A DNA stretch of 64,000 nt, from positions 1,948,869 through 2,012,868 of the forward strand of contig NZ_DS022299.1 of the NCBI RefSeq assembly GCF_000153825.1, in the 5' to 3' direction. Under the pieces are notes generated by a model. It was not told the origin of the DNA. It searched no databases and was given only the letters and a program-made list of their open reading frames with translations. This DNA comes from Synechococcus sp. RS9916. Lineage in GTDB: Bacteria > Cyanobacteriota > Cyanobacteriia > PCC-6307 > Cyanobiaceae. The translations under genes and the position numbers were made by a program. Below, one piece after another: positions 1 to 64,000 of this stretch. The stretch's first letter is position 1. The number at the start of each line of letters is the position of its first letter.

Positions 1-99
1 GCGCTCGAAGGCAATCTCCAAGGCCGCAGCATCAAGGAACTGGAGGGCCTATGGCAGCAAGCCAAGGCTGCGATCCGGGAGGAACAACAACAGCCTTAA
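1..99 (+). CDS. mazG: C-terminal end of MazG-like NTP pyrophosphohydrolase (partial)
   Basis: Reading frame 1 is open from the first base to TAA at 97-99 and gives 32 residues, including GRSIKELEGLWQQAK. This resembles the extreme C terminus of MazG nucleoside triphosphate pyrophosphohydrolases, where a short helix (LEEMDALWEEAK-like) closes the second MazG domain. MazG hydrolyses non-canonical or excess NTPs in the cytoplasm. Only the tail is inside the window, so domains and catalytic residues cannot be checked. The assignment rests on this short similarity and should be treated as probable, not certain. Confidence 0.6.
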   Translation, partial: ALEGNLQGRSIKELEGLWQQAKAAIREEQQQP

Positions 100-145
100 G
101 CCCAGCAAATGCCTGTGATGCACGCAGAAGCAGAAGGCGCTGTGT

Positions 146-319
146 TCAGAAATGAGAGTCGAGGGCCTGATCGGTCTGCCCCCAAAGCTTCTGCTTGGTG
201 GCCTCCGCACGACGGATGCAGGCCTGCGCATCCGCACGGGTCTTGCAAAGGCGTGCTCGCTCCTCAAGCGACATCAGGCGCACAAGCCGTCGCACTGTCC
301 GATGTGGGGTGGAATCCAT
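146..319 (-). CDS. small conserved-looking basic protein, unknown function
   Basis: A 57-residue frame starts at ATG (319) with a good purine-rich ribosome site (GAGGGAG) a few bases upstream and stops at TGA. The product is mostly helical and basic, with a run RRLVRLMSLEERARLCK followed by a second Arg/Lys/Ala-rich helix; no membrane segment or signal is seen. It converges on the mazG tail and lies just downstream of the ArfB-like gene on the same strand. No family is recognised. The strong ribosome site and codon use like the neighbours support a real gene, but the role is unknown. Confidence 0.55.
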   Translation of the reverse strand: MDSTPHRTVRRLVRLMSLEERARLCKTRADAQACIRRAEATKQKLWGQTDQALDSHF

Positions 320-373
320 GCTCTCTCCCTCGAACCTTCACCTCACGTTAACCAAGGGTTAACTAAGCCGCCA

Positions 374-808
374 CTACTCCTCCATGGAGGGGCGCTGCCT
401 GCGGGATTGCTTGAGTGCACTGCGACGGCCCTTGGCCTCCAGCCGCCGCCGCACCGCCGCGCGACCCGGGCGCGTGGGCTTGCGCTGGGGCGGCGGTGGC
501 TTCAGACCCTCCCGCAGCAGATCCCCAAGCCGCACCAAGGCTCGCTGGCGGTTCTGCCACTGGGAGCGCTCTTCTGCGGCGACAACGCGCACACACCCAT
601 CCACTAACCGGCCACCCAACGCCTCCCGCAGCCGCTCACGCCGAAAAGGCCCCAACACCCGAGAACGCTCCAGATCAAACACCAACTCCACCCGCGAATC
701 CGTGGTGTTCACCCCTTGCCCTCCGGGCCCCGAAGCCCGTGAAAAACGCCACTGCAACTCCGCGGCAGGGATCACCAAGCGCGCATTAACGGGCAGATCC
801 TGAGCCAT
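374..808 (-). CDS. arfB: ArfB/YaeJ-like peptidyl-tRNA hydrolase (release-factor domain protein)
   Basis: This 144-residue protein carries the class I release factor core with GPGGQGVN; the GGQ lies at about residues 29-31. It has no codon-recognition domain and ends in an Arg/Lys/Gln-rich tail. That layout is typical of ArfB (YaeJ), which enters the empty mRNA channel of stalled ribosomes through its basic tail and hydrolyses the peptidyl-tRNA. The frame is open for 21 codons upstream of the chosen start, but the ATG at 808 (MAQDLPVN) gives the family's usual length and the upstream residues look non-coding. It stands alone on this strand between two short intergenic stretches. Confidence 0.87.
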   Translation of the reverse strand: MAQDLPVNARLVIPAAELQWRFSRASGPGGQGVNTTDSRVELVFDLERSRVLGPFRRERLREALGGRLVDGCVRVVAAEERSQWQNRQRALVRLGDLLREGLKPPPPQRKPTRPGRAAVRRRLEAKGRRSALKQSRRQRPSMEE

Positions 809-924
809 GGCTCCACCCTGGCAGCCAGCCCAATGTGTCAGCAAACGACTGTTTGGCAGCCACCAACACAATCACTCGCCTGCACCACGGGTAGTGTCAA
901 GCGATAAATTCACACCTAGTTCTG

Positions 925-1053
925 GTGCTGCGTTTCCTCGTTCTGACGGTGCTCTGCCTCCAGAGCTGGGCCATTTACGAGGCCAGGCAAGCCGCTGCGG
1001 AAATTGAAATGACCCATGAAGGGGTCAAGCAGCAGCTCACCCCCGGTTGGTGA
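925..1053 (+). CDS. possible 42-residue membrane microprotein
   Basis: A GTG-started frame encodes LRFLVLTVLCLQSWAIYEA followed by a charged tail. It looks like a short N-terminal signal anchor with a small soluble end. It sits in the otherwise empty gap between the ArfB-like gene and the membrane protein at 1037-1747, and overlaps the 3' end of the latter by 17 bases on the opposite strand. No clear ribosome site precedes the GTG. The hydrophobic character is suggestive, but the evidence is weak. Confidence 0.28.
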   Translation: MLRFLVLTVLCLQSWAIYEARQAAAEIEMTHEGVKQQLTPGW

Positions 1054-1747
1054 ACAGATTCCGCGTCAGGGTGTCGGCTTTGGAATCGATGCCCTGCCGC
1101 TGATCAGGAATGCGGTAGTCGATGGCATCCCAGACCGGACGATTGAGATAACGGGCCAACACACCAGCGTCCTCACGGATCAGCCGCAATGAACCGTGGT
1201 CGGTCACGTTCAGGCGACTGCCATCACGACGCACCAGGTTGAGTTCGTAGCTGTAGTAGGAACTCTTGTCACCACGCACGTACTCGCGAATCAGCTGAAT
1301 GGCCTCCACATCCCGAAGGCTGTGCTTTGTGGCCCCTTGAATGAACTGGCCGGTGTACTGCTCGAACCGCGCCTCCTTGCGGCGGAACGACCACAGCGCA
1401 AGCCCTCCGATTGCCAGAAAGACACAGGGCATCAGCGCAAACAGACCGATTCCGGGCGCCCCAGCTGCTGACTCAAACACCGAGACTCCCACAACAGCGG
1501 CCAAAGCGATCACCCCCACCGCCATCAACAGGATGCAAAACGCATAGGCACCCAGGGAGGTCTTGAACACCAACTCTGAGCCACTCAAGCTGTTGCGGAT
1601 CTCGGCTCGGTGCGTGCAGAAATTCGAGCCACCCCGCACAAGGGGTGCCCAGGACACCTGCAGCGCCACGGGATGGTCGAAACGGGTGACATCCAACAGC
1701 TCCCGCTTGTCCTCAAACACCGACAACAGACGTTGCAGCAGTCCCAT
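1037..1747 (-). CDS. hypothetical two-helix membrane protein
   Basis: A 236-residue protein from ATG at 1747 (MGLLQRLLSVFEDKREL). It has a soluble N-terminal section of about 60 residues, two hydrophobic segments at roughly 65-90 and 98-120, and a C-terminal cytoplasmic-looking domain of about 115 residues rich in Arg, Asp and Tyr. The layout suggests an inner-membrane hairpin with both ends on one side. The frame stays open far upstream, but that part is antisense to speE and has no coding character, so the start at 1747 is preferred. No known family is recognised. It is transcribed away from speE. Confidence 0.75.
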   Translation of the reverse strand: MGLLQRLLSVFEDKRELLDVTRFDHPVALQVSWAPLVRGGSNFCTHRAEIRNSLSGSELVFKTSLGAYAFCILLMAVGVIALAAVVGVSVFESAAGAPGIGLFALMPCVFLAIGGLALWSFRRKEARFEQYTGQFIQGATKHSLRDVEAIQLIREYVRGDKSSYYSYELNLVRRDGSRLNVTDHGSLRLIREDAGVLARYLNRPVWDAIDYRIPDQRQGIDSKADTLTRNLFTNRG

Positions 1748-1903
1748 GGGTTGATCTCTGCGGCTCTTGCCATGCTTACGGGCGAGCCAGGATTCGGCCA
1801 GAGCGACATTGGCCCGACAGGAATTAGCCAGACAGGACTTGATCAACAACCGGCCGGCGCTGGTTTTAGCTGGAAGACGCAATGACCTGAGCACCAGCGG
1901 CCC

Positions 1904-2767
1904 ATGAGCAGCGCAGCCCAGCCCAACGGCGGCTGGATCGATGAGCACCACAACGGCGTGCGCTACGGCCTGGAAGGCCGGGTGCTGGTGGAGGAAACCA
2001 GCTCGTTCCAACGCATCACCGTGATCGAAAGCGAGCGCTACGGGAACGGTTTGCTGCTCGATGGCTGCTGGATGACCGCCGAACGGCAAGAACGGCATTA
2101 CCACGAATCCCTGGTGCATCCCGCCCTGTGCTCCGCTGCCTCGATCGAGCGGGTGCTGGTGATCGGCGGAGGCGACGGCGGCACAGCGCGGGAGTGCCTG
2201 CGACACGCCGGCGTGCAGCACCTCGACATGGTGGAGATCGACGGTCGGGTGGTGGAACTCAGCCAGCAGCACCTGCCCAGCATCGGCGGAGGCTGCTGGA
2301 GTGATCCCCGCTTCCACTTGCACGTGGGTGATGGCATTGCCTGGGCCGCTGAAGCGGCTGATGGGTCGTACGACGTGGTGCTGGTGGATGGTTCCGATCC
2401 GGCAGGCCCCGCGGAAGGCCTGTTCAATCGCGCCTTTTTCAATCACTGCAAACGCATCCTCAAGCCCGGGGGCGTCTTCGCGACCCAGAGCGAATCCCCG
2501 GAAGCCTTTCGCCAGGTGCACCTCGACACCGTGAAACTGATCCGGGAGCTGTTCGGCCATGCCGACCCCCTCTACGGCTGGGTGCCGATGTATCCCAGCG
2601 GCTGGTGGAGCTGGACCTTTGCCGCAAGCGATGGGCCGCGCTACCGCCAACCGCTACCCGAACGCGCCGCAGCCATCGCATCAGGATGCGAGATCTGGAG
2701 CCCACGTTGGCAACGGGGTGCCTTTGATGCCGTGCCCGCCTTCATGGACCGGGAGCTGAACGGATGA
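1904..2767 (+). CDS. speE: spermidine synthase (polyamine aminopropyltransferase)
   Basis: A 287-residue protein with a short beta-rich N-terminal domain and a Rossmann-type transferase domain. GGGDGG at about 88-93 is the decarboxylated S-adenosylmethionine binding loop. [15 protein letters not shown] near 160-174 carries the conserved aspartates (about D162 and D165) that activate the amine. The enzyme moves an aminopropyl group onto putrescine to give spermidine. speB follows with a 4-base ATGA overlap, so the agmatine-to-putrescine and putrescine-to-spermidine steps are probably co-translated. ATG at 1904 gives the normal family length. Confidence 0.93.
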
Positions 2768-3681
2768 CCAGCCCAAGCATCGATCTCGACACCTTGTTTG
2801 ACCGCGAAGGCGCCATCTACATGGGCGCCCGCCGCGATCCCAGCGGCTGCCAGGTGGGTCTGTTTGGCGTGCCCTACGACGGCACCACCTCCTTCCGCCC
2901 CGGCACCCGCTTTGGGCCGGCCGCCGTGCGTGATGTGAGCAACGGCCTGGAGAGCTACTGCCCCCAGCTGCAGATCGACCTCGAGGATCTGGCCTATGCC
3001 GACCTCGGCGCCGTCGACATTCCGTTCGGCGCCCCGGAACCGGTGGTGGCCGCCGTGCATCGCGCCACCCGCCAGGTGCTCGACCTGGGGCTCAAACCCC
3101 TGATGCTTGGAGGTGAGCACTCGATCAGCAGCGGTGCCGTCGGCGCCGTCGCCGAGCAGCATCCCGATCTGGTGCTGCTTCAGCTCGACGCCCACGCCGA
3201 TCTGCGCGACAGCTGGCTGGGGGCCCGCCACAGCCATGCCTGCGCCATGCGCCGCTGTCTGGAGGTGCTCCCCAGCGGCCAGCTGCTGCAACTGGCGATC
3301 CGCAGTGGCACACGCGAGGAATTCCAGGAACTCGCCCAGACCCAGCGCCTGATCCACCACCGGCCCGACCAGGACAGCACCACCCTGGCGGCCAGCCTGC
3401 GGCAGGCTTTAGCCCCCCATCAGGGCAAGCCGCTCTATCTCACCGTGGATCTCGACTGGTTCGACCCGGCGGTGATGCCCGGCACCGGCACTCCTGAACC
3501 CGGCGGCTTCCTCTGGCCCCACTTCGCCGCCCTGATCGAGGTGCTGCAAGAGCATCAGCTGGTGGCCGCCGACGTGGTGGAACTGGCCCCACAACTGGAT
3601 CCGACCGGAATCAGCAGCGTGCTGGCCAGCAAGGTGACCCGCAGCCTGCTGATGCTGCTCAGCAACGAAGGGAATCAGTAG
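2764..3681 (+). CDS. speB: agmatinase / ureohydrolase
   Basis: A 305-residue member of the arginase-agmatinase family. The binuclear manganese site is visible as GGEHS (H119), DAHAD (D142, H144, D146) and [14 protein letters not shown] (D229, D231). Agmatinase splits agmatine into putrescine and urea; urea could feed the urease encoded about 27 kb away. It overlaps speE by 4 bases (ATGA) and its 3' end overlaps the convergent cyclic-nucleotide-binding gene by 7 bases. Agmatinase is favoured over arginase or guanidinohydrolase because of the coupling to spermidine synthase; substrate cannot be proven from sequence. Confidence 0.9.
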
Positions 3682-4076
3682 TAGTGGCGCGCCTCTAGGC
3701 GCTGCTCCCGCAGTCGGCTGTGCTGGCGCTCCAACAAGGCCAGCACGATGGTGGGATGTCGGAGGATCAGCTCCACAAATCGCGCCTTCGGCAACCGCAC
3801 CACCTCCACAGGGGTCAGAGCCGTGGCGTCATGGCTGTGGACGAGGCGTGAACCCGCAAGGTCTTCGTAACTGAAAATCTCGCCAGCGCTGTAGCGCAGC
3901 TTTCCAGGCTCTCCCTCAGTACTGAGCTCCACCATGCCGCGCTGAAGGGCATAGATGGCATCAACGGGGTCGCCCACACGAAACACCAGACCACCGGTTG
4001 GATAGGTGAGCAGGTCGCCATCCTGCTGATCAGCGAACAGCTCAACAGGTGTCGGCAGCGTGCTGGGTGGAAGCAA
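3675..4076 (-). CDS. cyclic-nucleotide-binding-domain protein (CRP-like sensor domain only)
   Basis: A 133-residue protein that is essentially a single cNMP-binding beta-barrel. It has FRVGDPVDAIYALQRGMVEL, then a glycine-rich turn, then a phosphate-binding-cassette-like region (AGEIFSYEDLAG), and ends in helices. It has no helix-turn-helix DNA-binding domain, so it is not a full CRP, NtcA or PipX protein. It may act as a stand-alone sensor or partner protein. Its 3' end overlaps speB by 7 bases on the opposite strand. The role is inferred from the fold only. Confidence 0.8.
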   Translation of the reverse strand: MLPPSTLPTPVELFADQQDGDLLTYPTGGLVFRVGDPVDAIYALQRGMVELSTEGEPGKLRYSAGEIFSYEDLAGSRLVHSHDATALTPVEVVRLPKARFVELILRHPTIVLALLERQHSRLREQRLEARHYY

Positions 4077-4169
4077 AAAGGAAAAATTGAATTTCTAGAA
4101 GCCAATTCTCACGCGCTTAAGCCAAAAAGCTCGTGACGCACGCAACATGAAAGCCAGCTTGAGAAAAAC

Positions 4170-4406
4170 TTAATCCCGAGGGGTCAGCTCCAGCTGACGG
4201 CCGCTGGGGGGCAACGGTTGATCACTGCCCTGAAGCTCAGGAAGAGCTGGAGCCCTCGGCGTCCAGTGGTGACACCAAGCGACCCGAGCCAGCTCTGCAT
4301 GCACCGGCAGCCGGCGCAGGCGGCACCAACCCACAAGCGGGCCACTGGCCCCACTGGTGGATGCCGTGCAGTGCTGGCAGCTCTGGCAGCAGGCCTCAGA
4401 CAACAA
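4170..4406 (-). CDS. small Cys/His-rich, probably metal-binding protein
   Basis: A 78-residue frame starting from tandem TTG codons. Near the N terminus it has CCQSCQHC, then GWCRLRRL about 20 residues later, then WCHHW. Spaced Cys and His pairs of this type usually bind zinc or an iron-sulfur cluster. The rest is Pro/Leu/Arg-rich and ends in LELTPRD. No ATG or GTG is available between the upstream in-frame stop and the Cys motif, and no ribosome site is evident, so the start is uncertain. It lies antisense in the leader region of gcvT. Function unknown. Confidence 0.45.
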   Translation of the reverse strand: MLSEACCQSCQHCTASTSGASGPLVGWCRLRRLPVHAELARVAWCHHWTPRAPALPELQGSDQPLPPSGRQLELTPRD

Positions 4407-4542
4407 CGATCTAAGAGAGGACGCTCAAGGTAAGGACGCTGACCCAAACGAACCACGCAAGGGGTCGAATCTCCGGCTTTGCTTCCGTTTCCCTGCGGTG
4501 GCTTTGGCCTCCATAAGATTCGCCCAACCTGGACACGCCCCC

Positions 4543-5637
4543 GTGACCGACCTCAAGCGCACCCCCCTCCACGACCTCTCCCAAGCGGCAAACGGACGGA
4601 TGGTGCCCTTTGCCGGCTGGGAGATGGCGGTGCAGTTTTCCGGCCTGGTGGCGGAACACACCGCCGTGCGCCAGGCGGTGGGGGTCTTCGACATCTCCCA
4701 TATGGGCGTCCTGCGCTTCAGCGGACCCAACCCCAAAGATGCCCTGCAAAAACTGGTGCCCACCGATCTGCACCGCATCGGCCCCGGCCAGGCCTGCTAC
4801 ACGGTGCTGCTCAATGAAACGGGCGGCATCCTCGACGATCTGATCGTCTACGACATGGGCGACGACACGGTGCTGGCAGTCATCAATGCCGCCTGTGCCG
4901 ACAGCGACCGCGCCTGGCTGGAGCAGCAGCTCAGCGGTAGCGGCATCAGCATCAGCGACGAAAAAGAAGATGGCGTGCTTTTGGCCCTGCAAGGCCCTGA
5001 CGCCCAACGGGTGCTCGAAGGCCTGAGCGGCACCAGCCTGGCGGAACTGCCCCGCTTCGGGCAGCGGATGCTGCCCCTACCCGCCCTGGGCGTCGACGTG
5101 TTGGTGGCCCGCACCGGTTACACCGGCGAAGACGGCTTTGAGCTGCTGCTGCCCCACGACGCTGGCCGTCAACTCTGGAGCCAGTTGCTCAACGCGGGGG
5201 TCACCCCCTGCGGTCTGGGCGCCCGCGACAGCCTGCGCCTGGAGGCGGCCATGCATCTCTATGGCAACGACATGGACACGACCACCAGCCCACTTGAAGC
5301 AGGACTGGGCTGGCTGGTGCACCTGGAGAACCCCGTGGACTTCATCGGGCGGGCCGCTTTGGAGCAGGAAGTCGACCAAGGCAGCCAACGCAAGTTGGTG
5401 GGATTACGACTGGAGGGCCGCGCCATTCCCCGCCACGACTATCCGATCCTCGATGGCGAGCAAACCGTGGGAACGGTGAGCAGCGGCGGATGGTCCCCTT
5501 GCCTGGAGGCGGGCATTGGCCTGGGGTATGTGCCCAAGGCCCTCGCCAAGGTGGGCACCGAGCTGGCGGTGGAGATCCGCGGCAAGCGCCATCCAGCCAC
5601 CGTGGTCAAGCGCCCCTTCTACCGCCGCCCAGCCTGA
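4543..5637 (+). CDS. gcvT: glycine cleavage system T protein (aminomethyltransferase)
   Basis: A 364-residue protein beginning TDLKRTPLHDL after a GTG start. The folate-binding features of the family are present: FDISHMG near residue 50, ALQGPDA near 150, RTGYTGEDGFEL near 190, and a C-terminal barrel ending GKRHPATVV. GcvT transfers the methylene unit from H-protein-bound aminomethyl to tetrahydrofolate and releases ammonia during glycine cleavage (photorespiration). The frame is open upstream to 4357, but those residues do not resemble the family. aspS follows 60 bases downstream. No glycine riboswitch was recognised upstream. Confidence 0.94.
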   Translation: MTDLKRTPLHDLSQAANGRMVPFAGWEMAVQFSGLVAEHTAVRQAVGVFDISHMGVLRFSGPNPKDALQKLVPTDLHRIGPGQACYTVLLNETGGILDDLIVYDMGDDTVLAVINAACADSDRAWLEQQLSGSGISISDEKEDGVLLALQGPDAQRVLEGLSGTSLAELPRFGQRMLPLPALGVDVLVARTGYTGEDGFELLLPHDAGRQLWSQLLNAGVTPCGLGARDSLRLEAAMHLYGNDMDTTTSPLEAGLGWLVHLENPVDFIGRAALEQEVDQGSQRKLVGLRLEGRAIPRHDYPILDGEQTVGTVSSGGWSPCLEAGIGLGYVPKALAKVGTELAVEIRGKRHPATVVKRPFYRRPA

Positions 5638-5697
5638 GGCCAATCCCACGGTCGGTCCTGTGGGAAACTCGCCTCTCATTCCCCTTCGACGGCTCCC

Positions 5698-7533
5698 ATG
5701 CGCAGCAACGGATGCGGCGACCTGCGCAAGCAGCAGATCGATGAGCAGGTGAAGCTCTGCGGCTGGGTGGATCGCCGTCGCGATCACGGTGGGGTGATCT
5801 TCATCGACCTGCGCGACCGGAGCGGCACCGTGCAGATCACCGTCGACCCCGATCTGGGAGCCGAAGCCTTTGCGGTGGCCGAACACCTGCGCAGCGAAAC
5901 CGTGCTGCAGGTGAGCGGCAAGGTGCGTGCCAGACCTACTGAATCCCTCAACGACCGCCTCGCCACGGGCGACGTGGAAGTGCTGGCTAGCGCCATCACC
6001 GTGCTCAACGGCGTAAAAGGCAACCTGCCCTTCCCGGTGTCGATCCACGACGAGGAGAACACCCGCGAAGAACTGCGCTTGCGCCACCGCTATCTGGATC
6101 TGCGCCGCAAGCGCATGAACGACAACCTGCGCCTACGGGCCCAGACGATCCAGACCGCCCGCAGCTTCCTGGAAGACGAAGGTTTCATCGAGGTGGAAAC
6201 CCCGGTGCTCACCCGCTCCACCCCGGAAGGCGCCCGCGACTACATCCTTCCCAGCCGCGTCTGCGGTGGTGAGTGGTTTGCTCTGCCCCAGTCACCCCAG
6301 CTGTTCAAGCAGCTGCTGATGGTGGGCGGCATCGAGAAGTACTACCAAGTGGCGCGTTGCTTCCGCGACGAAGACCTGCGCGCTGATCGTCAGCCGGAAT
6401 TCACCCAGCTGGACATGGAGATGAGCTTCATGGGCCAGGAGGAGATCCTCGATCTCAACGAGCGCCTGATCTGCTCGATCTGGAAAACAGTGAAGGGCAT
6501 CGAGCTGCCTCGCCCCTTCCCCCGCATGACCTGGCATGACGCCATGGAGCGGTACGGCACCGACCGCCCCGACACCCGCTACTGCATGGAGCTCACCAAC
6601 GTGAGCGACATCGTCAAGGACATGGGCTTCAAGGTGTTCAGCGGCGCCGTGAAAAACGGCGGGTCGGTGAAGTGCATCGCCGTGCCTGGCGGCAACGATG
6701 CGGTGTCGAACGTGCGCATCAAGCCCGGTGGTGATGTGTTCAGTGAGGCCCAGCAGGCTGGCGCCGGCGGCCTGGCCTTCATCCGTGTGCGCGACGGCGG
6801 TGAAATCGACAGCATCGGCGCCATCAAAGACAACCTCAGCGAGGAGCAGAAGGCTGAACTGCTGAGCCGCACCGGCGCGGAGCCCGGCACCTTGATCCTT
6901 TTTGGCGCCGGCGATACCGCCACGGTGAACAAAGCCCTCGACCGGGTGCGGCAGTACCTGGCCCGCGAACTGGGCATGGTCAAACCCGACCAGGACAACG
7001 ATCAGTGGAATTTCCTCTGGGTGGTGGATTTCCCGATGTTCGAATTCAACAGCGACGAAAACCGCTACGAAGCGCTGCACCACCCCTTCTGCGCCCCCAA
7101 CACCGACGACCTCGGCAGCGATGCGGACCAATGGGCCAACACCCTGCCCGGAGCCCGCGCCCAGGCCTACGACCTGGTGCTCAATGGCCTCGAGCTGGGC
7201 GGCGGCTCGCTGCGTATCCACGATTCCGCGCTGCAGCGCCAGGTGCTGCAGACCGTGGGTCTGCCCCTGGAGGAAGCCCAGGAGCAGTTCGGCTTCCTGA
7301 TCGAAGCCCTCGACATGGGTGCCCCTCCGCACGGTGGCCTGGCCTTTGGCCTCGACCGCATGGTGATGCTGCTGGCCGGTGAGGAATCGATCCGCGACAC
7401 GATCGCCTTCCCCAAAACCCAGCAGGCCCGCTGCCTGATGACCGCAGCCCCCGCTGGGGTCGCAGGCAAGCAGCTCGAAGAGCTGCATGTCGCCAGCACC
7501 TGGGTTGATCCCAAAGCGGATGAGGAGGATTGA
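5698..7533 (+). CDS. aspS: aspartyl-tRNA synthetase
   Basis: A 611-residue class II synthetase of the bacterial type. It has an N-terminal OB-fold anticodon domain ([20 protein letters not shown]), motif 1 and 2 regions ([40 protein letters not shown]), a GAD insertion in the middle, and motif 3 near the C terminus ([12 protein letters not shown]). It charges tRNA with aspartate, and cyanobacterial forms are often non-discriminating. ATG at 5698 is close behind gcvT. A 43-base stem-loop lies between it and the next gene. Confidence 0.96.
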
Positions 7534-7549
7534 GCAAACGCTCAGCGAA

Positions 7550-7592
7550 CCCGAATAGATTCCGCTCATTCCGATGAGCAAGTCGAATCGGG
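7550..7592. other. imperfect long stem-loop between aspS and the sigma factor gene
   Basis: Nested inverted repeats: CCCGA/TCGGG at the base, GATTC/GAATC inside, and GCTCAT/ATGAGC around a TCCG loop (7564-7579). No long T-run follows, so it is not a classical terminator. It could limit read-through from aspS or shape the 5' leader of the sigma factor mRNA. Only the base pairing is seen; the role is inference. Confidence 0.35.
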
Positions 7593-7627
7593 CTGAACCC
7601 TGAGGGCATTCCCCGAGGGAGCCCCCT

Positions 7628-8758
7628 TTGACCACCAGTTCGCGATCGACGGGTCCGTCCCGCGTGCGCACTGGCAGCGGCAACGATCTTCTGCGCCTCT
7701 ACCTGCAGGACATCGGCCGGGTCGACCTGCTCACCAATGAAGAGGAGGTTCTGCTGGCCCGGCAGGTGCAGCAACGCGAGGTTCTGCTGGCGGAGGAACG
7801 GGCCCTGGCCGGTGAGCACCCCACCATCCAACGGCTGTTGGAGCTGGAGCAACTGCAGCAGCGAGAAGCCAATCACGTCTGCCACTGGCCCACCAAAAAG
7901 GAGTGGGCCGAAGCAGCAGGCCTCACCCAGGAGCAACTGACCACGGTGTTGCGCGAGGGTTACGGCATCTGGTCGGATCACAGCGCTCTGGAAAGCAAAG
8001 AGCTGCAGAAACGGCTGCGAGAAGGGCGCCGCGCCCGTGACCGCATGATCCAGGCCAACCTGCGCCTGGTGGTCACCGTGGCCAAGAAGTATCAGCAGCG
8101 CGGCCTCGAACTACTTGATCTGGTGCAGGAGGGAACCCTGGGGCTGGAGCGAGCGGTGGAAAAATTCGACCCCACCCGTGGCTTCCGCTTCAGCACCTAC
8201 GCCTACTGGTGGATCCGCCAAGGGATCACCCGGGCCATCGCCACCCAAAGCCGCACGATCCGGTTACCGGTGCATGTCACCGAAAAACTCAACCGCATCA
8301 AGAAGGTGCAGCAGGAGATCGCCACCAACGAAGGCCGGATCGCATCGATCAGCGATCTCTCCCGCGCACTCGGGATCAGCGAAGAGACCGTGCGCCTGAC
8401 CCTGATGCGGGTGCCGCGCTCGGTGTCGTTGGAGACCCGGGTGGGCAAAGACCAAGACACCCAGCTGGGGGATCTGCTGGAAGACTGCCACGCCACTCCG
8501 GAGCAGACGCTCACCAAAAACTCGCTCCACAGCGACCTGGAAGAGCTGCTGGGTGAACTCACCGCCCGAGAAGCCGAGGTGATCCGGCGCCGCTTCGGAC
8601 TGGAGGACGACACACCCCTCACCCTGGCGGAAATCGGCGAAACCATGGGGCTATCGCGCGAACGGGTGCGGCAGATCGAAACCCGTGCCCTGCTGAAGCT
8701 GCGCCAACCCCAACGGCGCAGCAAGGTGCGCGACTACATCCTCGGGCTCGAATCCTGA
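7628..8758 (+). CDS. group 2 RNA polymerase sigma-70 factor (cyanobacterial SigB-E type)
   Basis: A 376-residue sigma-70 protein with region 1.2 (DLLRLYLQDIGRVDLLTNEEE), a short non-conserved stretch, region 2 (LRLVVTVAKKYQQRGLELLD, then FRFSTYAYWWIRQGI for -10 recognition and melting), region 3, and region 4.2 helix-turn-helix (LTLAEIGETMGLSRERVRQ). It lacks the long N-terminal region of the principal factor, which places it in group 2, usually used under stress or nutrient change. The start is TTG at 7628 behind GAGGGAG; no in-frame ATG precedes region 1.2. Which paralogue it is cannot be told. Confidence 0.93.
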   Translation: MTTSSRSTGPSRVRTGSGNDLLRLYLQDIGRVDLLTNEEEVLLARQVQQREVLLAEERALAGEHPTIQRLLELEQLQQREANHVCHWPTKKEWAEAAGLTQEQLTTVLREGYGIWSDHSALESKELQKRLREGRRARDRMIQANLRLVVTVAKKYQQRGLELLDLVQEGTLGLERAVEKFDPTRGFRFSTYAYWWIRQGITRAIATQSRTIRLPVHVTEKLNRIKKVQQEIATNEGRIASISDLSRALGISEETVRLTLMRVPRSVSLETRVGKDQDTQLGDLLEDCHATPEQTLTKNSLHSDLEELLGELTAREAEVIRRRFGLEDDTPLTLAEIGETMGLSRERVRQIETRALLKLRQPQRRSKVRDYILGLES

Positions 8759-8830
8759 GGGAATAGCCGCGACGCTGCCCCATCTCGCAGCCCATGGCTA
8801 AAGCAGGGGCAAGCCCGCGGAGGAGCAGCG

Positions 8831-9313
8831 ATGACCACCACGCCAGCCATCGACATCGGCATTCCCGGCGATCAGCGCCAGGCCATCGCTGCTGGCCTGG
8901 CTCGGCTGCTGGCCGACACCTACGTGCTGTACGGCAAAACCCACGGCTTCCACTGGAACGTGACCGGGCCCATGTTCAACACGCTCCATCTGATGTTCAT
9001 GGAGCAATACACCGAGCTCTGGAATGCCCTGGATGTAATCGCCGAGCGCATCCGGGCCCTGGGCGTGGTGGCACCCCATGGCGGCAGCACCCTGGCCAAT
9101 CTGGCCTCAATCGCAGAAGCGGAGCAGCAACCCGCCGCCCTCGACATGGTGCGGGAACTGGTGAGCGGCCATGAAGCGGTGGCCCGCACCGCCCGCAGCA
9201 TCTACGCCCTGGCCAATGCAGCCAGCGATGAACCCACCGCTGACCTGCTCACCCAGCGGCTGCAAGTGCACGAAAAAACCGCCTGGATGCTGAGGAGCCT
9301 GCTGGAGGGTTAA
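8831..9313 (+). CDS. dps: Dps family ferritin-like DNA-protection protein
   Basis: A 160-residue four-helix protein. The intersubunit ferroxidase ligands of Dps are visible as H41 (GFHWN), H53, D68 and E72 (LDVIAERI). Dps assembles into dodecamers that oxidise ferrous iron with hydrogen peroxide and store the ferric core. The ATG at 8831 follows a strong GGAGGAG ribosome site. It lies alone between the sigma factor and pyrG. No long basic N-terminal DNA-binding tail is present, so iron detoxification may outweigh DNA binding. Confidence 0.92.
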
Positions 9314-9348
9314 CCCCCCTTGCTCCAGTCCGGCGCTCGGTACATTGA

Positions 9349-11630
<2,282 letters not shown>

Positions 11631-12147
11631 AGCGCTGAGATCACGGCGACGGATCAACGATCCGAACAACGAGGCAAACGAACGGTGCCGTTGATGGGTT
11701 GTGACGCGATTCAGTCAGACCATGGGCAGCACAAGACAAGCGAAAGCAATTGACCAACCATCAACACAGCCACAATCCCCTGAACTTTTTACCCCAGAAA
11801 TCCAGCAATTAGCGTAAGCAGAATGACCCAAGAAATTGGGATCAGAGAAACTCAGAGAATTTTCAGAAACCTCACACCCCAAGCCCAGCAACAGACAGAC
11901 AAACGCCACGAAAGTGAACGAAGGCATTGAGAAGAGCCATGGCCGCCAACCTGAATCCTCTCCCAAGAAATTAAATATTCAAACTGGGCCCTCGAACGCT
12001 CACCAGCGCTAAAGCAGAGATAGGCCAAGAGGCGCCTCAAACGGAAAGCACATCTTCACCGGGGAAGCCAGAGGCTGATACATCTATACTTGCCGCAACC
12101 GAACAAAGCGCCTCAAGCAGCCATAGCAACCAGCGGAGAAGCGAGCC
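11631..12147. other. 517-base intergenic region before the protease gene
   Basis: No convincing gene was found here. A minus-strand frame (11715-11927 from an internal ATG) has a hydrophobic start followed by a Cys that mimics a lipobox, but no ribosome site and no recognisable family. A TATACT hexamer at 12085-12090 could be a -10 element for the protease gene, without a matching -35. The stretch is more A/T-rich than the flanking housekeeping genes and marks the edge of the accessory island. Confidence 0.4.
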
Positions 12148-15100
12148 ATGAACAACCTGCTAGAGCTTCTCACCCTTCGATGGCTGCGCCCCAGAAGCGA
12201 GCACGCGCTTGACCAGGCGTCGGCCTCTCCTCCAGCCTTCGATCTCGCCCAAGGCAGGGCAAACGCTGGCAAGCAAGAGCATTACGTCTTTTTTGCAGGC
12301 AATGATTCCGATGCAAGCCTGAGCAGCAGATCAGCAAAAGCACTCAAAGCCGCGGGCATCACCACAACACCCAGTCGCTCCTACGACGCCATCAACGGCT
12401 TCAGCATTCTGCTCACCCCAGAGCAAGCAGAAGCCCTGAAACAAAGTCCGGGCATCAAGAGCGTGGAGGCCGACCGCCCCATGCCCTTTAGCCCACCGGT
12501 TGAGGTGCAACCCGCCAATGGCGGCTCAACGCTTTCACCAAGCCCACCTCAAAGACACTCAGCGTGGCTTGAACATTCTCGAGATCCTCTCAACCAAGCA
12601 GTGCGCTTGGAGCAGGTCTGGGTTCATCAGCAGAGCCCGCTTCTGAACCCTGGGCAAAGTCTTCGCGGGCCCAATGCGATTGAGCTCAGCGCGCTGCCGA
12701 TCTACAACAACGGCACCGCCAACAGCGGTGAAGTGCTGCCCTATGGCGTTAAAGCCGTCTGGGGCGGCGAAGACGTCTCAGCTAGGGGAAACATCGGTAC
12801 CGGCACCTACGCCTTTGTGATCGATTCCGGTGTTCTCAACACCACAGGCGACCTCAACATCAACACCAGCTGGTCCAAAAGCTGGATCAGCGGCGAAAGC
12901 GCCTTCACCGATGGCAACGGTCACGGCACCCACGTGGCGGGCACGATCGCAGCGCTCGCGAATGACAAAGGGGTCGTTGGAGTCGCGCCTGGAGCTGAGG
13001 TTATCTCACTAAAGGTCTTCGACAGCACTGGCGGAGGAGCAAGCTACAGCACCATCATTGATGCCATCAATCACGCCACTCACGTGATCAACAACAACGG
13101 CTTGGACAAGTCGAAGGTGGTGATCAACATGAGCCTTGGGGGCGGCTATAGCGCTGGCCTCGATCAGGCCGTTAAAAACGCAGCCAATCAAGGCATCAAA
13201 TTCGCCATTGCTGCTGGCAACAGCGGCGATGACGCCGACTACTACTCACCAGCTAGCGCAGGTGATCACGAAAACGTCTACACAGTTTCAGCAGTCGACA
13301 ACGTTTATCAAATGCCCTGGTGGTCCAATTGGGACGACCAAAGTGGCGGCGACGATGTAGATGTTGCAGCGCCTGGCGTTGGCATCTATTCGTATCACCA
13401 AGGTGGACAACTTGCCTACCTAAGCGGGACCTCGATGGCAGCACCGCATGTAGCGGGGCTGCTGCTGATAGGAGGAATCGAAGAAGGAGAGATGGTGAAA
13501 GCAGCAAGTAGCGGTCAAAGCGACCCATTTGCACACATCAAAACTGATGGAGCAGGATCTCAACCACATCGGCCCGGACAAAAAGATCACAACTATATTT
13601 ACTCATTTTATGGAGCAGCGCACAAAGAAAAAATCATCACGATATCAAATGGAAAGGGCTCTATTAAGCAGAACGAACTAGAAATGAAATTAGGGCTAAC
13701 AAGTGGAAGCTTGGACTCAACATTGAATGGCACAAAAGAATCAATTGATGCGGTAGAAGGATCTGCCATCCTTGTTCAAGGACTTGCGGGCGCAGGCGAC
13801 ACAATCAGCTTCGCCTACTCATTCAAGTCAGATGATGCTCCCCCATACAATGACTTTGCATTTTACGCCGTGAATAACAAAGCATTCACAATTACATCCG
13901 CAGGACAACACAATTCAACAGAGAGCAGCAAGAATGGTGTATTTTCACACACACTAACAGAGCAAGATTTCAATGGGTCCAATTCAGGAGACCTTTCTTT
14001 TTCAATAGGCGTTCTTGATGCCTTAGACGCACTATTTAACTCAACACTAGAAGTTTCAGACTTTAAAATTCAATGGACAACAAAAGACATTGACAAAGAT
14101 GGGCTCGTAGACAACAGACCTTATTATCAAATCTATAGCAATGGCCAAGCCTTAACTCTCAAAAGTTCGTCTGGCACGACTTACTCTGATTCATACTCGC
14201 AGTCTTGGGATGTCATCGCCGCAAAAGCCTATGGCTCCGGCTTCAAAGTTCTCCTCGATGGAGACTCCTCTCACGAAAATAACTTCTACATTTGGGATAC
14301 AAACTCAGATGGAATCATCACCAACGGCTCCGGATGGCAGTCAAGAGAAAAAATGATGACTCTCGGCTATGAATCATTCTTCCAAACTGATTTCAACCAA
14401 GATGGCATCACAGGCATCACTGACATTGACAACAATGGGCTCGTAGACAATACCTCTACCTACCACATCTACAACAATGGCCAAGCCTTAACTCTCAAAA
14501 GTTCGTCTGGCACGACTTACTCTGATCCATACTCGCAGTCTTGGGATGTCATCGCCGCAAAAGCCTATGGCTCCGGCTTCAAAGTTCTCCTCGATGGAGA
14601 CTCCTCTCACGAAAATAACTTCTACATTTGGGATACAAACTCAGATGGAATCATCACCAACGGCTCCGGATGGCAGTCAAGAGAAAAAATGATGACTCTC
14701 GGCTATGAATCATTCTTCCAAACTGATTTCAACCAAGATGGCATCACAGGCATCACTGACATTGACAACAATGGGCTCGTAGACAATACCTCTACCTACC
14801 ACATCTACAACAATGGCCAAGCCTTAACTCTCAAAAGTTCGTCTGGCACGACTTACTCTGATTCATACTCGCAGTCTTGGGATGTCATCGCCGCAAAAGC
14901 CTATGGCTCCGGCTTCAAAGTTCTCCTCGATGGAGACTCCTCTCACGAAAATAACTTCTACATTTGGGATACAAACTCAGATGGAATCATCACCAACGGC
15001 TCCGGATGGCAGTCAAGAGAAAAAATGATGACTCTCGGCTATGAATCATTCTTCCAAACTGATTTCAACCAAGATGGCATCACAGGCATCACTGACATTG

Positions 15101-16098
15101 ACAACAATGGGCTCGTAGACAATACCTCTACCTACCACATCTACAACAATGGCCAAGCCTTAACTCTCAAAAGTTCGTCTGGCACGACTTACTCTGATTC
15201 ATACTCGCAGTCTTGGGATGTCATCGCCGCAAAAGCCTATGGCTCCGGCTTCAAAGTTCTCCTCGATGGAGACTCCTCTCACGAAAATAACTTCTACATT
15301 TGGGATACAAACTCAGATGGAATCATCACCAACGGCTCCGGATGGCAGTCAAGAGAAAAAATGATGACTCTCGGCTATGAATCATTCTTCCAAACTGATT
15401 TCAACCAAGATGGCATCACAGGCATCACTGACATTGACAACAATGGGCTCGTAGACAATACCTCTACCTACCACATCTACAACAATGGCCAAGCCTTAAC
15501 TCTCAAAAGTTCGTCTGGCACGACTTACTCTGATTCATACTCGCAGTCTTGGGATGTCATCGCCGCAAAAGCCTATGGCTCCGGCTTCAAAGTTCTCCTC
15601 GATGGAGACTCCTCTCACGAAAATAACTTCTACATTTGGGATACAAACTCAGATGGAATCATCACCAACGGCTCCGGATGGCAGTCAAGAGAAAAAATGA
15701 TGACTCTCGGCTATGAATCATTCTTCCAAACTGATTTCAACCAAGATGGCATCACAGGCATCACTGACATTGACAACAATGGGCTCGTAGACAATACCTC
15801 TACCTACCACATCTACAACAATGGCCAAGCCTTAACTCTCAAAAGTTCGTCTGGCACGACTTACTCTGATTCATACTCGCAGTCTTGGGATGTCATCGCC
15901 GCAAAAGCCTATGGCTCCGGCTTCAAAGTTCTCCTCGATGGAGACTCCTCTCACGAAAATAACTTCTACATTTGGGATACAAACTCAGATGGAATCATCA
16001 CCAACGGCTCCGGATGGCAGTCAAGAGAAAAAATGATGACTCTCGGCTATGAATCATTCTTCCAAACTGATTTCAACCAAGATAAACTCATTAATTAA
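12148..16098 (+). CDS. subtilisin-like (S8) serine protease with six tandem Trp/Asp-rich repeats
   Basis: A 1316-residue protein. Residues about 45-110 resemble an I9 propeptide (YVFFAGND, GFSILLTPEQAEALK). The peptidase domain has D226 (FVIDSG), H259 (GHGTHVAGT), the oxyanion Asn in AIAAGNSG and S429 (SGTSMAAPHVAG), so it should be active. A linker domain of about 200 residues follows, then from residue 647 six 112-residue repeats. Each repeat has calcium-site-like loops (DIDNNGLVD, DTNSDGIITN, DFNQDG) and Trp/Tyr-rich strands that resemble the tryptophan-rich C-terminal repeats of cyanobacterial surface proteins. No classical signal peptide is seen, so export may use a non-Sec route (inference). 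Codon use and A/T content from about 13.5 kb on differ from neighbours. An ecotin gene converges on it. Confidence 0.88.
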   Translation: MNNLLELLTLRWLRPRSEHALDQASASPPAFDLAQGRANAGKQEHYVFFAGNDSDASLSSRSAKALKAAGITTTPSRSYDAINGFSILLTPEQAEALKQSPGIKSVEADRPMPFSPPVEVQPANGGSTLSPSPPQRHSAWLEHSRDPLNQAVRLEQVWVHQQSPLLNPGQSLRGPNAIELSALPIYNNGTANSGEVLPYGVKAVWGGEDVSARGNIGTGTYAFVIDSGVLNTTGDLNINTSWSKSWISGESAFTDGNGHGTHVAGTIAALANDKGVVGVAPGAEVISLKVFDSTGGGASYSTIIDAINHATHVINNNGLDKSKVVINMSLGGGYSAGLDQAVKNAANQGIKFAIAAGNSGDDADYYSPASAGDHENVYTVSAVDNVYQMPWWSNWDDQSGGDDVDVAAPGVGIYSYHQGGQLAYLSGTSMAAPHVAGLLLIGGIEEGEMVKAASSGQSDPFAHIKTDGAGSQPHRPGQKDHNYIYSFYGAAHKEKIITISNGKGSIKQNELEMKLGLTSGSLDSTLNGTKESIDAVEGSAILVQGLAGAGDTISFAYSFKSDDAPPYNDFAFYAVNNKAFTITSAGQHNSTESSKNGVFSHTLTEQDFNGSNSGDLSFSIGVLDALDALFNSTLEVSDFKIQWTTKDIDKDGLVDNRPYYQIYSNGQALTLKSSSGTTYSDSYSQSWDVIAAKAYGSGFKVLLDGDSSHENNFYIWDTNSDGIITNGSGWQSREKMMTLGYESFFQTDFNQDGITGITDIDNNGLVDNTSTYHIYNNGQALTLKSSSGTTYSDPYSQSWDVIAAKAYGSGFKVLLDGDSSHENNFYIWDTNSDGIITNGSGWQSREKMMTLGYESFFQTDFNQDGITGITDIDNNGLVDNTSTYHIYNNGQALTLKSSSGTTYSDSYSQSWDVIAAKAYGSGFKVLLDGDSSHENNFYIWDTNSDGIITNGSGWQSREKMMTLGYESFFQTDFNQDGITGITDIDNNGLVDNTSTYHIYNNGQALTLKSSSGTTYSDSYSQSWDVIAAKAYGSGFKVLLDGDSSHENNFYIWDTNSDGIITNGSGWQSREKMMTLGYESFFQTDFNQDGITGITDIDNNGLVDNTSTYHIYNNGQALTLKSSSGTTYSDSYSQSWDVIAAKAYGSGFKVLLDGDSSHENNFYIWDTNSDGIITNGSGWQSREKMMTLGYESFFQTDFNQDGITGITDIDNNGLVDNTSTYHIYNNGQALTLKSSSGTTYSDSYSQSWDVIAAKAYGSGFKVLLDGDSSHENNFYIWDTNSDGIITNGSGWQSREKMMTLGYESFFQTDFNQDKLIN
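14086..16098 (+). repeat. six tandem 336-bp direct repeats inside the protease gene
   Basis: Units start at 14086, 14422, 14758, 15094, 15430 and 15766, each 336 bases (112 codons) except the last, which ends in the stop codon. By eye the units are identical except for the first ~57 bases of unit 1, one T-to-C change at 14527 in unit 2 (Ser to Pro) and the final codons of unit 6. Such identity, including silent positions, points to very recent expansion or ongoing homogenisation. Copy number in the real genome may differ if the assembly collapsed or expanded the array. Confidence 0.97.
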
Positions 16099-16139
16099 TA
16101 TTTTTTTATTGAATCAGCTTATTCATATCTAACTAAATT

Positions 16140-16664
16140 TTACTTGATCATCATTATCCCCTCCACCTGCTTCGTCTCCGCCTTCCACACCCTCCAGCGC
16201 AGCTTCACACCGTGAGGCAGATCAACCACGATCGGCCACGACGCGTTGTAGGGCACCAGATAGGGCTGTTTACCCAGGCTGAGGAAACTGCGCTTGCGCT
16301 GTTGGTCTTTCGGGCACGCCATCCGCGTGCTCATCACCACCAGTGGGCCTTTGAGTGAAAACAGCGCCTTGCCGGCCGCTGAACGCACCCGCGTCATGGT
16401 TAACCCCGGGCCGGAGAGCCAGGTGTTGTTGCAGTCGACCATCACCTCTTGGCCCACGATCAGCTGCACCCGCCAATCGTGGGGGTTCGAGGAGATCAGG
16501 GGGTCAGTGCTCTTGGGAAGCAACCCGGATGGCTGAATCACCCAACGCTGCAAACCAGCTTCAGGCGCGGGATAACCGCTGAGATCAAGGCGTGGAATCG
16601 CCGCCACCGGCGTTGCCGCCGCCAGGCCCACAACCGACAACAGCTGAAGCAGAGCCTTGGCCAT
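16140..16664 (-). CDS. eco: ecotin, secreted serine protease inhibitor
   Basis: A 174-residue protein with a signal peptide ([22 protein letters not shown]) and the ecotin fold signatures: [28 protein letters not shown] and a C-terminal RVWKAETK. The reactive loop reads STRMACP. By alignment with E. coli ecotin (STMMACP) the P1 residue is R114 and the disulfide joins C78 and C117. Ecotins are periplasmic dimers that block chymotrypsin-fold (S1) proteases; Arg at P1 favours trypsin-like targets. The gene converges on the subtilase with 41 bases between and is divergent from queC with 27 bases between. Ecotin is not known to inhibit subtilases, so a direct pairing is unproven. Confidence 0.9.
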
Positions 16665-16691
16665 GACCCGCGCGGCAACAGAATGCCCAGC

Positions 16692-17369
16692 ATGACCGAT
16701 TCAACCGCGATTGCCCTGCTCTCCGGTGGCCTTGATTCCGCCACCGCTGCGGCCCTGGCCCTGGAAGCGGGTCACCGGGTGATCGGCCTCTCCTTCGATT
16801 ACGGCCAGCGCCATCGCCGTGAACTGGACGCCGCCGCGGCCCTGGCCAACACCCTGGGCCTCGCAGAACACCACACGATTGCGGTGAACCTGGCCAGCTG
16901 GGGAGGCTCATCCCTCACCGACACCCAGCAAGAGATCCCCACAGATGGCGTGGAAGAAGGCGTCATCCCCAGCACCTATGTGCCTGGCCGCAACACGGTA
17001 TTCATCAGCATTGGGTTGAGCCTGGCGGAGGCCCGTGGTGCCGATCGCATCGTGCTCGGAGTGAACGCCGTCGACTACTCCGGTTACCCCGATTGCCGGC
17101 CCGACTATCTCGCCGCCTTCCAGACCCTGGCTGACCTGAGCAGCAAAGTAGGGCGCGAAGGCCATGGTCCCCAGCTCTGGGCTCCTCTGGTGACCTGGAG
17201 CAAACAAACCATCGTGGAAGAAGCGCTGCGCCTGCAGGTGCCGATCGATCAGACCTGGAGTTGCTACAGCGGTGGCGCCCAACCCTGCGGGGTGTGCGAC
17301 AGCTGCCGCATCCGCGATGACGCCCTGCGAGCAGCCGGCCGGCCCGATCTCTGCAGCAACAGCCATTGA
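16692..17369 (+). CDS. queC: 7-cyano-7-deazaguanine synthase
   Basis: A 225-residue ATP pyrophosphatase-type enzyme with the PP-loop [10 protein letters not shown] at the N terminus and the C-terminal zinc site [15 protein letters not shown]. QueC converts 7-carboxy-7-deazaguanine to preQ0 in the queuosine pathway; QueE is encoded about 5 kb upstream. ATG at 16692 ([13 protein letters not shown]) is chosen over an ATG three codons earlier; the frame continues far upstream but that part is antisense to ecotin. Its stop overlaps pabB as TTGA. Confidence 0.95.
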
Positions 17370-18724
17370 CGCAGCGATCCACTGCTGCTGATGCCCCAGG
17401 GCATTCCAGTGCTGCACCACTGCGGCTGGAGCTCCCCTGGCTGGAACCTGCACAGCTCGCCGAAGCCTTGGCCAACACCTGGGGTGAGCACGGGCTGATC
17501 TGGCTGGATGGCGATGGCAGTGATCTGGGGCGCTGGATCACCCTGGCCGCCGATCCAGTGGAGCAGCACTGGTGCCGAGGCTTGCCAGGAGAACCCGGCG
17601 CCCGCAATCCGTTTGCGCAATTGCGTCAGCTCAAACCAGGGCACTGGACCGGCTGGCTCAGCTACGACGCTGCCGCCTGGAGCGAGCCGAGCAACCCCTG
17701 GCGGAGTGATGTGATGGCCAGCCTCTGGATCGCCCGCCATGACCCGGTGCTGCGCCTCGATCTGCAGGAGCAACAGCTGTGGCTGGAGGGAGCTGACCCC
17801 CAACGCCATGCCGCCATGGCCGCCTGGCTGCAAGCACTCCCGCAAGGCAACAACCCAACAGCAGCAAAGCCTCCCAGTTCGCTCAACACCCGCTGGAGCC
17901 GCCGCACCAGCCGCGAGGCCTTTGCTGGCGGTGTGGCCCGGATCCGCGAGCTGATTGCCAGTGGCGACATTTTCCAGGCCAACCTCACCGCCTGCGCGGA
18001 AAGTCCCATTGCTGCGGAACACACCAGCCTCAGCCTCTTTCTGCGCCTGCGAGCCCGCTGCCCAGCGCCGTTCGCGGGCCTGGTGGTCGCCGGAGGAGAA
18101 GCTGCAGGCGAAGCGCTGCTCTCCACCTCCCCCGAACGCTTTCTGGAAGTGCAAGCCAATGGCCGTGTAGAAACCAGGCCGATCAAAGGCACCCGTCCTC
18201 GCGATCCCGATGCCGTGCGTGATGCCGGCAACGCCGCTGAACTGGTGAGCAGCAGCAAGGACCGCGCCGAGAACGTGATGATCGTCGACCTGCTGCGCAA
18301 TGACTTAGGGCGGGTGTGTAAGCCCGGGTCTGTGCAGGTGCCCCAGCTGGTAGGGCTGGAAAGCTATGCCCGCGTGCATCACCTCACCTCGGTGGTGAGC
18401 GGACAACTGAAGGACGGCGCGTCATGGGTGGACTTACTGGAAGCCAGCTGGCCCGGAGGCTCCATCAGCGGCGCACCGAAACTGCGGGCCTGCCAGCGCA
18501 TCAACGAACTTGAGGGCAGTCCTCGCGGCCCGTACTGCGGCTCTCTGCTGCGCATCGACTGGGATGGCCGCTTCGACAGCAACATCCTCATCCGCACCGT
18601 GTTGCGCAAAGACCAACAGCTGCGGGTGCATGCCGGCTGCGGCATCGTGGCCGACTCCGATCCCCAGGCCGAAGCCGACGAACTCGACTGGAAGCTGGTG
18701 CCCCTGTTGGAGGCCCTGGCATGA
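17366..18724 (+). CDS. pabB: aminodeoxychorismate synthase component I
   Basis: A 452-residue chorismate-binding enzyme. The C-terminal half has [10 protein letters not shown], the acidic [18 protein letters not shown] motif (about residues 305-318) and GGSISGAPK, all typical of PabB/TrpE. With a glutaminase subunit it converts chorismate to 4-amino-4-deoxychorismate for folate synthesis. PabB rather than TrpE is chosen because a class IV aminotransferase (pabC) follows with an ATGA overlap. The start is TTG at 17366, overlapping the queC stop as TTGA; a slightly later start cannot be excluded. Confidence 0.88.
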
Positions 18725-19566
18725 GCCAAGCCGTTGCCTGGATCGATGGCCATTGGGGCACCCCCGACGCGCTGAGCCTCCCCCTCAGCGACCGCGGTCT
18801 GCAACTGGCCGACGGCCTGTTTGAAACGGTGCTGATCCGCACCGGGGAACCCCAACTGCTGGACGCCCATCACCGGCGCTGGTGCGAAGGAGCGGCTCTG
18901 CTGGGACTGGCGGCACCACCGGCACTCCCGGTGCTCCAGCCCCTGATCGATGAAGCCACCCAGCGGGCGGGGTTGCAGACCGCAGGCAGCTATGGCGCTC
19001 TGCGTCTCAACTGGAGCCGTGATGGCGCCGGAGCCCGGGGCATTCAGATGCCCGCAGGCGAACCGGATCCTGCCCTACACCGCTTCTGGCTCACCCTCAT
19101 CCCCCACCAACCCAGCTTCTCGCCCATACGCACCTGGATCAGTCGCCATGAACGACGCAACGCCTCCAGCCGAATGAGCCATGTCAAAACCTTCGCCTAC
19201 GGCCAATCGATTCAGGCACGCCGCGAAGCGATCGACCAGGGTGCCGACGAGGCTCTGCTACTCAGCACCACCGGTGAACTGTGCTGCGGGAGCACCGCCA
19301 ATCTGTTGGTGCAGCGACAGGGGCAATGGCTGACCCCACCCCTGAGCAGCGGTTGCCTCCCCGGGGTGATGCGCCAGCAGCTGCTGGAGCGAGGCCTCGC
19401 CTGCGAACAAACCATCGACTCCAGCCCAGAGCCCGGCGATGCATGGCTGCTGATCAACAGCCTGGATTGCCGGGTGGTGAGCGCCGTGGATGGCGAGGCT
19501 TTGGCCACCACCATCCAGCCCGAAACACTCTGGGCCAGCCTTTTGAAAAACAGCACGAGCCAGTAA
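18721..19566 (+). CDS. pabC: aminodeoxychorismate lyase-like class IV aminotransferase
   Basis: A 281-residue PLP enzyme of fold type IV. It has SDRGLQLADGLFETVLIR at the N terminus and the catalytic Lys in SHVKTFAYG near residue 160, and ends with a strand-rich domain. PabC removes pyruvate from aminodeoxychorismate to give 4-aminobenzoate. The 4-base overlap with pabB supports this role over branched-chain or D-amino-acid aminotransferase, which share the fold. Confidence 0.87.
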   Translation: MSQAVAWIDGHWGTPDALSLPLSDRGLQLADGLFETVLIRTGEPQLLDAHHRRWCEGAALLGLAAPPALPVLQPLIDEATQRAGLQTAGSYGALRLNWSRDGAGARGIQMPAGEPDPALHRFWLTLIPHQPSFSPIRTWISRHERRNASSRMSHVKTFAYGQSIQARREAIDQGADEALLLSTTGELCCGSTANLLVQRQGQWLTPPLSSGCLPGVMRQQLLERGLACEQTIDSSPEPGDAWLLINSLDCRVVSAVDGEALATTIQPETLWASLLKNSTSQ

Positions 19567-19605
19567 CGGCGTTAACGCATTTTTGACACGCAACAGTGTC
19601 ACAAT

Positions 19606-21279
19606 GTGGCGAATGCAAGCCCACGGCCAAGGCCCCGCGCCCTTGCCATCCTTCCGGAAGAGCAGGCTGCCGCCGCCATGGAACTGCGCAGGGATCTCGG
19701 GCTCAAGAGCCTCACCATGGCCGTAGTGACCGGCACGATCGGCTCGGGCTGGTTGTTTGCCTCCTACTTCGCAGCCAAAAGTGCCGGAGCCATCAGCCTG
19801 CCGGCCTGGGGCCTCGGAGGCGTCATCGCTTTTTTGCTTGCCCTGGTGTTTGCCGAACTGGGATCGCTGATCAACAGCTCCGGCGCCCTCGCCCAGATCC
19901 CGTTACTCAGCCACGGGCGCCTGGCCGGCTTCATCGGCGGCTGGAGCATCTGGATCAGCTACCTGTGCGTGCCGACGATCGAGCTGTTGGCGATGATCGA
20001 CTACCTGGCCAGCAGCGTGCCCTGGTTGACCCGCGACCAACACGGCGTGCAGGTGCTGAGCGGGCCTGGGCTGGCGGTGGCCTTCGCGCTGATGCTGCTA
20101 TTCACCTGGATCAACCTCAATGGCATCAAGGGGCTGGCCCGATGGATCGACAACCTCACGATCTGGAAGCTGATCGTGCCCCTGTTGGTGGCCGGGGTGC
20201 TGATGGCCCTCAGCGGCCACTGGGGCAATCTCCAGATCCCTGTGCATCACGCCACCCAGGTCGCAGCTGGGGGCAACGGACCAGCCCTGGACCTGATGGC
20301 AGCCGTCGGCAGCGGCGGCATCCTCTTCTGCCTGTTGGGATTCCGCACAGCCGTCGACCTCGCCGGAGAAGCCCGCAACCCTCAGCGCAACGTTCCCCTG
20401 GCCATGGGCCTCGGACTGGGCATCAGCCTGCTGATCTATCTGGTGCTACAGCTGTCGTTTCTAGTGAGCGTTCCCCCGGATCTACTCCAGAACGGTTGGC
20501 ATCACTTGCAACTCAACCAGCACGGCGGCCCCCTGGCGGCCCTCGCCCTGGGGCTTGGCTTGGGATGGATGGTGGTGCTGTTGTTGATCGATGCCGCCCT
20601 CTCTCCCAGCGCCACGGCCATGGCCTACCTGGGAGTCTCAGCCCGCGTGAGCTGGATGATGGGCCGCTGCCAACTGCTGCCCAAGCGCTTCGGGCACGTG
20701 AACCGCAAAGGCGTCCCCGATGTGGCGGTGATGGCCAGCCTGGTGGTGGGTGCAGCAATGCTTCTCGTGGGCCCCGGCTGGCAACAGGTGGTCGCCTTCC
20801 TCACCGCCGCCCAGATGATCGCGCTAGCCATGGGACCCCCCAGCCTGCTGGCCCTGCGCCGCCAGCTACCCAATGAGACAGGTCATTTCCAGCTGCGCTG
20901 GGCCACGGTGATCAGCGCCCTGGCCTTCGTGGCAGCCAGCTGGGCCTGCAATTGGTGCGGTCGCATCGCCTTGGAAGGCGCCGTCGTGGCCATCGGCCTT
21001 CCAAGCCTGATTTACGCCACCGCCTGCTGGATCCGCCGTCAACCGATCGACACCCGGGCCGGCGCTTGGTGGGCTCTTTATCTGGGCGTGCTCGTGCTCG
21101 ACATGGAATTGTTCAGCGCCGGCCGGCCTCTGGCGTTGGGCACTGGCATGCATTTGCTGGTTCTGGCCGGCCTGTCATTACTGGTGCTACCAGTGGCCGT
21201 GCACACAGCACTGCCGGTGGTTTCCCCCCATGCGCTAACGAGCCTGGGAACGACAACCGCAGCAGCGACAAGCCGCTAG
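19606..21279 (+). CDS. APC-superfamily amino acid permease
   Basis: A 557-residue membrane protein with about 12 hydrophobic helices. Helix 1 carries AVVTGTIGSGWLFAS, the broken-helix GxG substrate motif of APC transporters. The family moves amino acids or polyamines in symport or antiport with protons. The substrate is unknown; the layout is most like aspartate or general amino acid permeases. The start is GTG at 19606; an ATG at 19678 (MELRRDLGLKS) is an equally plausible start. It ends just before the decayed urtE fragment that is on the other strand. Confidence 0.88.
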   Translation: MANASPRPRPRALAILPEEQAAAAMELRRDLGLKSLTMAVVTGTIGSGWLFASYFAAKSAGAISLPAWGLGGVIAFLLALVFAELGSLINSSGALAQIPLLSHGRLAGFIGGWSIWISYLCVPTIELLAMIDYLASSVPWLTRDQHGVQVLSGPGLAVAFALMLLFTWINLNGIKGLARWIDNLTIWKLIVPLLVAGVLMALSGHWGNLQIPVHHATQVAAGGNGPALDLMAAVGSGGILFCLLGFRTAVDLAGEARNPQRNVPLAMGLGLGISLLIYLVLQLSFLVSVPPDLLQNGWHHLQLNQHGGPLAALALGLGLGWMVVLLLIDAALSPSATAMAYLGVSARVSWMMGRCQLLPKRFGHVNRKGVPDVAVMASLVVGAAMLLVGPGWQQVVAFLTAAQMIALAMGPPSLLALRRQLPNETGHFQLRWATVISALAFVAASWACNWCGRIALEGAVVAIGLPSLIYATACWIRRQPIDTRAGAWWALYLGVLVLDMELFSAGRPLALGTGMHLLVLAGLSLLVLPVAVHTALPVVSPHALTSLGTTTAAATSR

Positions 21280-21289
21280 AAATGACTTC

Positions 21290-21373
21290 CCCAGGACGTC
21301 CTCAAACGCTCAGGAACTGACCCACCACCGACTGGCTGAGGGCACAGGTGGGACTACTGGTGAGCTCATGCCC
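21290..21373 (-). pseudogene. urtE: relic of a second urtE 3' end
   Basis: About 84 bases match the last ~80 bases of urtE (23087-23172) at most positions. They share the stretches CTCAAACGCTCAGGAACTGA and CCACCACCGACTGGCTGAGG on the plus strand, and the match continues through a decayed copy with a 2-base insertion. Similarity stops abruptly on both sides. The relic lies directly behind the second urtA copy. This is where a urtE tail would sit if the whole urt operon had been duplicated in tandem and urtB-D plus most of urtE then deleted. It is not functional. Confidence 0.8.
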
Positions 21374-21396
21374 TGGAGGCGACATCAAGCAAGCGA

Positions 21397-22908
21397 TCAG
21401 AACCTGTACTTCTCGCCCTTGGAGGCGTCCGTCCAATCGCATGCATAACCCTTGGAGTAGGGCTGGTATTGGTTCCAAGCCTGAGGATCCACAGGACCAT
21501 TGGTCGCCGCAACGATCTCGAACTGTCCCTCGGCATTGATCTGGCCGATGCGCACGGTCTGGGACAGGTGGTGGTTGGGCATCACCTTTACAGGGCCTTG
21601 CGGCGCGTCGAACTCGATACCAACCAGGGCCTCACGCACCTTGTCGTTGTCAAAGCTATTGGCCTTCTCAGCGGCCTTCTTCCACAGGTAGACCATGTTG
21701 TAAGCCGACTCCTGGGGGTCAGCCACCACACGGTCGACTCCGTACTTGGCCTTGAAGTCAGCCACGAAAGCCCTGGAAGCGGGCGTATCGATCGACATCA
21801 TGTAGTTCCAAGCGCCGTAATGGCCCTCCAGGAACTGAGAGCCGATTGCCCTAATCTCTTCTTCCGCGATGGAATAGCTCATCACGTAGTAACCATTGGC
21901 AGGAGTAAGACCGGCGTCCTGAATCTGCTTGAAGAAGGCAACGTTCTGATCACCATTCAGAGTATTGATGATCACACCACCATCAGGGAGAACTCTCTTG
22001 ATCTTGGCGATGATCGGAGCAACCTCAGTGTTACCCAGAGGCAAGTAGTCCTCACCAACAACTACGCCACCCAGAGACTTAAGTTGTTCCTTGGTGATGG
22101 TGTTGGACGTGCGGGGGAAGACGTAGTCCGAACCCACAAGGAAGAAGGGCTTGCCAGCAGCAGGCGACTGCTCATACATGAACTTGGTGGCAGGCTCCGA
22201 CTGCTGGTTCGGAGTCGCACCGGTGTAAAAGATGTTGTTGGAGCACTCCTGCCCCTCGTACTGAATCGGGTAGAAAAGAAAAGCGTTCTTCGACTCGTAG
22301 ACCGGCAGCATCGCTTTGCGACTCGCTGAGGTCCAGCCACCAAAGACGACGGGCACGTTGTCCTGATCGATCAGCTTCTTTGACTTCTCAGCGAAGGTGG
22401 GCCAGTCGGAAGCACCATCTTCAATGATGTAATCGATTTTGTACGTCCTGCCGCCAACCTCAACACCGCCAGCAGCATTGATCTCATCGATCGCCATCTT
22501 CTCAGCATCCACCAGAGTGGATTCAGAGATGGCCATCGTGCCAGTGAGGGAGTGGAGGATACCAACAGTCACGATGCTGGTATTGACCTGCTCAACAACA
22601 GGCTGGACCACCTCAGAATCACGATCTTGACGGGAGAGATTAGGGCTGTCAGGCAGAGGCATCGAAGGTTGGCGCCCATTGAAAACAACAAGAGCCGCAA
22701 GACCCAAACCAGAAACAAGGATGGGAAAACCAACTAATAGTGCAACAACGAAAACAACCTTCGAAAACCCGGAAGAATCCTTCGCCTCAGAAGGCTGACT
22801 CTTCGCAGACGAGGAGCTGTTGTCAATCGAGCGCAGAAGAGAATCAGCTTGATCAACAAGATCAGACAATTTCTTATCTTCACCAGATCGAGAATCTTGC
22901 TCACTCAT
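21397..22908 (-). CDS. membrane-tethered UrtA-like urea-binding protein paralogue
   Basis: A 503-residue protein. Residues 1-50 are polar and cytoplasmic in style, 50-76 are a single transmembrane helix (VVFVVALLVGFPILVSGL), 77-111 are a Pro/Ser/Gln linker, and from about 112 (TVGILHSLTGTMAISE) to the end it is a periplasmic type I binding protein nearly identical to UrtA at 26927-28237. It lacks the lipoprotein signal of UrtA and is instead anchored by an N-terminal helix. ATG at 22908 is chosen because GGAAGG lies 7 bases upstream; two earlier codons are possible. It follows urtE after 178 bases on the same strand. It may feed UrtBC with a different ligand or affinity; this is inference. 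Confidence 0.85.
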   Translation of the reverse strand: MSEQDSRSGEDKKLSDLVDQADSLLRSIDNSSSSAKSQPSEAKDSSGFSKVVFVVALLVGFPILVSGLGLAALVVFNGRQPSMPLPDSPNLSRQDRDSEVVQPVVEQVNTSIVTVGILHSLTGTMAISESTLVDAEKMAIDEINAAGGVEVGGRTYKIDYIIEDGASDWPTFAEKSKKLIDQDNVPVVFGGWTSASRKAMLPVYESKNAFLFYPIQYEGQECSNNIFYTGATPNQQSEPATKFMYEQSPAAGKPFFLVGSDYVFPRTSNTITKEQLKSLGGVVVGEDYLPLGNTEVAPIIAKIKRVLPDGGVIINTLNGDQNVAFFKQIQDAGLTPANGYYVMSYSIAEEEIRAIGSQFLEGHYGAWNYMMSIDTPASRAFVADFKAKYGVDRVVADPQESAYNMVYLWKKAAEKANSFDNDKVREALVGIEFDAPQGPVKVMPNHHLSQTVRIGQINAEGQFEIVAATNGPVDPQAWNQYQPYSKGYACDWTDASKGEKYRF

Positions 22909-23086
22909 CATCAAACCTTCCACCAGGCTGTCACTTTAAACAACCAAACAGCAGGCCGAAATACCTGGAAACAGCCAACCCGCCAGGATCGATGCCACGC
23001 CGGAAGGATGAAACGGCTCAGCCCCAAGGCTTAAGAAGCAACCCGCGCCACGGAACAGGCAGCGCAGGCACTTTCTCAGGACGCCC

Positions 23087-23797
23087 TCAAACGCTCAGGA
23101 ACTGATCCACCACCGACTGGCTGAGGTCACTGGTCGGGCCGCTGGCGACGATGCCGCCCCGCTGCATTGCGTAATAGCGATCGGCCTGACGCACAAAGTG
23201 CAGATGCTGTTCCACCAACAACACACCAATGCCGGTCTCGGCGATGATCCGCCGAACGGCCGCCTCGATGTCCTGCACGATGTTGGGCTGAATGCCCTCC
23301 GTGGGTTCATCCAAAAGCAGCAACTTGGGCTTGCCCAACAGGGCTCGAGCAATCGCCAGCTGCTGTTGTTGGCCGCCGCTCAGGTCACCGCCCTTGCGCG
23401 GCAGAAACTCCTGCAGGATCGGGAACAGCTCATACACAAACGGATCGATGCGGCGGTTGCGTCCCAGCCCTCCGGGCAAGGCCTCCATGCCCAGCATCAG
23501 ATTTTCCTCAACCGTGAGCTGCGGAATGATCTCCCGACCTTGGGGCACATAACCGACACCGGCCCGGGCCCGTTGGTGAGGCGCCTGACGATCCCAACCA
23601 TCGCCGTTGAACACGATCTCGCCAGCACGCGGCCGCAACAGACCGATCAACGACTTGAGCAGCGTGGTTTTGCCCACACCATTGCGACCGATCAGGCAGA
23701 CCATCTCACCGGCCTTCACGGTGAGGTCCACATCCCGCAGGATGTGGCTCTCGCCGTAATAGGTGTTCAGCCCGCGGATCTCCAGAAGCGTCGTCAT
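23087..23797 (-). CDS. urtE: urea ABC transporter ATP-binding protein UrtE
   Basis: A 236-residue ABC ATPase of the LivF type: Walker A GRNGVGKTT, signature LSGGQQQQ, Walker B LLLLDEPTEG and a switch His. It energises the branched-chain-amino-acid-like Urt importer together with UrtD. ATG at 23797 overlaps the urtD stop by 4 bases. Its last ~80 bases recur as a decayed fragment at 21290-21373. urtE closes the conserved urtABCDE order. Confidence 0.95.
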   Translation of the reverse strand: MTTLLEIRGLNTYYGESHILRDVDLTVKAGEMVCLIGRNGVGKTTLLKSLIGLLRPRAGEIVFNGDGWDRQAPHQRARAGVGYVPQGREIIPQLTVEENLMLGMEALPGGLGRNRRIDPFVYELFPILQEFLPRKGGDLSGGQQQQLAIARALLGKPKLLLLDEPTEGIQPNIVQDIEAAVRRIIAETGIGVLLVEQHLHFVRQADRYYAMQRGGIVASGPTSDLSQSVVDQFLSV

Positions 23798-24549
23798 CCG
23801 TTCTCCTCCTCCGTGGTTCCGAGATACACCTCAATCACCCGTGGATCGGCCTGCACCTGATCCATCGTTCCCTCGCAGAGCACATGGCCTTGGTGCAGCA
23901 CCGTCACCGGGCTTTCCAAGCGGCGAATGAATTCCATGTCATGTTCGATCACGAGAACGGTGTGATCCCCCGCCAACGACTTGAGCAAATCGGCGGTGAG
24001 ATCCGTCTCCTCATCGGTAAGACCCGCCACCGGCTCATCGACCAGCAACAGATCGGGATCCTGACCCACCAACATCGCAATCTCGAGCCACTGCTTCTGG
24101 CCGTGAGACAGCGCACCAGCGGGCCAGTCGGCACGGGTCTGCAGGTTGACGATGCCCATCAAGTGCTGAACCCGATCACGCTGCTCAGCACCAAGACCAC
24201 GGAACAACAACGGCAACGGTTGCTTGGGGCGACTCACCGCCAAAGCCAGGTTCTCCTGAACCGTGAGCTTCTCGAACACCCGGGGGCTTTGAAACTTGCG
24301 ACCGATGCCCAAGCGTGCAATGCGGTGCTCACGGATTCCCACCAGGGAGCGGCCCTTGAACACCACGTCACCTTCGGTGGGAGCGGTCTTCCCGGTGATC
24401 ACATCCAGGAAGGTGGTCTTACCGGCCCCGTTCGGACCGATCACCGCCCGCAGCTCACCGGGCTGCAGGCTGAGGTTGAGATCCCGCAGCGCCAGGAAGC
24501 CATCAAAACTGACGGTGATCTGACGCAACTCCAACAGGGGAGCACTCAT
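23794..24549 (-). CDS. urtD: urea ABC transporter ATP-binding protein UrtD
   Basis: A 251-residue LivG-type ABC ATPase with Walker A GPNGAGKTTF, the family's long middle segment, the modified signature LSHGQKQWLE and Walker B LLLVDEPVAGL. The substitution of His for Gly in the signature (LSHGQ) is usual in UrtD. It pairs with UrtE as a heterodimeric motor. It overlaps both urtC and urtE by 4 bases (ATGA), so the three are probably translated in series. Confidence 0.95.
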   Translation of the reverse strand: MSAPLLELRQITVSFDGFLALRDLNLSLQPGELRAVIGPNGAGKTTFLDVITGKTAPTEGDVVFKGRSLVGIREHRIARLGIGRKFQSPRVFEKLTVQENLALAVSRPKQPLPLLFRGLGAEQRDRVQHLMGIVNLQTRADWPAGALSHGQKQWLEIAMLVGQDPDLLLVDEPVAGLTDEETDLTADLLKSLAGDHTVLVIEHDMEFIRRLESPVTVLHQGHVLCEGTMDQVQADPRVIEVYLGTTEEENG

Positions 24550-25673
24550 GGCTGCACCTCCTCCTGACCATCAATTTCCAGTTGGGGATAGGTGCCGATC
24601 CGGCGCGACAAACCCAACCGAGACAACAGATTGCGAGGGCCATCGGTACGGAACCAACCGAACACGCCTTCAGGGAGCGCGGTCACCACAAGGATGAACA
24701 AGGCGCCCTGGATGAACAGCCAGCCCTCTGGCATCACCTCACTGACCAGGCTCTTGGCGTAATTGATACCAACGGCACCGAAAATCGCGCCCACCAAGGT
24801 GCCGCGACCCCCAACAGCCACCCAGATCACCATGTCAATCGACATCGGCACCTCCATGAACTGCGGCGAGGCGCTGCCGGACTGAACGGTGTAGAGGGCT
24901 CCACCAATCCCCGCCAGAGCACCGGCGAGACCAAACACGAGGGTTTTGAACAATGTGGGATTAAAACCAGCAAAACGCAGCCGCGGTTCGTCATCACGGA
25001 TGGCAATCAGCACATCACCAAAGCGACCACGCACCACCCAGCGCAGGAAAGCCCAAACCAAAATCACCACCACGGCAGTGACCCAGAAGAACCAGCGCTG
25101 CATCAATTCGGAGCCCACGTACTGACCGAACAATTTGGTGGCCGGTGTCTGCAAGCCGTTGGTGCCGTTGATCAGTTTCTGCTGGCCGTTGAAGAAGTTG
25201 TAAAAGACGAGCAGAGCGGCCTGAGTGAGGATCGAGAAATACACCCCCTTGATCCGGTTACGGAACACCAGACCACCCAAAACGGCTGCCAGAAGACCGG
25301 GGACCAGCCAGATGGCCACCAACGTGAACCATGGCGAGGCAAAGGGGTGCCAGAAGAACGGCAGCTCACTCACGCCGTAAAGACTGAAAAATTCGGGAAT
25401 TCCATTGAGAAGATCGCCAGAGCTGCTGAGCTGTAGATACATGGCAGCCGCATAACCACCCAACGCGAAGAAAATTCCCTGACCAAGACTGAGCAGGCCG
25501 GTAAAACCCCAGATCAGATCGATGCCGAGCGCCACGATCGCCAAAGCCAGAAAACGACCCAGCAGATTCAGCCTGAATTCAGACAGCACCGCAGGGGCCG
25601 CCACGATCGCGGCAATGATCACCACCCAAAGCAGAAGCTGACGCCAACGGCTCTGTTGAAGAAGGTTGAACAT
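24546..25673 (-). CDS. urtC: urea ABC transporter permease UrtC
   Basis: A 375-residue LivM-type permease with about ten hydrophobic helices and the conserved cytoplasmic coupling region (GRFGDVLIAIRDDEPRLRFAG, about residues 215-235). With UrtB it forms the membrane channel of the high-affinity urea importer. The ATG start lies 4 bases after the urtB stop and the stop overlaps urtD. Confidence 0.95.
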   Translation of the reverse strand: MFNLLQQSRWRQLLLWVVIIAAIVAAPAVLSEFRLNLLGRFLALAIVALGIDLIWGFTGLLSLGQGIFFALGGYAAAMYLQLSSSGDLLNGIPEFFSLYGVSELPFFWHPFASPWFTLVAIWLVPGLLAAVLGGLVFRNRIKGVYFSILTQAALLVFYNFFNGQQKLINGTNGLQTPATKLFGQYVGSELMQRWFFWVTAVVVILVWAFLRWVVRGRFGDVLIAIRDDEPRLRFAGFNPTLFKTLVFGLAGALAGIGGALYTVQSGSASPQFMEVPMSIDMVIWVAVGGRGTLVGAIFGAVGINYAKSLVSEVMPEGWLFIQGALFILVVTALPEGVFGWFRTDGPRNLLSRLGLSRRIGTYPQLEIDGQEEVQP

Positions 25674-25677
25674 CTGA

Positions 25678-26832
25678 TCAGGCCTCCACCATGCGTCCCT
25701 TCTGCGGGAACATTCCCGCAGGACGGAACTGCAAAAACGCCACGATCAGAGCGAAAATCATCACTTGAGCCATGCTTGTGGTCGCAAAGAAAGTCACGGC
25801 CTCCGACAGAGGAGCAGGCATGTCGGGCCAGAGCGTGAGCAAACGACCGGCCCCGATCAGATCCGTGAGCCAACCGATGGCGAAGGAGGCCAGCACCGTG
25901 CCGAACAAATTGCCGACGCCACCAAGCACCACAACCATGAAGCAGCCCACGATGTAAGAGCCACCAACATTCGGGCCGACGGACCCCAACAGGGACACAG
26001 CCACACCGGCCACGCCGGCCAACCCGGAACCAATGCCAAAGGTGAGCACGTCGACGGTGTCGGTGGGAATCCCCAGGCAGTCACTCATCGAACGGTTCTG
26101 GGTGACGGCGCGAATACGCATGCCCCAGACGCTGCGGTTCAGGAACCAGGTGACCCCAAGCACCGCCACGACGGTGACCGCAATGATCACCAAGCGCGGC
26201 ACCGGGAAGGTCATGCCGACCAAGTCGATGCCGCCGCGCATCCACTGCGGGGCCGTGACATCCACATTGCGGGCATCCGCCTTCGCCAGCCGGCTGATCT
26301 GAGCAGCCAGCCCATTCGCCAGCACCACGCCACACAGGGCCGCGATGCCCCAACTTCCTGCACGCACGAGGCGTGAGCGAGGGCCGTCCAACCAACGATC
26401 CGGGAGGAACAACGGCAGCCCGAAGCCCAGCACAAGGGCAAGAATCAATCCAGCCGCGCTGGCCATCGGGACGCTGCGCACGAACTGCTGAAGGATCAAG
26501 CTGACCCCCCAGGTCGCCAGCAACGTCTCCAAGGGACTGCCATACAAACGGCGAATCACCGTGCGTTCCAGCAGCACTCCCACAACGCCACTGACGATGA
26601 AGGCAACGGGAATCGCCACCAACACATAGAGGTTGTAGAGAGGCGCCAAGGCGGGCAGCTTGAAAATCAGCTGCACCACAAAGGTGGTGTAGGCCCCGAG
26701 CATGATCAGCTCACCATGGGCGAGGTTGATCACACCCATCAGGCCAAAAACAATGGCCAGTCCAAGGGCGGCCATCAGCAGCACTGAGCCGATGGCGACG
26801 CCGTTGAACAGGCTTTCAAAGAGCAGTTGCAC
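25678..26832 (-). CDS. urtB: urea ABC transporter permease UrtB
   Basis: A 384-residue LivH-type permease. The N terminus (GLAIVFGLMGVINLAHGELIMLGAY) is the family hallmark and the last third has the coupling segment. The start is GTG at 26832. A 94-base gap with a stem-loop separates it from urtA, whereas the following genes abut. This suggests that urtA mRNA is partly terminated or protected here so that the binding protein is made in excess. Confidence 0.95.
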   Translation of the reverse strand: MQLLFESLFNGVAIGSVLLMAALGLAIVFGLMGVINLAHGELIMLGAYTTFVVQLIFKLPALAPLYNLYVLVAIPVAFIVSGVVGVLLERTVIRRLYGSPLETLLATWGVSLILQQFVRSVPMASAAGLILALVLGFGLPLFLPDRWLDGPRSRLVRAGSWGIAALCGVVLANGLAAQISRLAKADARNVDVTAPQWMRGGIDLVGMTFPVPRLVIIAVTVVAVLGVTWFLNRSVWGMRIRAVTQNRSMSDCLGIPTDTVDVLTFGIGSGLAGVAGVAVSLLGSVGPNVGGSYIVGCFMVVVLGGVGNLFGTVLASFAIGWLTDLIGAGRLLTLWPDMPAPLSEAVTFFATTSMAQVMIFALIVAFLQFRPAGMFPQKGRMVEA

Positions 26833-26860
26833 GACGGCTGAAACGAAGCGTTCAGGAAAA

Positions 26861-26894
26861 CCACAAAAGGAGGAGCCCGAAAACGGGCCCCTCC
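26861..26894 (-). terminator. stem-loop in the urtA-urtB gap (attenuating terminator or 3' stabiliser)
   Basis: On the minus strand an 11-base stem with one A-C mismatch and a 4-base loop (26869-26894) follows urtA and is followed by TTTT (26865-26868). The T-run is short, so partial termination or 3'-end protection is more likely than full termination, since urtB-E have no other clear promoter. The pairing is seen; the role is inferred from the usual excess of binding protein over permease. Confidence 0.6.
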
Positions 26895-26926
26895 ATTCCG
26901 GAAAGATTCAGGCTTTGATCAGAGGA

Positions 26927-28237
26927 TCAGAGCTTGTACTTGCCGCCCTTAGAGGCATCAGTCCAGTCGCAGGCGAAACCGGTGGAATCAGGGTGGATCT
27001 GGTTCCAAGCCTGAGGAGAGATGGGGCCGTCGGTCTCTTCAAGGATGGCGAACTGACCATCTTTGGTGATCTGACCAATCCGAACGGTCTGCGACAGGTG
27101 GTGATTCGGCATCACAGTGACCTTGCCCTGGGGCGCATCAAATTCGATGCCGACCAGAGCTTCACGCACCTTGTCGTTGTCGAAGCTGTTGGCCTTCTCG
27201 ACGGCCTTCTTCCACAGGTAGACCATGTTGTAAGCCGACTCCTGAGGGTCAGCCACCTGACGATCGGCGCCGTACTTGGCCTTGAAGTCAGCAGCGAACT
27301 TCTTGGAAGCAGGCGTATCGATCGACATCATGTAGTTCCAGGCGCCGTAATGGCCCTCAAGGAACTCAGGTCCGATCGTGCTGATCTCTTCTTCCGCGAT
27401 GGAATAGCTCATCACGTAGTAGCCGTTGGCAGGGGTGAGACCGGCGTCCTGAATCTGCTTGAAGAAGGCGACGTTCTGGTCACCATTCAGGGTGTTGATG
27501 ATCACACCACCGTCAGGCAGAGCCTTCTTGATCTTGGCGATGATCGGAGCCACCTCGGTGTTGCCCAAGGGCAGGTAGTCCTCGCCGACCACCTTGCCGC
27601 CCAGCTGTTCAACCTGAGCTTTGGTGATGGTGTTGGAGGTGCGGGGGAAGACGTAGTCCGAACCCACAAGGAAGAAGGGCTTGCCAGCGGCAGGCGACTT
27701 CTCATACATGAACTTGGTGGCAGGCTCCGACTGCTGGTTCGGAGTCGCACCGGTATAGAAGATGTTGTTGGAGCACTCCTGACCCTCGTACTGAATCGGG
27801 TAGTAGAGGAAGGCGTTCTTCGACTCGTAGACCGGCAGCATCTCCTTACGGCTCGCCGAGGTCCAGCCACCGAAGACGACAGGCACGTTGTCCTGATCGA
27901 TCAGCTTCTTCGACTTCTCAGCGAAGGTGGGCCAAGACGAAGCGCCGTCTTCGACGATGGTTTCGATGGTGTATTTCTTGCCGTCAACTTCAACACCACC
28001 GGCGGCGTTGATTTCTTCAATCGCCAACTCTTCAGTGTCGACAAGCGTCTTCTCGGAGATCGCCATCGTGCCGGTCAGGGAGTGCAGGATGCCGACGGTG
28101 ACGGTGCAGTTTTCGCCATTGGCATCGCACTTGGCGTTGGTGGCAGCTTGATCGCCACCGCCACAAGCCGTCACGGCAAGACCCAGCGAACCAGCAGCGA
28201 GACCGGCAAATAGACGCTTGGAAAGAGAGGAGCTCAT
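26927..28237 (-). CDS. urtA: urea ABC transporter substrate-binding lipoprotein UrtA
   Basis: A 436-residue periplasmic binding protein. The N terminus has a lipoprotein signal ending in the lipobox AVTAC, so Cys 25 is probably lipidated. The mature part (TVGILHSLTGTMAISEKTLVD onward) is a type I binding protein of the amide/urea class. It delivers urea to UrtBC. It is first in the urt operon, with possible NtcA sites upstream. A paralogue with a membrane anchor lies at the far end of the operon. Confidence 0.96.
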   Translation of the reverse strand: MSSSLSKRLFAGLAAGSLGLAVTACGGGDQAATNAKCDANGENCTVTVGILHSLTGTMAISEKTLVDTEELAIEEINAAGGVEVDGKKYTIETIVEDGASSWPTFAEKSKKLIDQDNVPVVFGGWTSASRKEMLPVYESKNAFLYYPIQYEGQECSNNIFYTGATPNQQSEPATKFMYEKSPAAGKPFFLVGSDYVFPRTSNTITKAQVEQLGGKVVGEDYLPLGNTEVAPIIAKIKKALPDGGVIINTLNGDQNVAFFKQIQDAGLTPANGYYVMSYSIAEEEISTIGPEFLEGHYGAWNYMMSIDTPASKKFAADFKAKYGADRQVADPQESAYNMVYLWKKAVEKANSFDNDKVREALVGIEFDAPQGKVTVMPNHHLSQTVRIGQITKDGQFAILEETDGPISPQAWNQIHPDSTGFACDWTDASKGGKYKL

Positions 28238-28315
28238 TTAAATGCGCAACACAGTGCTGAACGGACGTCGAACGACGAACGAATCAAGACCATGGCCACG
28301 AGCTCAATTCGGAAA

Positions 28316-28331
28316 TGTATCAACAGGAACA
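28316..28331 (-). promoter_or_regulatory. NtcA-like operator, urtA-proximal
   Basis: On the minus strand TGTT-N8-TACA, seven of eight positions of the extended NtcA consensus TGTA-N8-TACA, about 80 bases before urtA. A weak -10-like CATGGT follows the TAC after 22 bases, the spacing of NtcA-activated promoters. Sequence match only. Confidence 0.45.
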
Positions 28332-28368
28332 TTTTCCCGAAAATTCCCGATCCGCGAGGCCAGTGGAT

Positions 28369-28974
28369 TCAGCAGTTTGGTAAGTGCCGATACACAAAGT
28401 CAGCTACTCGCTCGAGGCCCTCACCACTTTGAAGATTGGTAAAGCACCAGGGACGCTCCCCACGCATGGCCAACGTGTCGTGCTCCATCACCGCGAGATC
28501 GGCTCCAACCAACGGAGCGAGATCAATCTTGTTGATCACGAGCAGATCAGATCGGGTAATGCCAGGCCCGCCTTTACGCGGAATCTTGTCCCCAGCCGCT
28601 ACGTCAATCACATAGATGCAGAGGTCCACCAACTCAGGGCTGAAGCTGGCAGCCAGGTTGTCGCCACCGCTTTCCACCAGCACCAGATCCAGGCCCGGGA
28701 ACTGGTCCTCCAACTCAGCAACAGCAGCACGATTGATCGAACAGTCCTCACGAATCGCCGTGTGAGGACACCCACCGGTCTCGACCCCGCGGATGCGCGC
28801 CGGCTCCAACGCCCCAGCACGGATGAGGAACTGGGCATCCTCCTGCGTATAGATGTCGTTGGTGACCACCGCCAGCTGCAGCTGATCACGCAGCCGCCGG
28901 CAGAGCGCCTCCACCAGCGCGGTTTTGCCAGAGCCCACCGGACCGGCGACCCCCAGGCGCAGCTTGCTGCCCAT
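28369..28974 (-). CDS. ureG: urease accessory GTPase UreG
   Basis: A 201-residue GTPase with P-loop [10 protein letters not shown], the metal-binding-type motif [14 protein letters not shown] and NKIDLAP for guanine. It supplies GTP energy for nickel insertion into urease together with UreE, UreF and UreD. Its start overlaps the ureF stop (TGATG). An exact NtcA-like site lies in its 3' end, ahead of urtA. Confidence 0.96.
28380..28393 (-). promoter_or_regulatory. exact GTA-N8-TAC NtcA consensus, urtA-distal
   Basis: An exact GTA-N8-TAC lies in the last codons of ureG, 143 bases before urtA. Its centre is 63 bases (about six helical turns) from the proximal site. Exact matches occur by chance about once per 4 kb, so the paired placement is the only support. 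Confidence 0.4.
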
Positions 28975-29645
28975 CAGCTTCGGAACAATCGGGAATACAA
29001 CTCAGCATGAGCCAACTGGGCGAGGGATGCCCCCACGCCTCCGGTCCAGAGCTCGCGGGGATCCTGCCCCAACAGCTGATGCGCCTGATCCACGATCAAC
29101 GGTAGAAGGCGCTGCTGCTGCACCTGGGCCCGGGTGGGACCCAGCGGCACCAGACGCACCGCCGCACTGAGCTGGTTGGCAACCCAGCCGTAGAGGTAAC
29201 CCTCCACCATCTCCTGCACCGGCACGTTCAGGGAAACTGCCGCCCAAGCCCAAGCCGCCGGCCAAGCGAGAGGAACGCGCTCAGGCAATGGATGACCCAT
29301 GTCGGCGAGCAACTGCAGCAAGGAACCCCCCATCTGCCGCTGCTGGGCCCGAACCTCCGCCGCTTCCCGCGTGGCCAAAAGCCAGCCATCAAGGTCGACG
29401 ATGCGCCGGCAGACGGACTGATCAGTGGCGCCTTGCCAACGGTTCAGATCGTCAGCGAACAGCGACAGGGCCGCAGCCTCCACCCGCAACGTCCCCCGCT
29501 CCAGCTCGGCCCTCAACCACTGCTCGAGGGTCGCTTCATCCTTCAGGGCTCCAGCCTGAACCAACACCTCCAGTCCCTCGGAATAACTGAAGGCACCCAC
29601 CGGCAGGGCCGGACTCACCAGCTGCAGTAAGGCGAGCGAGGTCAT
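28974..29645 (-). CDS. ureF: urease accessory protein UreF
   Basis: A 223-residue all-helical protein with the family start [20 protein letters not shown]. UreF bridges UreD and UreG on the urease apoprotein and gates GTP hydrolysis during nickel insertion. It overlaps ureE by 4 bases and ureG by 1-3 bases, so ureEFG form one minus-strand operon divergent from ureDABC. Confidence 0.94.
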
Positions 29646-30133
29646 GAAGGCGCGTGGCTATGCGTGTGGTTATGGGTATGGCCACCGCCATAAGCCCCGC
29701 CCTCCGGCAGGAAGGGCCGTTCGCAGTGGCTCACCATCAGCCCCCGGCTCTCCAACATCTGCTGCAGCACCGAATCGTCCAGCAGCAACAATTCCCGCTC
29801 ATGCAACTCAAGCGCCACGTGGCGATTGCCCAGGTGATAGGCCGCCTGCAGCAGCTCCAACGCTGAGGTGCCCTGCACCCGCAACAGGGGCTCAACTGCT
29901 GCCACCACCGCCACCTGCACGCCACCACCGCCATCCGTGAGCCGATCGCCAGGCTGCAAGGCCCCATCCCGTGGCAACTGCAGCAACACATCACGGCCAC
30001 AAAGGGTGCGCCGGCGACCCCGCAGCACGGTGCGTTGCTCGGCCGTCAGCGGCAGTTGCAGGCCTGTGGGCTCTTCAGCGCCAGGAGGCGGTGACGACAA
30101 ACGCCGCACGAGTTCAATCACCGCCTCAGCCAT
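29642..30133 (-). CDS. ureE: urease nickel metallochaperone UreE
   Basis: A 163-residue protein with the UreE N-terminal strand domain (RGRRRTLCGRDVLLQLPR), the C-terminal ferredoxin-like domain (LLQAAYHLGNRHVALELHE) and a His-rich tail (HTHNHTHSH) that binds nickel. It delivers nickel to the UreGFD complex. The ATG at 30133 faces ureD across about 90 bases; it overlaps ureF by 4 bases. Confidence 0.93.
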   Translation of the reverse strand: MAEAVIELVRRLSSPPPGAEEPTGLQLPLTAEQRTVLRGRRRTLCGRDVLLQLPRDGALQPGDRLTDGGGGVQVAVVAAVEPLLRVQGTSALELLQAAYHLGNRHVALELHERELLLLDDSVLQQMLESRGLMVSHCERPFLPEGGAYGGGHTHNHTHSHAPS

Positions 30134-30221
30134 GGCCGCTCTCCGTCCAAGCCAAGAGTGCCTAGCCGATCGACCGGATTTTGGTGTGCGTTGCTACAGG
30201 CTGGCGCACCCACCGCCGCCG

Positions 30222-31178
30222 ATGGTGATCTCTATGCAGCGACCCGATCCCTGGCACGGCCATTGCCAACTGCAGTTTCAGCACCACGGTGATCGCACCC
30301 GTCATCAGGGAGGCTGCAGCGCTCCTTTCAAGCTGCTGCGCGCTGAGCACGGCGCCGACGGACGCTGCGAAATGCCACTGCTGCATACAGCGGGCGGCCT
30401 GGTGGGCGGTGACCAGCTGAGCATCCACTTGGACCTTGGTCCAAACAGCCGCGGCCTGGTCACCAGCGTGGCCGCCCAGAAGGTCTATGGCTCCATCGGC
30501 CGCAGCCAGGTGCGTCCGGAGGGCAGCTGGGCCAGGCAACAGGTGGATTGCCAGCTGGCCCCTGGAAGCGATCTGGAATGGATGCCCCAAGAGCTGGTGC
30601 TCTACGCCGACGCGCTCTATGAACAGCACGTTCAAGTGCAACTGGCCGCCAACGCGTCGTTTCTCAGTGCCGAAATCGTTCGCTTCGGCCGCACCGCCGC
30701 CGGGGAAACACTGGCGGCAGGGCGGTGGCGCTCAAGCCTCGCCATCCAGCGCCTCAACGAGGATCCCCACGCGCCATCGCGGTGGGAACTGGTGGATCGG
30801 CTCGAACTCGGAGGTGCCGGCCTGAACGATCTGCACGGCCTGAACGGCCAGCCGGTGTTCGGCACATTGGTGTGGGCGGCCCCAACCCCGTTACAGCCCG
30901 ACCAATTGGCGCAAATGTTGCGTGAGGCGCGAGCAGACCGCGAAGGCCTGGAAGGGACCATGCGCTGCAGCGTCTTGGGGCAGGGCCTTGTGGCCCGCTA
31001 TGCCGGCCCCTCCAGCCGCGATGCCCGCTTCTGGTTCAGCCGCCTGTGGGAACGAACGCGCCACTTACGCGGCCTGAGCCAACCGCAGATCCCACGGGTC
31101 TGGCCCTTGCAGGAACAGCCCTTACGGCGATCAATGTCCACAATGAACACTGCACAAGCAACGCCAGCGACACACTGA
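30222..31178 (+). CDS. ureD: urease accessory protein UreD
   Basis: A 318-residue beta-rich protein with the UreD features FKLLRAEH, MPLLHTAGGLVGGDQL and the region VAAQKVYGS. It binds the apo-urease trimer and scaffolds UreF and UreG. ATG at 30222 is preferred; the ATG at 30234 (MQRPDPWHGH) is an alternative. The frame extends upstream but overlaps ureE there. The shared ureE/ureD gap contains GTG-N8-TAC (30184-30197), one mismatch from NtcA consensus, which is weak evidence. Confidence 0.92.
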   Translation: MVISMQRPDPWHGHCQLQFQHHGDRTRHQGGCSAPFKLLRAEHGADGRCEMPLLHTAGGLVGGDQLSIHLDLGPNSRGLVTSVAAQKVYGSIGRSQVRPEGSWARQQVDCQLAPGSDLEWMPQELVLYADALYEQHVQVQLAANASFLSAEIVRFGRTAAGETLAAGRWRSSLAIQRLNEDPHAPSRWELVDRLELGGAGLNDLHGLNGQPVFGTLVWAAPTPLQPDQLAQMLREARADREGLEGTMRCSVLGQGLVARYAGPSSRDARFWFSRLWERTRHLRGLSQPQIPRVWPLQEQPLRRSMSTMNTAQATPATH

Positions 31179-31196
31179 TAACGACCGAGGCTTCCC

Positions 31197-31499
31197 ATGC
31201 ATCTCAGTCCCCAGGAAAAGGACAAACTGCTGATCGTGACCGCAGCCTTGCTGGCGGAACGACGGCTGAACCGCGGCCTCAAGCTCAACCACCCGGAGTC
31301 CGTGGCCTGGCTGAGCTTCCTGGTGCTGGAAGGCGCCCGCGATGGCAAAAGCGTGGCAGAGCTGATGCAGGAAGGCACCACCTGGCTGCGTCGCGACCAG
31401 GTGATGGAAGGGGTCCCAGAGCTCGTGCACGAGGTGCAGATCGAGGCGGTCTTCCCCGATGGCACCAAGCTCGTCACCCTGCACGACCCGATTCGCTGA
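31197..31499 (+). CDS. ureA: urease gamma subunit
   Basis: A 100-residue protein that is the standard length of bacterial Ure[22 protein letters not shown] at the start and HDPIR at the end. With UreB and UreC it forms the (alpha-beta-gamma)3 urease that splits urea into ammonia and carbamate. It starts 18 bases after ureD and is followed by ureB after 10 bases. Confidence 0.97.
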
Positions 31500-31509
31500 G
31501 GCAGAACCC

Positions 31510-31830
31510 ATGGCACCTCTCATTCCAGGCGAACTGTTTTCCGAACCGGGTGAACTGGAGCTGAATGCAGGCCGACCCGTCACCACGGTGAGCGTCGCCA
31601 ACAGCGGCGACAGGCCAGTGCAGGTGGGCTCCCATTTCCATTTCGCTGAAGCCAACGCCGCCCTGCAGTTCGACCGGGCCGCAGCCCGCGGTCAACGGCT
31701 CGACATCCCCGCCGGCACCGCCATCCGCTTCGAACCCGGTGACAGCCGCGACGTGAATCTGATTCCCTTCGCCGGTGCGCGGCGCGTCATCGGCTTCAAC
31801 GGCCAGATCAACGGACCCCTCGACGCCTGA
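31510..31830 (+). CDS. ureB: urease beta subunit
   Basis: A 106-residue protein starting APLIPGELF, with the conserved core [15 protein letters not shown] and RRVIGFNG. Length and motifs match UreB. The frame opens earlier, but ATG at 31510 gives the family N terminus. ureC starts 3 bases after its stop. Confidence 0.97.
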
Positions 31831-31833
31831 CCC

Positions 31834-33539
<1,706 letters not shown>

Positions 33540-33543
<4 letters not shown>

Positions 33544-34316
33544 ACCCAACACTCCTGGTCGTCCAACACGTGGACCACGAAGACGCCGCACTGGTGGGAG
33601 AACTGGCGCGGCAACGGGGCATGTCTCTCCAGACCCTGAGGCCCGACCGGGGCGACACCCTGCCAGACCCCAGGGCGTGTGCGAACAGCATCGCCCTTGT
33701 GCTCGGTGGCCCGATGAGCGTGAACGATCGCGAGCAACCATGCATGGACTGGTTGCGGCAGGAACTGGACTGGTTGAGGGCCTGGCACCAGCAACGCCGA
33801 CCGGTGCTGGGCATCTGCCTGGGGGCACAGCTCTTGGCTGTTGCTGCAGGCGGCTCCGTGCAACCCCTGCAGGTGGGAGCACCACCACAGCCGCTCAAGG
33901 AACTCGGCGTCGGCGCGATCCACTGGGTCGCGGATTCAAGCGAGGAAGCTCTGCTCAAGGGGCAACCAAGCAGCAGCTTGGTGCTGCATTGGCATGGCGA
34001 TCGCATCCACCTGCCAGCTGATGCAACCCTTCTGGGCTCATCGCTGCACTGCGCGGAACAGGTGTTTCGGATCGGAGCCCACGCCATTGGCCTGCAATGC
34101 CACCTCGAGGTCGACGGTGATGCGCTTGAACGCTGGATCGCCAACGACCACGACTACGTGGTGAGCGCCCTTGGACCGGAAGGAGCCGATCGCCTGAGCC
34201 AGGACTGGCGAAGGCTTGGCCCCACGCTCCAGGAGCAAGGCCTGCACTTCTTCAATGCTGCACTCGATCAGCTGATTGCGATCAGCAGGCCCACTAATTC
34301 CTACGAACAAAAATAA
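33540..34316 (+). CDS. class I glutamine amidotransferase domain protein
   Basis: A 258-residue stand-alone class I glutaminase with the nucleophile Cys in [10 protein letters not shown] and the His/Glu pair in GLQCHLEVD. No synthetase domain is attached. Such GuaA-like proteins hydrolyse glutamine or gamma-glutamyl compounds. The start is TTG at 33540, overlapping the ureC stop (TTGA), which couples it to urease expression. The acceptor is unknown; gamma-glutamyl polyamine or peptide hydrolysis is possible but unproven. Confidence 0.85.
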
Positions 34317-34391
34317 ACAAAACTGAAAACTTTTCTCAAAGAGTATCGGGCCGAACGCCACGACGGTCCTTGCAGAAGGTTCAATATTTTT

Positions 34392-34405
34392 GTAGCAACA
34401 GCTAC
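34392..34405 (+). promoter_or_regulatory. exact GTA-N8-TAC NtcA-like site
   Basis: GTA-N8-TAC with flanking T on the left, 84 bases ahead of the DUF4278 gene. A 6-base inverted repeat (CTTCGT/ACGAAG, 34416-34432) follows. No convincing -10 hexamer lies 20-24 bases after the site. Consensus match only. Confidence 0.42.
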
Positions 34406-34488
34406 CGATCGTTCACTTCGTATCGCACGAAGCGCAGTTCGCCTCAGGCCATGGAACGGGGACCTGAGCTTGCTTCGAGGACCATCCA

Positions 34489-34656
34489 ATGACCACCCTT
34501 CTCTATCGCGGGCATCAGTACCAGCAAAGCCACGCAACAGGAGACAAGCCCGGCGTGCAACTTGTTTATCGCCGCAATGTGTACCAAGCCCGCCAGGCCA
34601 ACTGCCAACACACTCCGGTGCATCTCGTCTACCGCGGTGTGGGTTACACGCGCTAA
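34489..34656 (+). CDS. DUF4278-type microprotein with two YRG motifs
   Basis: A 55-residue protein. It contains LLYRGHQYQ near the start, LVYRRNVYQ in the middle and LVYRGVGYTR at the end, so the short L-x-YRG-x-xY unit recurs three times. That pattern is typical of DUF4278 microproteins of cyanobacteria, whose function is unknown. It is soluble and basic. ATG at 34489 follows a gap with an NtcA-like site. The next gene is in the same frame directly after its stop. Confidence 0.8.
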   Translation: MTTLLYRGHQYQQSHATGDKPGVQLVYRRNVYQARQANCQHTPVHLVYRGVGYTR

Positions 34657-34737
34657 GGCAACCTCTCAATCCGTAGCAAGAAGAACAATCCGATTCAAGG
34701 GATTGAAGCTGTAATTAAAACAGCTTTAGCCAATCCG

Positions 34738-34956
34738 TTGGATCTCATTGCTTCTCGCCTCGACCAAGGGCTCGTGCAGGTGAATCCCTCCAGCGTGCAT
34801 GGCGTGTTCTGGCTGCAAACCCACTTTCCAGCTCAGGAATGGGATGCCCTGCTGTCCGGGCAAGCCGTCTTCAGCATGGATTGCATGGACAATCTTGCCG
34901 ATGACGCACGCAAGGCTGGGTTAGCTGTGGAGTGGGAAGTGTCCGTTCGCAATTGA
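34738..34956 (+). CDS. small conserved-looking acidic protein, unknown function
   Basis: A 72-residue frame from TTG at 34738, but the frame is open back to the DUF4278 stop at 34656 and IEAVIKTALANPLDLIASRLDQG reads like one continuous protein. The true start is therefore likely upstream, although only non-standard codons (ATT, ATC) are available. The product contains VHGVFWLQTHFPAQEWDALL and an acidic end; no membrane segment. A strong bidirectional terminator follows 15 bases after the stop. Function unknown. Confidence 0.65.
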   Translation: MDLIASRLDQGLVQVNPSSVHGVFWLQTHFPAQEWDALLSGQAVFSMDCMDNLADDARKAGLAVEWEVSVRN

Positions 34957-34970
34957 GCTCATCTGAATTC

Positions 34971-35009
34971 AAAAAAGCCCTGCCACAACATTGTGTGCAG
35001 GGCTTTTTT
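34971..35009. terminator. bidirectional Rho-independent terminator
   Basis: A perfect 13-base inverted repeat, AAAAAAGCCCTGC and GCAGGGCTTTTTT, around a 13-base loop that can pair further (CACAA/TTGTG). A- and T-runs at both ends let it stop both the plus-strand small gene and the convergent DUF1028 gene. Confidence 0.92.
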
Positions 35010-35032
35010 ATTTCATGAACAACATTGAATCC

Positions 35033-35707
35033 TCAAGCCACCAAGCGGTTGAGCATGGGCAATTCCGATAGTTCATCCCTCCACTGCTGAGCCCAAAGGG
35101 CCTGACTGCGCTCGTACACCTCCATCAACTGCTCCACCGCGCGCTCATGAAAATCAACGCGCAGATCCAGGAGCGGGAAAGCTGCCTCACCACTCACTTG
35201 CACCGCCGCTGAGGTGCAGAAAGTGGCGCGGTGATCACCGCCAGCCGCTTCACCCGACTGCAAAGCCATCATCAGACGGCGGCCCAATTTCAAGTTGGGG
35301 TCACTGGTGAGAAAGGCATGCTCCATCGCCACCAGAACACCCTCGTCAACCAAACAATTGCCGGCAACAGACAGATCACGCTGATGGCGATGCCCGGCCC
35401 AAGGGCCACAATCCTGACCCGTCCAACAGGCCGTGCGACCGTCCAGGTCAATCAGGTGAAACTGACGCCGGTCACGATGCTGATCATCTGCAAGGAGGCT
35501 GGCCAAAACGTTGTCCGCATCCGAGCTCTGCTCCAGGCGTTCAAGACCACAAATCCCCAGGTAAGGGTTGGTGTGGGCCTGGGTGGCGACAGCACCAACC
35601 CCCGCGCGGATGTGGGGCACAGTCGATCCAACGGCCAGATGACACGTAGCAACGGCCACACCAAAGCGGCCATTGCTGGGATCACGGGCCACGATCGAAA
35701 AGGTCAT
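35033..35707 (-). CDS. DUF1028 family protein (Ntn-hydrolase-like fold)
   Basis: A 224-residue protein beginning MTFSIVARDPSNGRFGVAVATCHLAVGS and containing GICGLERLEQ and SVAGNCL, as in DUF1028 proteins. These have an N-terminal-nucleophile-hydrolase-like architecture with unknown activity and are often found near amino acid catabolic or peptidase genes. Its start overlaps the stop of the M20 hydrolase gene by 4 bases (ATGA), so the two are likely co-translated and may act on the same compound. Confidence 0.88.
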   Translation of the reverse strand: MTFSIVARDPSNGRFGVAVATCHLAVGSTVPHIRAGVGAVATQAHTNPYLGICGLERLEQSSDADNVLASLLADDQHRDRRQFHLIDLDGRTACWTGQDCGPWAGHRHQRDLSVAGNCLVDEGVLVAMEHAFLTSDPNLKLGRRLMMALQSGEAAGGDHRATFCTSAAVQVSGEAAFPLLDLRVDFHERAVEQLMEVYERSQALWAQQWRDELSELPMLNRLVA

Positions 35708-36993
35708 GGCAGCTCACGGTCGAGCCGCAACAACGTTTCCAACAGCACCGCAGTGCCTGCCCAGCACTGCTCATCGCTGGTGAACTCCGCAGCGGAATGA
35801 CTCAGACCACCCCGGCTCGGGACAAAAATCATGCCCATCGGCCAACGGCGGCCGACCTCTTGCGCATCGTGGCTCGCGCGGCTGGGGAGATGGCTGTGGG
35901 AGAAACCAAGATCAGCCGCGGCCTCAGCAATCGTGGCCATCACCACAGCATCTGCAGGAGTGGGATCAACACTGAACTGAGGGTCGACAGCGATCGGGCA
36001 ACCGGTTTCAGCACCGATGCGTTCCACCTGCTGCATCAACTCCTCCACCAATTGATCGAGAACCGTCGGATCCACATCCCTTAGATCGACCGTCAGGGCG
36101 ACGGCACCAGGAACAACGTTGGCGGCGTTGGGCCAAACCTCCAGTCGTCCCACCGTCGCCACCGGATCTCCAGGATGACGGGAGGCCATGGCCTCCACCG
36201 CGAGAACAATCCGCGAAGCCGCCACAAGGGCGTCCTGTCGCGAACTCATCGGCGTGGTGCCGGCGTGGTTGGCCTGACCCTGCACATTGATGCTGAAGCG
36301 TCGTTGACCGACCACACCCTCCACAACGCCGATGGCATCGCCGCGCTGCTCGAGAACACCGCCCTGCTCCACATGCAACTCCAGGAACGCGGCGTAGGCC
36401 TCATCGGAACGGCGGGCCGAAGCTAAAGATGGCCAATGTCCCCCGATGCGCGCCAAATTGTCCTCAATCGGCTTTCCGTTGCTGGTGGCATAACTCTCCG
36501 GGTCAGCGGAGGCCGTGCCCGCCAAGCCTTTGCAACCCACCATGGTCGACTCCTCGTCGGCAAAGGCGATCAACTCGATGCCATGCCGCAGGCGCAGGCC
36601 CTGGTCTTGAAGCGCGCGGCAGGCTTCCAGACCGGCCAACACGCCCAGAGCTCCATCGAAACGTCCACCGGTCGGCACCGTGTCGAGATGCGACCCGGTC
36701 ACCAAGGCAGAACGTTGGGGATCGAGGCCTTCCAGGCGTCCGATCAAATTGCCAGCAGCATCGACACGCACCTGCATGCCGATCTGTTTCATCCAATAGG
36801 CCAGCAAGTCGCGGCCCTGCACATCTTCAGGCGAAAACCCACGCCGGCAAACGCTTCCATCAGGCTGGGCGCCAATGCTGGCCAGCTGTTCGATCGTTGC
36901 GATCAGCCGATCACGGTTGGGTCGCGCCGCAATTTTGGCTGGCTCGACCCTTATGGCAGGGGTGGTCGAGGAAGCCGAGATGAGCGCTGGCAA
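35704..36993 (-). CDS. M20-family amidohydrolase (N-carbamoyl-L-amino acid hydrolase / allantoate amidohydrolase type)
   Basis: A 429-residue metal-dependent amidohydrolase. Metal and substrate motifs are TGSHLDTVPTGGRFDGALGVLAG, IAFADEESTMVGCKG (with the catalytic Glu pair), LELHVEQGGVLE and MIFVPSRGGLSHSAAEFT. Members cleave N-carbamoyl amino acids, allantoate or ureidoglycolate and release ammonia and carbon dioxide. The exact substrate is unknown, but the neighbouring carbamoyltransferase paralogue makes an N-carbamoyl compound attractive. The start is TTG at 36993 with AAGG about 9 bases upstream. It overlaps the DUF1028 gene by 4 bases. Confidence 0.87.
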   Translation of the reverse strand: MPALISASSTTPAIRVEPAKIAARPNRDRLIATIEQLASIGAQPDGSVCRRGFSPEDVQGRDLLAYWMKQIGMQVRVDAAGNLIGRLEGLDPQRSALVTGSHLDTVPTGGRFDGALGVLAGLEACRALQDQGLRLRHGIELIAFADEESTMVGCKGLAGTASADPESYATSNGKPIEDNLARIGGHWPSLASARRSDEAYAAFLELHVEQGGVLEQRGDAIGVVEGVVGQRRFSINVQGQANHAGTTPMSSRQDALVAASRIVLAVEAMASRHPGDPVATVGRLEVWPNAANVVPGAVALTVDLRDVDPTVLDQLVEELMQQVERIGAETGCPIAVDPQFSVDPTPADAVVMATIAEAAADLGFSHSHLPSRASHDAQEVGRRWPMGMIFVPSRGGLSHSAAEFTSDEQCWAGTAVLLETLLRLDRELP

Positions 36994-37087
36994 TGCCGTG
37001 ACCTTCAGTTCAAAGGGATGTTCAACATCACCTGAACTGAACGATTGGCCTGTAGCTAGCGCAACGGTTTAATCCTGATCAAAGAAT

Positions 37088-39112
37088 TCAAACGGGCATC
37101 AGCACCCGCCAACCCAAACGGTCCGCCTCCCGACGGGCCAGAGCTGGCACGTCTTCCGCCACAAACATGCGATGCAGCATCTGCACACCCAGCAGGTGAT
37201 TGATCACCGCATCCAGCTGCACCCGCTCCGCATCGGTGGTGGAGGGATCGTCATGGCGCGCGAACAGAGCCCGCACCCCCGCCTTGCTCAACAAACCGGC
37301 GGCATCGATCGCCTCATCACTGAGGTAGTCGTTAGCGAGCTGCTTCATCTGCTCCCACTTCTCTGGCTCCGTATGGGCTGGCGGGGCCATGAAGGCGAAC
37401 TTCTCCCGCTTGTAGAGCACCTCCGGCAACAGGCCGGCCATAGCTTCCCGCAGCACGTATTTCTCGGTTTTCCCCTTGATCCGCAGTTCGGGTGGCACCT
37501 GCACCGCCACCGCGGCCAGATGGTGATCCAAGAAGGCGGGTCGCGCCTCCATGGAATTGGCCATGTCGACCCGGTCGCCACCCCAGGTCAGGATCTGGCC
37601 CTCAAGCATGGTCTTGATCCAGACGTACTGGGCCTTGTCCAGGGCATGGCGCCCGTCCAGTTGATCCCCATCCAGTTGCTCGGCAATCGCCTTGCCCGGG
37701 GAGTAACCCTCCAAGGCGGTGGCATGGGATTCCGCCAAAAGCTCCGGCACCAGTGGGGCGCAGGCCAGCCAGGGCTGCAGGCAACTGGGGGTGAAACCAA
37801 CCACAGCGTCAAGATCGGGGTCATCCACCTGGTTTTCAGCGAGCATCGCCCCCTTCACCAGAGCATTCGACTGTTGCAGCAAGCTTTCCCAGCTGGCGCG
37901 CTCCTCCTCCGGCAAGTCATCGAGACCGTGGAGGAACATGTCGCGGCGAAAGGCGGGGTAGCCGCCGAACAGCTCATCTGAGCCTTCACCGGTCATCACA
38001 ACCTTGTAATCCACGTCATTGACGTGGCGGCTCATCAAGAACTTCGCCACGGCCAAGGTGTTGTAGATCGTTCGCTCGGCATGCCAGATGGTGCGTTCCA
38101 TGTGGCCATAGAGCTCCTGACCCGACAGCCGCAGCAGATCCTGCTCAGCACCCGTGGCCTCAGCCATCTCCCGGGCAATCGGCGACTCGTCGTAACGGGC
38201 GTCATCAAATCCGATCGTGAACGCTTTCACCGGCGCCTGGCTCACGGCTGACGCCAAACCGAGGATCGAACAGCTATCGATGCCACCGGAGAGATAACAA
38301 CCCACGGGAACGTCGGCCACCATGCGCAGCTCAACGGCCTCCAGCAAGGCCGCACGAACGGCAGCGATGTGGTCGGCTTCGGTGCGGCTGGAGTCCCGCT
38401 GATCCTTGCGCGGAAAGTCGACATCCCAGTAGGTCGACTCCGACACCTGCAGCCGCCCATTCATCCGTTGCACCTTCAGCACATGGCCGGGCTTCACCTG
38501 ATGCACCCCGGCAAAGGCTGTGGTGCCGGGAACCATGGTCTGCATCAACTGGTGGAACAGACCCTCCGAGGTGAAGCGTCGCTCCACCGCTGGATGGGCG
38601 AACAGCACCTTTAACTCGGACCCGAACACCAGACCCTCAGGCGTCATCGCCCAGTACTGCGGTTTGATGCCGAAGCGATCCCGCACGAGGTAGAGGCAGT
38701 CTTCGGCCCGATCAAACAAGGCGAAGGCGAACTCACCGCGCAACAGAGGCAGGGTCGCCTCTAATCCCTGGCGTTGGTAGAGCCGCAACAGGATCTCGGA
38801 ATCACTCTTGCTGCTGAAGCGCACCCCCTGGGCGGTGAGGTCAGCCCTGATCCGCTGGAAGTCGTAAAACTCACCGTTGTGAGCCATCAGCACCTCACCG
38901 TCATCGGTGAGGAAGGGCTGCCGGGCCCGTGACTCGTTCAGATCAATGATCGAGAGGCGGGCATGGCAGAAGCCAACGCCGGCCTGATCGAGCACCTCAA
39001 CGCCAAAGCCATCGGGCCCGCGATGGGCCTGAATCGCCGCCATGTTGACCAGCAGCTGGCGATCCACCGTCTGTTGACGGTCGGCATTGAAAACACCACC
39101 AATCCCACACAT
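37088..39112 (-). CDS. asnB: asparagine synthetase (glutamine-hydrolysing)
   Basis: A 674-residue protein with N-terminal Cys nucleophile after Met (MCGIGGVF), the glutaminase domain, and the C-terminal synthetase domain with PP-loop SGGIDSCSILGLA and the phrase MTGEGSDELFGGYP. It makes asparagine from aspartate, glutamine and ATP. It starts only 10 bases after the carbamoyltransferase paralogue on the same strand, so they are probably one transcript. The length is typical of bacterial AsnB. Confidence 0.93.
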   Translation of the reverse strand: MCGIGGVFNADRQQTVDRQLLVNMAAIQAHRGPDGFGVEVLDQAGVGFCHARLSIIDLNESRARQPFLTDDGEVLMAHNGEFYDFQRIRADLTAQGVRFSSKSDSEILLRLYQRQGLEATLPLLRGEFAFALFDRAEDCLYLVRDRFGIKPQYWAMTPEGLVFGSELKVLFAHPAVERRFTSEGLFHQLMQTMVPGTTAFAGVHQVKPGHVLKVQRMNGRLQVSESTYWDVDFPRKDQRDSSRTEADHIAAVRAALLEAVELRMVADVPVGCYLSGGIDSCSILGLASAVSQAPVKAFTIGFDDARYDESPIAREMAEATGAEQDLLRLSGQELYGHMERTIWHAERTIYNTLAVAKFLMSRHVNDVDYKVVMTGEGSDELFGGYPAFRRDMFLHGLDDLPEEERASWESLLQQSNALVKGAMLAENQVDDPDLDAVVGFTPSCLQPWLACAPLVPELLAESHATALEGYSPGKAIAEQLDGDQLDGRHALDKAQYVWIKTMLEGQILTWGGDRVDMANSMEARPAFLDHHLAAVAVQVPPELRIKGKTEKYVLREAMAGLLPEVLYKREKFAFMAPPAHTEPEKWEQMKQLANDYLSDEAIDAAGLLSKAGVRALFARHDDPSTTDAERVQLDAVINHLLGVQMLHRMFVAEDVPALARREADRLGWRVLMPV

Positions 39113-39121
39113 CAGCCCACC

Positions 39122-40237
39122 TCAGATCACATCCATCACCCGTTCGGCCCGATTGACCATGCAGGTGAGCAATGCCATCCGCACGAACACAGCACCCCTG
39201 GCCTGGCTGAAGTACCAGTTGTGGGGCGTGTCATCCAGACAGGTGCTGAGTTCCGCTCCCCGCGCCAACGGGTGGAGCACGATCGCTTCAGGCTTGAACG
39301 GCATGTCGCGGGTGAGGCGAAATCCTCCGCCATGCACCTCATACGTGTCGCCCACCCAGGCGATGGCGTTGATGTAGACGACATCAAGATCTGGAACTTC
39401 AGCCTGAAGATCGGTGCTGCAGCGCACCTTCATCCCACAAGCTTCGAGCTCCTCCAACTGTCCTGGGTCGAACAGCGGCTGATCCGGCTCCAACCCAGGG
39501 GCGTGAATCACCACCACCTCATCCACGGTCTGCGGGAATTTGGCCAGGATCCTCAAGAGAGAGCGAACTGTTCGCATCCGCGAGGGAATTCCGACGATTC
39601 CAATGCGAATGCGATCAGCCGGGGCGACCACAACTTCGGCGAGTTTGGGCCGCCACTTGAAAATCGTATAGAGATCGGCCATCGCCTGGGTTGGATGCTC
39701 GTCGATGCCATTCCCGGCGTTGATGATCGGTATCCGTAGGGTTGATGTCATCGCATAAATGGCACCGGGATCGCTATCCCGCAGCACCACGCAATCGCCG
39801 TAGTTGTTGAACATATGGGCGACATCTTCAAGCGATTCGCCCTTGGCGATCCCCGTGGTAGCCCTGTCAGTGATGTTGATGGAGTCACCGCCGAGTCGGT
39901 GCCAAGCGCTGTCAAAAGACAGCCGGGTGCGCGTGCTCGGTTCGTAGAACGCGTTAATCAGAATCTTGCCGGTGAGCGGCGTGTTGTGACGGCAATAGCG
40001 ATCGGGATTGCTCTCGAACTTCGCCGCCAACCGAAAGACCTGCAGCAAGGCCTCGGCTCGAAACGGTTGGATCGACACCACGTGCTGATCCACCAAATCC
40101 TTCAATGGCTCAACGTCTTCGGCAATCGCGGCCAACAGCTCCTTGGGTTGGTTTTGCCCGTAGACATCGGGCCCCATCGGCTCAAATCGGATCTGAACCG
40201 AGGTCGCGTCCACAAGTGCTGATTTGGCCTGTGCCAT
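39122..40237 (-). CDS. aspartate/ornithine carbamoyltransferase family paralogue
   Basis: A 371-residue protein with the carbamoyl-phosphate loop FYEPSTRTRLSF, a mobile-loop Lys in GIAKGESL, DEHPTQAMADLYTI and HPLARGAELS (HPLPR in true enzymes). In E. coli PyrB the aspartate-binding Arg-Gln pair lies in a TRVQKER segment; here the equivalent reads INAIAWVGD, with no Arg or Gln. The carbamoyl-phosphate site looks intact while the acceptor site is changed. It may carbamoylate, or decarbamoylate, something other than aspartate. It is upstream of asnB on the same strand. A typical pyrB is expected elsewhere in the genome. Confidence 0.8.
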   Translation of the reverse strand: MAQAKSALVDATSVQIRFEPMGPDVYGQNQPKELLAAIAEDVEPLKDLVDQHVVSIQPFRAEALLQVFRLAAKFESNPDRYCRHNTPLTGKILINAFYEPSTRTRLSFDSAWHRLGGDSINITDRATTGIAKGESLEDVAHMFNNYGDCVVLRDSDPGAIYAMTSTLRIPIINAGNGIDEHPTQAMADLYTIFKWRPKLAEVVVAPADRIRIGIVGIPSRMRTVRSLLRILAKFPQTVDEVVVIHAPGLEPDQPLFDPGQLEELEACGMKVRCSTDLQAEVPDLDVVYINAIAWVGDTYEVHGGGFRLTRDMPFKPEAIVLHPLARGAELSTCLDDTPHNWYFSQARGAVFVRMALLTCMVNRAERVMDVI

Positions 40238-40398
40238 AGCGAGATCGGATCAACACTCTGTTTGCCAAACCGAGTGCTAAAGCCAGGAACTACATCTTTT
40301 ACCGGTAACAACAACCACACTCCTCCGTCCACGAAGAAGCAGCTTCTTAAGCAAAGATCCGGGAAGAATGTTCAGCTCGTTACTCATCCATGCCTCTA

Positions 40399-40548
40399 TC
40401 ACCAAATGCGTCCATTGCGCCACTCCACCCACCAGATCAGCAGCAGGACGAGCACCGACAGCACCAGGGCAAACTGACTGGCTAACAGCAAAAACTGAAA
40501 GCCAGACAGACCGACAAGGCTGGCCATTAAAGGGAGTGTTTGGATCAT
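40399..40548 (-). CDS. 49-residue membrane microprotein coupled to the symporter
   Basis: Starts at ATG 40548 inside the symporter stop (ATGA overlap), directly behind GGAGGAGG, which lies in the symporter's last codons. The sequence is nearly all hydrophobic (FQFLLLASQFALVLSVLVLLLIWW) with a short charged end (VEWRNGRIW): one or two membrane spans, C terminus probably in the cytoplasm. A translationally coupled microprotein of this size could be a small subunit or regulator of the transporter. No named family is recognised. Confidence 0.7.
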   Translation of the reverse strand: MIQTLPLMASLVGLSGFQFLLLASQFALVLSVLVLLLIWWVEWRNGRIW

Positions 40549-41975
40549 CCCTCCTCCTGCAACAAGGTGAAGTCAAACCGTTCCGGCCATATGCGACTGC
40601 CGATCAGCATCACGACCGCCGACACGGCCGCCGAAAACACAGCGGCGCAGTAGGGCGCGATCAGCACATAGGCGAGCAGGCCCACAACGCTGCCGGCGAG
40701 CATGGCCGCAATGGCAGCCTTGCGGTTGGCCGTGCGCCAGTACAGGCCGCACGCCACAGGCCAGACCGTGGAGGCCACTAGGGCTCCAGTGAAGAACAGC
40801 ACCGACGCCAGCGAATCAAGCCGCGGCCATGACAGCACCAGGGTGACAACCGCCAACCCAACCACCATCAGCCGCGCCGCCTGCTTCAGCTGTAGGTCAC
40901 TGGCCTGAGGCCGCAACAGACGGAAGTACACGTCCTCCGCCAGCAGATCGGCAGTGGATGCCAGCAGCGAATCCAGGGTGGAGGTGAGCGAGGCAAACAC
41001 CACCACAAACACCAGAGCCGCACCGCCCGCCCCGAGCAAATCAGCTGCCATCACGGGGAAGACCATGTTCACCTGATCGAGAGGCAGCTCACGGGCCAAG
41101 GCCACCAAGCCGATGGAGCCCGTCACCATCGGCACGCTCATCCAGGCAATTCCGCCCAACACGAAAGAGGTCATCACCACTGAACGCCGACTGGCGAAGA
41201 CACGGGACCACCAGATGTTGTTGTGAAACACCTCGCCCATCGAAAACAGGGCGGAATTCCAGGCGATCAACAAGCCCGCCGGCAGCAGCAGATCAAGCCG
41301 ATCGGGATGCCGGGCCAGCAAGGAGGCATGCACCTCAGGCATCGGGAATTGACGGAAGGCGAGCACCGCCACCACCGCCAGCAACACCATGATCAACAGC
41401 GACTGAATGAAATCGGTGCCGATCACGGCCCGCATCCCTCCAAACAAGGTGTAGACGGTGGCGACACCAATCACCACCACCATTCCCACGTGGTAGTTGA
41501 AGCCTGAAAGGGCCTGCAGCAGCAGACCAGCACCCATCGCCTGGGTCATCAGAAAGCCCAGGGTGTAGACCGCGGTGATCAGCATGAACACCCACCAAGC
41601 CAGACGCCCGTAGCGCAAGCGGATGAAGTCGCCGCTGGTGCGCCCGTTGGGCATCAACTGCTTGATCCGCGACGCCAGGGGGGCGAAGAGAATCAGGCCA
41701 AGCCCGGCCAGGGCATAGCTGAACATGCCCCAAAGACCAGTTTTGTAGCCAAATTCCGGCGCCAGAAGCGTGGTGTTCCCAGTGACCCAGGAGGCCATCA
41801 ATGTGGCGGTGCTGAGAGCCAAGCCGATATTGCGGCCAGCCAGCATGTACTCGTCGGCATCGCCTTTGCCTCGACGGCCCCAGGCCACACCCAGGGCGAC
41901 CCAAAGCACAGAGAACAGAACCACCAAGGCCCAGGCGACCCCGGGATGAAGAAACGGTGCTGCGCTAGCCGACAT
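40545..41975 (-). CDS. sodium:solute symporter (SSS), possibly DUR3-like
   Basis: A 476-residue protein with about 13 hydrophobic helices. The N-terminal half has DEYMLAGRNIGLALSTATLMASW, then IKQLMPNGRTSGDFIRLRYG and VYTLFGGMRAVIGTDFIQ. The spacing and phrases resemble eukaryote and bacterial urea/polyamine symporters of the DUR3 group more than proline or pantothenate symporters. The SSS family is certain; the urea idea is an inference helped by the neighbouring nitrogen genes. It overlaps small membrane frames at both ends. Confidence 0.85.
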   Translation of the reverse strand: MSASAAPFLHPGVAWALVVLFSVLWVALGVAWGRRGKGDADEYMLAGRNIGLALSTATLMASWVTGNTTLLAPEFGYKTGLWGMFSYALAGLGLILFAPLASRIKQLMPNGRTSGDFIRLRYGRLAWWVFMLITAVYTLGFLMTQAMGAGLLLQALSGFNYHVGMVVVIGVATVYTLFGGMRAVIGTDFIQSLLIMVLLAVVAVLAFRQFPMPEVHASLLARHPDRLDLLLPAGLLIAWNSALFSMGEVFHNNIWWSRVFASRRSVVMTSFVLGGIAWMSVPMVTGSIGLVALARELPLDQVNMVFPVMAADLLGAGGAALVFVVVFASLTSTLDSLLASTADLLAEDVYFRLLRPQASDLQLKQAARLMVVGLAVVTLVLSWPRLDSLASVLFFTGALVASTVWPVACGLYWRTANRKAAIAAMLAGSVVGLLAYVLIAPYCAAVFSAAVSAVVMLIGSRIWPERFDFTLLQEEG

Positions 41976-42078
41976 CGCTTGAATCCCGCCGCTGCCAGTA
42001 CAGATGACCGCGCACGATCATCACCACGGTTGCCGCTGTCACCACTGCCCCGACGGCAAAGATCAAGCGGGCCCACAT
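41965..42078 (-). CDS. 37-residue membrane microprotein upstream of the symporter
   Basis: ATG at 42078 (or GTG at 42090, four codons earlier) encodes WARLIFAVGAVVTAATVVMIVRG followed by HLYWQRRDSSDVG: one membrane helix with a basic tail. Its stop overlaps the first codons of the symporter by 11 bases. Small partner proteins are known for some SSS transporters (for example the YhdT-PanF pair), which makes this plausible. No ribosome site stands out. Confidence 0.55.
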   Translation of the reverse strand: MWARLIFAVGAVVTAATVVMIVRGHLYWQRRDSSDVG

Positions 42079-42292
42079 CAGTTCACTCACTGAAAACCTG
42101 ACTCGGGGACTGGCAAATACCTAAGCAAATGCGAGCCCTCCCCCCAAACACTCGGGCCAACAAGCTGGTGTCTACAGATACCAAAACATCTGTGGTGAAC
42201 AGCGATGTCGCCCAAATTGCGGAATGTGTAGCAAGGGTGACCAGGAGCGGGATCCGTCGACCGATTGGATGCATCCGATATCGGTGCCTTGG

Positions 42293-43768
42293 ATGTTTAC
42301 CGAATACAAACCGTCAGCTGGCTACGACGAATATTTCTGCCGCACTGATGCCGCACCGAGAGCAGCACTGGAGCCTCTGCTCTCATCACTCGGACAGATC
42401 GGCCTGAACGAGCTCATCCGCAACCACGCGGCAGCGAGCCATCTCCTGAGACGGCATGGGGCCACGTTTCGGCTCAACGACAGCGACGGCAACGGCCGTG
42501 AACGCATCCTTCCTTTTGATCCCCTTCCACGCTTAATCGGCGGTCACGAGTGGCAACGCCTGGAGCAAGGCCTGATCCAACGGTTGGAGGCAATCGACTG
42601 CTTTTTGGCCGACATCTACGGGCCACAGCAAATCATCAACGACGGTGTGATCCCAAGGGAAGACGTGGAAAGTTCCTCCGGTTGGCGCCAGGAGATGCAG
42701 GGAGTCCAGGTGCCCCTGAACCGCTGGTGCCAGGTGTCAGGCCTCGACCTGATCCGTGATGGAGAAGGCACCTGGCGCGTTCTCGAAGACAACCTGCGCT
42801 GTCCTTCCGGCGTGGCCTATTTCCTCGAAAACCGCCGCGTGATGAAGCAGCTGTTCCCGAGCCTGTTCGCAGGGCGGGCCGTGCAACCGATCGATGACTA
42901 CCCCTCCCATCTGCTGCGCACACTGCAGGACATGGCCCCCTGGAGCGACGCACCTCGGGTGGTGCTGCTCACCCCGGGCGTGTTCAACAGCGCCTACTTC
43001 GAACACAGCTACCTAGCCCAACAAATGGGCATTCCCTTGGTGGAAGGGCGGGATCTGTTCTGTGAGGACGGGCGCGTGTGGCTGCGCAACACCAACGGAC
43101 ACAGCGCTGTGGATGTGATCTACCGACGGATCGACGATGACTTCCTCGACCCCAACGTGTTCCGCAGAGATTCCATGCTCGGCGTCGCTGGACTGATGGA
43201 GGTGTTGCGCCAAGGGCGGGTGGCGATCGCGAATGCACCAGGCACCGGCGTGGCCGACGACAAGCTGATCTACGCCCACGTGCCGGCGATGATCCGCTAC
43301 TACCTCGATGCGGAGCCGATCATCGAGAACGTGCCCACCTACCTGTGTGCTCGCGACAACGACCGCCAGTTCGTCCTCGATCACCTCGAAGAGCTGGTGG
43401 TGAAGTCGGTGGCCGAAGCCGGTGGCTACGGAATGCTGATCGGGCCCCAAGCCAGCCGCACCGAGCTGGTCGATTTCGACTCCAAAATCCGCGCCAACCC
43501 CCGCAACTTCATCGCCCAACCCACGCTGCAGCTGTCCACTGTGCCCTCCCTCAGTAACGGGGAGCTCTATCCCTGCCATGTGGATCTACGGCCCTACGTG
43601 CTGCGAGGGAAACAAAATTGGGTCAGCCCAGGGGGACTGACGCGAGTCGCACTGGAGCGCGGATCGCTGGTGGTGAACTCCTCCCAGGGGGGCGGCTGTA
43701 AAGACACCTGGATCGTGGACGACCAGCAGGTGGTGAGCGAACCAGCCCGGGAGGTGGTGCCGTGCTGA
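42293..43768 (+). CDS. circularly permuted ATP-grasp protein (DUF404/DUF407 type)
   Basis: A 491-residue protein starting MFTEYKPSAGYDEYF. It has the family phrases RCPSGVAYFLENRRVMKQLFP, LLTPGVFNSAYFEHSYLAQQMGI, VIYRRIDDDFLDP and VVKSVAEAGGYGMLIG. These proteins have a circularly permuted ATP-grasp domain and are thought to ligate amino acids or peptides. It is the first of a trio with the alpha-E protein (7-base overlap) and the transglutaminase. The frame opens 23 codons earlier; ATG at 42293 gives the usual start. Confidence 0.9.
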   Translation: MFTEYKPSAGYDEYFCRTDAAPRAALEPLLSSLGQIGLNELIRNHAAASHLLRRHGATFRLNDSDGNGRERILPFDPLPRLIGGHEWQRLEQGLIQRLEAIDCFLADIYGPQQIINDGVIPREDVESSSGWRQEMQGVQVPLNRWCQVSGLDLIRDGEGTWRVLEDNLRCPSGVAYFLENRRVMKQLFPSLFAGRAVQPIDDYPSHLLRTLQDMAPWSDAPRVVLLTPGVFNSAYFEHSYLAQQMGIPLVEGRDLFCEDGRVWLRNTNGHSAVDVIYRRIDDDFLDPNVFRRDSMLGVAGLMEVLRQGRVAIANAPGTGVADDKLIYAHVPAMIRYYLDAEPIIENVPTYLCARDNDRQFVLDHLEELVVKSVAEAGGYGMLIGPQASRTELVDFDSKIRANPRNFIAQPTLQLSTVPSLSNGELYPCHVDLRPYVLRGKQNWVSPGGLTRVALERGSLVVNSSQGGGCKDTWIVDDQQVVSEPAREVVPC

Positions 43769-44769
43769 GCCGGGTCGCCGATTCTCTTTATTGGATCCAT
43801 CGCTACCTGGAGCGGGCCGAACACATCGCCCGCTTCCTTGAGGTCAGTGAAGCCATGGCCCTTGATTGTCCCCCAGGTAGCGCCGAACCATGGCTGCCAC
43901 TGGTGGAAGCCACCGGCGATCGCAGCCGCTTCGATCAGGCCTATCCAGCGGGACGCCCCGCCGATGTGATCCGCTTCTTGCTGCACGACCTGGAGAATCC
44001 CAACAGCATCGTGAGCTGCATCGCCATGGCCCGCGAAAACGCACGCCAGATCCGCGATGTGATCACCACAGAGATGTGGGAACAAATCAATGATCTGCAC
44101 TGGAGTCTGCAGGAAGACGAAGCAATCTGGACGGAACCGGTGCAAGAACAACTGCGCAGCATTCGCCAGGGATGCCAAATCTTTTATGGGATCACTGATT
44201 CCAGCCTCAGCCGCGACCTCAGCTGGCTGTTCAGTCAGCTGGGACGGTTGATGGAGCGAGCCGACAAAACCTCACGCATCCTCGACGTGAAGTACTTCCT
44301 GCTGCTCCCCTCCCCTGAGGAAGTGGGAGGCGTGCTGGATGAACTGCAATGGATCACCCTGCTGCGCACGGCAGGGGCCTATCAGATGTATCGCCAGAAC
44401 ATGCAGCAGGCGATCACCCCGGCATCGGTGGCCAATTTTCTGCTGCTCGATCCGGTCTTCCCGCGATCGGTGCGCTTCTGCCTGCAAGGCATTAGCGACA
44501 CCCTGCAACAGATTCAGACCCAACCGGTCCAAGCCGCCCCGGATGACCTCGACTGCCTGCGGGGACAACTGCTCTCGCGTTGGAGCTACGTGCGCATCGA
44601 TGCCTTGATCGACACCGGGCTGCATGAGGCAATCGACCAACTGCAGCGTGATCTCAACCAACTTCACGACCTGATCCAGGCGCGCTACTTCACCACCAGC
44701 AATCTGCCGGACACGCCACACGACTCCCCTCTTGCTTCTCCATGCGTGCCCACATCGTTCACCGCCTGA
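43762..44769 (+). CDS. alpha-E domain protein (DUF403)
   Basis: A 335-residue all-helical protein starting LSRVADSLYWIHRYLERAEHIARFLEV after a GTG start, typical of the alpha-E family that nearly always accompanies circularly permuted ATP-grasp genes. It overlaps the ATP-grasp gene by 7 bases and the transglutaminase gene by 28 bases. No catalytic residues are known; a peptide-modifying or scaffolding role with its partners is inferred from linkage alone. Confidence 0.9.
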   Translation: MLSRVADSLYWIHRYLERAEHIARFLEVSEAMALDCPPGSAEPWLPLVEATGDRSRFDQAYPAGRPADVIRFLLHDLENPNSIVSCIAMARENARQIRDVITTEMWEQINDLHWSLQEDEAIWTEPVQEQLRSIRQGCQIFYGITDSSLSRDLSWLFSQLGRLMERADKTSRILDVKYFLLLPSPEEVGGVLDELQWITLLRTAGAYQMYRQNMQQAITPASVANFLLLDPVFPRSVRFCLQGISDTLQQIQTQPVQAAPDDLDCLRGQLLSRWSYVRIDALIDTGLHEAIDQLQRDLNQLHDLIQARYFTTSNLPDTPHDSPLASPCVPTSFTA

Positions 44770-45638
44770 CCTACTGCTACGACGCCCCGATCACCCTGGG
44801 GGAGCATCGCCTCTGCCTTAAACCAAGGGGACACGGTTTCCAGCGTCTGCTCGATCACTCCCTCTCGGTGCTTCCTGAACCCTGCCAACGGCGGGAGCTG
44901 CTGGCCGCCAGTGGCGATGAAATCCTGCGACTGGGTTTCCTGGGCAGCACTGATCAACTCTGCTTCGAAGCCAACAGCCGCGTGGAAACGCGGCCAGCCC
45001 CACCACTCGACAGCTGCTTCAACGGCATGGAGCCCCCGCTGCCCTATCCCCGCGGCCAGTTGAACCAGGATCTGCTCGGGGCACTGGAGGGATGGCTCCC
45101 GAACGGACAACACGAACCCTCCGCCATCGACCTCACCCAGGAAGCGCTGATGGGGAGCAACCAACAGACACTCGCTTTCCTCAACCAACTGATCGAACTG
45201 ATTCAAGACCGCGTCAAGTACACCCAACGCCATGCGGGGCCGGCCTGGCCTGCTGGACGCACCTTGCGGGAACGCATCGGCTCCTGTCGGGACCTGGCCA
45301 TGCTGATGGTGACCTGCTGCCGCGTTGTCGGACTTCCAGCCCGCTTTGTGAGCGGCTATCAACTGCTCGACCCGGCCCCTGAGCAGTACGACCTGCATGC
45401 CTGGGCGGAGGTCTATCTCCCCGGCGCCGGCTGGCGGGGTTTCGATCCCAGCGCCGGCAGTGAAGTAAATGAGCGCTATGTCGTGCTGGCCACCTCTTCG
45501 AAACCTGAACTCACCGCAGCAGTGAGTGGCAGCTTCAGCGGACCTGCCAACACCTCCAGTGATCTGAGCTGGAGCATCAGCGTGGACGAAGAACCAGCGA
45601 ACACCAGCGCCCCGAAGCAGACGCTTCAGGCGGCCTGA
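44742..45638 (+). CDS. transglutaminase-like cysteine peptidase/amidase
   Basis: A 298-residue protein with an N-terminal strand domain (IVHRLTYCYDAPI) and the transglutaminase core. The Cys-His-Asp triad is in GSCRDLAML, DLHAWAEVYLPG and FDPSAG. In this family such enzymes cut or form amide bonds in peptides. It is the third gene of the ATP-grasp/alpha-E group and its end overlaps the convergent cupin-like gene by 13 bases. Confidence 0.92.
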   Translation: MRAHIVHRLTYCYDAPITLGEHRLCLKPRGHGFQRLLDHSLSVLPEPCQRRELLAASGDEILRLGFLGSTDQLCFEANSRVETRPAPPLDSCFNGMEPPLPYPRGQLNQDLLGALEGWLPNGQHEPSAIDLTQEALMGSNQQTLAFLNQLIELIQDRVKYTQRHAGPAWPAGRTLRERIGSCRDLAMLMVTCCRVVGLPARFVSGYQLLDPAPEQYDLHAWAEVYLPGAGWRGFDPSAGSEVNERYVVLATSSKPELTAAVSGSFSGPANTSSDLSWSISVDEEPANTSAPKQTLQAA

Positions 45639-46117
45639 AGCGCTGGCGTCATGCCATGCAGAAGAGGCTTCGGTGCACCCGCCACCGTGGCTGCCATCAG
45701 CGCTGGAATCCGGGCGCTGTTGTAGACCCGGAATTCCCGCAGCAGGGACACTCCCGCAGCACGCACCGCTTGATTGAGCACCACCGATCCCTCCGGATCA
45801 GAGATGGAGCGGTGAAAGGTGCCGGGAGGGATGCGCAGGATGTCGCCGCCGCTTTCAAGCCGCACGATGTGAAAGGGCACCTCCCAGGCCAGATTCACCA
45901 GATAAAACGTGCGTCCTCCACTGGCAGCCAGGAGGTTGTCCTCCTGATGGGGATGCAGATAAAACTGCCAGGCCCCCGTCTCCCCATCATTGGGAGGACT
46001 CACGGCTGGGCCGGAATGAATCACCAGGTCGCGGGCGTTCGAGGACTCGACGGTGACGTCGAAGAAACGCACCGAAGGCGTGTCACGGAACCGTTCGTAG
46101 GCCAGCAGTTCAAACAT
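45626..46117 (-). CDS. cupin-like small protein
   Basis: A 163-residue protein of strand-rich character with QFYLHPHQEDNLLAASGG, then RIPPGTFHRSISDPEGSVVLNQAVR. The HxH...E and later H pattern fits a cupin metal site. Substrate unknown. It converges on the transglutaminase gene and is followed upstream by moaA on the same strand with a gap of about 90 bases. Sugar epimerase-like or dioxygenase-like functions are both possible. Confidence 0.7.
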   Translation of the reverse strand: MFELLAYERFRDTPSVRFFDVTVESSNARDLVIHSGPAVSPPNDGETGAWQFYLHPHQEDNLLAASGGRTFYLVNLAWEVPFHIVRLESGGDILRIPPGTFHRSISDPEGSVVLNQAVRAAGVSLLREFRVYNSARIPALMAATVAGAPKPLLHGMTPALQAA

Positions 46118-46207
46118 CGATGGATGCGATCAGCGCCGCTCTCTCAGCCGGTTGTACCGAAAGCAACCCAGCCAAACCGTGACAACCAACACCCTTGCGC
46201 CAATGGG

Positions 46208-47260
46208 TCACCCACCCAAGTACGCCATCTCCGCATGGGGAGCAGCGCTCCCCAGCTGCGCACGACGCTCACTGAAACGGTCATCGCGTCGAAGCCATAA
46301 AGCCGTCAGGGCATCGCGCAAACCATCACCATCCACACGTGGCATCAACCAACGCTGAAGGTTCACCCCCTTCGAGGCAAACAAACAGGTGAATGCCTGG
46401 CCATCCGCCGTGATGCGCAACCGGTTGCAATCCCCACAGAACGGCTCGGTGATGGAGGCAATCACACCCACCACACCTCGCCCATCGCGGTAGCGCCAAC
46501 GACTGGCCGTGGCGTGGGGAGCCCGACCCACGGCCTGCAGCGGCCATTCCGCGTTCAGCCGCTCGATCATGTCCGTGGCCGGCACCACCTGATCGAGCGT
46601 CCAACCATTGCGATTGCCCACATCCATGTATTCGATCAACCGCAGCTCGACGCCGTGATCACGGGCCAACGCAGCCAACGGGATCAACTGATCGTCGTTC
46701 AAGCCTCGCTGAATCACGCTGTTGAGCTTCAACTGACCCAACGAAGGAGCAAAGCCCGCCGCTCGAGCTGCCTCCACACCGGCCAGCACCTGACCGAGCA
46801 ATCGCTCCCCGGCAGACACACCCCCTTGCAGGCCAGCCATGCGTGCCACTGCATCCGGATGCACGGCATCGAGGCTCACGGTGAGACGGTCCACTCCCAA
46901 CGCTCTGAGCCGACGGGCTCGTTCGGACGTGAGCAAAGCCCCGTTGGTGGTGAGCGTGACCTGCTGCAGCCCATGGAACGGACTGTCAGGCCGCGAACGC
47001 GCAGCAGCCACAGCCTCCAGCAAGGGCCAAAGGCGATCACTTAATAGAGGCTCGCCTCCGGTGAGCCGCAGCGTGTGTGCACCCAAGGCACAGGCCTGCT
47101 GCACCACAGCCAACTGAGCTTCAAGGCTGAGCAGTCCCGCTGGCTCATCAGCATCCGGGCAGCAATAGGGACAAGCCAAATTGCAGCGCCCTGTGAGCGA
47201 CAGCCGCAAGACGCCCAACGGCCGGGCATGGCGATCGACAACAGAGCCGTCAGCGTGCAT
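46208..47260 (-). CDS. moaA: GTP 3',8-cyclase MoaA (molybdopterin synthesis)
   Basis: A 350-residue radical SAM enzyme: CNLACPYC cluster near the N terminus, LRLTGGEPLL, and the C-terminal second cluster CGDCNRLRITADGQAFTC, ending in the functional Gly-Gly tail. It makes cyclic pyranopterin precursor with MoaC. ATG at 47260 is chosen; a GTG seven codons earlier is possible. It overlaps mobA by 11 bases. The product supplies NarB with its cofactor. Confidence 0.94.
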   Translation of the reverse strand: MHADGSVVDRHARPLGVLRLSLTGRCNLACPYCCPDADEPAGLLSLEAQLAVVQQACALGAHTLRLTGGEPLLSDRLWPLLEAVAAARSRPDSPFHGLQQVTLTTNGALLTSERARRLRALGVDRLTVSLDAVHPDAVARMAGLQGGVSAGERLLGQVLAGVEAARAAGFAPSLGQLKLNSVIQRGLNDDQLIPLAALARDHGVELRLIEYMDVGNRNGWTLDQVVPATDMIERLNAEWPLQAVGRAPHATASRWRYRDGRGVVGVIASITEPFCGDCNRLRITADGQAFTCLFASKGVNLQRWLMPRVDGDGLRDALTALWLRRDDRFSERRAQLGSAAPHAEMAYLGG

Positions 47261-47846
47261 CAGACAACGCTGCCAGATCACTCACAGCATTGAAATTGCG
47301 CAGCTGGTCAGCAGCCAGCAGCACCGGGCGATAAGGAATGCGCTCCAACCAATGCATCCAGCGTCGATTTCCCTCAGACAGTTGCTGACGCAGGGAAGCT
47401 GTGAACAGCTCAGAGGTGGGATAGATCCCCAGCAACGGCTGCAGGCGCTGGCCATCAGCGGCCACTGCTGCCTGATGGGGATCCAATTTCCAAACCTGGA
47501 TCAAACGCTGAAACACCGCAGCAGACAAGAGAGGCATGTCGACAGGAACCACCAGCCATGCCTCCTGTTGGGGTTCCGCTGCCACCAACTGCCCCAGCGC
47601 ATGCAACGGGCCCAGGCCAGCGGGCTGCTCATCCAGCAGTGCCACCCCAGCTTGGCCCTGAAGCAACTGCTGATGGCTGTTGTGCCCACTCACCACCACC
47701 ACTGGCAACGACAAGGAGCGCAGTTGGTTGACCAGCTCCGACAGCCACACGCCGCCGTTGGGATGGGGAAGCAAGGCCTTGTCGCGCCCCATACGCCTGC
47801 TCGCCCCACCGCTGAGCACGCACGCCCTCAGCTCACCCGTCGGCAT
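47250..47846 (-). CDS. mobA: molybdenum cofactor guanylyltransferase
   Basis: A 198-residue nucleotidyltransferase with the GTP-binding loop LSGGASRRMGRDKALL and VPVDMPLLS for metal. MobA adds GMP to molybdopterin to form the guanine dinucleotide cofactor used by NarB. ATG at 47846 is used; a TTG seven codons earlier is possible. It overlaps moaA by 11 bases and diverges from nrtP over about 280 bases. Confidence 0.9.
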   Translation of the reverse strand: MPTGELRACVLSGGASRRMGRDKALLPHPNGGVWLSELVNQLRSLSLPVVVVSGHNSHQQLLQGQAGVALLDEQPAGLGPLHALGQLVAAEPQQEAWLVVPVDMPLLSAAVFQRLIQVWKLDPHQAAVAADGQRLQPLLGIYPTSELFTASLRQQLSEGNRRWMHWLERIPYRPVLLAADQLRNFNAVSDLAALSDAR

Positions 47847-48125
47847 GCACCCATCCAAAGAGGACAAAACCGAAAAATGTTCGCCACCAACACTTCAAAC
47901 AGTCGTAACGACTACCAATCAGCAAGAGCTAAGCAATCCTGATGCCATCAATCACCTGGGCTGATGCTTGGCAAGAACTTTTTTTCGGCATTTCGTAGCA
48001 GCAGTCACCATCAAGAGGCACGACCGTCACGTTCACTATCTGGGCGAACGGTCTTTGTTCAGCGCCGTCCAACATCTCCTCAGCACCCTTTTTTTGACGC
48101 CTGAGGCCTCTTTCATTCCCAACCC

Positions 48126-49694
48126 ATGCTTGGCGATCTTTGGTCGTTCCAAGGGAGATATCGAACCCTCCATCTCACTTGGATCGCCTTTTTCCTGACG
48201 TTTGTCGTCTGGTTCAACCTGGCCCCCCTGGCCACAACGGTGCGAGCGGATCTCGACCTGACAATTGGTCAAATCCGCACCGTGGCCATCTGCAACGTGG
48301 CCCTCACCATTCCTGCGCGCGTGCTAATCGGCATGCTGCTGGACAAATTCGGCCCCCGGATCACCTACTCCTCGATCCTGGTGTTCTCGGTCATCCCCTG
48401 CCTGCTGTTTGCGTCCGCTCAGGACTTCAACCAGCTTGTTGTGGCTCGTCTGCTCCTCTCCATCGTGGGCGCCGGCTTCGTGATCGGCATCCGCATGGTG
48501 GCGGAGTGGTTCCCTCCGAAGGAAATCGGTCTTGCTGAAGGCATCTACGGCGGCTGGGGCAACTTCGGCTCCGCCTTCTCCGCCCTCACCATGGTGCTGC
48601 TGGCTGGCTACCTGTCCTTCTCCGGCGGCGCAACCCTGCCCACAGGTGAAGTCCTCAACTGGCGCGGTGCCATTGCCCTGACCGGCATCATCTCCGCCCT
48701 CTACGGCGTCTTCTATTACTTCAGCGTCACCGATACACCTCCTGGCAAGGTGTATCAAAAGCCCGCCAAGACCGCTGGTCTGGAAGTCACCTCCATGCGC
48801 GACTTCTGGGGTCTGCTGGGGATGAATGTGCCGTTCGCTGCCATTCTTTGCGTGCTCTGCTGGCGCCTCACCAAGGTGGGCTTCCTCACCGCAAGCACCT
48901 ATCCCCTGGCCCTTGGTGCCGTTGCCATTTGGTTTGCCTTCCAGACCTGGGGCATCATCCGCACCAACCGTGACCTGATTCTCGGCAACAAGACCTATCC
49001 CAAGGAAGACCGCTACGAGTTCCGCCAAGTGGCGATCCTCGAGCTCACCTACATCGTCAACTTCGGCTCCGAGCTGGCCGTGGTCTCGATGCTTCCCACC
49101 TTCTTCGAAACCACCTTCGATCTGCCCAAAGCAACAGCTGGCCTCTTGGCCTCCTGCTTTGCCTTCGTGAACCTCGTCGCCCGCCCTGCTGGCGGCCTGA
49201 TTTCCGACAAAGTCGGCAGCCGAAAGAACACCATGGGCTTCCTCACCGCAGGCCTGGGTATCGGCTACCTGGTGATGAGCATGATCAAACCCGGCACCTT
49301 CTCCGGCACCAGCGGGATCGTCGTGGCTGTGGTGATCACCATGCTCGCCTCCTTCTTTGTGCAGTCCGGCGAAGGCGCCACCTTCGCTCTGGTTCCCCTG
49401 GTGAAGCGTCGCGTCACCGGTCAGGTGGCTGGTCTGGTGGGTGCTTACGGCAACGTTGGAGCCGTGGCTTACCTCACCACTTTCAGCCTGCTGCCGATGT
49501 GGATGGGCGGCGGCAAAGATCCTTCTCCCGAAGTGATCGCTGCCTCCAACAGCGCCTTCTTCCAGATCCTCGGCATTGCCGGTCTGGTGGTTGCCTTCTT
49601 CTGCTTCTTCTTCCTCAAAGAACCGAAGGGATCCTTCGCGGATCTGCATGAAGGCGAAGATGCTTCGCCTGAATTGGCAGCTGCTGGTCGCTGA
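48126..49694 (+). CDS. nrtP: nitrate/nitrite permease, MFS (NrtP type)
   Basis: A 522-residue MFS protein with about 12 helices. The nitrate-porter signatures are visible: ARVLIGMLLDKFGPR after helix 2, GAGFVIGIRMVAEWFP and GIYGGWGNFGSAFSA, and in the second half RPAGGLISDKVGSRK and GAYGNVGAVAYL. It imports nitrate and nitrite across the plasma membrane in marine Synechococcus (also called NapA in older work). A strong terminator separates it from narB. GTA-N8-CAC at 47995-48008 is a single-mismatch NtcA-like site, which is weak. Confidence 0.95.
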   Translation: MLGDLWSFQGRYRTLHLTWIAFFLTFVVWFNLAPLATTVRADLDLTIGQIRTVAICNVALTIPARVLIGMLLDKFGPRITYSSILVFSVIPCLLFASAQDFNQLVVARLLLSIVGAGFVIGIRMVAEWFPPKEIGLAEGIYGGWGNFGSAFSALTMVLLAGYLSFSGGATLPTGEVLNWRGAIALTGIISALYGVFYYFSVTDTPPGKVYQKPAKTAGLEVTSMRDFWGLLGMNVPFAAILCVLCWRLTKVGFLTASTYPLALGAVAIWFAFQTWGIIRTNRDLILGNKTYPKEDRYEFRQVAILELTYIVNFGSELAVVSMLPTFFETTFDLPKATAGLLASCFAFVNLVARPAGGLISDKVGSRKNTMGFLTAGLGIGYLVMSMIKPGTFSGTSGIVVAVVITMLASFFVQSGEGATFALVPLVKRRVTGQVAGLVGAYGNVGAVAYLTTFSLLPMWMGGGKDPSPEVIAASNSAFFQILGIAGLVVAFFCFFFLKEPKGSFADLHEGEDASPELAAAGR

Positions 49695-49741
49695 AACCAT
49701 TCAACGGCCCACATTTGAACCGCACGCGTGCGTTGTTTTCG

Positions 49742-49767
49742 ACCCGGGACCAATGTCCCGGGTTTTT
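49742..49767 (+). terminator. Rho-independent terminator after nrtP
   Basis: Perfect 9-base stem (ACCCGGGAC/GTCCCGGGT, 49742-49763) with a CAAT loop, followed by five T. It stops nrtP transcription 16 bases before narB starts, so narB may rely on leak-through or a promoter inside this short stretch. Confidence 0.9.
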
Positions 49768-49782
49768 CCGTTCTGAGTCCCG

Positions 49783-52011
49783 ATGACCACCCCCACCCCC
49801 AGCGTGCGCAGCCAGTGCCCCTACTGCGGTGTGGGCTGCGGTCTCGAATTGCTTCCACCAGCCCAACCGGGCCAGGCGGTCAAAAAAGACGAAGAAGGCA
49901 ACCCGATGTGGACGGCGCGCGGCGATCGCAGCCACCCCTCCAGCCAGGGGCAGGTGTGCATCAAAGGGGCCACCGTGGGAGAAACCCTGGCCCGCGGACG
50001 ACTGCACCAACCCCTGTATCGCGCCAGCCTCGATCAAGACTTTGAACCGGTGAGCTGGGAGCAAGCACTCCAGACCATCACCGATCAGATCCAGACCACC
50101 CTGGCCAACAAAGGGGCTGACGCCATTGCCATGTATGGCTCTGGCCAGTTCCACACGGAGGATTATTACCTCGCCCAAAAGCTGCTCAAAGGAGCCCTCG
50201 GCACCAACAATTTCGATGCCAATTCCCGCCTCTGCATGAGCTCGGCGGTGGCTGGCTACACCCGCAGCCTCGGCTCCGATGGCCCTCCGGCCTGCTACGA
50301 CGACCTTGACCACTGCAGCGTGGCGGTGCTGATCGGCACCAACACAGCGGAATGCCATCCGGTGCTGTTTCAGCGCCTGATCAAACGCAAAAAACGCAAC
50401 CCCGGCAGCGTCACGATCGTGGTGATCGACCCGCGCCGCACCGACACCGCCAAAGCCGCTGACATTCATCTACCGATTGCACCGGGCACTGATCTAGCCC
50501 TGCTGCATGGCATTGCCCACCTGGTGATGCGCGAAAACGGCCAGGACGTGGCCTTTATCGACGATCACACCGAGAACTACAAGCCCTTCTTCGATGTGGT
50601 AGCCCGCTGGACCCCCCGCAAGGTGGCCCGCTTCTGCGGCATCCCTGAGAAACGGTTGCGGGAGGTGGCCGAGCTGTTCCACCGCAAACAACGGGTGTTG
50701 AGCCTTTGGTCGATGGGCGTGAACCAACGGAGGGAAGGCACCGCCGTGGTGCAGGGCCTGATCAACCTGCACCTGCTCACGGGCCAGATCGGCAAAGAAG
50801 GCGCCGGCCCCTTCTCCCTCACAGGCCAACCGAATGCGATGGGAGGCAGGGAAGCAGGTGGCTTGGCCCATCTCCTGCCCGGATACCGGATTGTCACCAA
50901 TGACCAGCACCGCAGTGAGGTGGAGCAGGCCTGGGGATTCCCCCAAGGTCAGATTGCTGCCACCCCTGGGCTCGGGGCCTGGCAACAGGTGGAGGCGATG
51001 GAGCGGGGTGACCTCGACCTCTGGTGGGTGGCCGCCACGAACCCCCTGGTGAGCATGCCCGAACTCGACCGCGTCAAGGCGGCGATGCAGAACTGCGCCC
51101 TGGTGGTGGTGAGTGAGGCCTATGCCGACTCGGAAACTTCCCACTACGCCCATTTGCTGTTACCGGCATCGCAATGGAGCGAAAAGGCTGGAGCGATGAC
51201 CAATTCCGAGCGCAGGGTCACCTACTGCCCGGCCTATCGACCCCGCCATGGCCAAAGTCGGCCCGACTGGGAGGTCTTCGCTGAAGTGGGCCGGCGTCTT
51301 GGATTCGAACAACACTTCAGCTACGACTCAGCAGCGGAGGTGTACGCCGAATTCAGCCAACTCACCGAGGGGCGGGTGTGTGACATGTCGGGCCTCAGCC
51401 ATGAGCTGCTGAGCGAATCGGGCCCGCAGCAATGGCCCTTCCCCCGTGGCAGCGAACCCAGCCAAGGGGCCAAGCGCCTCTACAGCGACCATCAGTTCCC
51501 AACACCCAGCGGCAAAGCTCGCTTCAGCACCGATCTGCCCCAGGGCTTAGCGGAACCCCCCTGCGACACCTATCCGCTCGTGCTCACCGTGGGGCGCTAT
51601 CTGGGGCAATGGCACACGATGACGCGCACCGGCAAGGTGAAACGGCTGCAAACCATGCATCCAGAACCGCTGCTGGAGATCCATCCTGAGGATGCCAGTG
51701 ACTTGCAGATCAAAGACGGAGCCTTGACGGCCGTGAGCTCACGGCGGGGACACCTCACGGCCCGGGCGAAGATCACCAACAGGATTCGTAAGGGCAGCGT
51801 GTTTTTGCCCATGCACTGGGGCTTCACCCAGGACCAAGCCTGCGAAGTCAATGCCCTAATGCATGACCAGGCCTGCCCGGTCTCGAAACAACCGGAACTC
51901 AAAGCCTGCGCCGTGATTGCAGCCCCCGCGGTCTCGGCCATCAAACCGCCTGAACAGGTGAGCAACCAATTGGTGAAACTGCGGCGCTGGTTCAGCCCAG
52001 CAGCTCAGTAA
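49783..52011 (+). CDS. narB: ferredoxin-nitrate reductase
   Basis: A 742-residue molybdopterin enzyme. The N-terminal 4Fe-4S ligands are C12, C15, C19 and C59, the molybdenum Cys is in NSRLCMSSAV near residue 150, and the C-terminal part has the cofactor-binding barrel (KGSVFLPMHWGF). It reduces nitrate to nitrite with reduced ferredoxin, in the cytoplasm. It overlaps narM, which is convergent, by 20 bases. Confidence 0.96.
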   Translation: MTTPTPSVRSQCPYCGVGCGLELLPPAQPGQAVKKDEEGNPMWTARGDRSHPSSQGQVCIKGATVGETLARGRLHQPLYRASLDQDFEPVSWEQALQTITDQIQTTLANKGADAIAMYGSGQFHTEDYYLAQKLLKGALGTNNFDANSRLCMSSAVAGYTRSLGSDGPPACYDDLDHCSVAVLIGTNTAECHPVLFQRLIKRKKRNPGSVTIVVIDPRRTDTAKAADIHLPIAPGTDLALLHGIAHLVMRENGQDVAFIDDHTENYKPFFDVVARWTPRKVARFCGIPEKRLREVAELFHRKQRVLSLWSMGVNQRREGTAVVQGLINLHLLTGQIGKEGAGPFSLTGQPNAMGGREAGGLAHLLPGYRIVTNDQHRSEVEQAWGFPQGQIAATPGLGAWQQVEAMERGDLDLWWVAATNPLVSMPELDRVKAAMQNCALVVVSEAYADSETSHYAHLLLPASQWSEKAGAMTNSERRVTYCPAYRPRHGQSRPDWEVFAEVGRRLGFEQHFSYDSAAEVYAEFSQLTEGRVCDMSGLSHELLSESGPQQWPFPRGSEPSQGAKRLYSDHQFPTPSGKARFSTDLPQGLAEPPCDTYPLVLTVGRYLGQWHTMTRTGKVKRLQTMHPEPLLEIHPEDASDLQIKDGALTAVSSRRGHLTARAKITNRIRKGSVFLPMHWGFTQDQACEVNALMHDQACPVSKQPELKACAVIAAPAVSAIKPPEQVSNQLVKLRRWFSPAAQ

Positions 52012-52474
52012 AGGCCGCATCCAGGTTGTGGTGGTCATGGCCGGGCCGGGCCAGTTTGCACAACGCAAACCGGTCCAACTCCGACAAACCAGCCCAAGCC
52101 ACAGCATTGAGCACCACACCGCGTTGATCGGCTGCTTCGGCAATCGCCAGCGGCACCTGATCCATGCACTGCCAAGGTGCATCCACTGCTGGCGGCAGAT
52201 CCTTGACCATCCCATCCGCCATCCCGACGGTGAGATCACGCAGGTGCTGACGAAACCCTGCCCACTCGGTCGGAGCATCGGACCAATCCACCAGTTGCTG
52301 ACGCTGCGGCTGCTCGAGGGCCAACCAATGATTGAGCTTCAGCTTGATGCCCACCAAATCCAATTTGCGGCGCACGCAAAGGGGGATGCATCGCCAGTTA
52401 CCAATGAAATCCTGCTCAAACGAAAAGCAATGACTTGAGCAATCACTCCGCGAATCCATGCCATTCAGAGCCAT
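51992..52474 (-). CDS. narM: nitrate reductase associated protein NarM
   Basis: A 160-residue protein with the family phrase FSFEQDFIGNWRCIPLCVRRKLDLVGIKLKL followed by helices and ending in LDAAFTELLG. NarM is required for nitrate reductase activity in cyanobacteria, probably in cofactor loading or maturation. It is convergent with narB and overlaps its last 20 bases. ATG at 52474 or, five codons later, at 52459 are both possible. Confidence 0.93.
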   Translation of the reverse strand: MALNGMDSRSDCSSHCFSFEQDFIGNWRCIPLCVRRKLDLVGIKLKLNHWLALEQPQRQQLVDWSDAPTEWAGFRQHLRDLTVGMADGMVKDLPPAVDAPWQCMDQVPLAIAEAADQRGVVLNAVAWAGLSELDRFALCKLARPGHDHHNLDAAFTELLG

Positions 52475-52514
52475 TTGGTGTCAATGATGACAACAGAAAG
52501 ATGCGGTTCCAGCG

Positions 52515-52712
52515 ATGTTTGTGGTGATACACAAAACCGCTGTGCGATTCGCGATTTCCCTCGGAATGCTTCTGGGAATGACCCATGGCTGGGTGATGGC
52601 AGACACCCATGACCAGCCAGGGAACATGTTCATCAATTCCGTCAATACTGTTAAGTCCGATACCAATTGGTCTCCATTCAGTAGCAATTCATACAACGGT
52701 TTCCCATACTGA
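52515..52712 (+). CDS. small secreted protein, unknown function
   Basis: A 65-residue frame with a Sec-type signal (KTAVRFAISLGMLLGMTHGWVMA, cleavage after VMA) and a mature part of about 36 residues rich in Asn, Ser and Asp. No family recognised. The ATG at 52515 has no strong ribosome site. It lies in the cluster between narM and the carbonic anhydrase. Existence is plausible because of the clear signal peptide. Confidence 0.5.
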   Translation: MFVVIHKTAVRFAISLGMLLGMTHGWVMADTHDQPGNMFINSVNTVKSDTNWSPFSSNSYNGFPY

Positions 52713-52735
52713 AAGTTCAGTTATGGGTTCCAGCT

Positions 52736-53050
52736 GTGCTCAGCAACACCACCATCAGTGCTGGCCGTAGTCCCCTCACGGTTGCCGCAGGATTTCTAGG
52801 CGCTTTCATCGTGGGCTCCCTCGCCGTGCAACTCGTCCGAACCCAGGGCGTGACAGCCACTCCTGGAGTGACGTCTGTTGAGCCGGTGATCGCCAGTCCG
52901 GCCACCCTCTGGGCCGATCTCGGGGCAAGGGATCTTGAAGTGAGCTCCACCCAAATTCCAAACCCTGCAGCACCGGTGTCTTCTGCCGCGAGCGTGAAGC
53001 CTGTCGTGGCCTCGGAAGCCACCCTCTGGGCACCCCTCGGCGAGCGCTAA
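52736..53050 (+). CDS. small single-helix membrane protein with duplicated motif
   Basis: A 104-residue frame from GTG at 52736. An N-terminal helix (LTVAAGFLGAFIVGSLAVQL) anchors it. The rest is Pro/Ala/Ser-rich and contains a 16-residue motif twice: PVIASPATLWADLGAR and PVVASEATLWAPLGER, about 45 residues apart. The duplicated ATLWA-LG unit could be a docking motif. It begins 23 bases after the secreted microprotein and may be in the same transcript. No family recognised. Confidence 0.65.
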   Translation: MLSNTTISAGRSPLTVAAGFLGAFIVGSLAVQLVRTQGVTATPGVTSVEPVIASPATLWADLGARDLEVSSTQIPNPAAPVSSAASVKPVVASEATLWAPLGER

Positions 53051-53127
53051 ATCCCCAAAGTCAAAGGCTCCTCCACACGACCAATGGTGACTAGCGTCCG
53101 CACAGCCTGCGGACGTGAGGGGGAGCC

Positions 53128-53883
53128 ATGAACCGACGGTCTTTTCTGTTGGGCAGTGGCTTGACCACAGCCGGGCTGATCAGCTCCGGCTGGGGCGAAT
53201 CGGCCAAAGCCGAAGCAGCTCCGATTTCTGATTTCGGGATCTCAGCACCACCTGATGACGAGAACCCAAGGTCGTGCCGACCCGAGGATCCTCTTGCCGC
53301 CCTGATGGACGGGAACAAACGTTTCGTCGCTGCCTGGAGACAGAAAGATAAAGCCACCACCATGGCGGCCAGAGCCGAAGCGATGGCAGGGCTTTGGCAA
53401 CACGACTGTTTCCTATCTGCTGACGTTCTTTCCACAGGTCAGGCTCCCTGGGCAGGAATCCTCAGCTGTGCCGATTCGCGCGTCTCACCGGAATGGGTGT
53501 TTGATGCAGCCCCCTCCGATCTGTTCGTTGTCCGCAGTGCAGGCAACACCGCATTCGATGACGCCATCGCTTCGATGGAGTTCACGGTGTCTGCGCTGAA
53601 CACACCCCTGATCATGGTGATGGGCCACAGCGCCTGCGGCGCCGTGAACGCTGCGCGGAATGACGCTCCTCTGACCCCTCTGCTGGAACAACTGGTCACC
53701 CCGATCCGCTCCAGCCTCACCCCAGGTGAAGACCTGGAAGCGGCCGTGAAAGGCAACGCGCGATACACCGCCCAGCAACTCAGCCAACGCAGCACCGTGC
53801 TTGCAGAGGCCGTGAACAAGCGCCAACTCAAGATCGTGGCGAGCTATTTCGACATTCATTCAGGCACCGTCACCCTGCTCTGA
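53128..53883 (+). CDS. Tat-exported beta-carbonic anhydrase
   Basis: A 251-residue protein. The N terminus has a twin-arginine signal ([15 protein letters not shown]). The beta-class zinc ligands are C114 (SCADSR, with D116 and R118), H167 and C170 (GHSACGAV). The enzyme interconverts carbon dioxide and bicarbonate outside the cytoplasm. ATG at 53128 has a strong GAGGGGGAG site. Exported beta-type enzymes are known in bacteria and cyanobacteria, but its place beside nitrate genes is notable. Confidence 0.9.
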
Positions 53884-53921
53884 TCTGCCAGGCTGATTTC
53901 AGCTGTCACCACCATCCACAG

Positions 53922-54398
53922 ATGGGTGAGACCCTCAGCCACCTCAACCAAGACGGAGAGGTGCACATGGTGGAGGTGGGCGATCGCCCAGCCACCAAAC
54001 GTGAAGCCATCGCGCAGGGCTGCATCCGCATGGATGCAACCACCCTTGGCCTGATCGAGCGGGGCGAAACCCCGAAAGGGGATGTGCTGGCCGTCGCGCG
54101 CGTAGCGGCGATCCAAGCCGCCAAACGCACCTGGGAACTGATCCCCCTCTGCCACCCCCTACCCCTCAGCGGCATGGAGGTAACCATCGAACCGGATGGG
54201 CAGCTGCCTGGGCTCACCATCACCTGTTGCTGCCGCACCACCAACCAAACCGGCGTGGAAATGGAAGCGATGACCGCCGTGTCGGTCGGGCTGCTGACTC
54301 TTTACGACATGCTCAAAGCCGTGGATCCGGGCATGACCCTCAGCGCGATTCAATTGGTCCGCAAAGAAGGAGGGCGCAACGGTGTCTGGACCCGCTGA
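53922..54398 (+). CDS. moaC: cyclic pyranopterin monophosphate synthase MoaC
   Basis: A 158-residue protein with [45 protein letters not shown] and [20 protein letters not shown]. It closes the ring started by MoaA. The stop region overlaps moeA by 17 bases. All usual active-site residues (Lys and His in the conserved loops) are present. Confidence 0.96.
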
Positions 54399-55638
54399 GC
54401 CCTATGGCCGCGAGGGTCTCCCCCTCGATCAGGCCCGCCAACGGCTCCTGACTGCGCTGCCATCCGGCCTGCACCGTGGTGAAGAGACCTTGCCTCTCGC
54501 CGATTGCCTGGGCCGCGTCAACTGCAGCATCGTCAAAGCCACAGCCGCCGTGCCGGGCTTTCGCGCGTCGATCATGGATGGCTACGCCCTGGGGCAGGAC
54601 CATCAACCCCAAGTGGGGGATCAGTGGAGCCTGAAAGGCCGGTCCGCCGCCGGCAGCCCCTTCCCGGGAGCCCTGAAACCTGGCGAGGCAATCCGAATTC
54701 TCACCGGAGCACCTTTGCCTCCCGGTGCCGACTGGGTTCTGCCGCAGGAAATGGTGGAGGCCTCCCCCGAAGCGATCACCCTGGCGCGAGACGCCTCGTC
54801 ATCACCCTGGATCCGAGCTGCCGATGAAGAGTGCCGCAGCGGCGACAGCCTGCTGCCCGCTGGGGTGCGCCTCGGGGCCGCCGATCTCGGTCGCCTCGCC
54901 GGGTGCGGTGTTGCCACACTCAAGGTGCGCCCAAAGCCACGCATTGGCCTGCTGGTGAGCGGCGATGAATTGATCCCTCCCGGGGAACCACGACCAGAAG
55001 GAGCGATCTGGGAGAGCAACAGCACCCTGCTGGAGGCGATGTTGGAGCAACTCGGCTACAGCATCCAGCACAAGCGCGTCGCGCCCGATCAACCGGAGGC
55101 CTTGCGGCACGCCTTGCGCGACCTCTCGACTCTCTGCGATGTGGTGGTGACCACGGGGGGCGTCTCCGCCGGCGATAGCGACTGGATCCGCCCTCTGGTG
55201 GCTGAACTCGGGGAGGTGAACTTCTGGAAGCTGTTCCTGAAGCCGGGCCGCCCCTTCGCCTTTGGCTGGATCGGCGACCACGTGCCGTTTTTCGGGTTAC
55301 CGGGCAATCCTGTGGCGGCAGCGATCACCGCGCTGCAACTGCTGTGGCCGGCGCTGCAACGCCTTGAAGGGCAGCAAACCCCCGAGTTCTTCCCCCGCAT
55401 CCAGGTGGAACTGGGGGATCGCTACCAACGGCGACCGGGACGACCGGAACTGGCCCGCGCACGACTCGAGATCACCAATGAAGGCCGCATCTGCGCCCGC
55501 ATCGACGGATCACAAGCGTCATCGCGCATCGGTTCCCTCCAGGGCGCCGACCTGCTGTTGGAGATTCCCGCTGAGGCAGGACCACTGGAGGCCGGGAGCC
55601 AGCTCTGGGCGCAGATGCTGCGCCGCAGCCTGTTCTGA
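54382..55638 (+). CDS. moeA: molybdopterin molybdenumtransferase MoeA
   Basis: A 418-residue protein with the MoeA domain order and signatures: [46 protein letters not shown] and GLPGNPVAA. It inserts molybdate into molybdopterin. GTG at 54382 overlaps moaC by 17 bases. It converges on moaE with a 7-base gap. Confidence 0.95.
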
Positions 55639-55645
55639 ACCTGCT

Positions 55646-56107
55646 CTAGAGCGGCGTATTGGCCTCCAACCAGGTGCCTTGCCCCCCGCGCCATTCCCTT
55701 TTCCAGAACGGGGCCTCGTGTTTCAGCGCTTCCAGCACCGCAGCACAACAGCGTTGCGCCGCACCGCGTCGATCCGCCGTGACAGCAACGAGAACGATCG
55801 GCTCGCCTGGAGGGAGCTTGCCAACCCGGTGCAGCACCAGCACGCGATCAGCTCCATGCAGCTGGCGCAAACGCTCGGCGTCATCGCGAATCCGTTGCTC
55901 ACACATGCCCGGGTAATGCACCAACTCCAGAGCGTCGAGCGAATCGCCCCGTTGATCCTCCGGGCGCACGCGGCCGAGAAACACAGCGTTTGCAGCGGCC
56001 TCGGGCAACCAAGCCTCCAAAGCCGACCAGGGGTTGAACGGCTGCCGGTGAATCACCACGTCCACCAAGGATCCACCGCTCCCATCCACCTGCTGCTGTA
56101 TCGCCAT
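55646..56107 (-). CDS. moaE: molybdopterin synthase large subunit MoaE
   Basis: A 153-residue protein with NAVFLGRVRPEDQRG, LVHYPGMCEQRI, VLHRVGKLPPGEPIVLVAV and the C-terminal EAPFWKRE. It receives sulfur from MoaD to convert precursor Z to molybdopterin. ATG at 56107 comes directly after the moaD stop (TGAGATG). The frame opens upstream but overlaps moaD there. Confidence 0.94.
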   Translation of the reverse strand: MAIQQQVDGSGGSLVDVVIHRQPFNPWSALEAWLPEAAANAVFLGRVRPEDQRGDSLDALELVHYPGMCEQRIRDDAERLRQLHGADRVLVLHRVGKLPPGEPIVLVAVTADRRGAAQRCCAAVLEALKHEAPFWKREWRGGQGTWLEANTPL

Positions 56108-56108
56108 C

Positions 56109-56363
56109 TCAACCACCTGTGAATGGGGGCAGAAAAGCGAGTTCATCCCCTGCAACCACAAACGATTGCGGCTCCACCAGCACTTGATTCACCGCCACCC
56201 GCAACGAACCCGACCAGGGCCCCAGATCCAACACTGACCACAGATCAAGGACCGAGGTGGTGCCCGCCGATGGCAAGGGCAGCCGACGCTCCTCCCAGCC
56301 CGCCTGATCACGAAGAGCCGCAAACAACAACACCGTCACCGAGCCCCCGTCGTTCTGCGCCAT
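56109..56363 (-). CDS. moaD: molybdopterin synthase small subunit MoaD
   Basis: An 84-residue ubiquitin-like sulfur carrier ending in PPFTGG, whose terminal Gly becomes the thiocarboxylate. ATG at 56363 (MAQNDGG) follows GGAG with good spacing and gives the normal length; a GTG at 56411 would add 16 residues. Its stop and the moaE start almost touch. It faces moaB across about 60-80 bases. Confidence 0.92.
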   Translation of the reverse strand: MAQNDGGSVTVLLFAALRDQAGWEERRLPLPSAGTTSVLDLWSVLDLGPWSGSLRVAVNQVLVEPQSFVVAGDELAFLPPFTGG

Positions 56364-56440
56364 CCCCAACTCCAGCAGGTCCAGATTGGTTTTAGCGTCC
56401 ACCCCAGCCACAACCGCCGGCCCTGACCCTTCGAATCGCC

Positions 56441-56944
56441 TTGCTCACGGTGTCGGATCGCCGCACCCTCGCCGATGACCCCAGCGGCGACTGCCTCCAG
56501 AATCAACTCCAACAGGCCGGTCATGCCTTGGCGGAGCGCAGCATCTGTCCGGATGACCGCTACCAGGTGCGAGCAGTAGTGAGTCGCTGGATTGCGTCAG
56601 ACAGCGTCGATGTGGTGATCACCAGCGGTGGGACAGGACTAACCGGCAGGGATGGAACCCCAGAGGCCATCCAGCCCCTGCTGGATAAACAGATTGAAGG
56701 CTTTGGAGAACTCTTCCGGGTGCTGTCCTTCGAGACCATCGGCACCAGCACTCTGCAAAGCCGCTGTCTTGCCGGCGTTGCCAACGGCACGATTGTGTTT
56801 GTGCTGCCCGGATCTCTGGATGCCGTTCAAACCGCCTGGGGGCGCTTGATTGAGGCTCAGCTGAATGCTGGCACCCGCCCTTGCAACCTGGCTCTACTGA
56901 TGCCACGGCTGCGGGAACCGGCGGATCGGCCCGCCAATCCCTAG
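56441..56944 (+). CDS. moaB: molybdenum cofactor biosynthesis protein MoaB/Mog-like adenylyltransferase
   Basis: A 167-residue frame with LTVSDRRTLADDPSGD, VVITSGGTGLTGRDGTPEAIQPLL and GSLDAVQTAW. MoaB/Mog adenylylates molybdopterin before molybdate insertion. The start is unclear: TTG at 56441 cuts into the first strand, whereas the homologous reading RIALLTVSD begins upstream, where only CTG at 56423 and no ATG, GTG or TTG exists before a stop at 56393. A CTG start or a divergent N terminus is possible. Its last 4 bases overlap cobA on the other strand. Confidence 0.85.
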   Translation: MLTVSDRRTLADDPSGDCLQNQLQQAGHALAERSICPDDRYQVRAVVSRWIASDSVDVVITSGGTGLTGRDGTPEAIQPLLDKQIEGFGELFRVLSFETIGTSTLQSRCLAGVANGTIVFVLPGSLDAVQTAWGRLIEAQLNAGTRPCNLALLMPRLREPADRPANP

Positions 56945-57756
56945 AACGGGATCGGCATCGTGACGGGAGCCGGTTGCGGGGAACAGGCCGTGATGCGCTG
57001 ATTCACCACCTCACCCACCACCACGATGGAAGGGGACGCAAAGGCCTGGGCCCGTGCCTCCTCCGCGACCGACGTCAGGGTGGAGGTGAGGCAACGCTGA
57101 CCCTCGACAGTGCCCTGCTGAATCAACGCCACGGGAGTCTCCGCCGCTAATCCACCCGCCATCAGCTCGTCAGCAATGCGCGGAAGATTGTGCAAGCCCA
57201 TGTAAATCACCAGGCCATCGCTCGCAGTCGCCAAAGCACGCCAGTTCACCGAAGGACGACGTTTGTCGATCTCCTCATGGCCGGTCACAAACGTGACGGA
57301 TGAACCAGCCCGGCGATGGGTGACGGGGATACCGGCATAAGCAGGGGCTGCAATTCCAGAGGTCACACCCGGGACCACCTCCACGGCAACGCCCCGCGCC
57401 GTGAGGTGGGCAGCCTCCTCTCCACCACGACCAAACAGAAAGGGATCCCCTCCCTTGAGGCGTACCACGCAGGCATGGCGCTGAGCGAGCTCCACCAGCA
57501 CAGCATTCGTGCTCGGCTGGGGAACCGAATGATGACCGCGACGTTTGCCCACGAAGTGACGCTCACAGCCTTCTGGCACCAAATCGAGCACCTCTTTCGG
57601 CACCAGCGAGTCGTAGACCAGGGCATCGCAGCATCCCAGCAACCGATGGGCCTTGCGAGTGAGTAACTCAGGATCTCCGGGTCCTGCACCGACCAGATAC
57701 ACGGTTCCCGCAACAGTGCCCTCAGATGCAACGAGGTCCGCAGAGGAATCAGTCAC
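56941..57756 (-). CDS. cobA: uroporphyrinogen-III C-methyltransferase
   Basis: A 271-residue SAM methyltransferase of the tetrapyrrole type: YLVGAGPGDPELLT, VRLKGGDPFLFGRGGEE, GIPVTHR and VVVGEVV. It makes precorrin-2, the first step from uroporphyrinogen III to siroheme (for nirA) and cobalamin. Start GTG at 57756 overlaps the chelatase gene stop as GTGA. The usual C-terminal motif is present. Confidence 0.95.
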   Translation of the reverse strand: MTDSSADLVASEGTVAGTVYLVGAGPGDPELLTRKAHRLLGCCDALVYDSLVPKEVLDLVPEGCERHFVGKRRGHHSVPQPSTNAVLVELAQRHACVVRLKGGDPFLFGRGGEEAAHLTARGVAVEVVPGVTSGIAAPAYAGIPVTHRRAGSSVTFVTGHEEIDKRRPSVNWRALATASDGLVIYMGLHNLPRIADELMAGGLAAETPVALIQQGTVEGQRCLTSTLTSVAEEARAQAFASPSIVVVGEVVNQRITACSPQPAPVTMPIPF

Positions 57757-58475
57757 GGGAGGAGAGACAGAAGGGAAATCAGACCAGAACGCAGCTGTGG
57801 ATCGTCCAGCAGCGATGGCAATCCACCAGCCTGCCGCAACGCCTCCGCCATGCGGTTTGGAGCGAGGGCCAGAGGAAGGGGACAGGCGGAAGGATGCTGC
57901 CTGGCGTGCACCTCCCAGGTATCAGCAGACACCAAACCGCATCCCAGTTGTGCACCCAACAGCGTCAGATAGCGGCTGGACAAACCAGGCCGCAGGGGGT
58001 GGTGCACCACCACCACGCTCTGTCCATCAGCCTTGCCTGCCTCAATCCATCCCCGCAACAAGTCCCACCATTGGGGCCAGGCCCCCAGAAAGGGCACCAT
58101 GGTGACGTCGGCCCCTGCACGGCGCATCCGCTCCCGAATCTGCGGCAGATCCGATCGGGCATGGCTGCCCGGCAACAACAGCAATGGCATCAACCAGTAG
58201 CGACAGCCCGGTTGGGTCGGAAGAGGCTCTGCCGTGAGCGCTTCTAGCTCGACCGGACCTTGGCGCTGAATGGCCAACTCCTGAGCGAAATCCACCAAAC
58301 AAGCCGGTATTTCCCCGCCACTACGCCCATGCACCACCAGGCGCAAAACCGCTGGGGACTGAACCACAGAAGCGTCGACGGCCCGTGGCAATGGACACAG
58401 AAAAGCTGGCTTCCGTAACAACCGCCACGGATGCTGCGCCCCCTGAACTGATGGAGTCTGCGAATCATTAGCCAT
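57753..58475 (-). CDS. CbiX-like sirohydrochlorin chelatase
   Basis: A 240-residue protein with VLRLVVHGRSGGEIPACLVDF (metal-binding His region of class II chelatases) and PLLLLPGSHARSDLPQI in the second half. It resembles CbiX/SirB, which inserts iron or cobalt into sirohydrochlorin. The 4-base overlap with cobA and the nearby nirA support a siroheme role. ATG at 58475 (MANDSQTP) is preferred because a longer start would overlap the divergent gene. Confidence 0.8.
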   Translation of the reverse strand: MANDSQTPSVQGAQHPWRLLRKPAFLCPLPRAVDASVVQSPAVLRLVVHGRSGGEIPACLVDFAQELAIQRQGPVELEALTAEPLPTQPGCRYWLMPLLLLPGSHARSDLPQIRERMRRAGADVTMVPFLGAWPQWWDLLRGWIEAGKADGQSVVVVHHPLRPGLSSRYLTLLGAQLGCGLVSADTWEVHARQHPSACPLPLALAPNRMAEALRQAGGLPSLLDDPQLRSGLISLLSLLP

Positions 58476-58488
58476 ATCGGTCTGCATC

Positions 58489-59067
58489 ATGACGAGTCAG
58501 CGCCGTCGCCCGAATCAAACCCAACGCCGTCTGGCCATCCAAGCCAGCTCCAGACGCAACCGTGTCTCGAGCGCCCGCGTCGATGCCAGAACCGATGGAC
58601 GCCTTGAGGAACGGTGGGAGCGTGAGAGCTATCGGGACGATCACAGCGTTGAAGAGCCCATCAGGCCATCCTTCAGATCCGATTACGACGACGAACATCA
58701 CGCTGACCGCTTCCTAACCAGCCAATACGAGATCGAACACGGGCGCCACGTCGACCACAGCAACTTCGGCGACCAAGACGACCACTATCGGGACGAGCGA
58801 GTGGACGCAAACCGCCGCTACCGCAATGCGTACGACAGCCATAACGCTTACGACAGCCATTGGGCTGAGCCCATGGGCAACGAGCGTCGTTACAGCGATC
58901 CCTATGAAAACTATCGCCAGCCAGACACCTGGAATTCGCTTGAGCCCTATGGCCAAAGCCGCGGACGCTCCGAACTTGATCAAGACCTGGAGGCCATGGG
59001 CAAGGTGTGGTCGATGATTCGCCAGGGAGCCGTTCGCATGCTGGGCGAAGTCGGACGCCAGTACTAA
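58489..59067 (+). CDS. Arg/Asp/Tyr-rich, largely disordered protein, unknown function
   Basis: A 192-residue frame. The first ~60 residues are basic (RRRPNQTQRRLAIQASSRRN), the middle is very rich in Asp, Tyr, Arg, His and Asn with repeated RNAYDSHNAYDSHW, and the last 30 residues form a helix (LDQDLEAMGKVWSMIRQGAV). No membrane segment is seen. Its start lies 14 bases from the divergent chelatase start. No ribosome site is obvious, but the codon use is consistent. It may be an RNA-binding or phase-separating type protein; that is speculation. Confidence 0.6.
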   Translation: MTSQRRRPNQTQRRLAIQASSRRNRVSSARVDARTDGRLEERWERESYRDDHSVEEPIRPSFRSDYDDEHHADRFLTSQYEIEHGRHVDHSNFGDQDDHYRDERVDANRRYRNAYDSHNAYDSHWAEPMGNERRYSDPYENYRQPDTWNSLEPYGQSRGRSELDQDLEAMGKVWSMIRQGAVRMLGEVGRQY

Positions 59068-59165
59068 GCGAAGCCTGAGCTGCTGCATTGAGCTGCCAAT
59101 ACAGATTGCAGCGACTTTGCATGTATCAACCAACACCAATTTCCAGTCAAGACCCAGCGATTTTT

Positions 59166-59179
59166 GTTCCATCCGTTAC
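59166..59179 (+). promoter_or_regulatory. candidate NtcA-like site upstream of nirA
   Basis: GTT-N8-TAC, one mismatch from GTA-N8-TAC, followed after 23 bases by TAAACA, a reasonable -10. It lies about 133 bases ahead of nirA. A second GTA-N8-CAC is at 59123-59136. Single-mismatch sites are common by chance. Confidence 0.33.
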
Positions 59180-59311
59180 CGAAATGCACCACCGCTGATC
59201 GCTAAACAACCGCTACCAGCGCTCTCGGATGTTGAGGTGCTGCAGATATGAGACGGCTTAAGCCGATCCACCTCACTCCCAGAGCTTTCCCTCCCACGTA
59301 TTTCTTGCACC

Positions 59312-60853
59312 ATGACCAGCAGCGCTCCCTCACGCCCTTATCTAGAAGGCAAAAAGCTCAACAAAATTGAGCAAAACAAAGCCAATAAAGACGGCCTGCT
59401 GGTCGGCAGCGAGATCGATAAGTTTGCCGAGATGGGTTGGGAGCAGGTCGACGAAACGGATCTGCAGCTGCGCCTGAAGTGGTACGGGATGTTCTGGCGC
59501 CCCAAGACACCCGGCAAGTTCATGCTGCGCCTGCGGGTCCCCAACGGCATTCTCAACGCCCAACAACTGCGCGTTGTGGGTTCCATTGTTGAGCGCTACG
59601 GCGAAAACGGCAGCTGCGACATCACCACCCGCCAGAACCTGCAGCTGCGCGGCGTGCTGCTCAATGATCTTCCAGAGATCCTCAAACGCCTGAAGGAAGC
59701 CGGATTGAGCACGATTCAGTCGGGCTTCGACAACCCACGCAACGTCACCGGCAACCCTCTGGCTGGAATCGATCCCCAGGAAATCGTCGACACCCGTCCT
59801 TACACTCAAGAGCTCAACAACTTCCTCACCAACAACGAAGAAGGCAATTCCGAGTATTCCAATCTGCCGCGCAAGTGGAACACGGCTGTTGCAGGTGCAA
59901 AAGACAACTTCCTGCTTCACAACGACATCATCTTCCACCCCGTTGAAAACAACGGTGAACTGGGCTTCGGGGTCTGGATCGGTGGCGTCCTTTCATCCCA
60001 GATGAATGCCTACGCCTTGCCCCTCAATGCCTGGGTGAAGCCAGAAGAAATCTGCAAAATCACCGACGCGGTCATTCGCCCTTGGCGAGATAACGGAGAA
60101 CGCGACAAGCGCCCCAAAGGACGCTTCCGGATGTACCTCGATCAGGTGGGCCTTGAGGCCTTCCGCTCGATGGTGGAGGAAAACTTCGGTCCCCTGACCC
60201 CTGACCCCGGCTCGGTCTTCGACGAAACCCCGCGGTCCCACTACGGCATTCATGCCCAAAAACAAGAAGGGCTCCACTACGCCGGATTGCACGTTCCCGT
60301 CGGCCGACTCACTGCTGAAGATCTTCAAGACCTCGCCACCGCAAGCCTCAATTACGGAAACGGCGAGGTGCGCCTCACCGAAGATCAAAATGTGATCCTG
60401 GTGGGCTTGCCCAACGACAAGCTTGAGGCCTTCCAGGGCGATGCTCTCGTCCAACGCTTCCCGCTGGAACCCGGTGCGATCTCCGCTGGCACCGTCTCCT
60501 GCACAGGCAGCTCCTATTGCCATTTCGCCTTGGTGAACACCAAAGACCAGGCAGCGGACATCGCCACAAAACTCGATGCGGAACTGGAACTCCCCGAAGA
60601 ACTAAAGATCCATTGGACTGGCTGCCCCAACAGCTGCGGCCAGGCCTACATGGGCGCCATCGGCCTCACCGGCACCAAAGCCAAAAACAAAGAGGGCGTG
60701 ATGGGTGAGGGCTACACCCTCACCGTGGGCGGCTCTCAGGGCGCCGACCCCCAAGTCGGAGAACTGCACCAAAAAGCCGTTCCCGCGGAAGACATTCATG
60801 GCGTGTTGAAGCAACTCCTGATCGAGAAGTACGGCGCCAAACCCCGCAGCTGA
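59312..60853 (+). CDS. nirA: ferredoxin-nitrite reductase
   Basis: A 513-residue siroheme and 4Fe-4S enzyme. The cluster/siroheme cysteines are C397 and C403 (CTGSSYC) and C438 and C442 (CPNSC), as in nitrite and sulfite reductases. It reduces nitrite to ammonium with six electrons from ferredoxin. The N terminus (KKLNKIEQNKANKDGL) is the cyanobacterial NirA type; no flavin domain is present. The 244-base leader has NtcA-like sites. An unidentified microprotein follows. Confidence 0.96.
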   Translation: MTSSAPSRPYLEGKKLNKIEQNKANKDGLLVGSEIDKFAEMGWEQVDETDLQLRLKWYGMFWRPKTPGKFMLRLRVPNGILNAQQLRVVGSIVERYGENGSCDITTRQNLQLRGVLLNDLPEILKRLKEAGLSTIQSGFDNPRNVTGNPLAGIDPQEIVDTRPYTQELNNFLTNNEEGNSEYSNLPRKWNTAVAGAKDNFLLHNDIIFHPVENNGELGFGVWIGGVLSSQMNAYALPLNAWVKPEEICKITDAVIRPWRDNGERDKRPKGRFRMYLDQVGLEAFRSMVEENFGPLTPDPGSVFDETPRSHYGIHAQKQEGLHYAGLHVPVGRLTAEDLQDLATASLNYGNGEVRLTEDQNVILVGLPNDKLEAFQGDALVQRFPLEPGAISAGTVSCTGSSYCHFALVNTKDQAADIATKLDAELELPEELKIHWTGCPNSCGQAYMGAIGLTGTKAKNKEGVMGEGYTLTVGGSQGADPQVGELHQKAVPAEDIHGVLKQLLIEKYGAKPRS

Positions 60854-60946
60854 ATCAGCCTTCCACGGCCGTGGCGCTTTCTTTTGAAGCCATGGCTTTT
60901 GGGCTCCCCCTTCAGCGCTCTCCCCTCCCCTCACCCCACCGGATCC

Positions 60947-61081
60947 ATGTCTCAAAACCGCGATCTGTTTTCCCGCTTCGTCAATTGGTTGAGTGCAAGC
61001 GGCAGTGAAAAGTCTCCAATTGCTCGCCCTGCCCAGCAGCGCGATGCGTTCTCCAAATTGATGAACAAAATCAGCGGCTGA
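60947..61081 (+). CDS. 44-residue microprotein between nirA and the FNT channel
   Basis: ATG at 60947 encodes SQNRDLFSRFVNWLSASG, then a Pro/Ala/Gln linker, then DAFSKLMNKISG. It looks like two short amphipathic helices and has no membrane span. It lies 93 bases after nirA and 85 before the channel gene. The gap before it has two short palindromes (60863-60874 and 60887-60898). No family recognised; it could be a small regulator or assembly factor. Confidence 0.55.
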   Translation: MSQNRDLFSRFVNWLSASGSEKSPIARPAQQRDAFSKLMNKISG

Positions 61082-61166
61082 TCGCTGGATCTGGGGGTCA
61101 TAAGAGCCTCTTCTTACGCCCTCGAACACCCACCCTCACCTCGGCAACAGCGTTTCTGCCTCACCA

Positions 61167-62108
61167 ATGGACTACGTACTACCCAATGAGCTCGTCGACG
61201 GCATGATTGCCGCCGGCGGCAAAAAAGCCACCGTCAGCGTTAAAAACCTCCTGCTGCGTGGGTTCTATTCCGGCGCCATTCTGGGCCTGGCCGTGATCCT
61301 CGCCCTCACCGTGGGCTTGACCGTCAAGGCACCCTTTGTGGGCTCGCTGCTCTTCCCCTTCGGCTTCGCCAGCATCGTGCTGTTCGGCATGGAGCTGGTC
61401 ACCGGCAACTTTGCCCTGCTCCCCATGGCCACCTGGGCCGGCAAAAGCACCTGGGGCGCCACCTTCCGCAACTGGGCCTGGGTTTGGTTCGGCAACTGGA
61501 TCGGCACCGCCGTGGTGGCCGTAATCATGGCCATCAGCCTCACCAATGGCTTCAATGTTGAGCCTCTGTCCGCTGCGGCAGCAGCTGCGGCGACCAAAGC
61601 AGCAGCTGCTGCTGGTGATGCAACCGTCATCAAAGCCGGCATGTGGCAGCAGGTCGCTCAAAAAATCATCGACCTGAACATCCTCAACGTCGTCAAGAAG
61701 TACGAGAACCTTGGCGCGATGGGTTTCTTCCTCGCCTTCCTGCGCGGTGTGGTTGCCAACTGGCTGGTGTGCCTGGGCGTGACCATGGCACTCGTGAGCA
61801 AGAGCGTTCCCGGCAAAATTCTGGCCTGCTGGCTGCCGATTACAGCCTTCCAAACGATGGGCATGGAGCACATCGTGGTGAATCAGTTCCTGCACACCAT
61901 GGGTCCAATTCTGGGTTCCGGAGTGAGCCCGATTCAAGTGATCTTCTGGAACTGGCTGCCTGTCACCCTGGGCAACATCGTGGGTGGCATGGTGTTCATC
62001 GGCATGCTCTTCTACAGCACCCACCGCACCAAAGTTGAGAACGTGCTGCCGACCGAGCACGATGACAAGCTGGAGCGTGAACTGGCCGCCGAACTCGGTG
62101 CCCGCTGA
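61167..62108 (+). CDS. formate/nitrite transporter (FNT) family channel
   Basis: A 313-residue protein with six hydrophobic helices. It shows the FNT signatures VLFGMELVTGNFALLP near residue 75, GNWIGTAVVA near 115, VANWLVCLGV near 200 and the central His in FQTMGMEHIVVNQF. Between helices 3 and 4 there is an extra ~45 residues, strongly Ala-rich. Nitrite transport is inferred from the place beside nirA; formate is possible. ATG at 61167 gives the usual start MDYVLPNEL. Confidence 0.9.
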   Translation: MDYVLPNELVDGMIAAGGKKATVSVKNLLLRGFYSGAILGLAVILALTVGLTVKAPFVGSLLFPFGFASIVLFGMELVTGNFALLPMATWAGKSTWGATFRNWAWVWFGNWIGTAVVAVIMAISLTNGFNVEPLSAAAAAAATKAAAAAGDATVIKAGMWQQVAQKIIDLNILNVVKKYENLGAMGFFLAFLRGVVANWLVCLGVTMALVSKSVPGKILACWLPITAFQTMGMEHIVVNQFLHTMGPILGSGVSPIQVIFWNWLPVTLGNIVGGMVFIGMLFYSTHRTKVENVLPTEHDDKLERELAAELGAR

Positions 62109-62118
62109 TCAGGATCTA

Positions 62119-62859
62119 GTGCACAGCGATGTCCAAGAAGCCGCTCTCTGGGAGCGGCTTTCCAAATCATCACGACGGGCTCCTCTGGAGCCCCAATGGC
62201 TGGGGGAGGTTTACTCTCCCAGCCTTTCTCTTGGCTTGCGGCGGGCCCTCGCCGAGAAAATCGGGATGTTGGCCGAAACGGGTTGGCCCCTCGTGCAGGA
62301 GTTAATCGCTTGCCACGGCGTGCAAGACGAATTAATCCTGGCCGCTGGGCTCACCCATCAACCGGAAAGCAGGGATTGGTTGCTGCAGCTGCTTGATGAG
62401 ATCGACAGCGAATTAGATGCTGATCAAGCCCTGGTGGTGCTGCAGGCCTTGGCGTGTTGGGGAGGGGAGCTGCCGCTGGAGTTGATCAAACACACCCTGA
62501 GCTTGCCAGGTCTGCAACTGCGTCTCGCAGGCCTGCAATTGCTCAGCTTCCATGCCTACCAACTCAACGACACCACGTTGTTGCAACTCTGCGAACCACT
62601 ACTCAACGACTTTCGAGAACCCGTGGCGCTCGCAGCAATCCGGCTGCTCCAACGCCGGGATGGGGCTGAGATCAGTGAACGCCTCGCGCAATTGAGTGGC
62701 ACGGGGTCCGACAGCGTGGCGGCGGCGGCTTTGCGAGCCCTGGGTTGCATCGCCACCCCAAGCAGTCAAAGCTGGCTACTGGAATTAAGCCACAACCTTC
62801 CAGTCGGAGAACGCAGGCAGCTGGCTTGCAAGCAATTGCAGCAGCAATATCGCACCTAA
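62119..62859 (+). CDS. HEAT-repeat-like helical protein
   Basis: A 246-residue protein made of repeated helical pairs (for example LVQELIACHGVQDELILAAGL, EPVALAAIRLLQRRDGAEI, DSVAAAALRALGCIATPSS), as in HEAT-repeat proteins. GTG at 62119 is used because AGGA lies upstream; a GTG at 62098 is possible. It begins just after the channel gene and may be co-transcribed. HEAT proteins in cyanobacteria include phycobilin lyases, but a role in nitrite use is equally possible; function unknown. Confidence 0.7.
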   Translation: MHSDVQEAALWERLSKSSRRAPLEPQWLGEVYSPSLSLGLRRALAEKIGMLAETGWPLVQELIACHGVQDELILAAGLTHQPESRDWLLQLLDEIDSELDADQALVVLQALACWGGELPLELIKHTLSLPGLQLRLAGLQLLSFHAYQLNDTTLLQLCEPLLNDFREPVALAAIRLLQRRDGAEISERLAQLSGTGSDSVAAAALRALGCIATPSSQSWLLELSHNLPVGERRQLACKQLQQQYRT

Positions 62860-62868
62860 ACAAGCATG

Positions 62869-62892
62869 AAAAAAGCCCGGGAAACCCGGGCT
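62869..62892 (-). terminator. Rho-independent terminator after cynS
   Basis: On the minus strand an 8-base perfect stem (AGCCCGGG/CCCGGGCT) with a TTT loop is followed by six T (62869-62874). It terminates cynS; it would not work well for the plus-strand HEAT gene, which lacks a T-run. Confidence 0.9.
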
Positions 62893-62919
62893 CAAAGCTC
62901 CCCCAGTCTCGTCAGACCA

Positions 62920-63399
62920 TCACCATTTTTTGTAGGGAAGGAATTTTCCGCACATGGTGATCTTCACGCGATCACCCTTAGGATCTTCCACCTTGTCAAC
63001 ATCCAGGGTGAAGTCGATCGCGCTCATGATGCCATCACCGAACTTCTCCTGAATCACATCCTTTAGAGGCATGCCGTAGACCTGCATGATCTCGTAAAAG
63101 CGATAAATCAGAGGATCCGTGGGGATCACCGGCTCCAGACTCCCCTTGGTGGGGTACTCCTGCAATGCAGCAGTAATTGCCGGATCCAACGACAACAGCG
63201 ATGCCAATTTTTCAGCCTCCTCAGCTGAAGCAGTGGCCTGCCCGTAGAAGAGTGAAGCGATCCAAACTTCGTCCAAACCAAGGGCTGCCTCGAGATCAGC
63301 GAAGCTCATGCCTTTGGCCTTCTTCGCTGCCATCAAGCTGGCTGTCACCGTGGCCTGAGAAGGAGCCGCCAGAGAAGGCGTCAACGTAGAAGCAGTCAT
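62920..63399 (-). CDS. cynS: cyanate hydratase (cyanase)
   Basis: A 159-residue protein. The catalytic Arg-Glu-Ser of cyanase map to R100, E103 and S126, matching E. coli R96, E99 and S122. The N-terminal part is the usual helix-turn-helix-like domain. It converts cyanate and bicarbonate to ammonia and carbon dioxide. ATG at 63399 ([10 protein letters not shown]) is preferred over a codon five residues earlier. No cynABD transporter genes are in the window. A terminator follows. Confidence 0.95.
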
Positions 63400-63603
63400 G
63401 AAACCATCAATCAATGGATGTGCCGCATCGAGTCAATCCTTCACAGGAAGCTCTACGGCGATGCAAGCTTCTCCCCTTCAAAGCATCAGAAAAGCCACAT
63501 TCACTACCAAACAGCACTTCCAAGCACCTTCATTCCTGCAGCAACCGCGACAGCAGTCTTCAATCAAACACAGCACGATTGAACTACTGAATAATCGATA
63601 GTC

Positions 63604-63777
63604 ATGATTCAACTTTTCGCGCGCCGTTTGACGCGTTCAGCAACGCCCTCATCCGCTTTCACGGCCAACAACACTTCATTCCCCAGCTTGATTGTGGAGC
63701 GCCTGTATTACGCCGAAGGGCGACATCACCCCGACCACCCTCTCCATGGCAGCCACACAGGCCTGAGCCGTTGGTAA
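63604..63777 (+). CDS. small protein with a YYAEGRHHPDHPLHGSHTGL motif, unknown function
   Basis: A 57-residue protein with a basic N terminus (MIQLFARRLTRS) and the C-terminal motif LYYAEGRHHPDHPLHGSHTG, which looks like a conserved His/Pro-rich signature of small picocyanobacterial proteins (recollection, not checked). The GTAAC palindrome that overlaps its stop (63773-63788) is unusual. No membrane span; no family name known. Confidence 0.65.
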   Translation: MIQLFARRLTRSATPSSAFTANNTSFPSLIVERLYYAEGRHHPDHPLHGSHTGLSRW

Positions 63778-63787
63778 CAACCGTTAC
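63774..63787 (+). promoter_or_regulatory. exact GTA-N8-TAC inside a perfect inverted repeat
   Basis: GGTAAC-AACC-GTTACC (63773-63788) is a 6-base perfect inverted repeat that includes an exact NtcA consensus, 61 bases ahead of the TrpD-like gene and overlapping the stop of the small gene. No matching -10 lies 20-24 bases downstream. It could be a hairpin or an operator. Confidence 0.3.
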
Positions 63788-63809
63788 CCCTGCGGTGCCG
63801 GTCTAAAGC

Positions 63810-63831
63810 TGAGGATTCTCCTCACGTTTTT
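63810..63831 (+). terminator. short terminator-like hairpin
   Basis: TGAGGA/TCCTCA with a TTC loop, then CG and five T. It lies 33 bases after the small gene and 18 bases ahead of the next ATG. Confidence 0.5.
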
Positions 63832-63848
63832 GTGTCGGGGTGTGCTGG

Positions 63849-64000
63849 ATGACCAAAACCGACGCTGACGCACGCCAACGGTTCAAGGAGCTGCTGCGTA
63901 AAGTTGGCAGTGGTGAGCACACCAGCACTGGTCTCAGCAGAGCGGAGGCCGATGAAGCCCTCGAAATGATGCTGACGGGCCAGGCCAGTGATGCTCAGAT
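63849..64000 (+). CDS. TrpD-like (anthranilate phosphoribosyltransferase family) protein, N-terminal part
   Basis: Open from ATG at 63849 to the window end (50 complete codons). The N terminus, with FKELLRKVGSGEHTSTGLSRAEADEALEMMLTGQASDAQ, matches the helical dimerisation domain of TrpD/YbiB proteins, where the phrase LtreEA...am...G...daQi recurs. TrpD transfers phosphoribose to anthranilate; YbiB-type paralogues bind nucleic acid. Which it is cannot be decided from this part. It is truncated by the window edge. Confidence 0.75.
   Translation, partial: MTKTDADARQRFKELLRKVGSGEHTSTGLSRAEADEALEMMLTGQASDAQ

Follow-up and report, generated by a model that had tools for sequence, protein, structure and literature searches.

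An extra urtE end behind a second urtA gene in the urea transporter operon of Synechococcus sp. RS9916

The urt operon of Synechococcus sp. RS9916 is intact and is followed by a second urtA gene (urtA2), behind which lies a scar that looks like an extra, decayed copy of this lineage's own urtE end. The scar is the trace of an old rearrangement and belongs to an ordinary type, that of the gene remnant. The reading favoured here, which we hold at slightly under even chances, is that a second urt unit once lay head-to-tail downstream of the first and left the scar and urtA2 as its remnants, and that part of the first unit was later overwritten. The features below lie in the window, i.e., the whole stretch of 64,000 nucleotides that was analysed.

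19606..21279, plus strand: amino-acid permease gene (PF13520), convergent to the urt genes
21285..21363, minus strand: decayed urtE scar, 62 final urtE coding bases and 17 post-stop bases
21364..21396, minus strand: junction of 33 bases from the urtA2 stop to the scar; the initial ~12 resemble relatives' urtA 3' flanks
21397..22908, minus strand: urtA2, with an N-terminal extension and a urea-binding protein domain (residues 113-503; TIGR03407, 572 bits)
22573..22908, minus strand: N-terminal extension of urtA2, 112 residues, Cys-free, with no complete counterpart in 399 other family genomes
22909..23069, minus strand: spacer upstream of urtA2, no match in the fetched loci at E 0.5
23070..23148, minus strand: reference copy of the repeat, i.e., the end of intact urtE and 17 post-stop bases
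23087..23797, minus strand: urtE (TIGR03410, 325.5 bits; cut-off 285.8)
23794..24549, minus strand: urtD (TIGR03411, over cut-off)
24546..25673, minus strand: urtC (TIGR03408, over cut-off)
25678..26832, minus strand: urtB (TIGR03409, over cut-off)
26927..28237, minus strand: urtA of the main operon, with a signal end and a Cys at residue 25 (TIGR03407, 570 bits)

The urtE remnant and its place

The direct repeat pairs 21285-21363 with 23070-23148 over 79 bases without gaps, 68 of them identical (86%). Its local alignment score is 103, against 30 for the best of 1000 dinucleotide shuffles. A search of the whole genome (a single contig of 2.66 Mb; E limit 0.001) with the 117 bases at 21280-21396 returned only the query's own site and the urtE end, the latter at E 1.4e-20. 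Chance similarity is rejected by both tests, and the repeat that the initial annotation had seen behind the second urtA is, therefore, real. Its limits, given there as 21290-21373, have to be moved, as the true span starts 17 bases beyond the urtE stop.

The gene urtE encodes a transporter ATPase and measures 711 bases, of which the scar retains just 62, and just past 21363 only 2 of 10 bases still match. Five of the eight coding differences are non-synonymous (codons were hand-read from the alignment, and the sites are few), which is in line with a decaying remnant. With similarity beyond chance, no intact gene and no sign of constraint, the scar can reasonably be classed as a pseudogene fragment of urtE. 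A predicted stem-loop (23069-23041; fold z -2.61) starts precisely at the repeat boundary and is listed as terminator-like, the count of such sites in the region being not above shuffles. Such a position could suit a functional element kept at both gene ends. Nevertheless, the predicted fold of the scar itself does not surpass that of shuffled sequences (z -0.10), no RNA element is listed there by Rfam at gathering scores, and most of the coding differences alter the protein. An assembly artefact is at odds with a single-contig genome and with copies that have diverged by 14%, so that a functional element, an artefact and chance together deserve next to no credence.

The scar agrees with the tail of the genome's own urtE at 54 of 62 coding bases, and with 31 other tails or relics at 50 of 62 at most. 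It also has 14 of the 17 post-stop bases in common with its own urtE, and inspection by eye of the 31 other tails, a set that left out 20 further fetched loci, revealed this flank in none of them.

All urt genes are on the minus strand, and the scar is downstream of urtA2 in transcription. The order is thus urtE, urtA2, urtE end and the convergent permease gene, with a second urtA upstream of a urtE end, on the same strand and at the end of the operon. The scar touches the permease gene, which in 8 of 22 genus loci shares an overlap of 37 bases with the urtE end; for this reason, the scar probably sits where the urtE end ancestrally lay, the permease being its likely ancestral neighbour. A permease fossil that lies between pabC and urtE in G009 (E 6e-21) and G029 (E 3e-25) speaks for this reading. 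Against it, permease and urtE are not adjacent in the other 14 loci, including those of G023 and G012.

When urt genes are lost, the end of urtE can survive, as in G010, which likewise keeps about 90 bases of it (locus L165) as an independent relic, followed by an orthologue (80% identity) of window positions 35033-35707. A search of that genome gave no match to urtA above 47% and none to ureC at E 1e-20. G010 has thus lost its operon, whereas in RS9916 the relic is additional to a complete one. That no urtE relic was found in G002, G008 and G025 counts for little, as the search also missed the intact urtE of G015 and G028.

The second urtA gene and its protein

Counted from its ATG, urtA2 encodes 503 residues, an alternative GTG start being possible 15 bases upstream. 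The protein is a UrtA by the curated model TIGR03407 (572.3 bits; cut-off 492.75), and among the solved urea-binding proteins (7s6f, 7s6e, 8hic) its best-scoring chain is 7s6f. No exact GTAN8TAC site, a motif of the NtcA type, was found upstream of the gene. The urea pocket described for MIT 9313 comprises Trp120, Ser122, Tyr141, Gln144, Glu146, Tyr190, Phe192, Asn246 and Ser274 in the account of PMC10392092. Positions were numbered on the 431-residue UrtA of locus L173, in which the nine pocket residues are as that account gives them; all nine are kept in UrtA2, and likewise in the operon UrtA. Together with a dN/dS of 0.07-0.12 in three pairs, the kept pocket suggests that UrtA2 is under selection. 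On the other hand, of 277 sites that are otherwise invariant, 11 are altered in UrtA2, whereas the 44 other rows tested show 0-6 such changes, rows at least 94% identical to each target having been dropped; an earlier control was set aside as near-identical sister rows biased its result. An AlphaFold model (mean pLDDT 54.7) was also set aside.

The signal end of the operon UrtA holds LAVTAC, which we read as a lipobox-like motif. UrtA is described as carrying a lipid anchor (PMC6737895). In place of the lipoprotein signal, UrtA2 has the Cys-free extension, with one hydrophobic stretch near residues 51-76, and it has no cysteine before residue 222 that could carry a lipid anchor. The stretch is likely a membrane helix, by which UrtA2 would apparently be anchored. 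From these features, we infer a membrane-tethered urea-binding protein that would serve the same UrtBCDE transporter. Of 400 family genomes, only this one has the extension complete. The extension is weakly akin to anchor segments of a gene cluster in the same genome (G000:C1:111-116 kb), and its GC3 is 0.42, against 0.51-0.67 in five genes of that cluster.

Phylogeny, relatives and competing histories

The initial annotation had proposed a single recent tandem duplication of the present urtABCDE, followed by deletion. Order, strand and scar fit this proposal, but urtA2 is not the sister of the present urtA. A clade of the two was rejected with 37 rows (AU p 4.15e-5; loci L021 and higher and identical rows left out) and with 43 rows (AU p 4.45e-4; G028, identical rows and all related-locus rows except L001, L002 and L016 left out, hence also L014 of the own clade), G017 being skipped as incomplete. 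For the middle part (columns 481-960, in a tree that also left out G028 and L012), sisterhood was not rejected (p 0.108), which speaks for the proposal. Grouping urtA2 with the wider clade of urtA costs 22-32 log-likelihood units, which is not significant (AU p 0.149 and 0.068). The genes closest to urtA2 are found in another genus, g5 (G157, G264, G218, G314, G334 and G034; 89-90% identity). At 12 sites, urtA2 has the majority residue and urtA one that occurs in 2-12 of 101 other rows.

The 5' end of urtA2 is not that of urtA either. Its 5' part and the preceding 160 bases have no match in the urtA upstream region and, across the genus, no more than one 22-base hit, which is also the single match of the spacer in 30 other genus genomes, and the upstream sequence resembles neither that of urtA nor that of ureG. 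The synonymous dating that had been suggested gave a dS of 0.69 between urtA2 and urtA, half of which is 0.345, whereas the scar gives about 0.10 (0.05-0.18) per branch if its 11 differences are taken as neutral and its sites are divided by hand into 46 non-synonymous and 16 synonymous ones. The scar thus looks younger than the urtA/urtA2 split, if judged on few sites. Dating by urtE alone is weak, because G029 and the scar are equally distant from the own urtE (54/62 in both cases) across this short coding stretch. A recent duplication of the present operon is consequently largely refuted as a sole explanation and would now be a long shot, unless later gene conversion or exchange is added.

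Intact or intermediate forms in other marine Synechococcus had been anticipated. In all 22 other genus loci with urtA and urtE, however, neither a second urt unit, whole or partial, nor leftover pieces of urtB, urtC or urtD from one were seen, and the best match to urtA2 was urtA itself. No other genus genome has a second urtA match above 49% identity. A match at E 1e-160 is present in 293 of the 400 family genomes, and two matches occur only in this genome (G000), G133, G159 and G396; in the last three, both copies are on separate contigs, one of those in G159 at a contig end. At that threshold, no other adjacent urtA pair was seen in the family. No relative carrying this urtA2 was found, and no phage or viral carrier among 50,697 phage records or IMG/VR contigs.

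These results leave room for the alternative that the initial annotation had ranked second, the insertion of a urtA2-bearing segment. A foreign segment with a fusion of anchor and urtA2 would have entered just downstream of urtE through illegitimate recombination or template switching. Repair would have duplicated the final 79 bases of the urtE region, leaving the insert flanked by a direct repeat of its target. The non-sister phylogeny with its nearest relatives in g5, the odd composition of the extension, the lack of anything urt-like upstream of urtA2 and the flanking repeats all agree with this. Naturally competent bacteria are reported to undergo homology-facilitated illegitimate recombination (PMC3240628; PMC5361080), and orphan or second urtA genes appear in two further accounts (PMC6737895; PMC8786288). 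Nevertheless, the inserted gene must then be a urtA, on the right strand and directly behind urtE, by coincidence, homology or selection, and neither a donor among the phage records and viral contigs nor a full extension in the 399 other genomes has come to light. We give this insertion roughly one chance in three, nearly as likely as the collapse, and it fits almost as well.

The junction bears on the same choice, since a urtA-type 3' flank behind urtA2 would argue against an insertion. The break point probably lies within 21364..21396. The post-stop bases of urtA2 agree in register with the flank of G003 (one of 43 flanks) at 11 of 12 positions, a score that shuffles with the first two bases fixed reach at 0.001; 12 bases is the best of five lengths, and the outcome depends on length, the four others giving 0.008-0.09. 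About 12 bases of such a flank may, therefore, be present. In unconstrained alignment to urtA flanks, all 33 junction bases were not above shuffles, and some 21 of them are explained neither by a urtA flank nor by the scar. Matches of 17-21 junction bases elsewhere were put down to chance.

Divergence along the operon is uneven. A mosaic index was taken as the mean pS of a gene of this genome to G023/G012 minus its mean pS to G029/G009. It is -0.15 for urtA, -0.19 for urtB, -0.27 for urtC and -0.13 for ureG, and within 0.035 of 0 for urtD, urtE, ureF and urtA2; pS to G023 steps up near the urtC end. This suggests that the operon is a mosaic produced by exchange, a reading that rests mainly on pS because a clade of G000, G023 and G012 is not rejected by the tree of urtD (p 0.36) or by that of urtE (p 0.26). 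The near-zero index of urtA2 would also be expected of any foreign urtA.

The alike profiles of urtD, urtE and urtA2, distinct from ureG-urtC, and the step near the urtC end could also mean that an incoming urtD-urtE-urtA2 segment recombined in urtC/urtD and replaced the native end, the scar being the displaced native urtE end. For T6SS loci, PMC5361080 proposes a displacement of this kind in which illegitimate recombination is anchored. A displaced native end should, however, be nearer than the present urtE to the tails of G012, G023 and G029, and the scar matches these at 50, 46 and 49 of 62 bases, against 52, 50 and 54 for urtE. As the scar is nearest to the present urtE and has most post-stop bases in common with it, displacement seems improbable.

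Collapse of a second urt unit, thus, remains plausible as the favoured history. Order, strand, the own urtE end and the likely ancestral neighbour support the proposed tandem unit; sister phylogeny, upstream flank and intermediates do not, and the simple duplication story fails on the non-sister urtA2 and its unusual 5' end. In the fuller version, a second unit would have stood behind the first, and a deletion would have joined a point ~12-33 bases past the second urtA stop to a point 62 bases before the second urtE end, leaving that end adjoining the permease. The second urtA would have lost its lipoprotein signal end and gained the membrane-anchor extension. The ureG-urtC stretch, with the present urtA, would then probably have been overwritten by recombination with G023/G012-like DNA, which would explain why the two urtA genes do not resemble recent copies of each other any more. 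That the present urtA was overwritten later may be so, and it would reconcile the non-sister tree, the 5' end and the scar age.

Second urtA genes and their meaning

Extra urtA genes without permease and ATPase genes of their own are described elsewhere, namely the urtA2 of Synechococcus WH8102 (PMC6737895) and, in clade IIIa, orphan urtA genes close to phage genes (PMC8786288). By its description, the WH8102 gene is far from the main operon, whereas the one reported here is directly behind urtE.

For marine picocyanobacteria, urea is an important source of nitrogen, and it is recognised by the binding protein. Our more speculative suggestion, which we consider unlikely though worth stating, is that the duplicate kept the lineage's own urtA after a relative's allele overwrote the operon copy, and captured an anchor segment whose kin lie in a separate gene cluster. 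The product would be a urea receptor tethered to the membrane, an alternative form of UrtA that is an integral membrane protein instead of a lipoprotein, with changed transporter contact or a sensing role. The scar is useful for seeing the reshuffling of transporter genes, and the phylogeny of neighbouring paralogues can mislead when one copy may have been overwritten. With the scar, a fusion-like N-terminus and a mosaic in one stretch, the locus offers a readable record of how a transporter operon acquires an additional binding protein before being reshuffled.

The urtE end behind urtA2

As the initial annotation had stated, a urtE end lies behind urtA2. The minus-strand genes and the convergent permease follow in this order:

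26927-28237 (-), urtA of the main operon (the present urtA)
urtB, urtC and urtD (-)
23087-23797 (-), urtE
21397-22908 (-), urtA2, a second urtA (503 aa)
21285-21363 (-), the scar, a decayed urtE end
19606-21279 (+), amino-acid permease gene

Alignment gives an ungapped direct repeat of 79 bases, 68 of them identical, between 21285-21363 and 23070-23148, the latter copy comprising the final 62 coding bases of urtE and 17 bases past its stop. The match had been placed at 21290-21373; with the ends corrected the observation is confirmed, the similarity holding over 21285-21363 and not up to 21373 (two of the ten bases beyond 21363 agree with their urtE counterpart). It is far above chance (score 103, against a maximum of 30 in 1000 dinucleotide shuffles), and at E 0.001 the scar and the urtE end are the only two such places in the RS9916 genome (G000, 2.66 Mb in one contig). 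A predicted stem-loop starts exactly at the repeat boundary, 23069 (fold z -2.61); the region contains 11 terminator-like sites, not clearly more than its shuffled versions (7.8 +/- 3.3).

The scar agrees with its own genome's urtE at 54 of 62 coding bases and with the best among 31 others (compared genome G012 and fetched locus L002) at 50. Fourteen of the 17 bases past the stop are also common to scar and own urtE, a flank absent by eye from 31 other flanks. On these comparisons, the scar looks like the end of this lineage's own urtE. Of the 22 further genus loci that have urtE, eight show a 37-base overlap between permease and urtE, three (G003, G018, G019) have the permease ending about 750-780 bases from urtE, and two (G004, G023) have it 4-6 kb away; the remaining nine have no permease above 50% identity in the stretch. 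Two of those nine, G029 (L143) and G009 (L144), retain decayed permease remains between pabC and urtE (BLAST E 3e-25 and 6e-21, respectively, to the intact window permease). The adjacency is absent in G023 and G012, the nearest relatives by urtA. We infer that the old arrangement had the permease next to the urtE end; the scar, which now touches the permease, probably sits in the ancestral place of the urtE end.

Descent of urtA2 and the present urtA

The initial annotation had proposed a one-step tandem duplication of urtABCDE followed by deletion. This is unlikely, and we consider so simple a history very improbable, since the trees indicate that urtA2 is no copy of the present urtA. The two binding domains share 86% identity at the protein level and 84% at the DNA level. 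A 37-row DNA tree joins urtA to G023 and G012 (support 100/99), with urtA2 elsewhere; making urtA and urtA2 one clade lowers the log-likelihood by 115 units (AU p 4.15e-5), or by 107 (p 4.45e-4) with 43 rows including g5, another genus. By part, this grouping is rejected in columns 1-480 (p 1.1e-4) and from 961 to the end (p 5.3e-4) and not in columns 481-960 (p 0.108), a result compatible with some gene conversion. Placing urtA2 with G000, G023 and G012 is likewise rejected (p 0.005), and grouping it with the wider clade of the own urtA costs a non-significant 22-32 units (p 0.149, 0.068). At 12 sites urtA2 shares its residue with the majority, and that of urtA occurs in 2-12 of 101 other rows. 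The nearest named matches to urtA2 are from marine Synechococcus and Prochlorococcus; its closest urtAs are those of g5 (89-90% identity), a placement that is not firm.

Dating by synonymous divergence, suggested as a check, gives ages that seem unequal. The dS between urtA2 and urtA is 0.69 (0.54-0.92), or 0.345 per branch, vs about 0.10 changes per site per branch in the scar (95% interval 0.05-0.18), an estimate from few sites, split by type by hand, with 11 differences read as neutral. For comparison, dS between urtA and G023 is 0.38, and over the 62 coding bases of the scar the own urtE differs from G029 just as much as it does from the scar.

The operon itself is a mosaic (23087-33543), with ureG-urtC near G023/G012, ureB-ureC near G023, and ureF, ureD, urtD and urtE near neither. 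Synonymous differences (pS) between G000 and G023 are 0.15-0.48 in windows over urtA, urtB and most of urtC and 0.47-0.66 in those that run from the urtC end across urtE, a step not seen between G023 and G012 (0.12-0.45); in the ure genes they are about 0.6 (ureF, ureD), 0.38 (ureA), 0.08 (ureB) and 0.19 (ureC). Trees of ureG, urtB and urtC join G000 to G023 and G012 (support 100/99 or better); the best urtD and urtE trees lack this clade without rejecting it (p 0.36, 0.26). An index, pS to G023/G012 minus pS to G029/G009, takes values from -0.13 to -0.27 in ureG and urtA-C; in ureF, urtD, urtE and urtA2 it stays within 0.035 of zero. Taken together, steps, trees and index suggest that ureG-urtC, and with it the present urtA, was probably exchanged; the older, native allele may be urtA2.

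Our tentatively preferred reading is that a second urt unit would have collapsed, leaving urtA2 and the urtE end, after which the 5' end of urtA2 would have changed and the main-operon urtA been exchanged. A possible history in which a foreign urtA2 was inserted and the urtE end copied ranks close behind; a foreign urtA also predicts an index near zero, and exchange makes the collapse compatible with the tree without proving it.

A cyanobacterial survey places urtA2, a second urtA, of Synechococcus WH8102 far from the urt locus and describes several strains in which urt sets are duplicated (PMC6737895), and a review notes that clade IIIa has orphan urtA genes close to phage genes (PMC8786288). 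No report of a urtE pseudogene in Synechococcus was found in the literature searched, outside which many subscription journals lie, and we make no claim of novelty.

Relics in other genomes and neighbouring features

Genome G010 lacks any urtA match above 47% and any match to ureC at E 1e-20 but has a urtE-tail relic of about 90 bases (L165, about 5960-6048) inside a 197-base match to G004 (89%). The gene next to it shares 80% identity with window 35033-35707, located past the urease genes in G000. Read most simply, the urt-ure cluster was deleted, the deletion ending within the urtE end. A search of G002, G008 and G025 gave no such relic, the same search having missed the intact urtE of G015 and G028. 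G025 keeps a stop-ridden ureC end (L205, G025:C1:2652002-2652235) resembling the last 78 residues (64%), a relic of lost urease genes.

Elsewhere in the window, a tandem array (14086-16083; 5.9 copies of 336 bases, 99% alike) ends an ORF that reads as subtilase-like. Exact GTAN8TAC sites, which we take to be NtcA-type motifs, occur at 28380-28393, inside the ureG end and 143 bases before urtA, and at 34392, just before a glutamine-II riboswitch (Rfam, 34407-34468) followed by a small repeat-bearing ORF (34489-34656). The Rfam 5_ureB_sRNA match at 31989-32275, antisense to ureC, may be mere coding-sequence similarity.

Ends and product of urtA2

The first 12 bases past the urtA2 stop match the G003 urtA flank, among 43 flanks, at 11 positions in register (0.001 in shuffles with the first two bases fixed; 0.008-0.09 for four other lengths tried); the remaining 21 junction bases are unassigned. 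Between the own urtA and urtB stands a GC-rich hairpin with a T run (26869-26894), and the flanks of most relatives show a similar hairpin by eye; perhaps it is an attenuator, more UrtA than UrtB-E being made. It is absent after urtA2, so the junction break probably came before the hairpin position.

At the other end, residues 1-112 stand in place of the signal end, with one hydrophobic stretch near 51-76 and no cysteine (the first is at 222). None of the 399 other family genomes has a complete counterpart, and matches at E 0.01 occur in five of 400 genomes, weak except in G000, where the four are urtA2 itself and three in one cluster of small membrane proteins (111-116 kb). GC3 is 0.42 in the extension vs 0.51-0.67 in five anchor-cluster genes. 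Similar clusters occur in G029 and G019, and kinship between the extension and these short membrane segments is uncertain. The cluster (L139 4000-9000, G000:C1:111-116 kb; also L140, L141) is conserved, its small proteins having a common N-terminal membrane-anchor motif (like GFSNQQALLALL..FPIGL) and differing C-terminal parts. The 160 bases before urtA2 have no genus match beyond one of 22 bases.

The protein scores above the curated UrtA profile cut-off and keeps all nine residues described near urea in the MIT 9313 structure (PMC10392092); its AlphaFold model was too poor for use. Its dN/dS is 0.12 vs urtA and 0.07-0.08 vs two g5 genes; that of urtA is 0.02-0.04 vs G023, G012 and G029 and 0.10 vs a g5 gene. 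With near sisters of each row dropped, urtA2 departs at 11 of 277 sites from a residue that the other rows all share; for the 44 other rows the count is 0-6, with six in the present urtA. We infer that urtA2 would encode a working, membrane-tethered urea-binding protein under somewhat altered constraint.
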